Part shown: piece by piece, positions 1 to 64,000 of the stretch
Position numbering within the stretch: position 1 is the first letter of the stretch
How the letters are laid out: each line of letters opens with the position of its first letter
Assembly (NCBI GenBank): GCA_012845835.1
Contig: JABAKD010000017.1
Span: forward strand, 3,687,367-3,751,366
DNA length: 64,000 nucleotides
Direction of reading: 5' to 3'
Origin: Undaria pinnatifida
Taxonomy: Eukaryota; Sar; Phaeophyceae; Laminariales; Alariaceae
Notes under the pieces: generated by a model
Databases searched by the model: none
The model's input: the letters and a program-made list of their open reading frames with translations, nothing else
What the model was told of the DNA's origin: nothing
Made by a program: the position numbers and the translations under genes

Positions 1-25
1 ACCAAACACAAGTGCTGTGAAGAAA
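1..25 (+). CDS. Partial module exon, 3' end only
   Basis: The final 25 bp of a module exon (ending CCEE plus a phase-1 base) are followed by GTGAGT at 26. The array therefore continues upstream of the window, and its total copy number is higher than can be seen here. Confidence 0.8.
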
Positions 26-3000
26 GTGAGTCATAATCGAGTATATCAGGTTTTTGACGCTTCTCAAAAAGATGTTCGCTGTTGACACTTTTCAATATTT
101 GCACGACCGACCGCCGTCCCAATCACAAACGATTGGGGGCTATGCGTTTGACCCTCAAGTACTGGCAAATTTAACGAGAAGAGTCTGGCTGCACAACATC
201 CTCGACTGTTCCATCTGCCATGTTTGCCTTGTGTGTTTTTGACCAAGCAAGCATTTTTACCAATGATGTGTAGGTCTGGACAGCAGGTTCATTAATCCGA
301 TATTGCGCCACAAGTTGTTGTGCATTAGGTATTGCCTGCTGCCCTTCTATCCGAATAACGGCGCTGTTGATGCCACTGTGATCTTGGTGCCGTTACGGCT
401 TGACGCCAAGGACAATGCGGTAATGATGCTGATGATATTATTGTGATGAAATCACGCGACAAAAAGAAGATGAACCATACGCTGTACGCCAACTGTACGA
501 ATGATACATATATTCATCTCTTCGCGCAGAAAAAAAGGAGTACTACTACTGCGACTCCTACGAGTGCCCCGACAAGTACGACCTAGTGCACGGCGCTGAG
601 GACATCAAGTGCGACTACTCCGGGTGCACCAAACACAAGTGCTGTGAAGAAAGTGAGTCTCAGTCGAATATATCAGGTTTTTGACGTTTCTCAAGAGAAT
701 GTTCAATGCTGTCTCGCTATTTATATTCTTCAAGAATTGCACGACCGACCGTCCTACCAATCACAAACGATGAGGGCTATGGGTTTGACCCTCAAGTACT
801 GGCAATTTTAACGAGAAGAGTCTGGCCGCACAACATCCTCGACTGTTCCATCTGCCATGTTTGCCTTGTATTGTGTGTGTTCTTGACCAAGCAGGCATTT
901 TTACCAACGGACGGAGGGTTTGAGGTGTAGTTCTGGACAGCAGGTTCATTAATCCTGTATTGCCCCACAAGTTGTTGTGTATTAGGTATTGCCTGCTGCC
1001 CTCCTATCCGAATAACGGCGCTGTTGATGCCACTACATGTGATCTTGGTGTCGTTACCGCTTGACGTTAAGAACAATATGTTGATGATGCTGATGAAATC
1101 ATGAAGGTGATGAAATCACGGTGACGAGAAGGTGATGAATGATGATCTATACTCTGGACGCTTTCAAAAGCCCAACTTATGTTCAAACTACATTCGTTTT
1201 TCTCCACGCAGAAGAAAAGGAGTACTACTACTGCGACTCCTACGAGTGCCCCGACAAGTACGACCTAGTGCACGGCGCTGAGGACATCAAGTGCGACTAC
1301 TCCGGGTGCACCAAACACAAGTGCTGTGAAGAAAAAGAGTCATAATCGAGTATATCAGGTTTTTGACGCTTCTCAAAAAGATGTTCGCTGTTGACACTTT
1401 TCAATATTTGCACGACCGACCGCCGTCCCAATCACAAACGATTGAGGGCTATGCGTTTGAATTTCAAGCACTGGCAATTTTAACGAGAAGAGTCTGGCTG
1501 CACAACATCCTCGACTGTTCCATCTGCCATGTTTGCCTTGTGTGTTTTTGACCAAGCAAGCATTTTTACCAATGATGTGTAGGTCTGGACAGCAGGTTCA
1601 TTAATCCGATATGGCGCCACAAGTTGTTGTGCATTAGGTATTGCCTGCTGCCCTTCTATCCGAATAACGGCGCTGTTGATGCCACTGTGATCTTGGTGCC
1701 GTTACGGCTTGACGCCAAGGACAATGCGGTAATGATGCTGATGATATTATTGTGATGAAATCACGCGACGAAAAGAGGATGAACCATACGCTGTACGCCA
1801 ACTGTACGAATGATACATATATTCATCTCTTCGCGCAGAAAAAAAGGAGTACTACTACTGCGACTCCTACGAGTGCCCCGACAAGTACGACCTAGTGCAC
1901 GGCGCTGAGGACATCAAGTGCGACTACTCCGGGTGCACCAAACACAAGTGCTGTGAAGAAAGTGAGTCTCAGTCGAATATATCAGGTTTTTGACGTTTCT
2001 CAAGAGGATGTTCAATGCTGTCTCGCTATTTATATTCTTCAAGAATTGCACGACCGACCGTCCTACCAATCACAAACGATGAGGGCTATAGGTTTGACCC
2101 TTAAGTACTGGCAATTTTAACGAGAAGAGTCTGGCCGCACAACATCCTCGACTGTTCCATCTGCCATGTTTGCCTTGTATTGTGTGTGTTCTTGACCAAG
2201 CAGGCATTTTTACCAACGGACGGAGGGTTTGAGGTGTAGTTCTGGACAGCAGGTTCATTAATCCTGTATTGCCCCACAAGTTGTTGTGTATTAGGTATTG
2301 CCTGCTGCCCTCCTATCCGAATAACGGCGCTGTTGATGCCACTACATGTGATCTTGGTGTCGTTACCGCTTGACGTCAAGAACAATATGTTGATGATGCT
2401 GATGAAATCATGAAGGTGATGAAATCACGGTGACGAGAAGGTGATGAATGATGATCTATACTCTGGACGCTTTCAAAAGCCCAACTTATGTTCAAACTAC
2501 ATTCGTTTTTCTCCACGCAGAAGAAAAGGAGTACTACTACTGCGACTCCTACGAGTGCCCCGACAAGTACGACCTAGTGCACGGCGCTGAGGACATCAAG
2601 TGCGACTACTCCGGGTGCACCAAACACAAGTGCTGTGAAGAAAGTGAGTCTCAGTCGAATATATCAGGTTTATGACGTTTCTCAAGAGGATGTTCAATGC
2701 TGTCTTGCTATTTATACTCTTCAAGAATTGCACGACCGACCGCCCGACTAATCACAAACGATTGAGGGCTATTGGTTTGACCCTTAAGTACTGGCAATTT
2801 TAACGAGAAGAATCTGGCCGCACAACATCCTCGACTGTTCCATCTGCCATGTTTGCCTTGTGTTTGTTCTTGACCAAGCAAGCATTTTTACCAACGAACG
2901 AAGAGGTGTAGTTCTGGACAGCACGTTCATTAATCCGATATTGCACAAGTTGTTGTGCATCAGGTATTGCCTGCTGCCCTCCTACCCGAATAACGGCACT

Positions 3001-6000
3001 GTTGATGCCACTACATGTGATCTTGGTGTCGTTACTACTTAACGTCAAGGACAATATGTTGATGATGCTGATGAAATCATGAAGGTGATGAAATATCGCG
3101 ACGAGAAGGTGATGAATGATGATCTATACTCTGGACGCTTTCAAAAGCCCAACTTATGTTCAAACTACATTCGTTTTTCTCCACGCAGAAGAAAAGGAGT
3201 ACTACTACTGCGACTCCTACGAGTGCCCCGACAAGTACGACCTAGTGCACGGCGCTGAGGACATCAAGTGCGACTACTCCGGGTGCACCAAACACAAGTG
3301 CTGTGAAGAAAGTGAGTCATAATCGAGTATATCAGGTTTTTGACGCTTCTCAAAAAGATGTTCGCTGTTGACACTTTTCAAAATTTGCACGACCGACCGC
3401 CGTCCCAATCACAAACGATTGAGGGCTATGCGTTTGAATTTCAAGTACTGGCAATTTTAACGAGAAGAGTCTGGCTGCACAACATCCTCGACTGTTCCAT
3501 CTGCCATGTTTGCCTTGTGTGTTTTTGACCAAGCAAGCATTTTTACCAATGATGTGTAGGTCTGGACAGCAGGTTCATTAATCCGATATTGCGCCACAAG
3601 TTGTTGTGCATTAGGTATTGCCTGCTGCCCTTCTATCCGAATAACGGCGCTGTTGATGCCACTGTGATCTTGGTGCCGTTACGGCTTGACGCCAAGGACA
3701 ATGCGGTAATGATGCTGATGATATTATTGTGATGAAATCACGCGACGAAAAGAGGATGAACCATACGCTGTACGCCAACTGTACGAATGATACATATATT
3801 CATCTCTTCGCGCAGAAAAAAAGGAGTACTACTACTGCGACTCCTACGAGTGCCCCGACAAGTACGACCTAGTGCACGGCGCTGAGGACATCAAGTGCGA
3901 CTACTCCGGGTGCACCAAACACAAGTGCTGTGAAGAAAGTGAGTCTCAGTCGAATATATCAGGTTTTTGACGTTTCTCAAGAGGATGTTCAATGCTGTCT
4001 CGCTATTTATATTCTTCAAGAATTGCACGACCGACCGTCCTACCAATCACAAACGATGAGGGCTATAGGTTTAACCCTTAAGTACTGGCAATTTTAACGA
4101 GAAGAGTCTGGCCGCACAACATCCTCGACTGTTCCATCTGCCATGTTTGCCTTGTATTGTGTGTGTTCTTGACCAAGCAGGCATTTTTACCAACGGACGG
4201 AGGGTTTGAGGTGTAGTTCTGGACAGCAGGTTCATTAATCCTGTATTGCCCCACAAGTTGTTGTGTATTAGGTATTGCCTGCTGCCCTCCTATCCGAATA
4301 ACGGCGCTGTTGATGCCACTACATGTGATCTTGGTGTCGTTACCGCTTGACGTTAAGAACAATATGTTGATGATGCTGATGAAATCATGAAGGTGATGAA
4401 ATCACGGTGACGAGAAGGTGATGAATGATGATCTATACTCTGGACGCTTTCAAAAGCCCAACTTATGTTCAAACTACATTCGTTTTTCTCCACGCAGAAG
4501 AAAAGGAGTACTACTACTGCGACTCCTACGAGTGCCCCGACAAGTACGACCTAGTGCACGGCGCTGAGGACATCAAGTGCGACTACTCCGGGTGCACCAA
4601 ACACAAGTGCTGTGAAGAAAGTGAGTCATAATCGAGTATATCAGGTTTTTGACGCTTCTCAAAAAGATGTTCGCTGTTGACACTTTTCAAAATTTGCACG
4701 ACCGACCGCCGTCCCAATCACAAACGATTGAGGGCTATGCGTTTGAATTTCAAGTACTGGCAATTTTAACGAGAAGAGTCTGGCTGCACAACATCCTCGA
4801 CTGTTCCATCTGCCATGTTTGCCTTGTGTGTTTTTGACCAAGCAAGCATTTTTACCAATGATGTGTAGGTCTGGACAGCAGGTTCATTAATCCGATATTG
4901 CGCCACAAGTTGTTGTGCATTAGGTATTGCCTGCTGCCCTTCTATCCGAATAACGGCGCTGTTGATGCCACTGTGATCTTGGTGCCGTTACGGCTTGACG
5001 CCAAGGACAATGCGGTAATGATGCTGATGATATTATTGTGATGAAATCACGCGACGAAAAGAGGATGAACCATACGCTGTACGCCAACTGTACGAATGAT
5101 ACATATATTCATCTCTTCGCGCAGAAAAAAAGGAGTACTACTACTGCGACTCCTACGAGTGCCCCGACAAGTACGACCTAGTGCACGGCGCTGAGGACAT
5201 CAAGTGCGACTACTCCGGGTGCACCAAACACAAGTGCTGTGAAGAAAGTGAGTCTCAGTCGAATATATCAGGTTTTTGACGTTTCTCAAGAGGATGTTCA
5301 ATGCTGTCTCGCTATTTATATTCTTCAAGAATTGCACGACCGACCGTCCTACCAATCACAAACGATGAGGGCTATAGGTTTAACCCTTAAGTACTGGCAA
5401 TTTTAACGAGAAGAGTCTGGCCGCACAACATCCTCGACTGTTCCATCTGCCATGTTTGCCTTGTATTGTGTGTGTTCTTGACCAAGCAGGCATTTTTACC
5501 AACGGACGGAGGGTTTGAGGTGTAGTTCTGGACAGCAGGTTCATTAATCCTGTATTGCCCCACAAGTTGTTGTGTATTAGGTATTGCCTGCTGCCCTCCT
5601 ATCCGAATAACGGCGCTGTTGATGCCACTACATGTGATCTTGGTGTCGTTACCGCTTGACGTTAAGAACAATATGTTGATGATGCTGATGAAATCATGAA
5701 GGTGATGAAATCACGGTGACGAGAAGGTGATGAATGATGATCTATACTCTGGACGCTTTCAAAAGCCCAACTTATGTTCAAACTACATTCGTTTTTCTCC
5801 ACGCAGAAGAAAAGGAGTACTACTACTGCGACTCCTACGAGTGCCCCAACAAGTACGACCTAGTGCACGGCGCTGAGGACATCAAGTGCGACTACTCCGG
5901 GTGCACCAAACACAAGTGCTGTGAAGAAAGTGAGTCATAATCGAGTATATCAGGTTTTTGACGCTTCTCAAAAAGATGTTCGCTGTTGACACTTTTCAAT

Positions 6001-9000
6001 ATTTGCACGACCGACCGCCGTCCCAATCACAAACGATTGAGGGCTATGCGTTTGAATTTCAAGTACTGGCAATTTTAACGAGAAGAGTCTGGCTGCACAA
6101 CATCCTCGACTGTTCCATCTGCCATGTTTGCCTTGTGTGTTTTTGACCAAGCAAGCATTTTTACCAATGATGTGTAGGTCTGGACAGCAGGTTCATTAAT
6201 CCGATATTGCGCCACAAGTTGTTGTGCATTAGGTATTGCCTGCTGCCCTTCTATCCGAATAACGGCGCTGTTGATGCCACTGTGATCTTGGTGCCGTTAC
6301 GGCTTGACGCCAAGGACAATGCGGTAATGATGCTGATGATATTATTGTGATGAAATCACGCGACGAAAAGAGGATGAACCATACGCTGTACGCCAACTGT
6401 ACGAATGATACATATATTCATCTCTTCGCGCAGAAAAAAAGGAGTACTACTACTGCGACTCCTACGAGTGCCCCGACAAGTACGACCTAGTGCACGGCGC
6501 TGAGGACATCAAGTGCGACTACTCCGGGTGCACCAAACACAAGTGCTGTGAAGAAAGTGAGTCTCAGTCGAATATATCAGGTTTTTGACGTTTCTCAAGA
6601 GGATGTTCAATGCTGTCTCGCTATTTATATTCTTCAAGAATTGCACGACCGACCGTCCTACCAATCACAAACGATGAGGGCTATAGGTTTAACCCTTAAG
6701 TACTGGCAATTTTAACGAGAAGAGTCTGGCCGCACAACATCCTCGACTGTTCCATCTGCCATGTTTGCCTTGTATTGTGTGTGTTCTTGACCAAGCAGGC
6801 ATTTTTACCAACGGACGGAGGGTTTGAGGTGTAGTTCTGGACAGCAGGTTCATTAATCCTGTATTGCCCCACAAGTTGTTGTGTATTAGGTATTGCCTGC
6901 TGCCCTCCTATCCGAATAACGGCGCTGTTGATGCCACTACATGTGATCTTGGTGTCGTTACCGCTTGACGTTAAGAACAATATGTTGATGATGCTGATGA
7001 AATCATGAAGGTGATGAAATCACGGTGACGAGAAGGTGATGAATGATGATCTATACTCTGGACGCTTTCAAAAGCCCAACTTATGTTCAAACTACATTCG
7101 TTTTTCTCCACGCAGAAGAAAAGGAGTACTACTACTGCGACTCCTACGAGTGCCCCGACAAGTACGACCTAGTGCACGGCGCTGAGGACATCAAGTGCGA
7201 CTACTCCGGGTGCACCAAACACAAGTGCTGTGAAGAAAGTGAGTCATAATCGAGTATATCAGGTTTTTGACGCTTCTCAAAAAGATGTTCGCTGTTGACA
7301 CTTTTCAATATTTGCACGACCGACCGCCGTCCCAATCACAAACGATTGAGGGCTATGCGTTTGAATTTCAAGTACTGGCAAATTTAACGAGAAGAGTCTG
7401 GCTGCACAACATCCTCGACTGTTCCATCTGCCATGTTTGCCTTGTGTGTTTTTGACCAAGCAAGCATTTTTACCAATGATGTGTAGGTCTGGACAGCAGG
7501 TTCATTAATCCGATATTGCGCCACAAGTTGTTGTGCATTAGGTATTGCCTGCTGCCCTTCTATCCGAATAACGGCGCTGTTGATGCCACTGTGATCTTGG
7601 CGCCGTTACGGCTTGACGCCAAGGACGATGCGGTAATGATGCTGATGACATTATCGTGATGAAATCACGCGACGAAAAGAGGATGAACCATACGCTCTAC
7701 GCCAACTGTACGAATGATACATATATTCATCTCTTCGCGCAGAAAAAAAGGAGTACTACTACTGCGACTCCTACGAGTGCCCCGACAAGTACGACCTAGT
7801 GCACGGCGCTGAGGACATCAAGTGCGACTACTCCGGGTGCACCAAACACAAGTGCTGTGAAGAAAGTGAGTCTCAGTCGAATATATCAGGTTTTTGACGT
7901 TTCTCAAGAGGATGTTCAATGCTGTCTCGCTATTTATACTGTTCAAGAATTGCACGACCGACCGCCCGACTAATCACAAACGATTGAGGGCTATTGGTTT
8001 GACCCTTAAGTACTGGCAATTTTAACGAGAAGAGTCTGGCCGCACAACATCCTCGACTGTTCCATCTGCCATGTGTGCCTTGTGTTTGTTCTTGACCAAG
8101 CAAGCATTTTTACCAACGAACGAAGAGGAGTAGTTCTGGACAGCACGTTAATTAATCCGATATTGCACAAGTTGTTGTGCATTAGGTATTGCCTGCTGCC
8201 CTCCTACCCGAATAACGGCACTGTTGATGCCACTACATGTGATCTTGGTGTCGTTACTACTTAACGTCAAGGACAATATGTTGATGATGCTGATGAAATC
8301 ATGAAGGTGATGAAATATCGCGACGAGAAGGTGATGAATGATGATCTATACTCTGGACGCTTTCATAAGCCCAACTTATGTTCAAACTACATTCGTTTTT
8401 CTCCACGCAGAAGAAAATGAGTACTACTACTGCGACTCCTACGAGTGCCCCGACAAGTACGACCTAGTGCACGGCGCTGAGGACATCAAGTGCGATTACT
8501 CTGGGTGCACCAAACACAAGTGCTGTGAAGAAAGTGAGTCATAATCGAGTATATCAGGTTTTTGACGCTTCTCAAAAAGATATTCGCTGTTGACACTTTT
8601 CAAAATTTGCACGACCGACCGCCGTCCCAATCACAAACGATTGGGGGCTATGCGTTTGAATTTCAAGTACTGGCAATTTAAACGAGAAGAGTCTGGCTGC
8701 ACAACATCCTCGACTGTTCCATCTGCCGTGTTTGCCTTGTGTGTTTTTGACCAAGCAAGCATTTTTACCAATGATGTGTAGGTCTGGACAGCAGGTTCAT
8801 TAATCCGATATTGCGCCACAAGTTGTTGTGCATTAGGTATTGCCTGCTGCCCTTCTATCCGAATAACGGCGCTGTTGATGCCACTGTGATCTTGGTACCG
8901 TTACGGCTTGACGCCAAGGACAATGCGGTAATGATGCTGATGATGTTATTGTGATGAAATCACGCGACGAAAAGAGGATGAACCATACGCTGTACGCCAA

Positions 9001-12000
9001 CTGTACGAATGATACCTATATTCATCTCTTCGCGCAGAAAAAAAGGAGTACTACTACTGCGACTCCTACGAGTGCCCCGACAAGTACGACCTAGTGCACG
9101 GCGCTGAGGACATCAAGTGCGACTACTCCGGGTGCACCAAACACAAGTGCTGTGAAGAAAGTGAGTCTCAGTCGAATATATCAGGTTTTTGACGTTTCTC
9201 AAGAGGATGTTCACTGTCTCGCTATTTATACTCTTCAAGAATTGCACGACCGACCGTCCTACCAATCACAAACGATGAGGGCTATAGGTTTAACCCTTAA
9301 GTACTGGCAATTTTAACGAGAAGAGTCTGGCTGCACAACATCCTCGACTGTTCCATCTGCCATGTTTGCCTTGTATTGTGTGTGTTCTTGACCAAGCAGG
9401 CATTTTTACCAACGGACGGAGGGTTTGAGGTGTAGTTCTGGACAGCAGGTTCATTAATCCTGTATTGCCCCACAAGTTGTTGTGTATTAGATATTGCCTG
9501 CTGCCCTCCTATCCGAATAACGGCGCTGTTGATGCCACTACATGTGATCTTGGTGTCGTTAACGCTTGACGTCAAGAACAATATGTTGATGATGCTGATG
9601 AAATCATGAAGGTGATGAAATCACGCGACGAGAAGGTGATGAATGATGATCTATACTCTGGACGCTTTCAAAAGCCCAACTTATGTTCAAACTACATTCG
9701 TTTTTCTCCACGCAGAAGAAAAGGAGTACTACTACTGCGACTCCTACGAGTGCCCCGACAAGTACGACCTAGTGCACGGCGCTGAGGACATCAAGTGCGA
9801 CTACTCCGGGTGCACCAAACACAAGTGCTGTGAAGAAAGTGAGTCATAATCGAGTATATCAGGTTTTTGACGCTTCTCAAAAAGATGTTCGCTGTTGACA
9901 ATTTTCAAAATTTGCACGACCGACCGCCGTCCCAATCACAAACGATTGAGGGCTATGCGTTTGAATTTCATGTACTGGCAATTTTAACGAGAAGAGTCTG
10001 GCTGCACAACATCCTCGACTGTTCCATCTGCCATGTTTGCCTTGTGTGTTTTTGACCAAGCAAGCATTTTTACCAATGATGTGTAGGTCTGGACAGCAGG
10101 TTCATTAATCCGATATTGCGCCACAAGTTGTTTGCATTAGGTATTGCCTGCTGCCCTTCTATCCGAATAACGGCGCTGTTGATGCCACTGTGATCTTGGT
10201 GCCGTTACGGCTTGACGCCAAGGACAATGCGGTAATGATGCTGATGATATTATTGTGATGAAATCACGCGACGAAAAGAGGATGAACCATACGCTGTACG
10301 CCAACTGAACGAATGATACATATATTCATCTCTTCGCGCAGAAAAAAAGGAGTACTACTACTGCGACTCCTACGAGTGCCCCGACAAGTACGACCTAGTG
10401 CACGGCGCTGAGGACATCAAGTGCGACTACTCCGGGTGCACCAAACACAAGTGCTGTGAAGAAAGTGAGTCATAATCGAGTATATCAGGTTTTTGACGCT
10501 TCTCAAAAAGACGTTCGCTGTTGACACTTTTCAATATTTGCACGACCGACCGCCGTCCCAATCACAAACGATTGAGGGCTATGCGTTTGAATTTCAAGTA
10601 CTGGCAAATTTAACGAGAAGAGTCTGGCTGCACAACATCCTCGACTGTTCCATCTGCCATGTTTGCCTTGTGTGTTTTTGACCAAGCAAGCATTTTTACC
10701 AATGATGTGTAGGTCTGGACAGCAAGTTCATTAATCCGATATTGCGCCACAAGTTGTTGTGCATTAGGTATTGCCTGCTGCCCTTCTATCCGAATAACGG
10801 CGCTGTTGATGCCACTGTGATCTTGGTGCCGTTACGGCTTGACGCCAAGGACAATGCGGTAATGATGCTGATGATATTATTGTGATGAAATCACGCGACG
10901 AAAAGAGGATGAACCATACGCTGTACGCCAACTGTACGAATGATACATATATTTCGAGAGCCATCCATGCCGCTGTGTCCCCCCCCCCCCCCTGCCTCGA
11001 ACGCCCCCTTCTTCCCGATCACCCGCACCATCGCCTAGACCTAGCACCACACGTCCTCACCTAAAGCCCTTCCTCCCCCCCCCCCCTCCCCCCTCCAACG
11101 CCCCCTCTTTTCCGACCACCTGCACGATCGCCTAGACCTAGCACCACGCGTATAACAAGCATCTACATATATTTGAATCTCACAGCCGAAGTGTATTTGA
11201 ATATTATTTGTGACCTAAACCTCCTAAAAAATCCCCCCCTCCCCCCTCCCCCCCCCCTCTTGCTCTCCCTTACTCAAACACCCCACCAAATATCGAAATC
11301 CGCCACATTAATAAACACATCACGCACAGGATATCACCTCATTATCTTTCGAGAGCCATCCATGCCGCTGTGTCCCCCCCCCCCCCCCCCGCCTCGAACG
11401 CCCCCTTCTTCCCCATCACCCGCACCATCGCCTAGACCTAGCACCACACGTATAACAAACCCCTCCCCTAAAGCCCTTCTTCTCCCCCCCGCCCCCCCCC
11501 CCGCCCCCACACCCCCCACCTCCCCCCCAACCCATCCCAACCCCACCCCCTCGAACACGCCACCCTCTCTTTACTCACTGATTGTACGACTTACCCCAGG
11601 ATATACATGATAAAGTGATGTATTATTTCCAAAACCGTCACATTTATCCCCTCAAAATAATGTAGTTTCCAAGCACATATTGAGCTGCCCACACGCCCCC
11701 CCCCCCCCCCCGCCCCAACCCCCCCCTCCCCGCCCCCAATAATATACTGATGCCAAAACCGTCAGATTTATCCCCTCGAAAGGATTTATAGCTTACATGC
11801 ACAATTTGCCCCCCCCTCCCCTCCTCCAAACCCGCTCGCTTTTGATCAAAACCAGGCCCCCACGTCCTTCAAAACTCCGCCCCACCCCACTCACCGGTTA
11901 TTCGACTTACAAGACTAACTTGATCAAAGGTTACATTTCCCATCACAGCTGTCAGATTTTGTCCCCCTCAGAAACGGGTTTTATAGTTTCCGCGCACAGA

Positions 12001-15000
12001 CTGACTAAAATCACCCTGTTGACCCTGATAGCTACACTGTTGTTGTAAGGGGAGTCGCCGACCTATATCCTTAATGAGGACACACCACTCGTAATACGCG
12101 CGATCGGAGTATCACACACAGCTTGCAAATGAGTTTGGACGAAATCTTCGATCTCACAGCTGGTGTATTTTCATTTTTTAAAATATATTCATCTCTTCAC
12201 GCAGAAAAAAAGGAGTACTACTACTGCGACTCCTACGAGTGCCCCGACAAGTACGACCTAGTGCACGGCGCTGAGGACATCAAGTGCGACTACTCCGGGT
12301 GCACCAAACACAAGTGCTGTGAAGAAAGTGAGTCTGAGTCGAATATATCAGGTTTTTGACGTTTCTCAAGAGGATGTTCACTGCTGTCTCGCTATTTACA
12401 CTCTTCAAGAATTGCACGACCGATCGCCCGACTAATCACAAACGATTGAGGGCTATAGGTTTGACCCTTAAGTACTGGCAATTTTAACGAGAAGAGTCTG
12501 GCTGCACAACATCCTCGACGGTTCCATCTGCCATGTTTGCCTTGTGTTTGTTCTTGACCAAGCAAGCATTTTTACCAATGAACGAAGAGGTGTAGGTCTG
12601 GACAGCAGGTTAATTAATCCGATATTGCACAAGTTGTTGTGCTATAGGTAATGCCTGCTGCCCTCCTATCCGAATAACGGCGCTGTTGATGCCACTACAT
12701 GTGATCTTGGTGTCGTTACCGCTTGACGTCAAGAACAATATGTTGATGATGCTGATGAAATCATGAAGGTGATGAAATATCGCGACGAGAAGGTGATGAA
12801 TGATGATCTATACTCTGGACGCTTTCAAAAGCCCAACTTATATTGAAACTACATTTGTATTTTTCCACGCAGAAGAAAAGGAGTACTACTACTGCGACTC
12901 CTACGAGTGCCCCGACAAGTACGACCTTGTGCACGGCGCTGAGGACATCAAGTGCGACTACTCCGGGTGCACCAAACACAAGTGCTGTGAAGAAAGTGGG
13001 TCAAAATCAAATATAATATACGGTTTTTGACGCTTCTCAAAAGGATGTTCACTATTTACACTTTTCAAAATTGTCCCGACCGACCGTCCCACCAATCTCA
13101 AACGATTAAGAGCTATGCGTTTGAATTTCAAGTACTGGCAATTTAACGAGAAGAGTTACAACATCCTGGACTGTTCTATCTGCCATGTTTGCCTTGTGTT
13201 TGTTTTTGACCAAGCAAGCATTTTTCCAACGAACGGAGAGTTTGAGGTGTAGTTCTGGACAGCAGGTTCATTAATCCTGTATTGCCCCACAAGTTGTTGT
13301 GTATTAGGTATTGCCTGCTGCCCTTCTATCCGAATAACGGCGCTGTTGATGTCACTACATGTGATCTTGGTGTCGTTACTACTGAACGTCAAGGGCAACA
13401 TGTTGATGATGCTGATGAAATCATGAAGGTGATAAAATCACGCGACGAGAAGGTGATGAATGATGAACTATACTCTGGACGCTTTCAAAAGCCCAACTTA
13501 TGTCCAAACTAATATTCGCTTTTTTCTACGCAGAAGAAAAGGAGTACTACTACTGTGACTCCTACGAGTGCCCCGACAAGTACGACCTAGTGCACGGCGC
13601 TGAGGACATCAAGTGCGACTACTCCGGGTGCACCAAACACAAGTGCTGTGAAGAAAGTGAGTCATACTCGAATATATCAGGGTTTTGACGCTTCTCAAAA
13701 GGATGTTCGTTTATTACACTATCCAAAATTCGCACGACCGACCGCCGTCCCAATCACAAACGATTGAGGGCTATGCGATTGTCCTAAGTACTGGCAATTT
13801 CAACGAGAAACGTCTGGCTGCACAACATCCTCGACTGTTCCAACTGCCATGTTTGCCTTGTATTTGTTTTTGACCAACAAAGCATTTTTACCAACGAACG
13901 GAGGGTTTGAGGTGTAGTTCTGGACAGCAGGTTCATTAATCCTGTATTGCGCCACAAGTTGTTGTGTATTAGGTATCGCCTGCTGCCCTCCTATCCGAAT
14001 AACGGCGCTTTTGATGTCACTACATGTGATCTTGGTGTCGTTACTACTTAACGTCAAGGGCAACATGTTGATGATGCTGATGAAATTATAATGATGAAAT
14101 CACGCGATGAAAAGAGGATGAACCATACGCTGTACGCCTGCCGTACGAATGATACATATATTCTTCTCTTCGCGCAGAAAAAATGGAGTACTACTACTGC
14201 GACTCCTACACGTGCCCCGACAAGTACGACCTAGTGCACGGCGCTGAGGACATCAAGTGCGACTACTCCGGGTGCACCGAACACAAGTGCTGTGAAGAAA
14301 GTGAGTCTCAGTCGAATATATCAGGTTTTTGACGATTCTAAAGAGGATGTTCACTGTCTCGCTATTTATACTCTTCAAAATATGCACGACCGACCGCCCT
14401 ACCAATCACCAACGATTGAGGGCTATGCGTTCGACTCTTGAGTACTGGCAATTTTAACGAGAAGAGTCTGGCTGCACAACATCCTCGAAGGTTCCATCTG
14501 CCATGTTTGCCTTGTGTTTGTTTTTGACCAAGCAAGGTTTTTACCAAAAAACGGAGGGTTTGAGGTGTAGTTGTGGACAGCAGGTTCATTAATCCGATAT
14601 TGCGCAAGTTGTTGTGCATTAAGTATTGCCTGCTGCCCCCCTATCCGAATAACGGCGCTGTTGATGCCACCACATTTGATCTTGGTGTCGTTACTGCTTG
14701 ACGTCAAATACAACTAGTCGATGATGCTGATTAAATCATGAAGATGATGAAATCACGCGACGAGAAGGTGATGAATGATGAACTATACTCTGGACGCTTT
14801 CAAAAGCCCAACTTATGTTCAAACTACATACGCTTTTTTCCACGCAGAAGAGAAGGAGTACTACTACTGCGACTCCTACGAGTGCCCCGACAAGTACGAC
14901 CTAGTGCACGGCGCTGAGGACATCAAGTGCGACTACTCCGGGTGCACCAAACACAAGTGCTGTGAAGAAAGTGAGTCTCAGTCGAATATATCAAGTTTTT

Positions 15001-16245
15001 GACACTTCTCAAAAAGATATTTGCTGTTTACACTCTTCAAAATTGTCACGACCGACCGCCCTACCAATCACAAACGATTGAGGGCTATGGGTTTGACCCT
15101 CAAGTACTGGCAATTTTAACGAGAAGAGTCTGCCTGCAAAACATCCTCGACTGTTCCATCTGCCATGTTTGCCTTGTGTTTGTTCTTGACCAAGCAAGCA
15201 CTTTTACCAACAAACGGAGGGTTTTGAGGTGTAGTTCTGGACAGCAGGTTCATTAATCCGATATTGCGCCACAAATTGTATTGTTTATTAGGTATTGGCT
15301 GGCTGATCTCCTATCCGAATGACGGCGCTGTTGGTGCCACTGTGATCTTGGTGTCGTTACCGTCATCCGTTTTCCTCCACCCAGAAAAAAAAGAGTACTA
15401 CTACTGCGACTCCTACGAGTGCCCCGACAAGTACGACCTAGTGCACGGCGCTGACGACATCAAGTGCGACTACTCCGGGTGCACCAAACACAAGTGCTGT
15501 GAAGAGGGTGAGTGTCAATCGAATAATCAGGTTTCGACCCTTCAAAGAGGATGTTTTACAGTCTCGCTATTTTCACTCTTCAAAATTTGCACGACCGACC
15601 GTCGTACCAACCACAAAGGATCGAGGACTATATGCGGCTGACCCTTGAGTAGCTCACCTTTAACCATCTGAACCCAGTACTGGCATTTTTAACAGGCTTT
15701 TCTTTGACGTGCGAGAAGAGTCTGGCTGCACAACATCCCCGACTGTTTTAACTGCTATGCTTTCGTTGTGTTTGTTCCCGACCAAGCAAGGATTTTTATC
15801 AGCCGAGGGTTTCAGGAGTATATAGTTCTGGACAGCAGTTTCATTAATCCTCATTGCGCCGCAAGTTGTGGTGTGGCCTGCTGCCCTCCTATCCGCTGTT
15901 GATGCTACTGTGATGTTGGCGTCGTCACTGCATCACGCCAAGGACAGTATGGATGATGCTGATGAAACCATGAAGGTGATGATACCACGCAAAAGGAGAT
16001 GAACTATATCGTGGACGCTTTCACCGTGCCCAACTCATCTTCAAACCTCATTCATTCTTCTCCACGCAGAAAAAAAGGACTACTACTACTGCGACTCCTA
16101 CACGTGCCCTGACAAGTACACCCTCGTCGACAGCTGTAACAAGATCGCATGCGACTACTCGGGATGCACGACGGACCTGTGCTGCTACAGTTCGGTGAGA
16201 AAATATACTGTTGCGTTGTATGGCGTCGCGTTTTCTTCCGCATGA
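1..16245 (+). CDS. Multi-exon gene (5' end outside window) encoding about 23 tandem copies of a 41-residue six-cysteine module
   Basis: Exons lie at 1-25 (partial), 530-652, 1212-1334, 1839-1961, 2521-2643, 3189-3311, 3816-3938, 4498-4620, 5125-5247, 5807-5929, 6434-6556, 7116-7238, 7743-7865, 8411-8533, 9038-9160, 9716-9838, 10342-10464, 12205-12327, 12873-12995, 13534-13656, 14178-14300, 14848-14970, 15385-15507 and 16070-16194 (or to a stop at 16243-16245). Each standard exon is 123 bp, follows CGCAG, CCCAG or similar, and precedes GTGAGT (GTGGGT at 12996, GTGAGA at 16195). All standard introns are phase 1, so any exon can be gained, lost or skipped without a frameshift. Each module has spacing C-x4-C-x14-C-x4-C-x4-C-C and begins with a KEYYYC run. 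Regular disulfide-rich repeats suggest an extracellular or cell-wall protein; the paralogue at 40497 has a signal peptide. Binding partner and function are unknown. I do not recognise a named family. Joining all copies into one transcript is an inference. Confidence 0.75.
1212..1334 (+). CDS. Module exon with a destroyed 5' splice site
   Basis: The exon is intact (six Cys, 123 bp, acceptor CACGCAG), but the bases after GAAGAAA read AAGAGT instead of the GTGAGT seen in nearly every other copy. The GT is replaced by AA at 1335-1336. If it is not spliced, translation stops after about three more residues. If it is skipped, the frame is kept because the flanking introns are phase 1. A sequencing or assembly error cannot be excluded. 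Confidence 0.7.
2521..2643 (+). CDS. Hybrid module exon: type A upstream, type B downstream
   Basis: The exon is preceded by the type-A acceptor context (CTCCACGCAG) but followed by the type-B intron start (GTGAGTCTCAGTCG). Neighbouring A copies are followed by the CATAATCG type. The switch point lies within the exon, consistent with crossover or conversion through the best-conserved stretch. The following intron gives the unusual 668-bp spacing. Confidence 0.75.
5807..5929 (+). CDS. Module exon with a CPDK to CPNK substitution
   Basis: This is a standard 123-bp exon with intact splice sites and six Cys. The only coding change from its neighbours is Asp to Asn after the second Cys-Pro. It sits in the most homogeneous part of the array, so it postdates the last amplification. 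Confidence 0.75.
8411..8533 (+). CDS. Module exon with EEKE to EENE and two silent changes
   Basis: The 123-bp exon has intact acceptor and GTGAGT donor. It has one Lys-to-Asn change before the Tyr run and silent changes in the CDYSGC stretch (GAT, TCT). The flanking introns also carry extra differences, marking the edge of the homogenised block. Confidence 0.75.
10342..10464 (+). CDS. Hybrid module exon: type B upstream, type A downstream
   Basis: This exon has the type-B acceptor context (CTTCGCGCAG, exon start AAAAAAAGGAG) but is followed by the type-A intron start (GTGAGTCATAATCG). It is the reciprocal of the hybrid at 2521. Its downstream intron is the one interrupted by the poly-C element. 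Confidence 0.75.
10954..12182. mobile_element. Poly-C-rich element inserted in an array intron
   Basis: Array intron homology stops at 10953 and resumes at 12183. A 7-bp ATATATT lies at 10947-10953 and again at 12183-12189, a candidate target-site duplication. The insert has several C runs, two copies of a GAGCCATCCATGCCGCTG segment (near 10957 and 11349), repeated CGCCTAGACCTAGCACCAC, and a distinctive end running from TTTATAGTTTCCGCGCACAG through GGAGTCGCCGACCTATAT to GATCTCACAGCTGGTGTA. The same end occurs at about 35.3-35.5 kb and inverted at 38.6-40 kb. No transposase ORF is visible; Pro-rich ORFs come from the C runs. Confidence 0.7.
14178..14300 (+). CDS. Diverged module exon (three amino-acid changes)
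   Basis: The 123-bp exon keeps all six Cys, the CGCAG acceptor and the GTGAGT donor. Lys to Met occurs before the Tyr run, Glu to Thr between the first two Cys (as in the terminal module at 16070), and Lys to Glu after the fourth Cys. It belongs to the older 3' part of the array, where introns have diverged strongly. Confidence 0.75.
15385..15507 (+). CDS. Module exon in strongly diverged surroundings
   Basis: The acceptor is CACCCAG and the donor GTGAGT; the phase is unchanged. The exon differs from the central copies at only a few bases (Glu to Asp in the GAED stretch; ending GAAGAGG). The intron before it is shortened to 414 bp and both flanking introns have many changes. Exon conservation clearly exceeds intron conservation here. 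Confidence 0.75.
16070..16245 (+). CDS. Last, divergent module; probable 3' terminal exon
   Basis: The reading frame runs KKDYYYCDSYTCPDKYTLV and on to CTTDLCC, keeping the six-Cys spacing plus one extra Cys inside the x14 loop. It resembles the second module of the 43343 exon (PDKYT, CTTD-CC) more than the array consensus. A GTGAGA donor at 16195 would end the exon in phase 0, unlike every other copy. Reading through gives about 16 more residues to TGA at 16243-16245. I cannot tell which is used. No further module follows until 43343. Confidence 0.6.
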
Positions 16246-16421
16246 ACCGTCTAGGCACGGCCGCGCCAGTGTGAGCTTATTCGAAAATGTTCCCGTATAC
16301 AGCTTGCAGCAGATGTTTTGCCGCACGTGTCGTTCCAACGTTCGTAATGCGTCTACGGTTTTTTCTTGGCATTCACCGTTTAACGCATTCTATGATAGAG
16401 AAAGCACTTTTTTTTTCTGAA

Positions 16422-16535
16422 ATGGTTTTCGAATGACGGGGTTTCTTGGCGTAAAATCGTTGGAAATACGAGGTCCATTTTTAGTTAGCTCCTAAATTGA
16501 GGGAACCTCAGAAAATATGTGGTGCACAACCATCG
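16422..16535 (-). mobile_element. MITE-1 deletion derivative
   Basis: It begins with the CGAATGACGGGG / AATCGTTGGAAATACG end segment and jumps directly to AGCTCCTAAATTGAGG and CCTCAGAAAATATGTGGTGCAC, the other end of MITE-1. The central part is missing. Confidence 0.55.
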
Positions 16536-17583
16536 GGGCACGCATCCGTTCACGCTTCGGTGCCGTAAGAATTTATCTCCCTGATGGTTGAGGGGGGGCT
16601 CCCAACTATCAGGCAGCTGATCGCATGAACTTGATGTAGGCATAGGTGCTGCGGTGGGCCGCCCCCCACACCTAAACGCATCCACGCGTCCACCAAAATG
16701 CGTATCGTTGTCCTGACATGCGTCGATGTTTTTTGCGCTGCGTGTACGACCCTTGCTTCCGTACAGTATTAAACTACCAGGTCTTAACAGGCCATTGCGG
16801 AAGAGCGACGCGAACAACGACGCAATGGCTAACCTGGCAACGCGAAGCGCCATTTTTCGTAGAACACTAGGAGCACCGTGCTCTACCGGTGGTGTACCGT
16901 GGTGCTTGAGAAAGGAGTACCGGTAAACATGTACGAACCTCCGGGAAAGGATGTTCCGGCTCCCATGTCCCTTTTGATAAGACGTTTGCCGGGAGGCCTC
17001 TGGTATTCAGGTGGTGGTAATAGGATGTAATTGTCGGGATGCCTTTGGTTTAGGCACTACTACTGCTGTAGTTCGTGCCTTTAAGACACTTTCCATCGTG
17101 TTAGTAGTTTGTACATTAATTTCATTGGCTGCACGTTCAACCCCAAAACGTGGTCGGGTATCAAACCTTCCCAGCTACGTATTCGACACGACACGAGTCG
17201 ACAGATCCCCCTGTACACGCTACATTGCGCGCTTATTCAGTTGCCGAGCAGCTGTTACGCCTGTTTGACGCCTGTTTAACGCTGGGTTGTTCTGTGGATC
17301 ACGGTGCATGGCAGGTGTTCAGGTGTTCAGATATCGTTTTTTGATGTTTTGTGGCTTCTAGATGTACCGTGTGTCCCAGTGCCGATAAGAAAGACAGCCG
17401 AGTTTTTTCATGGAGAGTTTTGGCGGTGTGTTGCTTTCTATTGGTTATTGTACAGTAGCATTGGATCTTGATCCATTGATTTTGACGACTGGCGGGTACT
17501 TTTGGGGTGTACTGCCTTCGTCCTGTTCGAGCGCTGTCGTCTTAATTAAGCACTCTTCGGTCCTAAATAAGCGTGCTGTCTTC

Positions 17584-17663
17584 ATCGCAGCTTAAGCGCT
17601 CCAGTGTAGACGTCATCCTATAATATCGCAGCTTAAGCGCTCCAGTGTAGACGCCATCCTCAC
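17584..17663 (+). repeat. Two-copy 41-bp tandem repeat
   Basis: ATCGCAGCTTAAGCGCTCC and the following AGTGTAGACG(T/C)CATCCT occur twice, starting at 17584 and 17625, nearly identical. Confidence 0.75.
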
Positions 17664-20429
17664 TAAGTTTAAGTAGCACGTGTCCTGAAGAGCATTAAAT
17701 GCATGTTATAAGCAACATTTGGCATTAAGAAGGTTTTGATTTTGTGAGGCGTTTAGCCGGCCAATGCACATGCCGAGCTTTGTTCCAATTTGTGAGGTTT
17801 TCGCCAGTATGTAGTAGAATAAACCCCTTTTGTTCGTAGAAATTGCACCTTCCTATACTCGTTTGGAAAGGTGCACGATGTGTGCCCGTCGCATACACAG
17901 CGCGCAGTCTTGTTTGACCCCACCGACTGGCCTTGAGGCATCGATTAGTTGTTGGATATGTTGGGTTCATAGATCGGAGAGGAGCATGCTGCTGCGGCTG
18001 TGTAGCACAAAGTCGGCAAGTGACGTTAAGCAGCAATATCGCAGCACGGTGTCGAGATTGGCTGTGTTGTCGGCGACTTGTCAAGAGTCACTAATGAAGA
18101 TCTTCCCGTGATCCAACGAAGGCGCGCACAATCATGTTGCCAAGAAAATCCCAAAGTGTACGTGTACCTACGTACATACCGGGTACACGGCACAGAGCAG
18201 TTGGTTGTTTTTCGCATTTGTGTACACGAGGCACGGGCCAGTGGTGCGATAAGTACCAGGTACCAGGTGCTTGTTTGTCGATATGTGGTGTGGACCGGGT
18301 GACGAACTATTAATACGTATCTGGGAGCTTGGTGCGGAGCGGTTAGGAGTGATACGCGCTAAGCTGGTATTATACGCTCCCAAGACCAGCCTTAGTAACA
18401 CGCAGTTGACTATACGCGCGCGGTATATTTGCCAGTTGAAGCAGGACGCACTAGTTTCAAATAGATATGTAGGAGATATGTGAGAAGACACATTGGTTCT
18501 AAGTTGAACGTAATGTTCCATGAATTATGTCGAAAGCTTCGACAGTGTTACCAGTGCACCAGTCGGGCTCACCGGACAGTTGCTCGATTCGCCGAGACCA
18601 CCAGACCAGCAGTTAATATAATCTCACCAGGCATCTCTTTGGCCCACATTTGGGTTCTTTCTATAAGATCAAGGCTACGGGTCGGGGGGTACCCCAATTT
18701 TACCCCCAATTTTAGCACCGCAGTCGCGCGAGTGACTCCCGGTACCTTGCTGACAAACACACGTCCGGCCATTTTTTTGTGCAGCGTGAACAATCATACC
18801 TTTTCGCGAGTGAGACCCGAGCCACTGAAAGAAAAAGTGGCCAAAAGGGGGAAATCCACCCCCCTTACCTGTTAGCATTGCACTATATGCCAATTGGCCC
18901 ACCTGGCGCGACGCCGGTGAACCCATGTACCTGGGTGTGGTATCTTTGTGCGTTGGTGGCCTGTTGGATTGCACTGTTCATAGCTGCACCGACAGTAAAC
19001 GTAAATGATGTTATGTTGAGACGCCTGCTACGATATGCCCCACTGGTGATCACCGTCCCGCGTAATTCTTAGGTATAGTTTCTGTTCGGTGTAACCCATG
19101 CCACGCCATGCTGCGCGTGGTGATAATGGTGCGCAGCAGATCCTAATAACTAAATTAAGACAACCCCTTTAGAGCCCCGAAATCCCTCCCTGTACTGACT
19201 TCAAGTAAAAACTTATCCCCAAGAGGGGTTTCCAGTAGTGAAGGCGTTAACATGAGCTCAAAAATTCACCCCAAACACGACCTCGGAAGACATTCGATCG
19301 CGCGCAGGCCCCCACCAGAGAGATATATATATATGCACTATACACTTGTGTTGGGTAGTGTACCGCTTCGTATCTAGAAATTATCATTATATCAAGATAG
19401 TTCTGCAATGGTTGGTGAATGTCATCCGACGGTAAGGGTGTTGCATTTTTTAGGCCAAAACGTCCCTGGCCGAGATTGAGCTGCGACTCACGTGGGGGGC
19501 ACTTCCGGTTTTAAGTGAAGTAATTTCACGAGTGAGTACACAATGTTTTAAGAGGACTAAACGGCATAAGAGATACTTCGTATACAACAGCTTGACATTG
19601 ATCGGTTTGTGCGAACGAATACCTTCGAAATCATGTTGTCGGGCGAGATATTTGAGCTCATGTGAGGACTTCCGGGACTGATGAATGCTGGTGTGCACCG
19701 CTGACCGTGGAACGGCTCTGGTTGGTGACTATTGAATAGCTCAACCGGTCTTTGCTTTCGGCCCAAAACGCAAATGATCACCCTGCCGTGGGATGTATTG
19801 TCTCGACAAACGCCTACTACAACAGCGCGTACAAACCCCTACTACACGGTGCGTACGGGGATGCAGAGGGGATAAGACCCTGGAAAACCATGAGATCTAC
19901 ATAACCGCCCCCAAAAACGCAAAATCGTCAATCTGCTGCCGCTACAAAAAAAAAATAGTATCCTCCATCGCGCCCTCCCTCCGACATACGAAGTACAATA
20001 CAAGAAGGAAATTCTTATGAGAAAATGGGCTCTAACACTGCGTTCCACGGAAGCGTCAACACGCTAACTATATCTTAGCGATTGGCGGGGGTAGGTCGAA
20101 CACACACGCGAAACCACGGGGCGCATATATATATAGATGTTTCTCCCCCGTCAAAACAAGCCCTTCAACGAACGGCAACGTGTATATCATGGCCAGAGAC
20201 TCACGATGTGATTCCCCGATGTGCGGCCAACACCCGAAGAGAAAAAAAATGAAATATAACAGAAAGGGAGCACGGCCGCTATATGTGCTTGCACGAAGGG
20301 AGGGTGGGTGGGCCGTTGCTGGAAATATAGGGGCAACTAGGGGGAATTTCGAAGACACGCCGTATTTTGCACGACGCCCCACGTGACCACGTTGAGCCCC
20401 CCCCCCCCCCCTTTGCGGTCTGCCTCAAC

Positions 20430-21198
20430 GCCGCCCTGGTAGTTTGCGCCGACGTTCAGGCGCGCACCGTGACATCCGGGGGGGTCTCCACGTTGAATAT
20501 GGCGTGCGTGATTTCAGTGTCGACGAGGTCGTTCTCCACGGTGTATTTTGTACACCATTCGGGCCCTACCATGGAGTGGGATTTCACGATTCAGTCTTCG
20601 AAGAATTCGTGAAGTAGGTTGCGATTGCCTTCCAGCATTTCCTTGCACATGCGGGTTCTACTGCGTTTCACCGGCTATCTGCCGGCACTACACAGGAAGG
20701 TTGGACGCGCATACTGCGATAGCATCTACCACGCGCTCGGTCCTGCAGAACCGTGAACGAGGTCCTGAGACGGCATGCAGTCCGCCGTTGGCAAGGCAGG
20801 CCACGACGCCCGCACAACCATTTTCGTCTACGGCTTATTATGGAGTTTTGGAGAATACCCCACGATTTATTACTGAGGTCGGTAGTCAGCTGTCGATCGG
20901 ACAATTCGTCGGGAAGGGGTGAGACGGGCACTCACGTGGAGATCGGCCTGTTTGTTCTTGAACAACAAGTTCCCGCCCCCGTTGACCCCAGGCCAGTCGA
21001 TACTCTGACCCGGAGACCCTGCATGTACGGGTCGTCGCACACGCCGTCCTCAAGGTCGTAAATGACTGCCGCGTCAAAACACCAAACGCCAAGGAGTATA
21101 TGGTAAGATATACACGACATCAAGTAACGCCGGTTGGGATTCAGTGCCGTTGGGGCATAGGAGGCTCTCTTCAGAGCGCCGCAAGGGAACAGCAGCAT
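20430..21198 (-). pseudogene. Decayed minus-strand coding sequence, family not recognised
   Basis: Several minus-strand tracts look protein-coding but are broken by frame changes and stops. Around 21090-21020 the frame reads DAAVIYDLEDGVCDDPYMQG. A different frame then gives SIDWPGVNGGGNLLFKNK up to a GTGAGT near 20935. Around 20650-20590 it reads CKEMLEGNRNLLHEFFED, then TGA. About 20585-20475 reads GPEWCTKYTVENDLVDTE and continues to TPPDVTVRA before another stop, with a shifted frame (NVGANYQGGVEADRK) after it. The tracts keep acidic and aromatic composition typical of real protein. I do not recognise the family; a viral or transposon origin is possible but unsupported. Confidence 0.45.
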
Positions 21199-22374
21199 CG
21201 CTCAAATAACGCATCAGCTAAACGATCGTGAGTTCATTAGGGTCTCTCTGAGTACTGCGAGAGTCTCTCGACCGGTTTTCGAACAGCACCAAGGACTAGG
21301 GTTCGACGCATGGCACGACACAGAGTTCGGATATTTTAGCAGAATTATTTTTGACTAACGGTTATTAATGCCCTGAACTGAGCAGCTACCAAACATCGCC
21401 GAATGCCGCTTCAGGTTTTCCACACAGTACACTCATATTATACCTGCTGTTGTAGACCAGAGAATGATGTTCATCTTTTTGCATCTCCAGATTGTCTTGG
21501 GTTCACTGTTCGGGGGAAGTACGGAGCTACTCAAGACTAAAGATGAGGCGGTAGGGGGAGGGGGAGGGGGAGGGGGATTGCAGTCGGTTGGATCAGTGTC
21601 CCTCGCGGGACTGACCCCCCTGCTCTTTGTGGCGTTGAGCTTTCGTGTGGGGCGTTCTATTTAAAAATTTCGAAAAATTGCGATATGATCCATCTCCGGA
21701 ATGAAAATATCAGATAGGAGGGGCTGTGTCCAGGAAATCGGCTAAAGTGTTTCTGTCAGCGAGCAACTGAGTCAGCTCGCTCGTGGGAGTGGCTCCACAA
21801 CGCGGCAGTTACAAACGGTACGCCCCCCCCCTACCGTACGTAGCGTTGGTCTCAACCATAGGGTTTCAGAAATATCAACCCTGAACCAGCTACTGTAGCG
21901 TGAGTTGTTTTCCTGATACTGTACTGTTAATACAAAGTAGCATTCTGGCATATTTGACCAGACCCTTCAGCCACCACGTACGATATATATGGACGCGCGC
22001 TACGATATAGGTAGAAATGTTTGCCCCGTCTTTTTTTGAAAGGCGGGGCTGATGAAGAGAGGAGTGGGCGCGTGCCACCATAGAGGCGGCACTTTTGGTC
22101 TGATTTGTTTTCTGAAAGACGTACGGAGCGCGAAGGCCTTCGTTCGCACTCTCAAACCCGACGGAGCCTCTATCCCTTACTTCGTCCTGAAAACAAATAA
22201 TGTGCCCTGGTGAAATGACTTTGATCAATGACTAACCGGTAATTCTTCGATTGAGGTGAGCTCAATCGGACACAAATTTTATTAGCCAATCCAGCCACCG
22301 TGGGATGACTCGGCTCCTTAACCCATAAAATTTCGTCGTCAAATAGGACATTCTTTTCGCATAATTCTATCGTT
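21199..22374. other. No gene found
   Basis: There is a G-rich run with (GGGGGA)n character near 21550-21575 and a short C run near 21825. I see no clear repeat-family member or spliced exon. Confidence 0.4.
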
Positions 22375-22555
22375 GTGTAGACTACAGGTAGCTAGGCCAT
22401 AGGATTTTCCGTCCGGGGGGTGTCGTAGTCAGTTTTTTTTTTGTTTTCCTCCAAACCATTTTTTTTTGGCAGAGGTCTTAAGCCCCGAAATTGAGGAACT
22501 ATTAACCTAGCAGAAAAATAGTGGGGTGCACACGTCTATAGTGTAGCACGCGTCA
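22375..22555 (-). mobile_element. MITE-1, truncated copy
   Basis: It matches the outer half of MITE-1 in reverse: TAGGCCATAGGATTTTCCGTCC, T-rich stretch, GGCAGAGGTCTTAAG, GTGGGGTGCACACGTCTATA and terminal GTAGCACGCGTCA. Confidence 0.6.
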
Positions 22556-22959
22556 ATGGATTACACCGTGTTCGTCTCGGTTTTGCAAAATAAGTAAAAA
22601 TTACGTGGCTAGGCCACGGGGTTGTTGAAAGGCCGCACACTTCTGTACTTTTTCCAAGAGAACTAATCAATGCACCTCCGGGGGCGCTTCTGTGAACGAA
22701 TCCCCCGGGGAGAAGGTCCGCCTAATGCGCCAACAGAAACGCAAATCATGCTCCCACGACCGATCACGGCGATCCTAAGATTGTGGGATTGCGTGAGCGT
22801 TATCTGCGACGTCCACTGCCTGCGTGCGCGTGTGCTTGTTCCGTCGGTCTTCGCTTCTCGTTCGGTACACAGGCGAGGTGTTGTGTTCTATAGAAATTAT
22901 CGGAGGACATTTTTCCGATCATTTTTGGGCGCCACATCTAGGCTAGTAATTACATGTGC

Positions 22960-24380
22960 ACGCTATCACACGGCCGATGATCGATGTCGGCAACCGTAGA
23001 ACACTGTACCTGACAGGCAGGGTGGCCTTCAGCGTATATTGCCGCGGTGGGTGCTCTACGTCTAGCGATCATCGCTCTCTGCTCGATCTCCATTCGTGGT
23101 TGCGCTCTCAGAACTCTATAGCATTTCACAGGGTTTTGTTTGGAGGCATTTTAAGGCTAAAACGCCCCCGAAAACAGAAAACAAGAATCAGTAGAACGCT
23201 ACTACTGCGGGTGATACCGGCGACCGTGGGATACTGTTCCTGCCTGATGGTGTCCTACAGCATATACTGCCGGCGTGGGTGCAGCAGTTCCGTTGCTCGT
23301 CGCCCGTGGCATTCGGGCGTGTTTGTGAGCTCAGTCTTGATATATCACAGCAGCGAGGTTTAGAGGGACTTGCAGGCTAAAACAAAATGAGGAATATCTA
23401 TGATGCACGCCGTTGCTGTTGCTGTACCTCCCTGAGAGTTGTCTAATATTTTGAACGCCGCTGTGGGTGCACTTCATCGTTCTCCGCTCGCTATATGGGC
23501 CTGGGTGTGCTTCCTCTAAACGTTTGGTCTCACAGCATGTTATGGAGGCAAGATTTACGGTACTCGTTTCCAGAAGTAGAAAATATTTTATGCGCGCTAA
23601 CCAAGCGACTGAAAGACAACAATCGTACCCGCCTTTGAGAGTTATCTACAGCATATCCCTGCTGCCGTGGGTGCACTCGTTCCGTTGGTCGTAGCTCTCC
23701 GCTACCGCTACAATAATACGCGATGATGGCAACCAACCGCAACATACTATCTAGACCTCTGCCGGAGGTTTTCCTACTGCATCTACGGCCGCGGTGGGCG
23801 CAATAGTTGCGTTAGCCATTACTCCTTGGTCGATGTAGACCAAGCGCGGTGTAAGGGGGATAGCCTCATTTCCGCTACTGGTTTTGAGTCACTCGCACGA
23901 GTGACTCTCTCTCTCTTCGTCGCGGACAAAACCTTTCGGCGTTTTGTTTTTGGTGCATGCAGCGTGTGGCCTCTGCCATTCATTACCATTGCGGGTCTTT
24001 ATCTCCAAATTGAAAAACATGAAAGGTTAAGACCGGAAAAGAACAGGGGCGGGTCCCCTGTACGCATGTATGAGCGACCCAGAGCTACAGAGAGCCGAAT
24101 AAAGTCCGTCGAAAAGTGAGACCGGGCCTTGGTCTCTACGTGGTCGAGTTGCCAATTTTTGATGTCTCGAGCATTTGTTAGAGGCACCTTCATAGGCTTA
24201 ACATTGCCAAAAAAAAGGAAACATAAATCACGCTACCACGCGCGACGACGGCAACCGCAAGATAGTAGAGACCTTCTTGAGGGTGGTATGCATAAGGCGT
24301 TTGAGATGTCACGGGGTGGGTGAAGAAGTTGCGCCGGTCCGTTCTCTCGTTATTTCGATTTTCGGGGGTGCTTAGCCTAA
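22960..24380 (+). repeat. Diverged tandem and dispersed repeat with GCCGCGGTGGGTGC core
   Basis: A unit running GATGNCGGCAACCGTAGA-A-ACTGTACCTG, then CAGCATATACTGCCGCGGTG, GGTGCACTCGTTCCGTTG and a region with TTTTAGGCTAAAACG-CC recurs at about 22978, 23213, 23410, 23600, 23715 and 24236, with substantial divergence. ORFs of 75-135 codons across it are by-products. No terminal structure is resolved. Confidence 0.55.
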
Positions 24381-24542
24381 ACGTACCGCCAAACAGTACT
24401 ATGGAGATGCCAAGATTTTGGATAAAACACACGACCATGTGACATGTGCACTGACCCAGTGATCAAAGGCTAAGCTGTAGCGGGGATACCCCTGCTTTCA
24501 CTGCGCCGAGAGTTGTACGATTCTCCGGGTAGTGGCTGTCTT

Positions 24543-24815
24543 GTGCTACGTTAGAGGTGCACCACTTTTTTTTCTGAGGTGTGTTCCTCAATTTGGGAGC
24601 TTAAGAACTCTTCTCCCAAAAGCTGATCTGGAGAAAAATAAAGAGTGTTACCGAATGAAACACCCCATGCCATGGCCCCTAGTCTAGGCACACAACGAGA
24701 ATGATGCAAGAAAAAAGGCAAATTTTCCCGACGATTTTGGGTTAGTAAAGAACAACACCCGTCATTCAGGAAAAAGAAATGTCGGCGCAAGTGCTACCTC
24801 TATCGTAGCACGCGT
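24543..24815 (+). mobile_element. MITE-1 copy
   Basis: Left end GTGCTACGTTAGAGGTGCACC; right end ACCTCTATCGTAGCACGCGT. The family consensus is about 260-290 bp with a 20-bp terminal inverted repeat ACGCGTGCTACGATAGAGGT. Internal landmarks are TTTGGGAGCTTAAG, ACTGATTTGGAGAA, CATGGCCTAGGTACACAACG, CCGACGATTTTGGGTTA and CGTCATTCAGAAA. It has no coding capacity. Confidence 0.8.
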
Positions 24816-24928
24816 CGGCTCTGTACCTCTACCAATATTTCTCAAAGTCGGATTGAAGATACGCTGATAACTCAGCTTTTCTTGCGGCTCAAGAACAACT
24901 TTATGGTGGCGGTGGCGCGGGGGAGTCG

Positions 24929-25190
24929 TTCTTCTGCGGTAGCCCTCCCAACGTTTCTTTAACGGAAAATCGCCGCTCCTGAAACCAGCTCTCGGCCGTA
25001 TCTCTTGAAGAAGCGGTGCCCCTTGCCACCCGGACGTCACCGTTTGATAGCCCTCCGCAAACAACAATAAAATATTTGCAGATATTCGTTTCATCTAGCA
25101 TCCTCTTCCTCGTGTCAAGTAGCCATGAAACATGCTCGTTAATATTGAAAACCGCTGGTTTTAGGGGGGGGGTTATCTCGTAGGAATCAG
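24929..25190 (-). mobile_element. MITE-2 copy
   Basis: The second family, about 260 bp, has ends CTACGGTAGCCCCCC / TACGATAACCCCC and internal landmarks AACGAAATCGCCGG, ACCAGCTC-CGGCCGTATC, CCCCGACGTCATCGTTCGATAG and GCAGCCATGAAACATGTTCGTT. This copy reads in reverse (TGCGGTAGCCCTCCCAACG to GGTTATCTCGTAGGAATCAG). Confidence 0.7.
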
Positions 25191-25690
25191 TTGGCGTATA
25201 GTCTATCTCTCGAATCCCCCACAACCCTAAAAGCAAAGCTTAAAGACTGCAAAGAAAAAGAGTGGCCACTCGCGAAACCGAACGTGGCCCCTCGACCTAG
25301 CGTTAGCAGGTGGCCAAGACCCACCGGCCGCAAGATGAAGGCTGCGCAGCCGCAACGCATTCGCACTGACTTAGAAAAAGGTCTCTTGGCGGAGAGTGCG
25401 CGCCTCGAAACCGCAAACAAGTATTGGGTATAGGGCAGCAGGGTCATATATATGGAAGCGCGAGGGCGGGGGGTATGACGGCAATGGGGCGAGAACAGGT
25501 TGGAATTACGACATGGAGCTTGCATATGCAATCACAACGTAATCGCAGGCGCGTGTGCTACCATAGAGATGGGACGCGTGCTACGATAGAAGTACCACTT
25601 CTCCTCTGAAATTGTTTCTGAATGACGAGGTTCCTCAGGCGCATGCTACTATATATATAGCACTGTTCGGCGTTTTGGCTTTCCGAATGG

Positions 25691-25950
25691 ACGCGTGCTA
25701 CGATAGAAGTGTGTGCACCAATTATTTTTTTTCCAAGATTCCTCGATTTGGGAGCTTAAGGCCTCTCCCGAAAACTGATTTGGAGATGAATAAAACTGCT
25801 GACCGGATGAAAAAACCCATGGCGCCCTAGGTACACGACGAGAATCATGCAAAATAAATGGGGCGTATTTTCCGACGATTTTGGGTTAAGGAGCCCCGTC
25901 ATTCAGAAAACATTTCGCCAAAAAACGGTATACCTCTATCGTAGCATGCA
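25691..25950 (+). mobile_element. MITE-1 copy
   Basis: A full element from ACGCGTGCTACGATAGAAGT to ACCTCTATCGTAGCATGCA, with all internal landmarks. It abuts an inverted copy starting at about 25955. Confidence 0.8.
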
Positions 25951-25954
25951 TCAA

Positions 25955-26168
25955 ATGACGGGGAGCTCCTCAACCCAAATTCGTCGGAAATACGACATTT
26001 TTTTTTTTTTGCATGACTCTCGTTGCGTACCTAGGCCATGTGATTTTTTTCGTCCGGCAGCAGTTTTATTTTTTCCCTTCAAATCCATTTTTGGGAGAGG
26101 TCTTAAGCTCCCAAACTGAGGAGCCTCAGAAAAAAATGTGCTGTGTTGCACCGCTATCGTAGCACGCG
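25955..26168 (-). mobile_element. MITE-1 copy, inverted, one end lost
   Basis: It starts inside the element at AATGACGGGGAGCTCCT, without its terminal repeat, and ends CGCTATCGTAGCACGCGA. With the copy at 25691 it forms a large imperfect inverted repeat. Confidence 0.75.
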
Positions 26169-26383
26169 ACCTTAACACAAAATTGTCGGAAACAGGAAAT
26201 TTTGTTTGTTTTGCCTGATATTCCTCGCTGTGTACCTATCGGGCCCATAAGATTTTTCATTCGGTCTAGCTATTTCGTTCTCCTCCAAATCACTTTTTGT
26301 GGGAGAGGTATTAACCTCCCGAATTGAGGACAGCCTAAAAAAATAAGTGGGGCACACCTAGCCAGATATCTCAGCACGCGTCA
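26169..26383 (-). mobile_element. MITE-1 copy, inverted, one end lost
   Basis: It follows directly on the previous copy: TTGTCGGAAACAGG, GGGCCCATAAGATTTTTCATTC, GGGAGAGGTATTAACC, GGGGCACACCTAGCC and terminal CTCAGCACGCGTC. It is more diverged than its neighbours. Confidence 0.7.
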
Positions 26384-26549
26384 TGGCACTTTTAAAGCCA
26401 AGATATTTTCTGAATAACGGTGCTTCTTAACCCGCAGTCGCGTCCGAATTTTGTTATTTTATACAAATATTTCAACGACGCCAGCCGTGAGTTCGACGAA
26501 CTTCGGGTCAATACTCATCTTTGCAAGCTGCGTTGTTCGTTCTTGTTTG

Positions 26550-26841
26550 ACGCGTGCTACGATGGAGGTGTGCAACACCACTTTTTTTCTGAGGTTCCAG
26601 AATTTGGTGGAGCTTAAGGAACTCTCTCCAAAGACTGATTTGGAGAAAAAAATGAAACTGCTACAGTACACTGGATGAACAAAAAACATGGCCGGAGGAC
26701 ACAACGTGAATTATGCAAACGAAATGGCCTGTTATTGATTTATTTTACGACGATTTTGGGTCATGGAGCCCCGTCATTCAGAAAGAAAAAAGCCAAAAAA
26801 AAAAAGGTATACCTCGCTATCATCGTAGCATGCCTGCGTCG
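26550..26841 (+). mobile_element. MITE-1 copy
   Basis: From ACGCGTGCTACGATGGAGGT to ATCGTAGCATGCCTGCGTC. It lies beside a short reversed tail of the poly-C element (about 26459-26545: GTGAGTTCGACGAACTTCGG, CTCATCTTTGCAAGCTGCG). Confidence 0.75.
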
Positions 26842-26984
26842 TTTTGCAACATGAATAATAATTTTGCTCCTAGACTATGGGAATTTGTTTCATTTTCCTT
26901 CATTTTCTAAGCTCCTTGAGGGGGAACCTTTCATGTAGTGAAACTGGTGTACACCTCTATACCGTGCGCACGCGTCGCCAGGGA

Positions 26985-28040
26985 CACTCCGGTCGTCTGC
27001 TAGAATTGCGGGGGTGGAACGCTCCTTGCAACACCCCCCCCCCCAAAAAACAAAATGGTCGCTATCTCAGCCATAAATATCACGACGAATGCAACTCGAG
27101 AGAGTCACCGGCGAGGCGGCCTCTTCGAAAAATAAATGCAATACACGGACAGCGCCGCCTTTCGATGAACTTCCTCACCCCTGTGCGCTATGGTGAACAG
27201 AATTCTAATACCACCTCACCCGACTGCTGACTCGACGCGATTTCTATATAATAACAATATCCTCCGCCAATATTTGAATCTAGCACGGAGCAAATCCGTG
27301 GGAAAGAGCGACGCGACGGCCCCCTCAGTTCCCATGGAGGGAGGCATGGTTCTCCCTTGAGCAGTGAAACGCTCCCCTGCCACGACTTGCGACTGGCCTG
27401 TAGACTACTCTACGGGAGGGGGAGGTGCATCGAACTTTAATCAGGCTCCTCGGTTGAGACGTGTTCTAAATTTTTTGTTTGAGAAAAAAATGGTCGTCCA
27501 ATCCGACGAGCAATCTCATGGTCTAGGTATACAAAATATATGTATATATGTATATAATAATACCAAAACAGACATATGTGGGAGTATGGTAGCGCTTGTC
27601 TGTTGGGCAGCCCGGTTTACCGGGAACCCAATGGCCAAACAATGCGACGCCGTAGTAGTGAAATAACACCTCGACGACGGAGAACATGTTCGATATCGCT
27701 CCTCCAGCCTAAAACGGCGAGCAGTACGTATGCTTGACACAAGGCGCATTTACAAGCTTGTCGGCGGGTTGGGAGAGTTCTGACCTTGACGTGTATGGGT
27801 CACGACAGCGCCTCGTCGAAATTAATTCCAGAGTGGGAGGGACTAGTGCTACGAGACGGGTGCAAACGGTCCAGGGGGGTCACAGTTTCGGGCCTCTTTC
27901 TGCAATATGGCTAGGGGTCCCTCGCGCGAGTGACCCCCCCCGCGCTCCTTTGCCGTCTGAAGCTTCACCGTTCCGTTTTCGTCGTCGGCGTGAGAAACCG
28001 CCATGGAATGGTAGGCTGCGACCTGCGATAAATAAATGGC
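26985..28040. other. No gene found
   Basis: There are C runs (about 27036, 28062), a short MITE-1-like fragment near 27480-27540, and a family-4 core (CCCTCGCGCGAGTGACCCC, about 27918). The ORF at 27734-28189 is built from these repeats and is not supported as a gene. Confidence 0.4.
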
Positions 28041-28317
28041 CTAAGACTGATTCCACGATACCCCCCCCCCCCCCCGCTCCAAACCAGCGATTTTCTTTAC
28101 GAACGTTTTATGGCTGCCCGACACAAGGAATGATACAATTTGAAAAGAAGCAGATATCCATACATTTTCTTGGGTGCGCAAAGGTCTAACGTTCGATGAC
28201 GTCGGGGTGTCGAGGGACACCGTGCTTAAGGAGATACGACCGGGAGCTGGTTTTGAAACACCCCGGCCGGCGATTACGTTAAAGGAAAGTTTGGGGTGGG
28301 GCTGCTACCGTAGAATG
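28041..28317 (+). mobile_element. MITE-2 copy
   Basis: Forward copy: GACTGATTCCACGATACCCC, CCAGCGATTTTCTTTACGAACG, GTTCGATGACGTCGGGGTG, CCGGGAGCTGGTTTTGAAAC and GGGCTGCTACCGTAGAATGA. Confidence 0.75.
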
Positions 28318-28564
28318 ACACCTAACAGTCAAAGCTACGATAGATAGGGGGGGTCCCTGTATGGGCATTTCTTTGCAGTGTCCCGGAGTCACCCGCGCGA
28401 GTGAGCCCCTGCTCCTTAGCGGTCTTAGGCTTGGGGGATATTTTGAGCTGGCGACGTGAACCCGAAATGCATTAGTTAGCCACCTGCGTCAAGAATATCG
28501 TGTAAAAAAGTCGTTTCGTCCGTTAGGTACAGAGTCACTCGGGATAAAGGCTGCGATAGGGGGG

Positions 28565-28865
28565 TGTACCCCCATTTTTCACTCCCCGCGGGTCAAAGCC
28601 AAGAAAAGGTATAGTGCTAGAGGTATACCCTTTTTTTGCTTTTTTTTGTACCCTTTTTTGGCTTTCAGTGAAAATCGGGGGTACCCCCCTACCGTAGCCT
28701 TGACCTAAAGAGGTATACCATTTTTTGGCTTGTTTTGTACCCTTTTTTGGCTTTGAGTGAAAATCGGGGGTACCCCCCTACCGTAGCCTTGATTAGAGGT
28801 ATACCGTTTTTTGGCTTTGACCCGGGAGTGAAAATCGGGGGTACCCCCCTACCGTAGCCTTGATC
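28565..28865 (+). repeat. Three-copy tandem repeat derived from element ends
   Basis: A unit of about 70-100 bp (AGGTATACC-TTTTTTGGCTTTG, GTGAAAATCGGGGG, TACCCCCCTACCGTAGCCTTGA) is repeated three times, ending near 28696, 28793 and 28863. A reversed partial copy lies at 28565-28590. The GGTATACC and CTACCGTAGCCTTG pieces also mark MITE-1 and family-4 ends. Confidence 0.75.
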
Positions 28866-29613
28866 TCGGGCTCGCAGTGGCCCACACCTGATGTAGTGAT
28901 ACACATGAGGTACCCCCCCCTTCCTGCAGAGCCTTGGTCACGATAGAGAGGTCCCTGGGGCACGTTTTGATGGTGTTTGTTTCTGAATGACGAGGCTCCT
29001 TAACCTGTTTAGATGAAAGCGTGGGAAGATTTTATCCTCGTTATTTCCAAAAACATTTGATTTTTTTTGGTCCATCACCCTAGGCCATTAGGCCATGGCG
29101 TTTGTCCACCTGGTTTGCACTTTTTCGCGTACGAAAAACAAGGCAGTTTTTGGATGGCGTATTTGATAGAGTTTATCAAGCCACCAACCACCCTCAGAAG
29201 GCAAAAAAAAAGCCAGTGCGCCTCTACCGTGTACCGTGTACCGTGTGTCGTCGACGTTTTAAAGCTGGCGACAGATTGCCGCGCCTCTGGTTTTATATTT
29301 GCCGCTACAACACCCAGGGGAGCTCACCAGTGGAGGTACCTGTGGTCGGTGTTTCGGAAGGCGTGCCTAATGCATCGAGACAACGTGTCGGTCTATGGTT
29401 TCAACCTGGAGCCGTGGTCGTCGTCATTTAAGACATGATATTGAGGAGGCGCATGCCTGTACCTTGTGCCAGATCAGAGGCTGCAAAAGATGTTTCACGA
29501 AGGCAACTGAAAGATCCAGGTTGGTGCCAGCCCTGACTGGCGGCGGATGACAGACAGTGTTTCCGTTTTGACCATCAACACGGCAAAATTAGGATGCCGT
29601 ACGAGCCTTTGGT

Positions 29614-29806
29614 GATTTCATGGTTTAGTCGTGATAGTGGGGTTGAATGAGGTTCAGAGAGCCGTAATGACCGTCGCAGCTTTTTTTCTTGAAATCGCAC
29701 ACACACGCGCGTTTCATGCTTTAGTCGTGATAGTGGGGTTGAATGAGGTTCAGAGAGCCGCAATGACCGCCGTCGCAGCTTTTTTTCATGAAATCGCACA
29801 CGCGGG
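29614..29806 (+). repeat. Two-copy tandem repeat, about 100 bp
   Basis: A segment (TTTCATG-TTTAGTCGTGATA, GTGGGGTTGAATGAGGTTCA, GAGAGCCG-AATGACCG, TCGCAGCTTTTTTTC-TG, AAATCGCACAC) occurs twice, nearly identical. Confidence 0.85.
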
Positions 29807-29830
29807 TAGATCTAAAAAAATAGATCTACC
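29805..29830. other. Perfect 10-bp-stem hairpin
   Basis: GGTAGATCTA, an A6 loop, then TAGATCTACC. Role unknown. Confidence 0.7.
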
Positions 29831-32021
29831 ATCGCCGCGCGCATGAGTCACCAGCACCGAGTAAAACGTGTGTTTTGAGTCAGAGGCTTGGATTGGGTGG
29901 ATCGGGATACACAAAACTGTCTGCACATTTTTACCCGGCGGAATTACGGGCGAGTTGCTCTTAAAAGAACACGGCATGCTTCACTGATTCCGGTGTCAGC
30001 AATACGGGCAAGAGTACGGCCTGGACAGCATGTCGCGAAGAATGATGATGAGTTTGTCCCGATTTCAAATGTGGCCGTAGGGAGCGGAAACCGAGTGCAA
30101 GCGTCAGGAAGAACAGAACGTCAACCATGCCTATCGACGAAATGCCGATCGATGTTCGGGTCACGCCCAAATAACGCTAGCGGCGTCAGCGTCGGTAAAC
30201 AGCGTCAATTACAGTAGACGCGGGTCAAACTCATGGCAGCCGCGCAACCAAATACATTATCGATTTGCGCGGGCTAGATGTGTGCGGATAGCTAGGGTGC
30301 ACAGTAGGGTGCGTATGACCTAGCGAGTGAAGCTATTGGGGCAGACACGTTGCTGCGGAGGTCGTGAAGGGGGACTGGACATACGGTAAGCTTTGGGCTG
30401 TGATTCCTTTCCAGTGAATTTCATTTCTAGCCACCGACAATCTTATCCGCGAGACCTCGGGGAAGCTTCAGCGGGGTGTGAATTACCAAAGATAGAGCAC
30501 CCTTCCCGAATCGACACGGCGACCTAGTGCATGACGTGTACAATATCACATATACCTGGTATATATTTCGTGCAGGGGGAGGGCGAAACAGGCACCGACA
30601 CACACCTCGCGGCTGTCACAGCAACATATAAAGCGCGCGTTCAGGGTGCGCTAGGATCGGCACACACATTGGTTATGACTCTTAAGACACGGCAATGGTT
30701 GCGGTCGCGTTTAGCACAACAATACCAGGAGATGAGTCCTCGCGTACTCTCGTTAATGCACGTCTATTAAGCCCCCAACCGCGGAAATTTCAAGCTAATT
30801 TCCAATGTGGAGAGATCATACGAGATCGTGCGAACCACTTGATCACGATTCCGTAGACGACGACACACATTTGAATGTGCATGCCCAGCACGGTTGTTTA
30901 ACAGTGTAGTCTAAAGTGTTATAATAGGATACTAAAGTCACGGGAGGCATGATAAAGCGGGTTGAATTATTCCCTAGCATTTCAACGGACCGAAAGAGTG
31001 TTTGAGCCAGTACGAGGCTAACTTCCTTTTTTTTCAGCGAGTCAGAGGGCACGGCTCTTCAAGAAGAACGCAGTAGGAGCATAATTGTTGCGAGGATGAT
31101 TTCCGTCCGCTCCTTTTGATCAGAGAGCGAGTTTTCTTCTTTGGCAGCACGAGACGATCTGTCCATGACATGTCATCTTGCGCCGGGCGTTTTGGAACAA
31201 CACGAAAACTGCTTGGCTGCGCGCATGAAGATAGCTCAAGTGATAAGCCAAGGTACATCGGGATATTATATGGTTCCGGGAGTGATGGAGGCACAACAGC
31301 AAAGATAGCATTGAGTAACCGATGAGGGTACAAAGTCCGACAAAGGCCAAGTTCAGGAATGAAGCAATGGTGTATTAAGTTGAATGCGGAATAACAAGAA
31401 AATTCACATTATTCCCGAATGACGATGAACGCGAAAGGGGCCGGAGGAAGTATGGGAAGACAGCCGCGACCAGGACACGAATAAAACAAGAGCTAAAGTA
31501 TCATACTGAGAGAGACTGCACCGTAAGAGACGGTTGGAAGCGGCGGCCGCAGGAGGTGCTCCCACCATGATCTTATATGTCCCACGTTACCTGCAAAGAA
31601 AAACAGGTGCGAAGATACATCCATACTACTCCGGGACGGGACGAGAGACGTACTACTACCTCGTACAGCGATATTCGCCCCACCTAACTGTAGGCGCTCC
31701 TTATGGCAAGCAGACCTGCACATTTTCAGTCCCTTGAAGCATTTGCATTTCCAAGTGCAGAACGGTGAAACACGAGGGTTTTTTTTAGACTTCACCCCCC
31801 CCCCCAACCCCAAGGGCAATCCACTAAATCACTAGGTCTAGACTACATTGAAAAATTCAAGCGGCGCGAAACATGGAACGTCGCGCGCGTAAACATGTAT
31901 GTACCTATATATGCCGGTTGGATGCGATTGTTCGTTGATCGGCTGGATAGAGTAAAACGCCCTGAGTGATTTGGAGCTCGAGCGTTAAAACAGCAATACT
32001 TGGGAGATTTCGTCGACCCAG

Positions 32022-32057
32022 GGTGGAAGCACCTACCCTTTGATAGGTGCTTCCACC
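32022..32057. other. Perfect 14-bp-stem hairpin
   Basis: GGTGGAAGCACCTA, 8-nt loop, TAGGTGCTTCCACC. No flanking RNA gene signals are visible. Confidence 0.75.
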
Positions 32058-33113
32058 ATCCATATCCCGCACCCCGTCCGAAAACAAGAGCTGATCCGAA
32101 GATACATCCGTATCTCTGCACACATATTTCTGTTAACACCTACCTGACGAAGCATAACAACTTAGTCTAATACCTACGTGTAGTAGCTAATATTGTGACC
32201 ATTTGCTGTTGTTGTTGATATTCGTCCTGACAACATCCGTGGGACAAAACGAGCGGCCGGTGTATCACGCAGCTTGCAAAGATGAGAGTATCGACCCTAA
32301 AGCTACCGAACTCGCAGCTGACGTGTGTAGAAGAAGTAACAAATTAAGAAAAAGGCATGACTCGTTAGTTTTAATGGCATCTGGTTTCTCTTGCGTATCT
32401 TTTTATGCGTTTCTGGGACAGATACGGGAGGCTTCTCATGTAATAAGGAGGCCGGGAAAGTTTAGGTGTACGACTACATACATCAGTTTTGCGTCTCAAG
32501 GTTGTTTTGAACGTGCAGCGCTAGGAACTTCCTGGTCCTTTAGGGTTGTAGAGCTGCCAACGTTGGTATATGGTACTGCAGTACGGCGTGCCAGGTACGT
32601 ACAGTGAGCACCGTTTTTTTTTCCTCGCGTCCGTACGTTATTTTATTGCTGTGGGTGGATTCGCTCACTCTACTACTTACGATATCCGTCCTACTCTTTT
32701 TAATGATTTGCTTAGTCTAATCCCTCCACACAAAAATAAAAGGACCCTTCGTTCTGTGACGATGTGGACTGAGGTTGGGGGGGGCGTACTCATTCGTTGC
32801 TTGCCTTGCCCGTTTGACCATTGACCCCCCATCCGTTTCGAGACGGAGCACCGTTCCTATACTCCTAGTAACCTTTGGGCGCTCACTGCGCTTCATCCGT
32901 GTATTACTTGAAAATGTTTGCTCATCCTATCCCCTTCCTGTCTCGCCGACTGTGGCCACCTCCTATCGCTTACGATAGCGATTTTTTTCTCGCTGCTCTC
33001 GAGTCTACCAAACTCCTCTTCTATGTCCCATTCGGCTTAATAATTGCCTCCTAAATCTCCTCTTCTAACAAACCCCGTTCCTCCTTGTACATTTCACATT
33101 ATCCTACTATATA

Positions 33114-33805
33114 TGTGAAAAGGAAGCACAGGCAGATCTGTTAAAACTGCGGTAAACCACACTGCCGACCCATCGCATGCCCACCTAAGACGACCTCTAC
33201 GAAACGCAGTAGCATATGCCTAACGAATTAAAGTCACCTTCGCGTTCAATAGTGGTGACATCGCATATATATGACATCCCATACCCACCTCGCCTGCTGT
33301 ATTTGTAAGATGTATCTCAGTCTTCGAATTGGCGACCTCAGAGCCCCACATCGGCAAGGTAAAGAATCATGGGCGTGAAATCGTACATTTGAGACAATAA
33401 TAATTTTGAAAAGGAAGCACAGGCAGATATGTTTAAATTGCGGTAATTCACCTTACCAACCCATTACGTAGGGTATTTCGTACATACCGTATGCATGATC
33501 GCCTCCCAACCTATCTATGCCAAGCCAAGTATGATTAACGAGGTAACGCCATTGAGCGCGTGTACACCAAGCGTTCTTTTTAAAAAACACAGACGATTCG
33601 CATTTCTCCCTCTAGTGCTCAATGGCGGACACAGTGCATGACCACATCACCTCGCATGTTGTATTTGGCAATACGCATCTCTTTTTTATAATTAGCGATG
33701 TCAGAAAATAATGGTAACTACATGATGGCGGTGACCTCCCCTGTTGTATTTTCCAATAATACGTATATCTTTCATATAACTAGCGATGTCAGAAAATAAT
33801 GGTCA
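33114..33805 (+). repeat. Diverged direct repeats
   Basis: AAAAGGAAGCACAGGCAGAT and the following GCGGTAA--CAC segment occur at about 33118 and 33410. A second unit (TTGTATTT--CAATA, CATATAACTAGCGATGTCAG, AAAATAATGGT) occurs at about 33658 and 33742. Confidence 0.65.
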
Positions 33806-33879
33806 CTTCAAGTATTCTAGCTTTCGATCCATGTACAATACCATGGTAACAAATTATGAAGATTTAACACGTTATTTAC

Positions 33880-35515
33880 TACACCCAAACACTGGGTTGC
33901 ATACTGCATCTAACATCAAACCTTCTAGAATAGTAAACATTTCCAGGCAGATGATATAAAGGGATGTCTTCTTGCTACAATCAATCGTCAGGTTTGTGCC
34001 CTTTAAGGATTTAAAGTTTCCGCAGACGTTTTGAAGTTTCCCGCCCTTCCCCCCCCCTCCCCTCCCCCTCCCCCTATCCCTCTTGTTAAAAAAAAAAAAA
34101 CACCCCCTTCCCCCCCACGCCTCCCCCGATCCCTCCCCCCCCCTCCGCTCCCTTTTTTTTTCCGCCTAGTTTGTTCAAATGCCCCACTTACAATCGAAAT
34201 CGGCCAGAGTATTAAACACCTCTACGCAGTTGATATCACGTTATTACTTTCTGACCATCCATGACGTAGTTTTCATTCTTTCTCCCCGCCCCCCTGAACC
34301 CCCCCCCCTCCAACCCCCTCTTTTCCCACCACCCGCACGATCGCCTAGACCTAGCACCACGCGTATAACTAGCCCCTACATATCTTTCATCTCACTCCCG
34401 GAGTGTATTTGAATATTTTATGTGACCTGAACCTCCTGAAAAACCCTCCACCCCCCCCCCCCCGCGTTCTCGCTCTCCCTCGCTCAAACGCCCCACCTAA
34501 TGTCGAAATCCGCCAGATTAATAAACACTTCACGCACTACTGGATATCACCTCATTTTATCTTTCTAGAGCCATCCATGCCGCTGCTTCCCCCCCCCACC
34601 AGCCCCGCCCCCGCCCCCCGCCCCGAACGCCCTCTCCTTCCCAACACCCGCACCATCGCCTAGATCTAGCACCACACGTATAACAAACCCCTACATCTTT
34701 GCCATCTAAAGCCCTTCCCTCCCCCCCCCCCCCCCCGCCCCCCCCCCCACCACCACCACCCCGCCCCCACCCCCCACCTCCCCACCCCCCCTACCCCATC
34801 CCACCCCCACCCCATCGAACACTCCGCCCTCTACTCTCTGATTGTACGACTTACCCCAGGACATACATGATAAACTGATGCATTCTTTCCAAAACCGTCA
34901 CATATATCACCTTGAAAAATAATGTATAGTTTCCACGCACAGATTGAGCTGCCCCAACCGCCGCTCCCCGGCCCCAACCCCTCCCCCCCCCCCCCATGAT
35001 AGACTAGTGCATTTTTTATTTTTTACTCATTTATATATTTATTCATTTTTTCTTGCCCCAAACCGTCAGATTTATCCCGTTAAAGGATTTATAGCTTCCA
35101 CGCACAAATTGCCCGCCCGTCCGCCCCCCCCGCCCCCCTTCCCCCCCCCCTCCAACCCCGCCCCTTGTGATCAAAACCAGGCCGCCACGTCCTTCAAAAC
35201 CCCTCCCTTCACCGGTTATTCGACTTACATGATTGACTTGATAAACGGCTGCATTTCCTTCCACAGCTGTCAGATTTTGTCCCCCTCAGAAACGGGTTTT
35301 ATAGTTTCCGCGCACAGACTGCCTAACATCACCCTGTTGACCCTGATAGCTACACTCTGTAGTTGCAAGGGGAGTCGCCGACCTATATCTTTGAATGAGG
35401 ACACACAACTCGTAATACGCGCGATCGGAGTATCACACAAAGCTTGCAAAGATGAGTTTCGACAAAATATTCGATCTCACAGCTGGAGTGTATTTTTATT
35501 TTTTATAATATATGT
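33880..35515 (+). mobile_element. Poly-C-rich element, longest copy in the window
   Basis: About 1.6 kb with many C runs alternating with conserved islands: GAGCCATCCATGCCGCTG, CGCCTAGA-CTAGCACCAC, TTCCAAAACCGTCA, TTATTCGACTTACA, CAGAAACGGGTTTTATAG, GGAGTCGCCGACCTATATC, GCGCGATCGGAGTATCACAC, GCTTGCAAAGATGAGTTTCG and GATCTCACAGCTGGAGTGTA. The 3' islands match the insertion at 10954-12182. The start is uncertain; islands near 33.9 kb recur at about 44.05-44.19 kb. No transposase is seen. It could be a non-autonomous element or a satellite-like unit. Confidence 0.6.
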
Positions 35516-35596
35516 GAGTCCGGTTCTCTTTTTTTGTGTGACGGGCACGTGTATGCGCACACATCCACGTCCTGCTCCTCCCGACTACTGGTATAA

Positions 35597-35614
35597 TAGA
35601 CTATATATAGTCTA
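35597..35614. other. 18-bp perfect palindrome
   Basis: TAGACTATATATAGTCTA lies just downstream of the poly-C element. A similar AGTAGACTA-TG-TAGTCTACT is at about 40122. Confidence 0.6.
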
Positions 35615-35884
35615 TACTTCTTTCTGGTAGATGCAGAGGCCCCCTGCACGAAATCGAGGTGTGAGGAGTGATTTTGAGCGCAACGACGGGTCCAACAACA
35701 AGCTGCCCTGGTCTGGGCATCAACTTCCGCCCTTCTTTGCTCGAAGCGGGGCGTATGCCTCGTACTACTACTGTGCTTGTGCCGTTTTTATTCGCCTGCT
35801 CCTTGATAAAAACGTGTGCCAAATAAATACACGAATTTTCGTTGCTGAAAGAGGAACAAGAAGATCACCTCTTCTTGATGATCT

Positions 35885-35927
35885 GTCTTCTTGATGATCT
35901 GTCTTTACTTCAGATCATCAAGAAGAC
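35885..35927. other. Perfect 17-bp-stem hairpin
   Basis: GTCTTCTTGATGATCTG, a 9-nt loop, then CAGATCATCAAGAAGAC with no mismatch. A second direct copy of the 5' arm core CTTCTTGATGATCTG begins at about 35870. Confidence 0.8.
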
Positions 35928-35954
35928 GGGGAAGACCCGTGGCTATCTGCGGTA

Positions 35955-36245
35955 GGGGGGAGTCAATCTGCTGGATGGAGTGGTGGATCCTTTTGCTTGA
36001 AGTGACCACTCGGGGTCAGCCGCGCGAACGACCCCCCTATTCCTTCGCAGTAGTAGAAGACCTCGCGCATTTTCGTGTCACTGGTGTAAATTTGAGATGT
36101 CTGAACCCGCGATGGGGCTGGGTCGCTACGACGCTCGAAAGCAAATCGCGGAACATGTTTAGTGAGGAAGGTACAGCTTCGCCCGTGCCAGTAGCTCAAA
36201 CCCGGTGTGAAGGGAAAACGGGGGTACGTCCCTTGCCGTTACGTA
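35955..36245. mobile_element. Family-4 element, diverged copy
   Basis: It shares with 47707-48011 the GGGGGG left end, a central GGGTCAGCCGCGCGAACGAC, CAAACCCGGTGTGA and a right end near TACCCC--TACGTAGCC. The core resembles CACTCGCGCGAGTGA. The pair of antiparallel ORFs here is not supported as genes. Confidence 0.45.
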
Positions 36246-36247
36246 GC

Positions 36248-36533
36248 CGACTCGTGTTATGATAGAGGTATACCTTTTTTTGGCGAAAACGGTTTCTGAA
36301 TGACGGGCCTCTCCTTTTAAGCCAAAATCGTCGTAAATACAGTAGCAACTAACTGGTCTTTTTTGGGGTGATTCTCGTTGTACGCCCACGCCATGGGAGT
36401 TTTCATCCGGTTTAAAAGCAGTTTTAGTTATCCTAATAATCGTTTTTTTGGGAGAGAGAGGGAGGTCGTAAGCTCCCGAACTGAGGAACCTCAGAAAAAA
36501 AGTGGTGCACCTCTATCGTATATAGCATGCGTC
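36248..36533 (-). mobile_element. MITE-1 copy
   Basis: From CTCGTGTTATGATAGAGGTA through GTTTCTGAATGACGGGCCTC, CGCCCACGCCATGGGAG and AGGAACCTCAGAAAAAAAGT to ACCTCTATCGTATATAGCAT. Confidence 0.8.
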
Positions 36534-36641
36534 AGCCTTGGTCGGAAGATCTGTATGGTCTGTATGATCTGTGTAGGCCATGTTGCTGGCCGAGAGCCAA
36601 GCGTTCTGCATGGTTTTAGGGCCGGCCGTATATCTAAGGAA

Positions 36642-36879
36642 CACAACAAATGTCAGGAATATCCTGACAACAACAAGACAGAGCACTTTTTTTCAAGAAT
36701 CGTGACATTTGACGAGAATCCGGAGACTTTTGAACCGTGTGTTCGAACAATTTCAATAATAATCGATGTTGTAATAGGATTCCTGACAAATAGGCATGTT
36801 TTTTGTTTTGAACGCGTGACATTTCAAGACGCCATTGCATTGTCAGGAGGAGTGGACTAAAAACGTTGCACAACAAATG
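36642..36879. mobile_element. Candidate small insertion flanked by 11-bp direct repeats
   Basis: CACAACAAATG occurs at 36642-36652 and 36869-36879. Inside, TGTCAGGAATATCCTGACA is a near palindrome at the left and TTGTCAGGAGG lies near the right, so TGTCAGGA motifs mark both ends. About 216 bp with no coding capacity. Confidence 0.45.
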
Positions 36880-38635
36880 CTACTCGAGTTGTTTCCTTTT
36901 AAACTCGTTTTTCCACCACAATGTTGTCTGTTCATCATAGATAGAGAGAACTCGCGCGTGTTATGTTATGGTTCATAGTGTTTTTTTGGGGAGTACGTAC
37001 GTAGCTTACTTTGACAGCAGCAGCAGCAGCTGACATTGTTTGGTTGATCGCGCTTGCTTGTTGTGGAGATATAAAGTAGGTACTGCACGGGAAGGTGCTG
37101 ACAGGCTGGTAGAACACGCGAACAGACAGAGCTGTTGTTTACAATTGGACAACGGTCACTCACTGGAGACCAGATAATTCGTGACTTTGTGATTCTCGAG
37201 TTCATCGCCAGACAGCGAATCGGGGAAAGATGAAGCGCTTCACGCGAGGCACAGGGAGCGAGCGCGAAGAAAGCGTTGACAACGGGCCTCGCCTTGACCG
37301 GTATGACATTATATTACGTGCAGATACGGGTTGTTATTTGTCTCCTCAATCAATCCCCGATACTACTAGCGGGCCGAGAGCGTGTGTTTGCGTTCGGAAA
37401 CGGTTCGAGTGCGAGTTGTGTTGCATGCGCAATATCGAACATTATTAAATAAAGCGGGGAAATAGCAACAAATTCAACATCATGACCAAAAGCACATTCA
37501 TGCGCATCACAGATCGCGGCAACGAGATACCATCCGACTCTCCCCCCGAAAAAAGTACTTTCGGGGAATTTTTTATCACGTTTTTTTTTGCATCGTACAA
37601 AACAGACGTAGACCTATAGTCTAGTCTAGGACCGCAAGCTAGGCTTGAGAAAACAAAAGCGCGCAGGGTACATGGTTATTACTACCAGCACGATAGCGTG
37701 CGGCACACGTGCGCGCTGTATCTGACCCCCGCCTCACGAATACGTTCGTGAGCTGTAGCCTAGCCTCCCTCCAACAGTATAGTCTACATCACACGCTCGC
37801 ACACCTTGGATCCGTTTTCTTTGTTTTATTGTTTCAGATTTCCAAGAAGTGTTCGGTAAAAAACCGAAAAATCGTAACATTTTCCCCAATTTATTTCAAT
37901 GTGGCTTTGATTGCAGCACAGCACAATACAAGGAAATTTCTACCGCCAATGCCCAGAAAATTCCGATGCTGCGGGAAGTTGCACTTTAAGGCCTCCCCTT
38001 CCGCCTGACAGGACAACGCCTGCCAGAGAGGCTGCCGGTAGACCGGGCTCACACCGCCAAGCCCTCCTCAGTCACCCGTCGCCTACAACCAGCACAGCCT
38101 GTCTCACTCCCCACCTCTTCACCACAGCCCAACTCCACACCACCACCGCCGACCTCTCGCCGTCTCGGTGAGTTCCTACTACTGACACCTATCGGACACA
38201 CTCTGCGTTGCACGAATACATACATACAGCAGTTAGTATTACGCGCTCGTAGCTTGAGGAGTTCTTGGGCGTGCTCCCGAGGGCAACAGCACTGCGTACC
38301 CCTCGCGCTCGCAGCACTGCTTAGACGGGAGAATGCAAACTCAATCGTGCGTTTCGACTCGTTGCCGCACTGTATGTAGTTGTAGTCCAAAAAACGCTAA
38401 GTTGGTTTTTTTGCGCATGTGTTCAGGCCCGCGCACGCAGCACTCGTACTTGTAGCACTGCTGTGATGGGGAGATAGATGCACAATGGAGATCTCAATCT
38501 TGCTTGTTGTTTAGAGTCGTGCGCGGGAGATGTGCCGCACCTCATCTGCTGCTAGACGAAACCGGTGGCTTAGGTAGCACAATCCTTGGATCACAGCACG
38601 CGTCCTCTCAGCCCTGATACATGAGCCCAGATATT

Positions 38636-40025
38636 TTATGAAAAATGAAAATACACTCCAGCTAGCTGTGAGATCGAAGTTTTCGTCGAAACTCATCTTT
38701 GCAAGCTGTGTGTGGTACGCCGAACGCGCGCATTACGAGTTGTGTGTCCTCATAAAGGATATAGGTCGGCGACTCCCCTTACAACTACAGTGTAGCTATC
38801 AGGGTCAACAAGGTGATTTTAGTCAGTCTGTGGTCATCTTGTTGCGCTTGCATGTACAGCACACCGCGCGGAACAACCTGCTTAGACCACACCTAAGTAC
38901 TTTGTACTGCTGCACCTGGTACGTACGTAGAAAATATATTTTGTAAGAATGAAAATACACCCTAGCTGTAAGATCGAAGATTTTGTCGAAACTCATATTT
39001 GCAAGCTAGCTGTGTGCGATACTCCGATCGCGCGTATTAGTCTACTGGGTGTCAAGCACGCCTCCACTCGCCCAGATTTTTTATTGTGGCCATCTTGTTG
39101 CGGTTGCATGTACAACACACCGCGCGGAACAACCTGCTGTAGTACTTTGTACTGCTGTAGTACCTGGTACGTAGAAAATGTATTTAATGGAAATGAAAAT
39201 ACGCTCCAGCGGTGAGATCGAAGATTGTGTCGAAACTCATATTTTTTTGCAAGCTGTGTGCGATACTCCGATCGCGCGTATTACTGGGTGTCAAGCACGC
39301 GTCCTCTCGCCCCTGATACATGAGCCCAGATTTTTTATTGTGGTCATCTTGTTGCGGTTGCATGTACAGCACACCGCGCGGAACATCCTGCTGTAGTACT
39401 TTGTACTGCTGTACCTGGTACGTAGAAAATGTATTTTATCAAACAAAGTAAAAATACACTCCATCTATCTGTGAGATCGAAGATTTTGTCGAAACTCATC
39501 TTTGCAAGCTGTGTGCGATACTCCGATCGCGCGTATTACTGAGTGTGTGTCCTCAGTAAGGATATAGGTCGGCGACTCTCCTTGAAGCTACAGTGTAGCT
39601 TGTACTAGGGTCAACCAAGGATGATGTTAGTCAGTCTGTGCGCGGAAACTATAGAACCCGTTTTTGAGGGGGACACAATCTGACGGCTGTGGAAGGAAAT
39701 GCATCAGTTTATCAAGTGTATCCTGTAAGTCGTATAGCCGGTGAGGGGAGGGGTGAGTTTCTAAGGGCGTGGAGCCTGGGTTTGAACAAGAGGGAGCGGA
39801 GGGGGAGAAGAGGGAACCGGGCGGAGCAACTCAATCTGTGCACGGAAACTACACATCCTTTAAGGGAACCAATCTGACGGTTGTGGAAGGAATGCATCAG
39901 TTTGTCGTGTAGACTATATCCTGTATGTCGTACAACCAGTGAGGAGAAGGCGTAGTGTTCGAAGGGGTGGGGGGTAGGGGGGGGAAGGGGATTTCCAACA
40001 GCTTTATGTCGCATAGATGTAGGGG
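38636..40025 (-). repeat. Tandem inverted remnants of the poly-C element
   Basis: The 3' island of the poly-C element appears in reverse (ACACTCCAGCTAGCTGTGAG, CGAAACTCATCTTTGCAAGC, CTCCGATCGCGCGTATTA) at about 38650, 38955, 39190 and 39450. Only the last continues into the rest of the element, to about 40025. The middle copies are separated by a repeated segment CTTGTTGCG-TTGCATGTACA, CACACCGCGCGGAACA, TACTTTGTACTGCTG. Confidence 0.65.
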
Positions 40026-40431
40026 TTTGCTATACGCGTGGTGCTAAAATGTACATATGGAACCTGACAAAGTTCTGAATAAACGATTTTGGGTCACAAC
40101 TACAGAATAGAACCTGTACAAGTAGACTATGTAGTCTACTGGTGGAATGTCTTTTGCTTTGGCCGCTTGATTAGAAACATCAGGTAGCAGGTATTGATAA
40201 TTCCAACTCTCACCCGAACGGTGTGGTGTGCTACCCCCTGTCTCCCTCTTTGACTCCAGACGTGGAGCAGGGCAGACGGAACACATAACTCTGTGAACAA
40301 TCCCCTGCGCGCGATGCCGTCCATCCGTCGCCAATACGGAGTAAGAGATTGAAAGAGAAAAAAACTACTTCGTAATGTTGACTTTTTGTGTGTATTATTG
40401 CCGTTTTCTTCCGTTTCATTTTCGTTTCCAG

Positions 40432-40496
40432 CGTCAACCAAGCACTCCCCGGAAATACAGCACCACTAGCCCGACCCCACAAGACAAATCGAGAAG
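40432..40496 (+). promoter_or_regulatory. Probable 5' UTR segment after a 5'-UTR intron
   Basis: A strong polypyrimidine tract and AG (TTCCGTTTCATTTTCGTTTCCAG, ending at 40431) lies 65 bp before the ATG at 40497. This suggests that the 5' UTR is spliced. The upstream UTR exon and transcription start are not identified. Confidence 0.4.
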
Positions 40497-40575
40497 ATGA
40501 TTCAGCTCCTTATCTTCGTTGCGGCGGTGGGTGCTTTCGGCGCGGCAGCTGCCGTACAGATACCGTCCTCAAAAG
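40497..40575 (+). CDS. Exon 1: signal peptide
   Basis: The ATG is followed by a 17-residue hydrophobic core ending AAAA, with small residues suitable for signal peptidase. It ends AAA-G before GTGAGG. The preceding GAGAAG and the UTR acceptor nearby favour this ATG. Confidence 0.65.
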
Positions 40576-43500
40576 GTGAGGTCGAATGCTCTGCGCACGT
40601 GGGGTCGGTTTAGCCATGTATGTGTATTAGCGCACAATATCTCAGCTGAAGTGTTTAGAAGATTTTTTCAAAAATCTACTCGGAAGACGTACTGCAGTTA
40701 TATTCCTAACGTAAAATCGGGTTTCCAGAAAATGAGGCATCGATGATACGGAGGTGGCCCCGTGATTTGGAACCGGTGAATTACTTGGAGAACCTAGGCC
40801 ACATCGATCATTGTGCCTGTTTCCCACGAACCCAAAGCCAGAGAACATACGTTGAAGGAGAAATACTGACCATCCCACCCACACAAGTTATGCATGCAGT
40901 AGTGTCTTGTTTAACAACCTTAGCGGATCGGAGAGATCTGCGAGCGCCTTGCAACACTCAGCCCCGTGCGAAAGCAACTAGGGATGCCTTCAAATGGGTC
41001 CGAGATTGAAACAAAGCTGTTGGTTCCGGGCTATCAGTGCGGAGGTGCGTCCCGGGCGAGACCCTCCTGCTTAGGGGCATGACGCCTCATCTAATCCAAC
41101 ACTTACTTTAAATGATCGGTGAAGCCGCAGAAAATACTACAGTAACCGCGCACCACAGATGTTCGGAAGGTGCTAGCAACGGGGTTGTGGTGTGTGATCA
41201 AGGCGCTAAGATAGGCAGGGGTTCATCTAGTTTTTTACTTGTTGATGCGTCCGGAAATTTCGTGGACGATGTACATGTCTGGATGGCTTTCTGCAGTGTG
41301 TTATAAGGATTAGTTTGGGTAAGCTATTGGTTAATCCTTTGCAAGTGGTAAAAAAACGGACTAATACCCCACTAATTCCTCAACAAATGGCGTCGTCGGC
41401 AGTGATCATAGGTGTTTTGGTCGTGGGTTCGAGCCCCACATTCACCATAATAAACTTTTTCAGACTTTTCCCATGTCGAATTTGAAAAATACTCTTCCCG
41501 GTATCCCAAGGAAATGAATCCGCTTGGATATTGACAGGTCCGCCCGTCTATCCGGCCGACCTGCTATCCCGCCGTTTCAGGGGGGGAGAATGTTATACGG
41601 CTTGGTTTGGGAAAGCTATCGGTTAACCTTTTGCAGGAGGTCAAACGGACCAATACCCCACTAATTCCTTCACGAATATAGTCTACTGTGGCACCTTCTA
41701 GAGGGACTACTAATAAAAGTATAGGCGTTTCGATCTTGATCACTTATTTTATTGCTTTTTTTTCCCCTGGAACATATGCACGGCATGCTACAGCAGGGGT
41801 TACCCAATACGGCGGCCTAGTAAGGCGGTATCCCGATATAAGGCGGCCAAACTCGCTTAGCGCGACCAGAGAATTGCACTCATAACGAGGAATGAGTAAG
41901 GCGGGATCCCTCCATAAGGCGGTCACATTGCTCTGGGACGCGTGTGTTAAGATGCGGCCTCGAAAGGCAGGTAATTATCCGAATTTGAGATCATTTGGAT
42001 GGGTTTCGTATGATAAGTAAGGTTGGCGTTTTATATTTGGGAAAGTTAGGAAATAGATCGGAGGCACGTGCCTCCGATCTCAGACGTCATCCGGGGCTCT
42101 GGTGGAATCGAATAAAGCTACGTCTCTACGAAGGAAAAGAAAGTGAGTACTCTCCGAGGACGTGCTCAATTGGCAGACCTGCAGAGGGCACTCTGTGTCC
42201 CCATCTAATAACCTAACACATGGCGTCGACGGCAGGACAAAGAGAAAAGAGGTGCACCACTTTTTTTCTTTGAGGTTCCTCGATTTGGGAGCGCTCAAGA
42301 CATGTCCCTCCCGAAACTGATTTGGAGAAAAACAAAACTGCTACCGGATGAAAATTTCCGTCATCGCCTAGGGTATACCACGATATTTTCATGCAAGCAA
42401 AACGGCCAATTTTCGGTTAAGGGGCCCCATCATTCAGAAACAAAGAAAAGCCAAAAAGTGCTACCTCTAGCCTACCATGCGTCCTGGCACACCACCGCCT
42501 TTTTTCCTGGGGGAGGGGCTAAAGTAAAGGGAGGCGGGGCGAGCTGCGGTAGATCTATCGATCTTGAACACTTTGCTCGCACATTTTTGCTTTCCCCCCT
42601 TGAATATCTGCACAGCGTGTGGTCGAGGATTGGGTTGTGCCTCTTGTGTCGTTCAATCCACGAGGGGAGATCCGTTCGTGTCTGGAATAAGTAAAAAGTA
42701 AACGACGGCTACCGGCAGACACTCTATATATACTGGTATACCGAACGCCCAGGGAGCATGTGCATAAGCCACCAGCGAACACTACATGGAAGAGCATTTC
42801 CGTTACGTCTGCCGCCGCGGTTGTACTGTTGTAAACGGTAAGCCAACGCTGAAATCCACCCATTCCCCCAGGAACCACCACACGTTTGTTGGACATGGTG
42901 CTGGGGATGAAAACCAAAGCCCGTATCACAACACCAATATAAATATCCCAACTCTTGTGTTTTTCGAACTCTTTGTCCTACAACCTGCAGGCGTGTTGTC
43001 AGGAAAGGCCGTCCAACGTCCCCGCGGCAGGCGCTCTCTGAAGGTACGATGCAGCATCGAAGCTGTAGCGCCTCGGTAGTACTACTACTACTCGTACTTA
43101 TTGTTTTCGCAGTATTTGGGAATCACGCACTTTCTGCTGTTCTTAGAATGCACTTAACTATGGGCATCCTTTCCGCCGTGGGACATGCTGCGCAATAGGT
43201 GATAAATCACGGATCGTGCAGCATTTGTCACACCACTTTGTACTCTTGATAGCACTTCTGACACGATACTACTAGACACTGAGCGAGTACCCTACAAATC
43301 AAATGCCGATTTCCCGCTTACATGAATGCTGCTGCCGGACAGCACGAGGGGGTGTACTGCGACTCTATAGGTTGCACTAATGGGTATACTCCGATCAAAG
43401 ACGCCGACAAGGTCAAGTGCGACAACGGCAAGTGTGAGCCCAAGCAGTGCTGCGAGGAACTCTGCCCGCACTACGCGTGCCCCGACAAGTACACCCCGAT

Positions 43501-43582
43501 ATATGGCGCTGACACCCTCTTGTGCGACTACTCAGGGTGCACCACCGACAAGTGTTGCGAGAAGGTGAGCATCACTTTGTGA
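40497..43582 (+). CDS. Secreted two-module cysteine-rich protein, paralogue of the array gene
   Basis: Three exons are joined by consistent phases. 40497-40575 encodes a 26-residue N-terminus (MIQLLIFVAAVGAFGAAAA, then VQIPSSK) typical of a signal peptide, with a phase-1 donor GTGAGG. 42991-43043 (acceptor CCTGCAG, donor GTACGA) enters in phase 1 and leaves in phase 0. It encodes GVLSGKAVQRPRGRRSLK, whose RGRR/S is a furin/kexin-type site. 43343-43564 (acceptor GGACAG) is phase 0 and encodes two modules with exactly the array spacing C-x4-C-x14-C-x4-C-x4-C-C. The sequence then either splices at GTGAGC (43565) or reads VSITL to TGA at 43580-43582, giving about 123 residues. Secretion and prodomain cleavage are inferences. 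The function is unknown. The phase agreement of an independently found 53-bp exon supports the model. Confidence 0.65.
41299..41674 (+). mobile_element. Miniature LTR-flanked (TRIM-like) element in intron 1
   Basis: Two direct repeats of about 85 bp begin TGTTATA-GG (41299 and 41591). They share TTTGGG-AAGCTAT-GGTTAA, then TTTGCA, and end AATACCCCACTAATTCCT. The left repeat ends CAACA, followed by AA and TGGCGTCGTCGGCAG, a tRNA-primer-site-like TGG. The right repeat is preceded by the purine run AGGGGGGGAGAA, like a polypurine tract. The internal region is only about 205 bp and encodes nothing. No clear target duplication is seen. A similar CATGGCGTCGACGGCAG occurs at about 42220. Confidence 0.55.
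41388..41449 (+). other. tRNA-like segment with perfect T-arm and B box
   Basis: GTGGG-TTCGAGC-CCCAC forms a perfect 5-bp T-stem with 7-nt loop and a canonical Pol III B box (GGTTCGAGCCC). ATTCACCA follows, like an acceptor 3' strand. TGGCGTCGTCGG, 40 bp upstream, is close to an A box. No matching 5' acceptor or clear anticodon arm can be folded, so this is not a functional tRNA. It may be tRNA-derived sequence inside the LTR mini-element. Confidence 0.45.
42055..42080. other. 26-bp perfect palindrome
   Basis: AGATCGGAGGCAC followed directly by its reverse complement, with no spacer. Role unknown. Confidence 0.8.
42250..42484 (+). mobile_element. MITE-1 copy, degraded ends
   Basis: AGAGGTGCACCACTTTTTTT, CCTCGATTTGGGAGCGCTC, ACTGATTTGGAGAAAAAC, CATCATTCAGAAAC and ACCTCTAGCCTACCATGCGT. 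It lies in intron 1 of the secreted-protein gene. Confidence 0.7.
42991..43043 (+). CDS. Exon 2: basic linker with furin-like site
   Basis: A 53-bp exon with pyrimidine-rich acceptor (CTACAACCTGCAG) and GTACGA donor. Its phase (1 in, 0 out) is what is needed to join exon 1 to exon 3. It encodes a Lys/Arg-rich stretch with RPRGRRS. Confidence 0.5.
43343..43582 (+). CDS. Exon 3: two six-Cys modules
   Basis: Module 1 is CDSIGC, 14 residues, CDNGKCEPKQCC. Module 2 is CPHYAC, 14 residues (PDKYTPIYGADTLL), CDYSGCTTDKCC. Unlike the array, both modules share one exon and its phases are 0. Module 2 retains the CDYSGCT core of the array and the CTTD of the 16070 terminal module. Confidence 0.75.
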   Translation, partial: HEGVYCDSIGCTNGYTPIKDADKVKCDNGKCEPKQCCEELCPHYACPDKYTPIYGADTLLCDYSGCTTDKCCEKVSITL

Positions 43583-44216
43583 TCGAAATTTCGCCCGAGT
43601 ACGTACGGAATCCACACTACTACAGCAACTGCATAACACCGACGAGAAATAGCAACAACGTAGCATTGGTCAGATTGCCCATTGTGCAGAAAGAGTTTTA
43701 AGTTTTCTTAGACTAAAGTGTTGTGTCAGCTGGTTATGCCGCGCATTTCATCGCCACTTCGTCACCAATTGCACTTAGCTTTTTGTAAAACTTTCTTTCC
43801 CCTACAAAAAAAACGGGTCGTGAAAACTATTCGGTGTCTAAATCGTGGGTGTAGTCCTAAAGAGACTAGGGTTTATACTTTAACATTTAGACGAAGCCTA
43901 TACAGAGTCGTTTGGGATGGTTGGTGTTGATACTTGCCTGGTTAGGTGTGCGCGGTCGCTACAATATTTTCTGACGGCTGTGATTTTCCGAGAAGCCCCC
44001 CTCCCCTCCCCTCCCCCCCTCCCCGTTCAACTTGCGGAACCCCCTAGCTTTGAAATAAAATACAAGTACCACACCTAACATCATATCTGCTAGAAAAACA
44101 AACAATATCAGGCAGGTGATCTAAACTGATGCATTCCTTCTACAACCGTCAGATTTGTCCGCCTTAAAATAAAAGACTTATAATAAAGGATTTTAACATG
44201 TTACTCTGATGCTGAA
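43583..44216. other. No gene found; fragment of the poly-C element
   Basis: At about 43995-44190 there are C runs and islands (ACCTAACATCATATCTGC, ATCAGGCAGGTGATCTAAAC, CAACCGTCAGATTTGTCC) matching the 5' part of the 33.88-kb element. I find no further module exon. Confidence 0.45.
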
Positions 44217-44480
44217 GACGCCTGGTGCGTCTGGAGGCGCACTACTTGTTTTCTATTATTTAAGGTTCTCCTTCAGCAGATCTTAAGACCTCTCCCAAAA
44301 AACTGATTTCGGAAATAAACAAAACTGCTACATAGCGGATGAAAAATCCCATGGCCTAGGTACACAACGAGAACCATGCAAACAAAATGGAAAATTTCCG
44401 ACGATTTTGGGTCAAGGGAAGCTCCGTCATTCAGAAACCATTTTCGCCAAAAAACGGTATACCTCTATCGTAGCACGCGT
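44217..44480 (+). mobile_element. MITE-1 copy
   Basis: GGTGCGTCTGGAGGCGCACT to ACCTCTATCGTAGCACGCGT with all internal landmarks (CATGGCCTAGGTACACAACG, CCGACGATTTTGGGTCA). Confidence 0.75.
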
Positions 44481-46316
44481 CTACGACAAATAAATTCAGG
44501 ATCGATATTCAGACTGTATATGTATCCGCACAGGACGGCTACCATATTGTTGCCAGGTCTGACTGCCAGAGAAGTTAGAGCTCAGCCCCACGCCATGTGT
44601 AGTGTCAACAGTAGTGTGCGCTGCGAACTTTCCACACCCACCCTCGCCACAAGGTTTATTGGCGCGCAATATTTGTTGGCCACAATCTTTAGGGGACCCC
44701 CTTGACGTTTTTCGACCCCTTTTTCCCCCGCGTATACGACCTTGTGTTCTACCAGGTATAGCACTAAGCAGCCAGGCTATCGAAAGCGAGACGCGGCGCA
44801 CAAGAAACTGTTCAAGGAACAGTGCAGTGCTAACGATGGCATTTACAGCGCAGCGCGGTATCCGTGCACATATTGCCTCCCGGGGAGTACCTGGGGGGGG
44901 GTGTAAATATACATACCGATCAAATGGGCGTTACGGTTTCGTCCGTCTTTAGACCCACCTCCTCCAGTGATGCAGATGTTTGGTTGTGGAGGGAAGACGC
45001 ATGTGATGGCACGGCGGTGGGTCGCTTTGAACGCTTTTAGCGTGTAACGATATTTCGTGCCTGGTGTATAGTTAAATGTTAACATATTGTGACTTCATTC
45101 ATACATGTGTACTTGAAAGGTTAAAAATGTCTGCGAGTTCATCTACACCCTGGGTGCCGTCAAAGGAGACTTTGATTGATGTTTTTTGTGTCGTGGACAG
45201 GATACGACCGCTTGCTCACTACAGCGCGGGAAATTAGTGTCTAGGCTGCTGTTGTATATGTTATGGGCCTCTGCTTGTGTCGTGTCCGTTTATTGTTGGT
45301 GTTCCACTACGATTGGTGATGGGTGTCCCTATCCTTTCATGCTCATCTACGGGAGGCGGGCTTGAGCTTCACTACTAGTGTATGCAGAGCTGCGCACCAG
45401 TACAGACAAGGGAGGGCAGGGGGTTCCTTGGGGGGGCGGTGTGTGTCTTGTCGGCTTACCGACGGTTTTGCAATAGAAGGACTGGCCGATTCGTGTTCAT
45501 GAAGGACGAACTCCTTTGTGGACTCCTCGGTGTGTCGCGTATAAGAAGCGCGGACCACTTCTTGGGGTGGTTTTTGGTGTGTTTCGTGGTGGATTTGGTT
45601 TGTTGCCTATAGCGGATTGACCCTTGGGCTTGGTGTGAAAATCGAAAACCCTTGTGCGTTTGCGTGTTGTGCTGTATCATTGGAAACGACAGCCGAGTGA
45701 CCTTTGTGGTGGCGCGGTTCCCAGTGTGTCTTTCTGTTTGCCGTGGTTTGGGTTGATCACCACAGCAATGGATTGGCCGATTGGCTTGTTGAGCGTCGAA
45801 AACCTTTTTGAGGGTTTTCTAGTTTCCACCAGCATTGTACAAATTGTACGGGAGAATGGGGTGTTTCGAGCCCGAGCAGTGCGCAACGTTTCGGGTGGAA
45901 AGTAAACGAGTGGTGCCCAGATGCGGCCTTGGTAGGAGCCGAAGCGCTCGCATAAGTGTGTATACATGATACGTGGAGGATGCAGATGTTCCCTGCCTCG
46001 GGCTGGCGCGGAAATCTTTCGGCGAAAATAATTAACAAATGAGTAACAAAACCATCACTTAACGTATACCAGAGGTACAGAGTGGTTTCTGCGGCGTTTT
46101 GACGGGGAGATCCTCTCACACAAACACGTGTGATCCGATGTGATGGTAGTCCCGCGGGGAAACTTGTGTTGTGCGAATATCATGAATCGCACGCTGTATT
46201 TCCCAACGATGTACTGCAATGCGACGCTTGCATAGTTGGTTCCGTCGCTCATCGTCGACCTTTAAAGCTAGCTGCCGCTTGCACCCACGATCAACGCCGG
46301 GAACGGTCAAGTTTGG
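44481..46316. other. No gene found
   Basis: Short overlapping ORFs lie on both strands, without motifs or paired splice sites. A weakly repeated segment (GATTGACC-TTGGGCTTG, then TCGAAAACC-TT) occurs at about 45612 and 45771. Confidence 0.35.
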
Positions 46317-46584
46317 ACGCGTGCTACACGATAGAGGTATACCATTTTTTGGCCGTTTTTGTTTCTGACTGACGAAGCTCCTTAGCCCAAATTCGTCGGA
46401 AATACGCCATTTTATTTTCATGATTCTCGGTCTTGTTCCTAGGCCAGATGGGATTTTTCACCCGGTATCATAGTCGGTTATTTTTTTTCTCCAAATCAGT
46501 TTTTGGGGAGGGACATGTCTTAAGCTCTCAAACGGAGGAAATCTCAGAAGAAAGGTGGTGTGCACCTCTGTCGTAGCACCGCGC
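46317..46584 (-). mobile_element. MITE-1 copy
   Basis: ACGCGTGCTACACGATAGAG to CACCTCTGTCGTAGCACCGC, with GTTTCTGACTGACG, TCCTAGGCCAGATGGG and GGGACATGTCTTAAGCTC. Confidence 0.75.
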
Positions 46585-46767
46585 CTTTGGAAGAAAACTA
46601 CACGAGAGGAGTTGAGCGCCACAATATAGTGTGCTGCGAGAAGATCTTCACTAAAGGATCTCTATTCACCACCCGACTCAACCGAATTTGGGAGTAATTC
46701 ACGCGTGCGCTAAGCCCGAAACACACTCCCGTTGAGCTATTAATAGATTCACCCATGAATATTTTTT

Positions 46768-46965
46768 GTTGTAAAAACAAAAAAAAACGCACTGAGTTTA
46801 TTTGCTGTCCCCAAACCTGTGAGATCATCGAAGACTTCGTTGACACTCATCTTTGGAGGCTGTGTTGTGACAGTCCGATCGCGCGTGTTACGGACTGTGT
46901 ATTCTTCGTGAAGGGTACACGTCGGCGACTCCCACCCTTGGCCCTAGCTGGTACCAGGGTCAACA
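46768..46965 (-). repeat. Poly-C element tail, reversed
   Basis: CTGTGAGATCATCGAAGACT, CACTCATCTTTGGAGGCTG, CGATCGCGCGTGTTACGG and GTCGGCGACTCCCACC match the 3' island of the poly-C element. A more diverged reversed piece is at about 57866-57985. Confidence 0.6.
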
Positions 46966-47547
46966 GGGTGATTGATGCGAAGACGTTCAGTCTTGGAATC
47001 CTTTTTTTTGGTTACGTATGCATCACATTCAGGATTTTGGTGGGTAGCCCCAGAGTCGATGAGCCCGCTGTTTGACTTCTTTTCTTTTATATCCTCCGGC
47101 GGGTGGGGAAAAATAAAGCTTTAGCTCACCACACTTCAACGTATTTTCATACGCGTCGTGTGTCGATTTAACTCAGTTGCTTTCGCAGCCCAACGCTAGC
47201 TGGCGCACCCTTCGGGTCCCATGGTAGGTATAGCGTAAGCCGTCCCTATCAGTGGTCTTCGTATAGGGACGTTTGGCATCCAAAGAAGCAACCATAAAGA
47301 AGCATCGCCCGTTGACGACGTCTAAATACACAACCCTCTTATGGGACACCTTGTTGACGGATCAATCGTTACAAACTTCCGTGCAACTAGCTGTGGGTTT
47401 GTTGAGCATTGGGCGGTATGAGCACTACACTATCTAATAGGGGTTCGCCCTTTTTTTCGGAGACTCATGCACCCCGCCCATACATCACCCAGAATCTGAT
47501 TTTTCAGAAAATCTGAACGACTAAAGTATACCCGATGAAGGCCCTCG

Positions 47548-47706
47548 ACGCGCGCTACGATAGAGATGTCATCACTTTTTTCCTGGGGTTCCTCAATTTG
47601 GGAGCTATTTGAAGACATGAGTCTTAGCTCGCAAAACCTGATATGCTGAAAAATATAACCGCTACCAGATGAAAACACCCGTATCATGGCCTAGGTACCT
47701 ACACGA
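47548..47706 (+). mobile_element. MITE-1, 5' half only
   Basis: GACGCGCGCTACGATAGAGA to CATGGCCTAGGTACCTACAC, then interrupted by a family-4 element. Confidence 0.7.
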
Positions 47707-48011
47707 CCGGAATCTGACCAAGGCTACCGTAAGGGGGTCGCTTTTTTTTGGGCCTTGTCTTGCAGTGTGGCTCAAGGTCTTTCGCGCGAGGGATATCCCC
47801 CTGGGTTTCTATGCGGTGTTGAGCGTTTTTGCTGTTTTTGTTTTGCTGTATGGGTCCGCAATGGCAACATGGTCATCGACGCTGCGCCAAAACAAACTTG
47901 TATAAAAAAACTTCTTCGTCCATGAGGTACGGAGTCGCTCTTGCTCGTGACTGGCTCAAACCCGGCAGTAAAAATCGTGACACACACCCCTGTCCCCTAC
48001 CGTAGCCTTTG
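47707..48011 (+). mobile_element. Family-4 element
   Basis: Ends CAAGGCTACCGTAAGGGGG and CCCCTACCGTAGCCTTTGTC are inverted repeats. The central GTCTTTCGCGCGAGGGATA is palindromic. The sequence resumes MITE-1-like (GTCCTATTTCCGACGATTTT) immediately after, so this copy appears inserted into the MITE-1 at 47548. Related cores lie at about 18735, 23885, 27918, 28385 and 49095. Confidence 0.6.
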
Positions 48012-48076
48012 TCAATAACGCAAGAAAATGTCCTATTTCCGACGATTTTCTCTGGGTTTAAAGTGTGCTGAGCCCC

Positions 48077-48334
48077 GGACTGATTCTGACGATATAGCCC
48101 CCGCAAAAAACAGCGATTTTCTCTAGCGAACATTTATTTCGTGGCTGCTCGACACGATAAAGAGGGTGATATTTAAGAAACACCTCCGTACATTTTCTTG
48201 TTTGCAAATCATTATCGAACAATGACGTCGGGGTGGCAGGAGACACCGTATTTCGGGAGGAACCGCCGGGAGCTGGTTTCGAAACCGGCGATTGGCGTTA
48301 GTGTAATGTTGGGGGGGCTACCACCGTAGAATGA
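48077..48334 (+). mobile_element. MITE-2 copy
   Basis: GACTGATTCTGACGATATAG, AACAATGACGTCGGGGTGG, CCGGGAGCTGGTTTCGAAAC and GGGGGGCTACCACCGTAGAA. Confidence 0.75.
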
Positions 48335-48430
48335 CTCCCCGCTATTCAGAAACCGTTTCAGACAAAAAAAGGTACACCTTTATCGCAGCACGCGTCCCCC
48401 TAGATATGTAACGAATAGTATGTATGCTAA

Positions 48431-48740
48431 AATCAAGAGAGCCATCCCACGGTAGAGGGGGGTTGATTCTTACCACGATAGCCACCCCCCACCCTTCCCC
48501 CCGAGAAAAAAACACACAGCCGATTTTGTTCATATCGAACGTCTTGGGGCAGCTCGACACAACAAGGAAGGATACTATTGAAAGAAAAGTGTATCCACAC
48601 ATTTTCTTGTGTGCAAGGTCTATCGATCGATGACGTCGGGGTGTCGAGACACACCGTGTTTCAGTAGACACGGCCGGGAGTTGGTTTTGAAACCGGCGAT
48701 TTCGTTCGAGAAATGTTGGGGGGGCTACACCGTAGAACGG
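48431..48740 (+). mobile_element. MITE-2 copy
   Basis: GCCATCCCACGGTAGAGGGG at the left, CTATCGATCGATGACGTCGG, CGGGAGTTGGTTTTGAAACC and GGGGGGCTACACCGTAGAAC at the right. A terminal MITE-1 piece (48327-48397) precedes it. Confidence 0.7.
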
Positions 48741-48921
48741 CTTGGGGGTAACCTCTTTTTCACGGCCAGGTTTAGGCTATACCCGCCCGACAATGAGGGA
48801 CTCTGCACACCTCGCTGGAAAGAAGACTTCTGTTGTAGGCGATTTGGTTTGGCGCAGTATTTCATGCTAACTTAGCTGACCATTCCACGGCGCGGGGTCA
48901 TATCGCAAAAAACATCAACAA

Positions 48922-48931
48922 GAACAACAAC

Positions 48932-48965
<34 letters not shown>

Positions 48966-48986
48966 ACAACAACGACGACGACGACG

Positions 48987-49068
<82 letters not shown>

Positions 49069-49075
49069 AAACAAA
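48922..49075. repeat. (AAC)n microsatellite with ACG interruptions
   Basis: About 150 bp of (AAC)n with two interruptions, including (GACGAC)n near 48972. The poly-Val/poly-Cys ORFs on the opposite strand are artefacts. Confidence 0.95.
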
Positions 49076-49389
49076 AACGCAAAGGGACAGCGGAGTCACT
49101 CAGCGAGTGAACCCGAGGCACCGCACAAAATAAACGGTCCCAAAAAGCCCCCCCCTGCGCCGTAGACTTGGTAATAAAAAGACAACGAGACTCTTCTAAC
49201 CGATATTCTTTCTAGCTCGGCTGTGGCCAGCAGCCAGAAAAAAAACTGGATCCTATTTCATCGTGGCCCATAACTTGGCGCGCGCGGCTCCATTTTTGGT
49301 TAGACGTGAGCCTTGTCATTGGTCCATTTTTGCCCCCGAGTTTCGTGGATTGGGTTGCCTTCTTGGTTTTATGGCGTCGTCGGTTTCTG

Positions 49390-49520
49390 AGTAGGGGTGC
49401 AGCAGATTCTAAGAAATTTCTGTGCTCCTAACATGAAGAGCTAGGTCAATATGCGACCACCAGCATCACCCGATTTCAAGCATGACTTCGAAGGCATTCG
49501 TTCGCGCGCAACCAGGCCAA
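49390..49520 (-). repeat. Family-3 repeat, reversed
   Basis: GGTGCAGCAGATTCTAAGAA, GCTCCTAACATGAAGAG, CACCCGATTTCAAGCATGAC and TTCGAAGGCATTCGTTCGCG. Family 3 is defined by CGAACGAATGCCTTCGAAG, CGGGTGAGATATTGAGCTC and GGATCTCAAGAA-CTT, ending GCTGCAACCCTACCGTGGGA. Confidence 0.6.
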
Positions 49521-49974
49521 AATTAATGTGCGCTTATAGAAAGTCCTAAAACTAAACATTATTAGTCTATGCTTCGTACGCTCGTATACTTTTCATGCTC
49601 AAACCTATAGAAAGTTCCACACACTTTAGTTTTGAGGAGCTCAAACCGGTCAGAAACGTCTGACCCTGACAACCGCAACCCCTGCCCCGATCAGTCGTGG
49701 GATGATGTTCGAGACACTGTTGTTGTTTTTGCACGTTTTCCTGCCCAAACAAAATCGGTACCCCCCGCCAACACGCTACTAATAGCAGCGCCTCCTCTGA
49801 CAGATTTTTCGATAACCCCCCCCCTAAACCAGCGGCGATTTTCTTTCTTTGACGGAGTCTTACTACGGTAGTCATCCCACGGTAGGGGTTGCAGTTGTAA
49901 GATTGCGTCAAAACATCCTCATGTAAGGAACTGCCGGTCAATGAAGCAACTCCACGAGTACGTTATCTTTTTGG

Positions 49975-50107
49975 ACTAAGGCATAGAAGCTTGGCCCGGT
50001 TGAGCGAACGAATGCCTTCGAAGAAATTTTTCGGGTTAAATATTGAGTTCCCCATGTGAGGAGCTCAGGGACTTTCTGATGCTGCAACCCTACCGTGGGA
50101 TGGCTCC
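49975..50107 (+). repeat. Family-3 repeat
   Basis: AAGGCATAGAAGCTTGGCCC, GCGAACGAATGCCTTCGAAG, CCCATGTGAGGAGCTCAGGG and GCAACCCTACCGTGGGATGG. It joins or overlaps the MITE-2 copy that follows. Confidence 0.65.
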
Positions 50108-50361
50108 CCCCAACTTGTCTTTAACGAAATCGCCGGTTTTTGAAACCAGCTCCTGGCCGTATCTCCTGAAAATACGGTGCCCATCGTCGCCCCGACGTTA
50201 TCGTTCGATAGATTCGATAGACCTTTTCGCAAGCATGAAAATGTTTGAAGGTGTGCTTTTTTTCGTAGCACCCTTCCTCGTGTCCAGGTAGCCATGGATT
50301 AAATGTTCGTTGAAGAAAATCGCTGGTTTGGGGAGGGGGTTATCATCGTAGAATCAGTCGA
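50087..50361 (-). mobile_element. MITE-2 copy, left arm of an inverted pair
   Basis: CTACCGTGGGATGGCTCCCC, AACGAAATCGCCGGTTTTTG, CCCCGACGTTATCGTTCGAT and GGGTTATCATCGTAGAATCA. Confidence 0.75.
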
Positions 50362-50570
50362 CGAACGTTTCATGGCTGCTCGGTAGGAGGAAGGATGCTA
50401 TATGGAAAGCATGCCTTGAGCTCTTTTCTGATTTGCGAAGGGCTATCGAACGATGACGTCGGGGTGGGAAGGGACACCGAATTTCAGGAGATTCGGCCGG
50501 GAGCTGGTTTTTCAAAGCCGGCGATTTCGTTAAAGAAACGTTGGGGGGGGCTACCGTAGTAAGATTCCCC
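50362..50570 (+). mobile_element. MITE-2 copy, right arm of an inverted pair
   Basis: GAACGTTTCATGGCTGCTCG, ATCGAACGATGACGTCGGGG, CCGGGAGCTGGTTTTTCAAA and GGGGGGGCTACCGTAGTAAG. Facing the previous copy, it creates a roughly 480-bp imperfect palindrome. Confidence 0.75.
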
Positions 50571-51016
50571 TACGGGGCCAGGATCTTGTACCTGCCCACA
50601 TTACCTCTTGCACTACAACGGCAACCGGCACTGTAGAGCAGCCGCTACCGAGTGTGTCTCTCTGTGCGATGCGATTTCACAGGCACTCTATAGCGGGTAA
50701 CACTCTGGTCAACCGGCAACATAGAGGGGCGTCCCCTGCCGCACTCCATTCGTATTTTTCGAGCCTCTGGTTCACATCATTTCACACACCCCGCCTCGAA
50801 CAGATCGGATGATCTAGATGTTTCGGGGCAGACGTATCCCTCAAATACATACCTGGCGCATGATCAATCTGCCCGATCTACAGTAGTAGACCATGTTCCT
50901 CGGGTGAGATCTGTGCGTCACAGCTCTTCGTGCGCACGTTTTTTGCCTGGTGGTGCGGGATTTGTAAGATATGTGTCGGGTGTGCGACAACGCATCATAA
51001 CGGAAAACATACTGCA

Positions 51017-51205
51017 GGATAGAGGTGCACACATCACTTCTTTTTTTTTGAGGGGGGTGTGTTTCTCAATTTGGGAGCTTGAACGACCTATTATCTCCGA
51101 AAAATCGATGTTTGGATGAAAAAAAATAAAATGTTACCGGATAAAAAAACCCATCATATGGCCTAGGTACACAACGAGAATATCACGCGCAAAAAAAAAG
51201 AGAGA
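51017..51205 (+). mobile_element. MITE-1, 5' part, interrupted by MITE-2
   Basis: GATAGAGGTGCACACATCAC, CTCAATTTGGGAGCTTGAAC and CATATGGCCTAGGTACACAA. The 3' part resumes at about 51490 (GGGTGTAAGGACGCCCGTCA) after the MITE-2 copy. Confidence 0.65.
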
Positions 51206-51219
51206 GGCGTATGTCCGGG

Positions 51220-51483
51220 ATCTTACTACGGTAGCCCCCCCAACTTCCCAACTTTTTTTTAACGAAATCGCCGGTTTTTAAAACCAGCTCCCGGCCGTAT
51301 CTTCTGAAATACGGTGCCACTTGTCGCCCCGACGTCATCGTTCGATAGACCTTTGCAAGCATGAAAATGTTTGAGGGTGTTTTTTTGTAGCACCCTTCCT
51401 CGCGTCTAGCAGCCACGGAAACATGTTCGTTGAAAACAATCGCAGGGTTTTTTTCGGGGGGGGGGGCTAACGTAGAATCAGTC
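51220..51483 (-). mobile_element. MITE-2 copy nested in MITE-1
   Basis: GATCTTACTACGGTAGCCCC, CCAGCTCCCGGCCGTATCTT, CGCCCCGACGTCATCGTTCG and GGCTAACGTAGAATCAGTC. Confidence 0.75.
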
Positions 51484-51638
51484 AGAAGAACTAACCTATT
51501 TTGGGGTGTAAGGACGCCCGTCATTCCGAAAAAAGACAAATAAATGTGGAAAACGTGCTACAAGTTGGACCTGCTATCTCGTAGCGTGCGCGTCGATTTC
51601 GTTTGCACTGTCTGCTTCACCGTGATTGTTTTACTCTC

Positions 51639-51899
51639 GACTGATTCTGCGATAGCTGCTGCCCTCAAAAACCAGCCATTTTCTTTGATGAACGCTTTCG
51701 GGGCTGCTCGACACAACAGCAAGGCATACTACTACCGAAAGAAAGCATCCACTCATTTTCTTTGTGTGCAAAGGTCTATCGATCGATGACGTCGGGTTGT
51801 CGAGGGACACCGTGTTTTAAGTAGATACGACCGGGAGCTGGTTTTGAAACCGACGATTTCGTTGAAGGAACGTTTTGGGGGGCTGCTACCGTAAGATAA
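51639..51899 (+). mobile_element. MITE-2 copy
   Basis: CGACTGATTCTGCGATAGCT, CTATCGATCGATGACGTCGG, ACGACCGGGAGCTGGTTTTG and GGGGGCTGCTACCGTAAGAT. Confidence 0.75.
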
Positions 51900-52086
51900 C
51901 TCTTGGGGGGCCTTTGCAACTTAAAACCCGTTAGTGTTTCGCAATAGAGTCGTTATAAGTTCGTCGGGATGTCGCTATTGCTTCGCAATTTATGAGAGTG
52001 AATCATATACCTTGGACATCTCGGGTTTAATCATCGGGCTGCACTTTTTCAGCTGGTCTCGAAATCAGTTTTTGCCTCTCAGATGC

Positions 52087-52345
52087 ATGTGCTACGATAT
52101 AGAGGAGGGACAACTTTTTTCGTGCGAGGCTCATCGATTTTGGGAGCTTTTAGAAGCCCTCTCGCAGAAAAAAAAACTGATTCGGAGAAACGTAAAAACT
52201 GCTACGTACACCGGAGGAAAATCCCATTTGATGGCCTAGGTATACGACGAGAATCATATATATGCCAAACCAAAAATGTCGTATTTTTTTATCGATTTTA
52301 GGTTAAGGAGCCCCCTCAGTCCAGTCAGAAACCAGTTTTCAGGCG
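52087..52345 (+). mobile_element. MITE-1 copy, right end eroded
   Basis: TGTGCTACGATATAGAGGAG, ATCGATTTTGGGAGCTTTTA, GATGGCCTAGGTATACGACG and GTTAAGGAGCCCCCTCAGTC. Confidence 0.7.
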
Positions 52346-53019
52346 AAAAGTGTGGACCGTCGTACGAGGAGGAGGGTGAGCACCCAGGTAGACCATATTC
52401 AGCAACATGGACAGGGAGGGGGGCGTATGTTGCAAGTTGGAAAGGAGAGCGAAACGGTTACCACATGATGCGCCGATTCATTTGGCGATGCTCAGGCGTC
52501 CGGGTACACGTGTGTGGCTTGTAGAGGAAGGCACTTGGTGCCCAGACTCCGAATTAGATGTTGCTCAGCGGTACGTTAGAAGGGAATATACACAAGAAAT
52601 ATGAAAAATAAGTCATTCAAGAAAGGCAAGGGAAGCATGCCAATCGACACCATCATCATATGTTTACACTATGCCGCTCCTTCTACGCATCCTCTCAGTG
52701 CGGGTTGCGGGCGAGGAGACAGCACGCGACCTAATGAACCACGTCCTCACTCCCACTACAAAAGGCCGAACGCCACGCAGGTGGGTGGGCAATGGTCTCC
52801 CCCAGCCTCCCGTCTTCTCCAATCGTACCTTTTCCTACACCGGTGAAAAATATCGAATAAACAATTGTAGGCGCATAATGTACAAGAACAAACGGATTAC
52901 AAAAATGTTTCCTCCACACCTTTGATGTCCTGGAATACCAGAAATCACTTCGGGAGGGAGCTTCTGGGACCCCAGCCAGCATTTGGGGATCCCACAAAAC
53001 TACATGGCATCCCCCAAGC

Positions 53020-53370
53020 CGGTCGGGTTTCCTGGGGCAAGCCATGGGATCTCGCACGACGGCTGGGATATCCCATGCCCTAACTCGATCCCTTTTAAGC
53101 CGGAGAGTCCTCTAAAACCCGCAACAATCGCAAGACGCCACGGCATCCCGCAAGCTCGGGTGTACGGTGCCCTACGTCCAACTGGACGGCATGACATCCT
53201 ACAAACTGGTGGGGGGTCCTGAAGCAAGTCATGGTCCCGATCTCGCAAGACGGCGGGGGTGTCCCACGCCCGAACCCGATCCCTTTAGCTCGAAAAGTCC
53301 TCTTAACATGCAATAACCGCAAGCCACCACGGGACCCCTCGCAAGCCCGGGTGCGGTACCCCAAGTGCGA
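53020..53370 (+). repeat. Two-copy tandem repeat, about 187-bp unit
   Basis: Unit landmarks ATCTCGCA-GACGGC-GGG, then TCCCA-GCCC-AAC, CGATCCCTTT-A and AGTCCTCT-AA occur at about 53048 and 53235. The 177-codon minus-strand ORF over this area is G+C-rich and repeat-derived. Confidence 0.65.
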
Positions 53371-53826
53371 TAACGGTCCCCTAACCCGGAACAGGGCCCC
53401 ATGCACCCTTCGGCTGGGCTGGGCTGGGAACCCCGCGCTGTGCATCGACCCCACCAAACACGGACACGGACAGCCAAAATGGACGCGGGATCGGTCCGCT
53501 GAGTAGACTTCTCTTGCCTCCTCTCAGACGCTGCTATCATACCGCAAATCCCGGATGGAGGCGGAAACGTTTCGCTGAGTAGACTGCTCGATAAGGCCAA
53601 ACACCTCCCCTCCCTCCGCGCGCTACCTCGATGAAGCTCATACACCACACCACCTGGGTGTTCTAGATGGAGCTCACCCCCCGCCGCTCGCGTACGAACT
53701 AGTTCAAATGAAGCTCGTGCACCACATACTCCGCGTACACAACCTCGATTGAGACATATCACACTCCCCGCGTGCTAACAAGCCCCCGGTGTGCTGCTTC
53801 TCGTATAGGAGCTGGCTACGACGCGC

Positions 53827-54090
53827 ATGGGCCCTGTATTTGCCGGGACCTTAGGACAAATAACCAGGTATACCCTGGGCATTGACACAACGCTCCTTGT
53901 AATCAGCGTTGACCCAAGTACAAAACCCCAGCTATCCTTCATGATAAACCACCTGAACACCGTGAATCAAAGAAAATGTGCCCTATATACGACGGGTGGG
54001 TTGTGTACCGACGCTATTCAATACTGCGGTGCGACGGAGCATCCTGCTACGGCACATGACGTGTTGAGAGATCTGACCAAATACTTATGA
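53827..54090 (+). CDS. Unrecognised 87-codon ORF, possibly a gene or element fragment
   Basis: The ORF starts MGPVFAGTLGQITRYTLGID, continues TTLLVISVDPSTKPQLSFMI and ends ATAHDVLRDLTKYL. Its composition is balanced and more protein-like than the surrounding noise, with four Cys. There is no signal peptide, no recognised domain and no splice partner. It could be a decayed retroelement piece or chance. Confidence 0.25.
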   Translation: MGPVFAGTLGQITRYTLGIDTTLLVISVDPSTKPQLSFMINHLNTVNQRKCALYTTGGLCTDAIQYCGATEHPATAHDVLRDLTKYL

Positions 54091-54450
54091 AGGGTACCAT
54101 CAAACTGCTTACAAAAGGCTAATCTAGTGGCGCTCACAGCAAAGGACACATCAAAGTAACAAAATCACTCTCTACGTAATTGTACAACAAGGCATGTGCA
54201 TTGGCAGGCAATTATGTACCTTGAATTTCGATCAACTCCCCCCAGAAAGGAAGCTGATCCTCTACTCTAACGCTTCCAAAGGCATGTTCATCATTTACGA
54301 GCCTTTCATTGGCAGACGCGCAACGGGTGAAAAACAAAAGTGAGTGACAGCTTGGCCCTCCACAGTAAGCGGTGGCCGACGTGTGCACTCAAGACTCCGA
54401 CCACTACTGTATGGCTCTCTGGGCATGCTTTGTTTAATTCCCCCAAACGA

Positions 54451-54787
54451 TCATGGCGTAGACTAGGTAGCTTGGGTGTCCCAAGAGAGGGATAGCCGAC
54501 AAATGATTACAGACCACATTTCACTGCATCTCTCTCCCTTGGGAAAAAATGTATTGTACACCCGCCCGATCATGGCATGGGACTGTGGTGGTAGCTTAGC
54601 TCTCCAAAGCAAAGATATATCCGACCCAAGCAGGCACCAGCGTCCTTGAATTATACGTGCTCCCACACGTCCATGGCGTCGAACCCGTCACAGGTCTGCT
54701 CGACGCTCATGGCATGGGACTGTGGCGGTAGCTTAGCTCTCCAAAGCAAAGAAATATCCGACCCATGCAGGCACCAGCCTCCTTGAA
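54451..54787 (-). repeat. Tandem duplications of the WSC gene's 3' end
   Basis: The segment containing the last codons, stop and 3' UTR of the WSC gene is repeated at a spacing of about 137 bp. CATGGCATGGGACTGTGG occurs at 54571 and 54708, and a more decayed copy starts near 54451. In minus-strand reading, 54651-54705 still encodes QTCDGFDAMDVWEHV and a stop, paralleling QTCGGYDAMDVWEIV of the real exon. Confidence 0.75.
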
Positions 54788-54919
54788 TTATACGATCTCC
54801 CACACGTCCATGGCGTCGTATCCGCCACAGGTCTGCGCGGCATCTCCGGCGCACTCGAAGTCGCATGCGGTCGAGGGGCCGTAGGTCTCGTAGTCGGTGG
54901 TGTCGTCACCGCACCAGCA
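54788..54919 (-). CDS. WSC gene exon G: end of WSC3 and stop
   Basis: CWCGDDTTDYETYGPSTACD through QTCGGYDAMDVWEIV, then TAA. Acceptor CCTGCCAG. Confidence 0.85.
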   Translation of the reverse strand, partial: CWCGDDTTDYETYGPSTACDFECAGDAAQTCGGYDAMDVWEIV

Positions 54920-57900
54920 CTGGCAGGGAGGGGAAGCAGTCATGTCGGGAGCACATGGGGCACAATTGTTTCGCTGAGACTTCCTCTCGCACTTGAGGAG
55001 ATAGTTCCATACTCCGCGCACCCCGCCCCCAAAAAAAATAATTTTTTGAGCAAAATGAAAGCGAACGACGCGCAACTATATGACGATAGAAGTAACACTT
55101 TTCGTCTGAAACGGTTTCTGCATGACAGGGGCTCTTTTATCTTGACCTTCGTTAACCCAATGTCGTCGGAAATTAGGCTATTTTGGTTTTGCCCGATTCT
55201 CGTCCTGTACCAAGGCCAGGGGCTCATCCGGTACTAAACAGTAGCTTCAGTATGATTTTTCTCCCGAAATCAATTTTTGGGAGAGTGTCGTTAAGCTGCC
55301 AAATCGAGAAAAACCTCCGAAAAGAGATTAATACACCTCTATCGTAGCACGGCGTGGTGATGAAACAAGAAATCGGTGACCTGGGGGGCACGGAAAAAAA
55401 AACTTTCCAACACAAAAGAATGCGATAATTCCGGCGATTTGGGGTTATAGCGGGAGCCCCAAGATTCAGAAAACATTTTTTAACCATGAAACAATTGACC
55501 CATATTAAGAGGCGCGAGCTACGATAGAAGTCGTTCTACGGCAGCCCTCCCCAACTTTTCTTCAACGAAATCGCCGCGGTTTCACAAAGCAGCTCCCGGT
55601 CGTATCTCCCGAAATATGCGGCGTCCCTCGACACCCCGACGTGATCGATCGATAAACCTTTGCACCACACACGAAAATGTGAGGATATGTTGTTTTATAT
55701 TGTATGTGCCTTCCTTGTGTCGAGCAGCCATGACACGTTCGTTAAACAAAATTGCTGGTCTTGGGGGAAGGCGATCATCGTAGAATCAGTCTTAGATGCG
55801 CCCGAACCATTTATTTTCTGGGGCTCCCCAAAAAAACGAAATTCCCCAGCGATTTTCGGTTTAATGGGGTCCGGTAATTTTATGGAAACGGTTCGTCGGC
55901 TAAAAAAAAACCTTCTAAGCTTTCGAGGTATTTTTTTTTTATAAAACATGTAGTCTATACATGGATGTCCGCAACGGAATGAGTGGTACAACATCTGCGC
56001 GCGGCGCCGACATAATCGTTTTCGAAGTCAATTTGTCAAGTGAGGTGTGTTCGACATAGTCGGTCGTACCAGTGGTGACACCCCGGTGGCGGAAACGGGG
56101 GGGATATCATAACATCCCCCCTGCCTGCGGCCGTGGATCTCGTTTCATGTGCGTGCATATCGGCAAAAACGTCACCTTTAGCGCAAAAAAATGCTCGCCA
56201 TGATGACACAAAAAAAACGAAACGAACAGCGTAACCCCCCAACGTTAAAAGAATGCCCGAACCCCCCCCTCAACCCGTTTCGCATGGTTCAGCGGTTCGG
56301 CACCAGCACTGCTCTTCTCCCGAGCGGTTCGGTATCCGCATTGCTCACCTCAATTCCGTACTGCGTTCCGTAGTAAGGGTAGGCGTTGCAGAGTACCTTG
56401 CATGCCTGTTGGTTCGACGCGAGGCAAGGAATAAATGAATTAAAAAGAGCGGAGGAGTGAAGCGGAGCGGGGAAGTATAGCTCGGGTGTGGGTGTCCGCG
56501 AGAGAATAAGCGGGTACCGTGTACCGTGTTTCATGCCAAACGCACATGCTGCTAAATACGTAGTGCTAATAAGAGTACGGTAAAAGGTGCGACTCCTGAC
56601 ATTTCCGAGGCTTACTCGCTTGCACAGAGCTCTTTCGTCTCATTTCCAAAAGTTGTATGGATTTTTAGAAAAACACTGAGACGCCTGCTGCGATAGGATC
56701 GGCATTTTTTCAAAGCCTAATAGCCGGGTCGGAGGAGTCTACGTCAAACAGAAATGGAGGCGTTTCGCGCAAGGAATGTGCAGCAGATTCCAAGAATTTT
56801 CTTGAGCTCCTAACATGAGAAGGACGTGCGTGCTACGATGGAGGTGGAAGTTTCGCCTGAAGTATTGTCTGACACCGCCGGGGCTCCTTAACCCAAAAAT
56901 AGTCGGACAAAAAAATAAATAATACGTCATTTTTTTGCATCTCGGTTGTTCACCTAGGCTCCATGGAATTGTTCGTCCGGTAGCAGTTTTATTTTTCTCT
57001 TTACAACACGTTTTTGGGAGGGACATGTCTTAAGCTCCCAAATCGAGGGGTAGTTTTAGAAGGAAAAGTGGTAAGCACCTCTTATCGTAGCACGGGTCGA
57101 TGGGAGGAGCTCAATATCTCCACGCCAAAGCGTGCCTTAAGAGGCATACCAGGCACATTCGTTCGCACCGCCCGATCAACATCTCGTACATGAGCCAATT
57201 CTAAAACAAAACAAAATACTCACGTGTATGAAATAGACATATACTACGTAACAGATAGCTCTACACAAGTTAGACGATACCCCAACCGGCCAGAAACGTT
57301 TCGGCCCCCCAAAGAGTGTGCGATCGACTCGAGTGTTGGATGTCAATCGATTTTTACTCACCCCGACACATTGTCCGGTCCGTTCCGAGACCCACCCACA
57401 CTTTCGGGCAAAACCTACACACGGGAACTACAGTAGATTTTGCGGTTTTAATGCGCTAGAAGGCGATGCAATACTCACGTCGTTGGTCATATCATCGGCG
57501 GAGGTGACGGCGTGCATGATGCGTCCTCTCTTGGAATCACCCCAGCAGCCCAGGTAGCCCGAGTCGCCATACGTGTACACGCTGATCGCATTACGGCCGC
57601 CGCAAGTCTCGGAAGCGTCTCCGGCGCACTCGAAGTCGCAGGTGGCAGCGCCGAGCTCGTCAGGATCGTCGGAGTCCACGCCGCAGAAGCACTGAAGGTT
57701 TGGAGAGAACACAGGGAGAGACGGGGAGAGGGGTGATCGTCGTCGTGGTTGCGGGGATTAAGGTCGGTTGATGTTGGGTTCTATTCCTGCGAACAGTGTG
57801 CGGAAAGACGCTTTCATGATTTATATACTTGTATGGGACACTCTTTTGATAGCATTCCTGTGAACACGTCAGCTGCGAGTTCGATAAATTTGGGGTCGAG

Positions 57901-60900
57901 ACTCATACTCGCAAGCAAAGCTGCGTGATACACCTGCCGCGCTCGTTTGTCCTACGGACTGCTATGTTGTCAGGGTGAACATCAACAACCCATGCACGTT
58001 TTGTACACCAGTGCCTGCTACCTGGTGACTATTTCGGAGACATGAGTCCAAGTGACGGTGCCACGGCGGTAACCGAACAAGTGATCGACGACGCGGCGCC
58101 TGGTATTTACGAGCATACACTTCCTACACACCCGGTACAGAGTAGTATAGACTACAGTAAAAAAAATGCATCGTACCAGGGTATCATATATTTTCCTTTT
58201 AACTTCTGCATGAAAACATCCCACGCCAAGCTCAAGTAGTTCGTCCCAAGCGAAAGGCGCTCAGTTCAAAGCTAAACAAGAGTCAAGAAACAGGCGGTTC
58301 ACGAACTGAACGAAGCGAGTGCTGTACGTGAACAGCGTGCCGCCATCGACGCGGCCAAGAGAAGGTCAACCTTACCTCACGGCCGTACTCCGTTCCGAAA
58401 TAAGGAGATCCGGCGCAAAACATTGCGCACACCTGTATCATGGAACAGAGCGAAGCGGGGAACATGTATGAAATGAATATTTGTTCAAATTTCTGCGTGG
58501 TCACGCAACGAAGCATGATGACACGGGAGGGTGGGGCTAGAGCATGCATGCCTGACGTTTAGGATTACTTGCTGACGTCCGTATGCGCCACAATAATTGC
58601 TTGTTTTTTTTGTTACCGTTAACAAGTTTCACAATTCCACTACACCCTGCGGTGGTGCTTTGCCAGATATTAACACGCCTCAGTCATGGGCGGTCATGAC
58701 CGCGCAAAAGCAAAACGCACCTGTCTGCGCCGTTGTTGCTGTTGTTCTCATATTAACTCGAAAAAATCCAGGTGTGTGGTCGCAAGACAGACTCAAGTCG
58801 CTAGAGATACAACACAAAACCACCACACAACCACAACAACAACAACCACAACAACAACCACAAAACCAACACCAACACCACCACGACACCACCACGACAC
58901 CAACACCAACAACCACCACACCAACAACAACACCAACACCAACACCAACACCAACACCAACACCAACACCAACACCAACACCAACACCAACACCAACACC
59001 AACACCAACACCAACACCAACACCAACACCAACACCAACACCAACACCAACACCAACAACACCAACAACCAACAACAACAACCAACATACCTCAGTGGTC
59101 ATGGTGGCGTCGTTTAGCATGCTTTCCCCCGAGAGCACGCGGTCGTGCTTGTCATCGCCATAGCACCCCACGTAAGGGTAGGTGGAGTATTTGTACAGGC
59201 TGATCGCGTTCCTGTCTCCGCATATCTGTTCGTCGTCGCCTGAGCAGGGCATGCCGCAAGTGGCCCCCCCCAGCCTCGTGGGGTCGTCCGTCGAAGGCCC
59301 GCAGAAGCACTGTGAGTACGTATATGCGTGGGATCGAGGGACCCGGGAGTTCCAAGCGTGGGGAGCATGTTTTGAGAGTCGAGTATATCAAACAGGACTA
59401 CGTCTTACGCGAATCTTGGAAAGGCTAGGGGTAAGGGGGAGACGGGGGGGGGGTGAGCTCACGCGGCCTCTGCCGCAGTTGCGTGGTATCGTCCGGTCGG
59501 TCGAAAGTCCGCAGAAGCACTTGATCGAGTGGGTCGGATCGAGGAGACGGATACATACAAACATGGACAGAGCACGTGCTGCCCGTATCGAAGCAAGAGT
59601 CTAACAAGATCGTACTACAAAAGATATATCGACGATGGTGGACTAATTTCTCAGTCGAAGAGCCTTGCCAGCCCGAACCCTACCGCCTAAAACATGCCAC
59701 GTGCCCAGGGCTGCCGTAGCACACGCCGTACCTCATTGCTGTACTCAGTTCCGAAGTAGGCGGATCCCTCGCAGAAAGCAGCGCAGTACTGTGGCATCAC
59801 ACAAATGGGTGACCGAGACGGGCCGGGGGGGGATGGAGAGAGTAGAAACGCGACCGTCAAAAGGAGGTAGGGGCTCTGTTTCGCGCAGTACAGGGCACCC
59901 GAGAAAAAGGGCCCAGCACAAATGACACGACACGAGATTTTACGGGGGGAAACGAGAAATGCGGGAACCGATATACGGGAGATAGTGCACAACGTAACCT
60001 TCCTCAAAATAAGAAACCCAGCCCGAGTCGGCACTCCTATTTCTTATTCGATGCCCTGTGAGGTAATTTCTACGCTCGTCAAGGCCTTGGTCGGTGCTCG
60101 CCTGATTCTGATGCCAGCGCAACTCAATGCTTTGCATATGTCGTCCACCTCCTCCCACCACGTCGTCAGAAGTACAAGGACATGTACAAAATACTTGAAC
60201 TTGATGCACAATATCGTACGCAATTTGCTCTGGAAAAAAACTCGCAGCATGACCTGCTGTAGCTACTCTTTGCGCGTTGTGAATGTTAAATATATATATA
60301 TATGTTTAATGATATTAGGTGGTTAGTTCCGCGCGGTTGGAGGCCCCCTGTCAGATAAAAAAAACTTCCCTCTAACGACCATTTGCAACCCCTAGCGCAG
60401 CCCGCGTCAAACATAACGCATGAGGGCACCCGTCGAAGTAGGGTGGCATCGCGAACCTCGGTCACCACTGCGTCGTCTCCCTTCACGAGACCCCTCGGTG
60501 ACATAAGGGACGACTGAGATATCTACCCTGTCCCGGGGTTTCCGGTCTAACGGCGTTATGATTAGATGTAACCAAAGTGCCAAAAACCGCTCGTTCTTTA
60601 GGCTCGAAACAGCCCCCCTATAAACCCCCTTTTTTACAGAGTAAGGCGTTACGTGTTCTGTCAACGCGAGCCGGGGAGGCTACAGTAGGCGCAGCGCTGC
60701 TCACCTCGGTGGTCATCTCGCCGAACCCCTTCTCGGATTCCCCGGTGAGAACACGGTCGCGGGGGTCGTCCACGTAGCACCCGATGCTGGTGTAGTCGGA
60801 GGTCGGGGGAGTGAGCGGGGGTGCGGTGGTAGGTGGGGCCGTGGTTGGGGGGGCCGTGGTAGGAGGTACGGTTTGCGGCGCGGGAGTGGGAGGTACCACG

Positions 60901-60929
60901 ACGTCACCTCTGTAGCCGGAGACGGCGCC
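54788..60929 (-). CDS. Three-WSC-domain protein (5' exons not found)
   Basis: Seven exons, all phase 0, read on the minus strand: 60929-60705, 59788-59732, 59309-59091, 58432-58376, 57691-57479, 56405-56349 and 54919-54788 (stop TAA at 54790-54788), giving 319 residues. A 40-residue Pro/Thr-rich linker is followed by three WSC domains. Each has GC(Y/W)-D at its start, M-T-(E/D) before the mini-exon, a C-x3-C-x6-(Y/F)-G-(T)-(E/Q)-Y mini-exon, C-(F/W)-C-G, a C-x3-C segment (degenerate in domain 3) and CGG/CGD-(R/Y)-(N/D)-A. WSC domains (PF01822) are extracellular carbohydrate-binding-type modules of fungal wall sensors and many algal proteins. No membrane anchor follows domain 3, so a secreted or wall-associated protein is likely. 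No catalytic domain is visible here; one could lie in missing 5' exons. Confidence 0.8.
55062..55354 (-). mobile_element. MITE-1 copy in the last WSC intron
   Basis: CGACGATAGAAGTAACACTT, GTTTCTGCATGACAGGGGCT and ACACCTCTATCGTAGCACGG. Confidence 0.75.
55534..55795 (-). mobile_element. MITE-2 copy in the last WSC intron
   Basis: GTTCTACGGCAGCCCTCCCC, GCTCCCGGTCGTATCTCCCG, GACACCCCGACGTGATCGAT and GCGATCATCGTAGAATCAGT. Confidence 0.75.
56349..56405 (-). CDS. WSC gene exon F: 19-codon mini-exon
   Basis: ACKVLCNAYPYYGTQYGIE, acceptor ACCAACAG, donor GTGAGC. Exactly the length of exons B and D. Confidence 0.85.
56826..57098 (-). mobile_element. MITE-1 copy in a WSC intron
   Basis: GTGCGTGCTACGATGGAGGT, GGGCTCCTTAACCCAAAAAT, GGGACATGTCTTAAGCTCCC and CACCTCTTATCGTAGCACGG. 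Short family-3 pieces flank it (about 56755-56825 and 57105-57180). Confidence 0.75.
57479..57691 (-). CDS. WSC gene exon E: end of WSC2, start of WSC3
   Basis: 71 codons from CFCGVDSDDPDELG through CGGRNAISVYTY to LGCWGDSKRGR and DDMTND. Acceptor AACCTTCAG, donor GTGAGT. Confidence 0.85.
58376..58432 (-). CDS. WSC gene exon D: 19-codon mini-exon
   Basis: VCAMFCAGSPYFGTEYGRE, acceptor ATGATACAG, donor GTAAGG. Confidence 0.85.
58930..59056. repeat. (CCAACA)n hexanucleotide microsatellite
   Basis: About 20 near-perfect units, in a 250-bp CAA/CCA-rich tract that starts near 58810. It lies wholly in the WSC intron between exons C and D, next to exon C's donor. Long Thr-Pro, Thr-Asn and Val-Gly ORFs over it are artefacts. 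Confidence 0.95.
59091..59309 (-). CDS. WSC gene exon C: end of WSC1, start of WSC2
   Basis: 73 codons from CFCGPSTDDP through CGDRNAISLYKY to VGCYGDDKHDRVLSGES and MTTE. Acceptor TACTCACAG, donor GTATGT. The donor lies within about 35 bp of a long hexanucleotide microsatellite. Confidence 0.85.
59463..59519 (-). pseudogene. Duplicated WSC exon start, with splice sites and open frame
   Basis: Minus-strand AAG / TGCTTCTGCGGACTTTCGAC to CGC / GTGAGC is 57 bp, in phase 0, encoding CFCGLSTDRTIPRNCGRGR. It is homologous to the start of exon C (CFCGPSTDDPTR) about 200 bp away and lies in the intron between exons B and C. It could be a decaying duplicate or a usable alternative exon. Confidence 0.5.
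59732..59788 (-). CDS. WSC gene exon B: 19-codon mini-exon
   Basis: YCAAFCEGSAYFGTEYSNE, between TGCCACAG and GTACGG. Confidence 0.85.
60705..60929 (-). CDS. WSC gene exon A: Pro/Thr linker and start of WSC1
   Basis: Acceptor TGTGTGCAG, donor GTGAGC, 75 codons. Three PPTTA repeats precede YTSIGCYVDDPRDRVLTGES and MTTE. The preceding exon is unknown; the acceptor shows the gene begins further upstream (higher coordinates). Confidence 0.8.
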
Positions 60930-61084
60930 CTGCACACATACCGGGGGAGCAGCAAACAAGCAACGCGCGGTGTTAGGGGGAAATGGCGGCCGGGACGGGT
61001 GGGCCGATTAATCGCGCGGTCTGGTGTAAAAGTTTTTTTAACTACCCCATTCAAGCGGGTGAGAAGGGTTCTGAGCAGGGGGGG

Positions 61085-61165
61085 GGTTGGAGGCACAACA
61101 ACATCACCCCCCTTCTCCCGGGAGTTTGGGACGGCGCCCGTCACACACACCCGGGGAGTAGCAAC
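61085..61165 (-). pseudogene. Decayed duplicate of WSC exon A start
   Basis: In minus-strand reading, VCVTGAVPNSREKGGDVVV and PPTP parallel VCVQGAVSGYRGDVVVPPTP of exon A, and the upstream CTTTGTTTGTTGCTACTCCC matches the real intron end. The acceptor AG is lost (GTGTGACGGG instead of GTGTGCAGGG), and the linker and domain start do not follow. Confidence 0.65.
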
Positions 61166-61201
61166 AAACAAAGTCGGTAAAGAGTGCTGGGGTGGTCCCG
61201 A

Positions 61202-61490
61202 GACGCGTGCTACGACGATAGACGCGTGCACCTTTTTTCTGAGGTTCTTCGATTTGGGAGCGTTAAGATCTCTTCCTAAAACTGATTTCTCGACGAAAAT
61301 AAAACCGCTTGTACCGGATGAAAAGTCCCATGGCCCAAGGTACACAAAACAATGAGAATCATGCAAAAAAAAGGTCCTATAATATGTTCCAGGTACCTGG
61401 TATTTTTTTCCGACGATTTGGGACCAAGGAGCGCCGTCATTTTCAGAAAACAAAATAGCCTAAACACCGGTATACCTCTATCGTAGCACA
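61202..61490 (+). mobile_element. MITE-1 copy
   Basis: AGACGCGTGCTACGACGATA to GTATACCTCTATCGTAGCAC. It contains an extra GTTCCAGGTACCTGG palindrome. Confidence 0.75.
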
Positions 61491-61508
61491 AGAGGCGGGA
61501 GTTGGGGG

Positions 61509-61969
61509 GTATCCTGTACTGACCGTCCGTAGGGACAGCTCGCGCTGTTGTTGTCACGGGAACAGAAGGATACGCTGGCTGCCCAGCAGCCGGTTCTGGA
61601 TTGCGAATATAGTTGTGCCGATAGAATACGCTGGTTTCATTTGAACCTATTTTTATTAAATGGTTATCCTGTGCTGGCCGCCCGTAGGGACAGCTCGCGC
61701 TGTTGCTATCACGGGAACTGAATGATATGCTGGCTGCCCAGCTATTGCCGGATTGAGAATATAGTTGTGTCGATAGAATACGCTGGTTTCATTTAAAACT
61801 ATTTTTTTTAAATGGTTATCCTGTGCTGACTGGTTTCATTAAAACTATTTTTTATTAAATGGTTATCCTGTGCCGATCGCCCGTAGGGACAGCTCGCGCT
61901 GTTGTTATCACGGGAACTGAATGATATGCTGGCTGCCCAGCTAGCGCCGGATTGCGAATACAGGTGAGT
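61509..61969 (+). repeat. Tandem array, about 154-bp unit, three full copies and one partial
   Basis: Each unit has TATCCTGT-CTG, CCGTAGGGACAGCTCGCGCT, GTTATCACGGGAACTGAATG, ATATGCTGGCTGCCCAGC, ATTGCGAATA and GCTGGTTTCATTTAAAACTA. GACAGCTCGCGCTGTTG is self-complementary. Confidence 0.85.
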
Positions 61970-62273
61970 TGAAAATTGACATACGGTACGATTGCAAAAA
62001 GTACGTGGAAATGTGGTGAGCTTCGGCTTTAGTTTTCCCCCTCCCTCCGCCGGAGGATCTTCGAAAAAAAAAAAAACAAGCTTCCTTCTCGGAAGAGCGG
62101 GGAGAGAAACGGGATTTATCGTAGTATGGCGGTAGGGTGATTTGCAGGTTTGCGCTCGTAGACCAAAGCTACCTTAGGGAGCCGTCGTTTGGCCCCCGCG
62201 AGCGGCTACCTTAAAATATATACGGTGCCAGGTATATATATATCAAGTTTAGCATGCGTTTTTTATTTTTAAA

Positions 62274-62687
62274 GGTTTCGCGACGGGCAAAGGCGCCACA
62301 TGGTGGTTTGTTTCACGTTGCGCCTCGAAGATATCGGATTAGTCCGTCGTTTTTAGGTCACTATTATATGCGTTAACAACCCTGCACACGACGGTAGACT
62401 TTTGCGCGGCTTTTGTTTTTGAGGGGCCTTCTCCCTTCGGGAGGGCTCTATAGTTCCACCACAAAACAAGAAAAATGTTTAGGTTTCGCGACGGGCAAAG
62501 GCGCCACATGGTGGTTTGTTTCACGTTGCGCCTGGAAGATATCGGATTAGTCCGTCGTTTTTAGGTCACTATATGCGTTAACAACCCTGCACGACGGTAG
62601 ACTTTTTGCGCGGCTTTTGTTTTTGAGGGGCCTTCTCCCTTCGGGAGGGCTCTATAGTTCCACCACAAAACAAGAAAAATGTTTTTT
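62274..62687 (+). repeat. Two-copy tandem repeat, about 208 bp, with internal hairpin
   Basis: The segment from GGTTTCGCGACGGGCAAAGG to ACCACAAAACAAGAAAAATG occurs twice, almost identical. Each copy contains CTCCC-TTC-GGGAG, a strong hairpin. Confidence 0.9.
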
Positions 62688-62755
62688 TAACAAACTGAAA
62701 AGTGCAACAAAGGAGGTTCCCGACTGGCGAACCCTCCCGCGTCCTAGCTAGTGTA

Positions 62756-63250
62756 CATGGTATACCTCTTTTTGGCTGAAAGAGTCATCCCACGGTAGGG
62801 GTTGCAGTTGTTGGATTAACCATATGGTATATGGTATACCTCTTTTTGGCTGAAGAGTCATCCCACGGTAGGGGTTGCAGTTGTTGGGTTAACCATATGG
62901 TATATGGTATACCTCTTTTTGGCGGAAGAGTCATCCCACGGTGGGGTTTTCAGTTTTTGGGTTAACCATGGTATATGGTATCCCTCTTTTTGCCTGAAGA
63001 GTCATCCCACGGTAGGGGTTGCAGTTGTTGGGTTGACCATATGGTATATGGTATACTTTTTGGCTGAAGAGTCATCCCACGGTAGGGGTTGCTGTTGTTG
63101 GGTTAACCACATGGTATATGGTATACCTCTTTTTGGCTGAAGAGTCATCCCACGGTAGGGGTTGCTGTTTTTGGGTTAACCATATGGTGTATGGTATACC
63201 TCTTTTTGGCTGAAGAGTCATCCCACGGTAGGGGTTACAGTTGTTGGATT
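62756..63250 (+). repeat. Minisatellite, seven copies of about 72 bp
   Basis: The unit is ATGGTATACCTCTTTTTGGC, TGAAGAGTCATCCCACGGTA, GGGGTTGCAGTTGTTGGGTT and AACCATATGGTAT. It combines the MITE-1 end piece (GGTATACCTCTTTTTGGC) with the family-3/MITE-2 end piece (GTCATCCCACGGTAGGGGTT). Confidence 0.95.
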
Positions 63251-63350
63251 AACTAATAATGTACCTGTCCGATCGAGCATCTTAAGTGAATAACTAGCGG
63301 TTAAGTCAGCGATCAACGAAATTCACCCCAGCATATAGTGTTTTAGGACT

Positions 63351-63515
63351 ACTAGGGCATAGAAGCTTGGTCGGGGCTTGCGAAAACAATATATATATAT
63401 ATGCCAGAACAAATGCCTTCGAAGTCATGTAGTACATCGGGTGAGATAATGAAGCTCCTCCTGTTAGGATCTCAAGAAACGTCTTGGAATCTGCTGCAAC
63501 CCTGTACCGCGGGAT
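63351..63515 (+). repeat. Family-3 repeat
   Basis: GGCATAGAAGCTTGGTCGGG, AAATGCCTTCGAAGTCATGT, CGGGTGAGATAATGAAGCTC and GCTGCAACCCTGTACCGCGG. Confidence 0.7.
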
Positions 63516-63524
63516 GGCTCGTTC

Positions 63525-63797
63525 GTACGTGCTACGATAGAGGTATACCGTTTTTTGGCGAAATGGTTTTCTGAATGACGGGGGCCCTTACCCCAAAATC
63601 GTCGAAAATACGAAAAAAAAAAAAAGCATGGTTAGAACTCGTTGTATGCCTAGGCCATGAGATTTTTCATCCGGGGTAGCAGTTTTATTTTAGTCTCAAA
63701 ATCAGTTTTTGGGAGACTAGACCTGGAGGTCTTTAAAGCTCCCAAATTGAGAAAACCTCAGAAAAAAATCTGATCTACCTCTATCGTCGCCCGAGTC
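63525..63797 (-). mobile_element. MITE-1 copy
   Basis: CGTGCTACGATAGAGGTATA, CTGAATGACGGGGGCCCTTA, GCCTAGGCCATGAGATTTTT and CTACCTCTATCGTCGCCCGA. Confidence 0.8.
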
Positions 63798-63834
63798 AAC
63801 AACAATGTTATTTTTTAGGGTTGTTTTTTAGGGT

Positions 63835-64000
63835 CCTCATTTAAGGCATAGATAGATCATTTATCGGGTTCTGCGAACGAATGCCTCCGAAGGCCCTTTT
63901 TTCGGGTGATGAGAATGTTGATATTATTAAGCTAACTCCTCATGTTAAGGATCTCAAGAAGATTCTTAGGATCTGCGGCGCCTCTACCGCAGGATGGCTC
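63835..64000 (+). repeat. Family-3 repeat, running to the window end
   Basis: AAGGCATAGATAGATC, GCGAACGAATGCCTCCGAAG, CTCCTCATGTTAAGGATCTC and CGCCTCTACCGCAGGATGGC. With the copy at 63351 it flanks the MITE-1 copy. Confidence 0.7.

Follow-up and report, generated by a model that had tools for sequence, protein, structure and literature searches.

What does a run of near-identical 123-nt exons encode, spread over the first 16,245 positions of a 64,000-nt stretch of Undaria pinnatifida DNA (here termed the window), and how might so many copies have arisen? An earlier note on this DNA described at least 23 such exons, separated by introns of 400-560 bp, and took them to encode modules with six Cys residues. 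The 22 full exons of 123 nt and phase 1-1 that it listed are present at positions 530-15507, with CAG acceptors, and a divergent terminal exon does follow, starting at 16070; its end at 16245 corresponds to the stop that is reached by reading on from the last exon. The array is thus real, but larger than proposed, as six exons lie upstream and the total is 29 modules. The supposed partial exon at positions 1-25 belongs to an exon that is complete (-97..25) and forms its 3' end. The proposed intron size is close to that found in the window, where introns between array exons are 414-562 nt long with the exception of one enlarged to 1,740 nt; farther upstream, however, they range from 172 to 2,915 nt.

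To complete the gene model, reading was extended 50 kb upstream of the window (Table 1; window position p is contig position C23:3687366+p, and negative positions lie upstream of the window). The gene begins with a signal-peptide exon and a short propeptide exon with a dibasic site, followed by the 29 module exons, the six upstream ones reaching to -2888. The first module exon is 115 nt long and starts in phase 0, exons 2-4 are 117 nt each, and 24 of the module exons are 123 nt long. When joined in silico, the 31 exons give 3,672 nt, or 1,224 codons, in a single frame with no stop codon before the last exon ends. Reading the terminal exon through to the stop at 16243-16245 gives a product of 1,240 residues, and a two-module paralogue in the window likewise ends by read-through of its last exon into a stop. 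The pattern C-x4-C-x14-C-x4-C-x4-CC is found, exactly as first described, in 29 of 29 modules. The suggestion of an in-frame, spliceable beads-on-a-string protein made of one six-Cys module is therefore supported by computation, as a prediction, and the protein has a likely export signal. Rfam at gathering scores and a tRNA scan gave no result over the window, and no minus-strand module copy in the window reached 60/112 identities.

Table 1. Features of the array gene, its neighbours and the sister array (window positions, unless a contig position is given)
Feature	Position	Strand	Remarks
Signal-peptide exon, array gene	-6248..-6170	+	26 codons plus one base, phase-1 donor
Propeptide exon, array gene	-3254..-3205	+	Dibasic site, common to two-module paralogue
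Module exon 6	-97..25 (C23:3687269-3687391)	+	Window 1..25 is its 3' end
16 module exons, 123 nt, phase 1-1	530..10464	+	Listed in next two rows
Module exons	530-652, 1212-1334, 1839-1961, 2521-2643, 3189-3311, 3816-3938, 4498-4620, 5125-5247	+	
Module exons	5807-5929, 6434-6556, 7116-7238, 7743-7865, 8411-8533, 9038-9160, 9716-9838, 10342-10464	+	
6 older module exons, 123 nt	12205-12327, 12873-12995, 13534-13656, 14178-14300, 14848-14970, 15385-15507	+	
Terminal divergent module exon	16070..16245	+	Donor-like GTGAG at 16195, or read-through to stop 16243-16245
Lost 5' splice site after exon 1212-1334	1335..1336	+	AA in place of GT
Run of three dimer units of 1,309 bp, each with two exons and two introns	3189..7115	+	0 or 2 differences between copies
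Dispersed C-rich repeat inside array intron 10465-12204	10955..12180	.	Ends approximate, by eye
Two-module paralogue	40,497-43,582	+	123 aa; signal peptide, propeptide and two modules as in array gene
Paralogue signal-peptide exon	40497..40575	+	Ends in phase 1
Paralogue propeptide exon	42991..43043	+	Dibasic site, phase 1 to 0
Paralogue divergent two-module exon, to stop	43343..43582	+	
Divergent paralogue	~C23:3669660-3675660 (window ~-17,710 to -11,710)	minus	Signal-peptide, propeptide and module exons in order
Sister array	C23:4,760,537-4,763,695 (region C23:4758699-4765384)		9 phase 1-1 exons of 114 nt

The leader of the array gene was judged on two grounds only, hydrophobicity and homology. 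A scan of positions -14,000 to -3,250 for a hydrophobic leader followed by a phase-1 donor gave a single candidate, which is identical to the leader of the two-module paralogue at 14 of 26 residues, is equal to it in length (26 codons), and has the same phase-1 donor; the propeptide exon also occupies the matching place in both genes. The same kind of scan, with looser limits on donor and hydrophobicity, returned five chance-like leaders in eight other groups of genome segments. The evidence for the leader is therefore its homology to the paralogue rather than the scan. Neither a convincing propeptide exon nor a pair of leader and propeptide exons was found in those eight groups, which may not reach the gene starts. 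The layout of signal peptide, dibasic propeptide and modules is shared by the array gene and two neighbours, one of which is broken.

A run of this kind could also be a relic, the product of a tandem amplification that has ceased to function as a gene. One donor has been lost, an intron bears a 1.2-kb insertion, and several exons of the upstream paralogue on the minus strand contain stops, that paralogue being apparently a pseudogene. The array gene itself, however, has no stops in 31 exons, AG at 30 of 30 acceptors, and GT after 30 of 31 exon ends, that of the last exon included, and codon-level selection (see below) is strong in a sister array and weaker in this one, making a relic quite improbable. 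The lost donor would lead either to skipping of one module or to a message that is cut short: if exon 1212-1334 is skipped the frame is kept, with 1,183 codons and no stops, and if reading continues past it a stop follows within a few codons.

The introns provide a record of how the array may have grown. Two intron types, with consensus sequences 15.5% apart, alternate along most of the array, and this alternation identifies a two-exon dimer as the amplification unit in its middle. The copies are homogeneous in the middle and diverged at both edges, a combination that is the usual mark of unequal crossing-over. Within the array introns, the central part (alignment columns ~150-350) is more alike among copies than the ends are. 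The near-identity of three dimer units, which differ from one another at 0-2 of 1,309 positions, could also be produced in assembly, and the exact copy number could be wrong. Against an artefact, the copies carry private variants and the edges have diverged. Moreover, array exons share 97-98% identity with two of the proteins that match the module, P0043 and P0044, which come from ENA contigs (the longest ~15 kb), though possibly from the same material; P0044 reads, by eye, into the same introns as exon -1727, which places its source in this species or one very close to it. That the array is an assembly artefact is very improbable on these grounds.

The one enlarged intron (10465-12204) was said to have grown by an insertion, and this is the case, the insert being a dispersed C-rich repeat of ~1.2 kb. 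A second copy, at ~34,280-35,510, is 78% identical to it. The repeat family shows a strong strand skew and occupies positions 10955-12180, 34130-35510, 38630-39890 and 46820-46970 of the window; the copy in the array intron sits between possible ATATATT repeats, as judged by eye.

After removal of the propeptide, the predicted mature chain would be 1,181 residues long, taken as far as the last exon extends, with a pI of 4.8, unlike the mussel adhesives, which are basic. Five residues dominate its composition, Lys (14.9%), Cys (14.8%), Tyr (14.3%), Asp (13.0%) and Glu (12.4%), and it has no N-glycosylation motif. A chain of repeated small domains might be a polyprotein precursor, cut between beads to release many copies of a 40-residue (or two-bead) disulfide-rich peptide for defence, inhibition or signalling. 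Identical copies are typical of peptide precursors, there are 15 KK pairs in the mature chain, the linkers between modules mostly alternate between KEK (11 of 28) and KKK (10 of 28), and many relatives of the module are two-bead units. However, the mature chain contains no KR, RR or RK, though the propeptide has one dibasic site, and this fits an uncut chain; the linker alternation is not strict, and it follows from the dimer being the unit of duplication. We therefore regard cleavage into peptides as unlikely.

The module belongs to a family that is widely duplicated in this genome. In a search of 511,146,479 bases on 68 contigs, 150 of 248 candidates were scored, so that all counts are lower bounds; at least 108 matches at E <= 0.01 were found, at least 104 of them on C23 between 3.67 and 6.08 Mb, with 29 in the array gene, and the others on C27 (1), C52 (2) and C56 (1). 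Twelve further stretches of the genome fall into nine groups, eight of which hold modules in the form of two-module exons, tandem gene copies or a second array, and the ninth, directly to the right of the window, holds none. The second array, hereafter the sister array, lies ~1.06 Mb from that of the window, has a core pitch of ~370-390 bp, and also has two alternating intron types. At C23:4574776-4588050, exons of the same family occur in three copies at a spacing of 3,308 bp, with a fourth 5.7 kb before them, and this spacing is whole-gene tandem duplication beside exon duplication. Elsewhere in the window, a minus-strand frame at 58680-59387 has a match to the WSC domain (E 4e-6, 27.4 bits against a cut-off of 27.8), a domain frequent in brown algae, and continues into long stretches of CACCAA repeats.

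The two arrays allow divergence of the modules to be set against that of the introns between them. In the sister array (nine exons of 114 nt and eight introns, five surrounding one-module exons being dropped from the count), mean divergence is 0.306 in introns, 0.305 at synonymous sites and 0.031 at nonsynonymous sites, a pN/pS of ~0.1, and 18 of 23 variable columns are at third positions (P 1.3e-5, columns counted by hand). Synonymous sites thus diverge as fast as introns do, whereas the protein is conserved, which argues strongly that the modules are translated and are under purifying selection for sameness. The window array gives a weaker signal in the same direction. Here 24 exons of 123 nt were taken with the 23 following introns of normal length, and pairwise means rest on 23 exons, the 1,740-nt intron having been dropped. 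Averaged over pairs of copies, introns diverge by 0.134, synonymous sites by 0.032 and nonsynonymous sites by 0.0126 (pN/pS 0.39), with 9 of 15 variable codon columns at the third position (P 0.03, again counted by hand).

In the window array, synonymous divergence also lies below that of the introns (block-sampled P 0.010; P 0.075 for the A/B comparison alone), and variants that recur in two or more copies on each side occupy 2 of 123 exon columns as against 130 of 503 intron columns. Gene conversion or homogenisation limited to exons may have lowered the synonymous divergence. We raise this as a possibility and not as a claim, because some sites in the exon columns are constrained, P is only 0.075 when A and B alone are compared, the copies lack independence, and no such effect is seen in the sister array.

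Beyond this genome, 51 proteins matched the module, including proteins annotated without a name in Ectocarpus (P0006), Scytosiphon (P0032) and Laminaria (P0016), in which the module is the same by sequence. The Ectocarpus protein and a eukprot protein (P0005) are chains of modules with, by eye, a hydrophobic leader at the start. No long array was present among the 31 of 51 relatives examined, the brown-algal ones having one to about six modules. No Pfam family, LRR included, matched the module above cut-off with a three-module query, P0001 or 36 relatives, and viral contigs searched with P0001 gave no match. An AlphaFold model of the two-module paralogue, built with 36 of the 51 relatives, reached pLDDT 79 and pTM 0.56 (pLDDT 65 in a four-sequence run), and no usable match in the PDB was returned by Foldseek for both models or by VIA-align for the second. 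The sole match in PDB sequence searches was PcF of the oomycete Phytophthora (2bic), for which a single sequence gave E 0.1, a 10-row profile 0.6 and a 36-row profile 0.011. PcF is a single small domain with a Cys spacing that differs from that of the module, and it is missing from the Pfam matches of 36 family members at E <= 1; the match is a hint, and no more, of remote kinship within stramenopiles. The Cys-rich EsV-1-7 (IMM) family of Ectocarpus has the motif C-x4-C-x16-C-x2-H, whereas all 29 array modules have C-x4-C-x14-C-x4-C.

The earlier note held the array to be a candidate for an undescribed system, and this is too strong, as genes built from symmetric module exons in tandem are already known. 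The kringle, for instance, is a secreted and disulfide-rich domain. The human LPA KIV-2 is reported as a protein-coding tandem repeat of 5.6-kb units, present in 1-40 copies per allele (PMC11462820); the likeness lies in the tandem repetition of whole coding units, the module being unrelated and the comparison here being with one genome. Closer, and in all likelihood from the same lineage, are the LRR arrays of brown-algal ROCO GTPases, which share with this array one repeat per exon, a uniform phase and tandem duplication, and for which 72-bp phase 2 exons, diversifying selection and alternative splicing are reported (PMC11378527). The arrays described here differ in having phase 1 exons of 123 and 114 bp, Cys-rich beads and a likely export signal, and in the purifying selection of the sister array (pN/pS ~0.1, as against 0.39 in the window array) where the LRR arrays diversify.

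These comparisons bear on whether the protein is a multivalent ligand binder, lectin-like or an immune decoy, with an avidity that depends on bead number. Probable secretion, multivalency and a much duplicated family, with at least 104 of at least 108 matches on C23, would all suit such a role. Yet the beads of the sister array are kept alike, where brown-algal recognition repeats are reported to diversify (PMC11378527), and the Pfam searches returned no sugar-binding family. Ligand binding is on balance a doubtful though possible function.

The explanation that we favour, and to which we would give an even chance, is that the locus is one gene whose product is secreted and multivalent, consists of 29 six-Cys beads that are nearly identical, and has a structural or adhesive role in the cell wall or in the matrix of the holdfast. 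The array would lengthen by unequal crossing-over between its phase-symmetric repeats, as LPA KIV-2 does, gaining exons in pairs and becoming homogeneous in the middle, and all module exons would be spliced into one message. The protein would then be exported, trimmed once at the dibasic site of the propeptide, and remain one chain, with three disulfides closing each bead. The abundance of Tyr (14%) and Lys (15%) may make the protein an oxidatively cross-linkable component of the matrix, a pointer that is suggestive only; oxidative cross-linking of phenolics and their complexing with alginate are on record in brown algae (PMC8307928). Copy number would set the length of the chain, with the sequence of the bead held constant. 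More tentatively, the gene may represent a structural coding VNTR, namely an extracellular-matrix or holdfast protein in which copies of symmetric exons set length, selection keeps beads constant, homogenisation is limited to exons, and a sister array has arisen separately on the same chromosome.

No publication on the six-Cys module was recognised from titles and the openings of abstracts. As far as these searches go, what is new is the module family, the scale, the recurrence in one cluster, and selection for identity over diversity. In macroalgae most structural proteins of the cell wall have yet to be characterised, as a review states (PMC8307928). The locus offers a concrete candidate family, rich in Cys, Tyr and Lys, with a likely export signal and at least 108 module matches in one genome, and in its two exon arrays the intervening introns serve as a yardstick for selection towards sameness. 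Should cultivars prove to differ in copy number, the array could be used directly as a marker of wall or holdfast traits.
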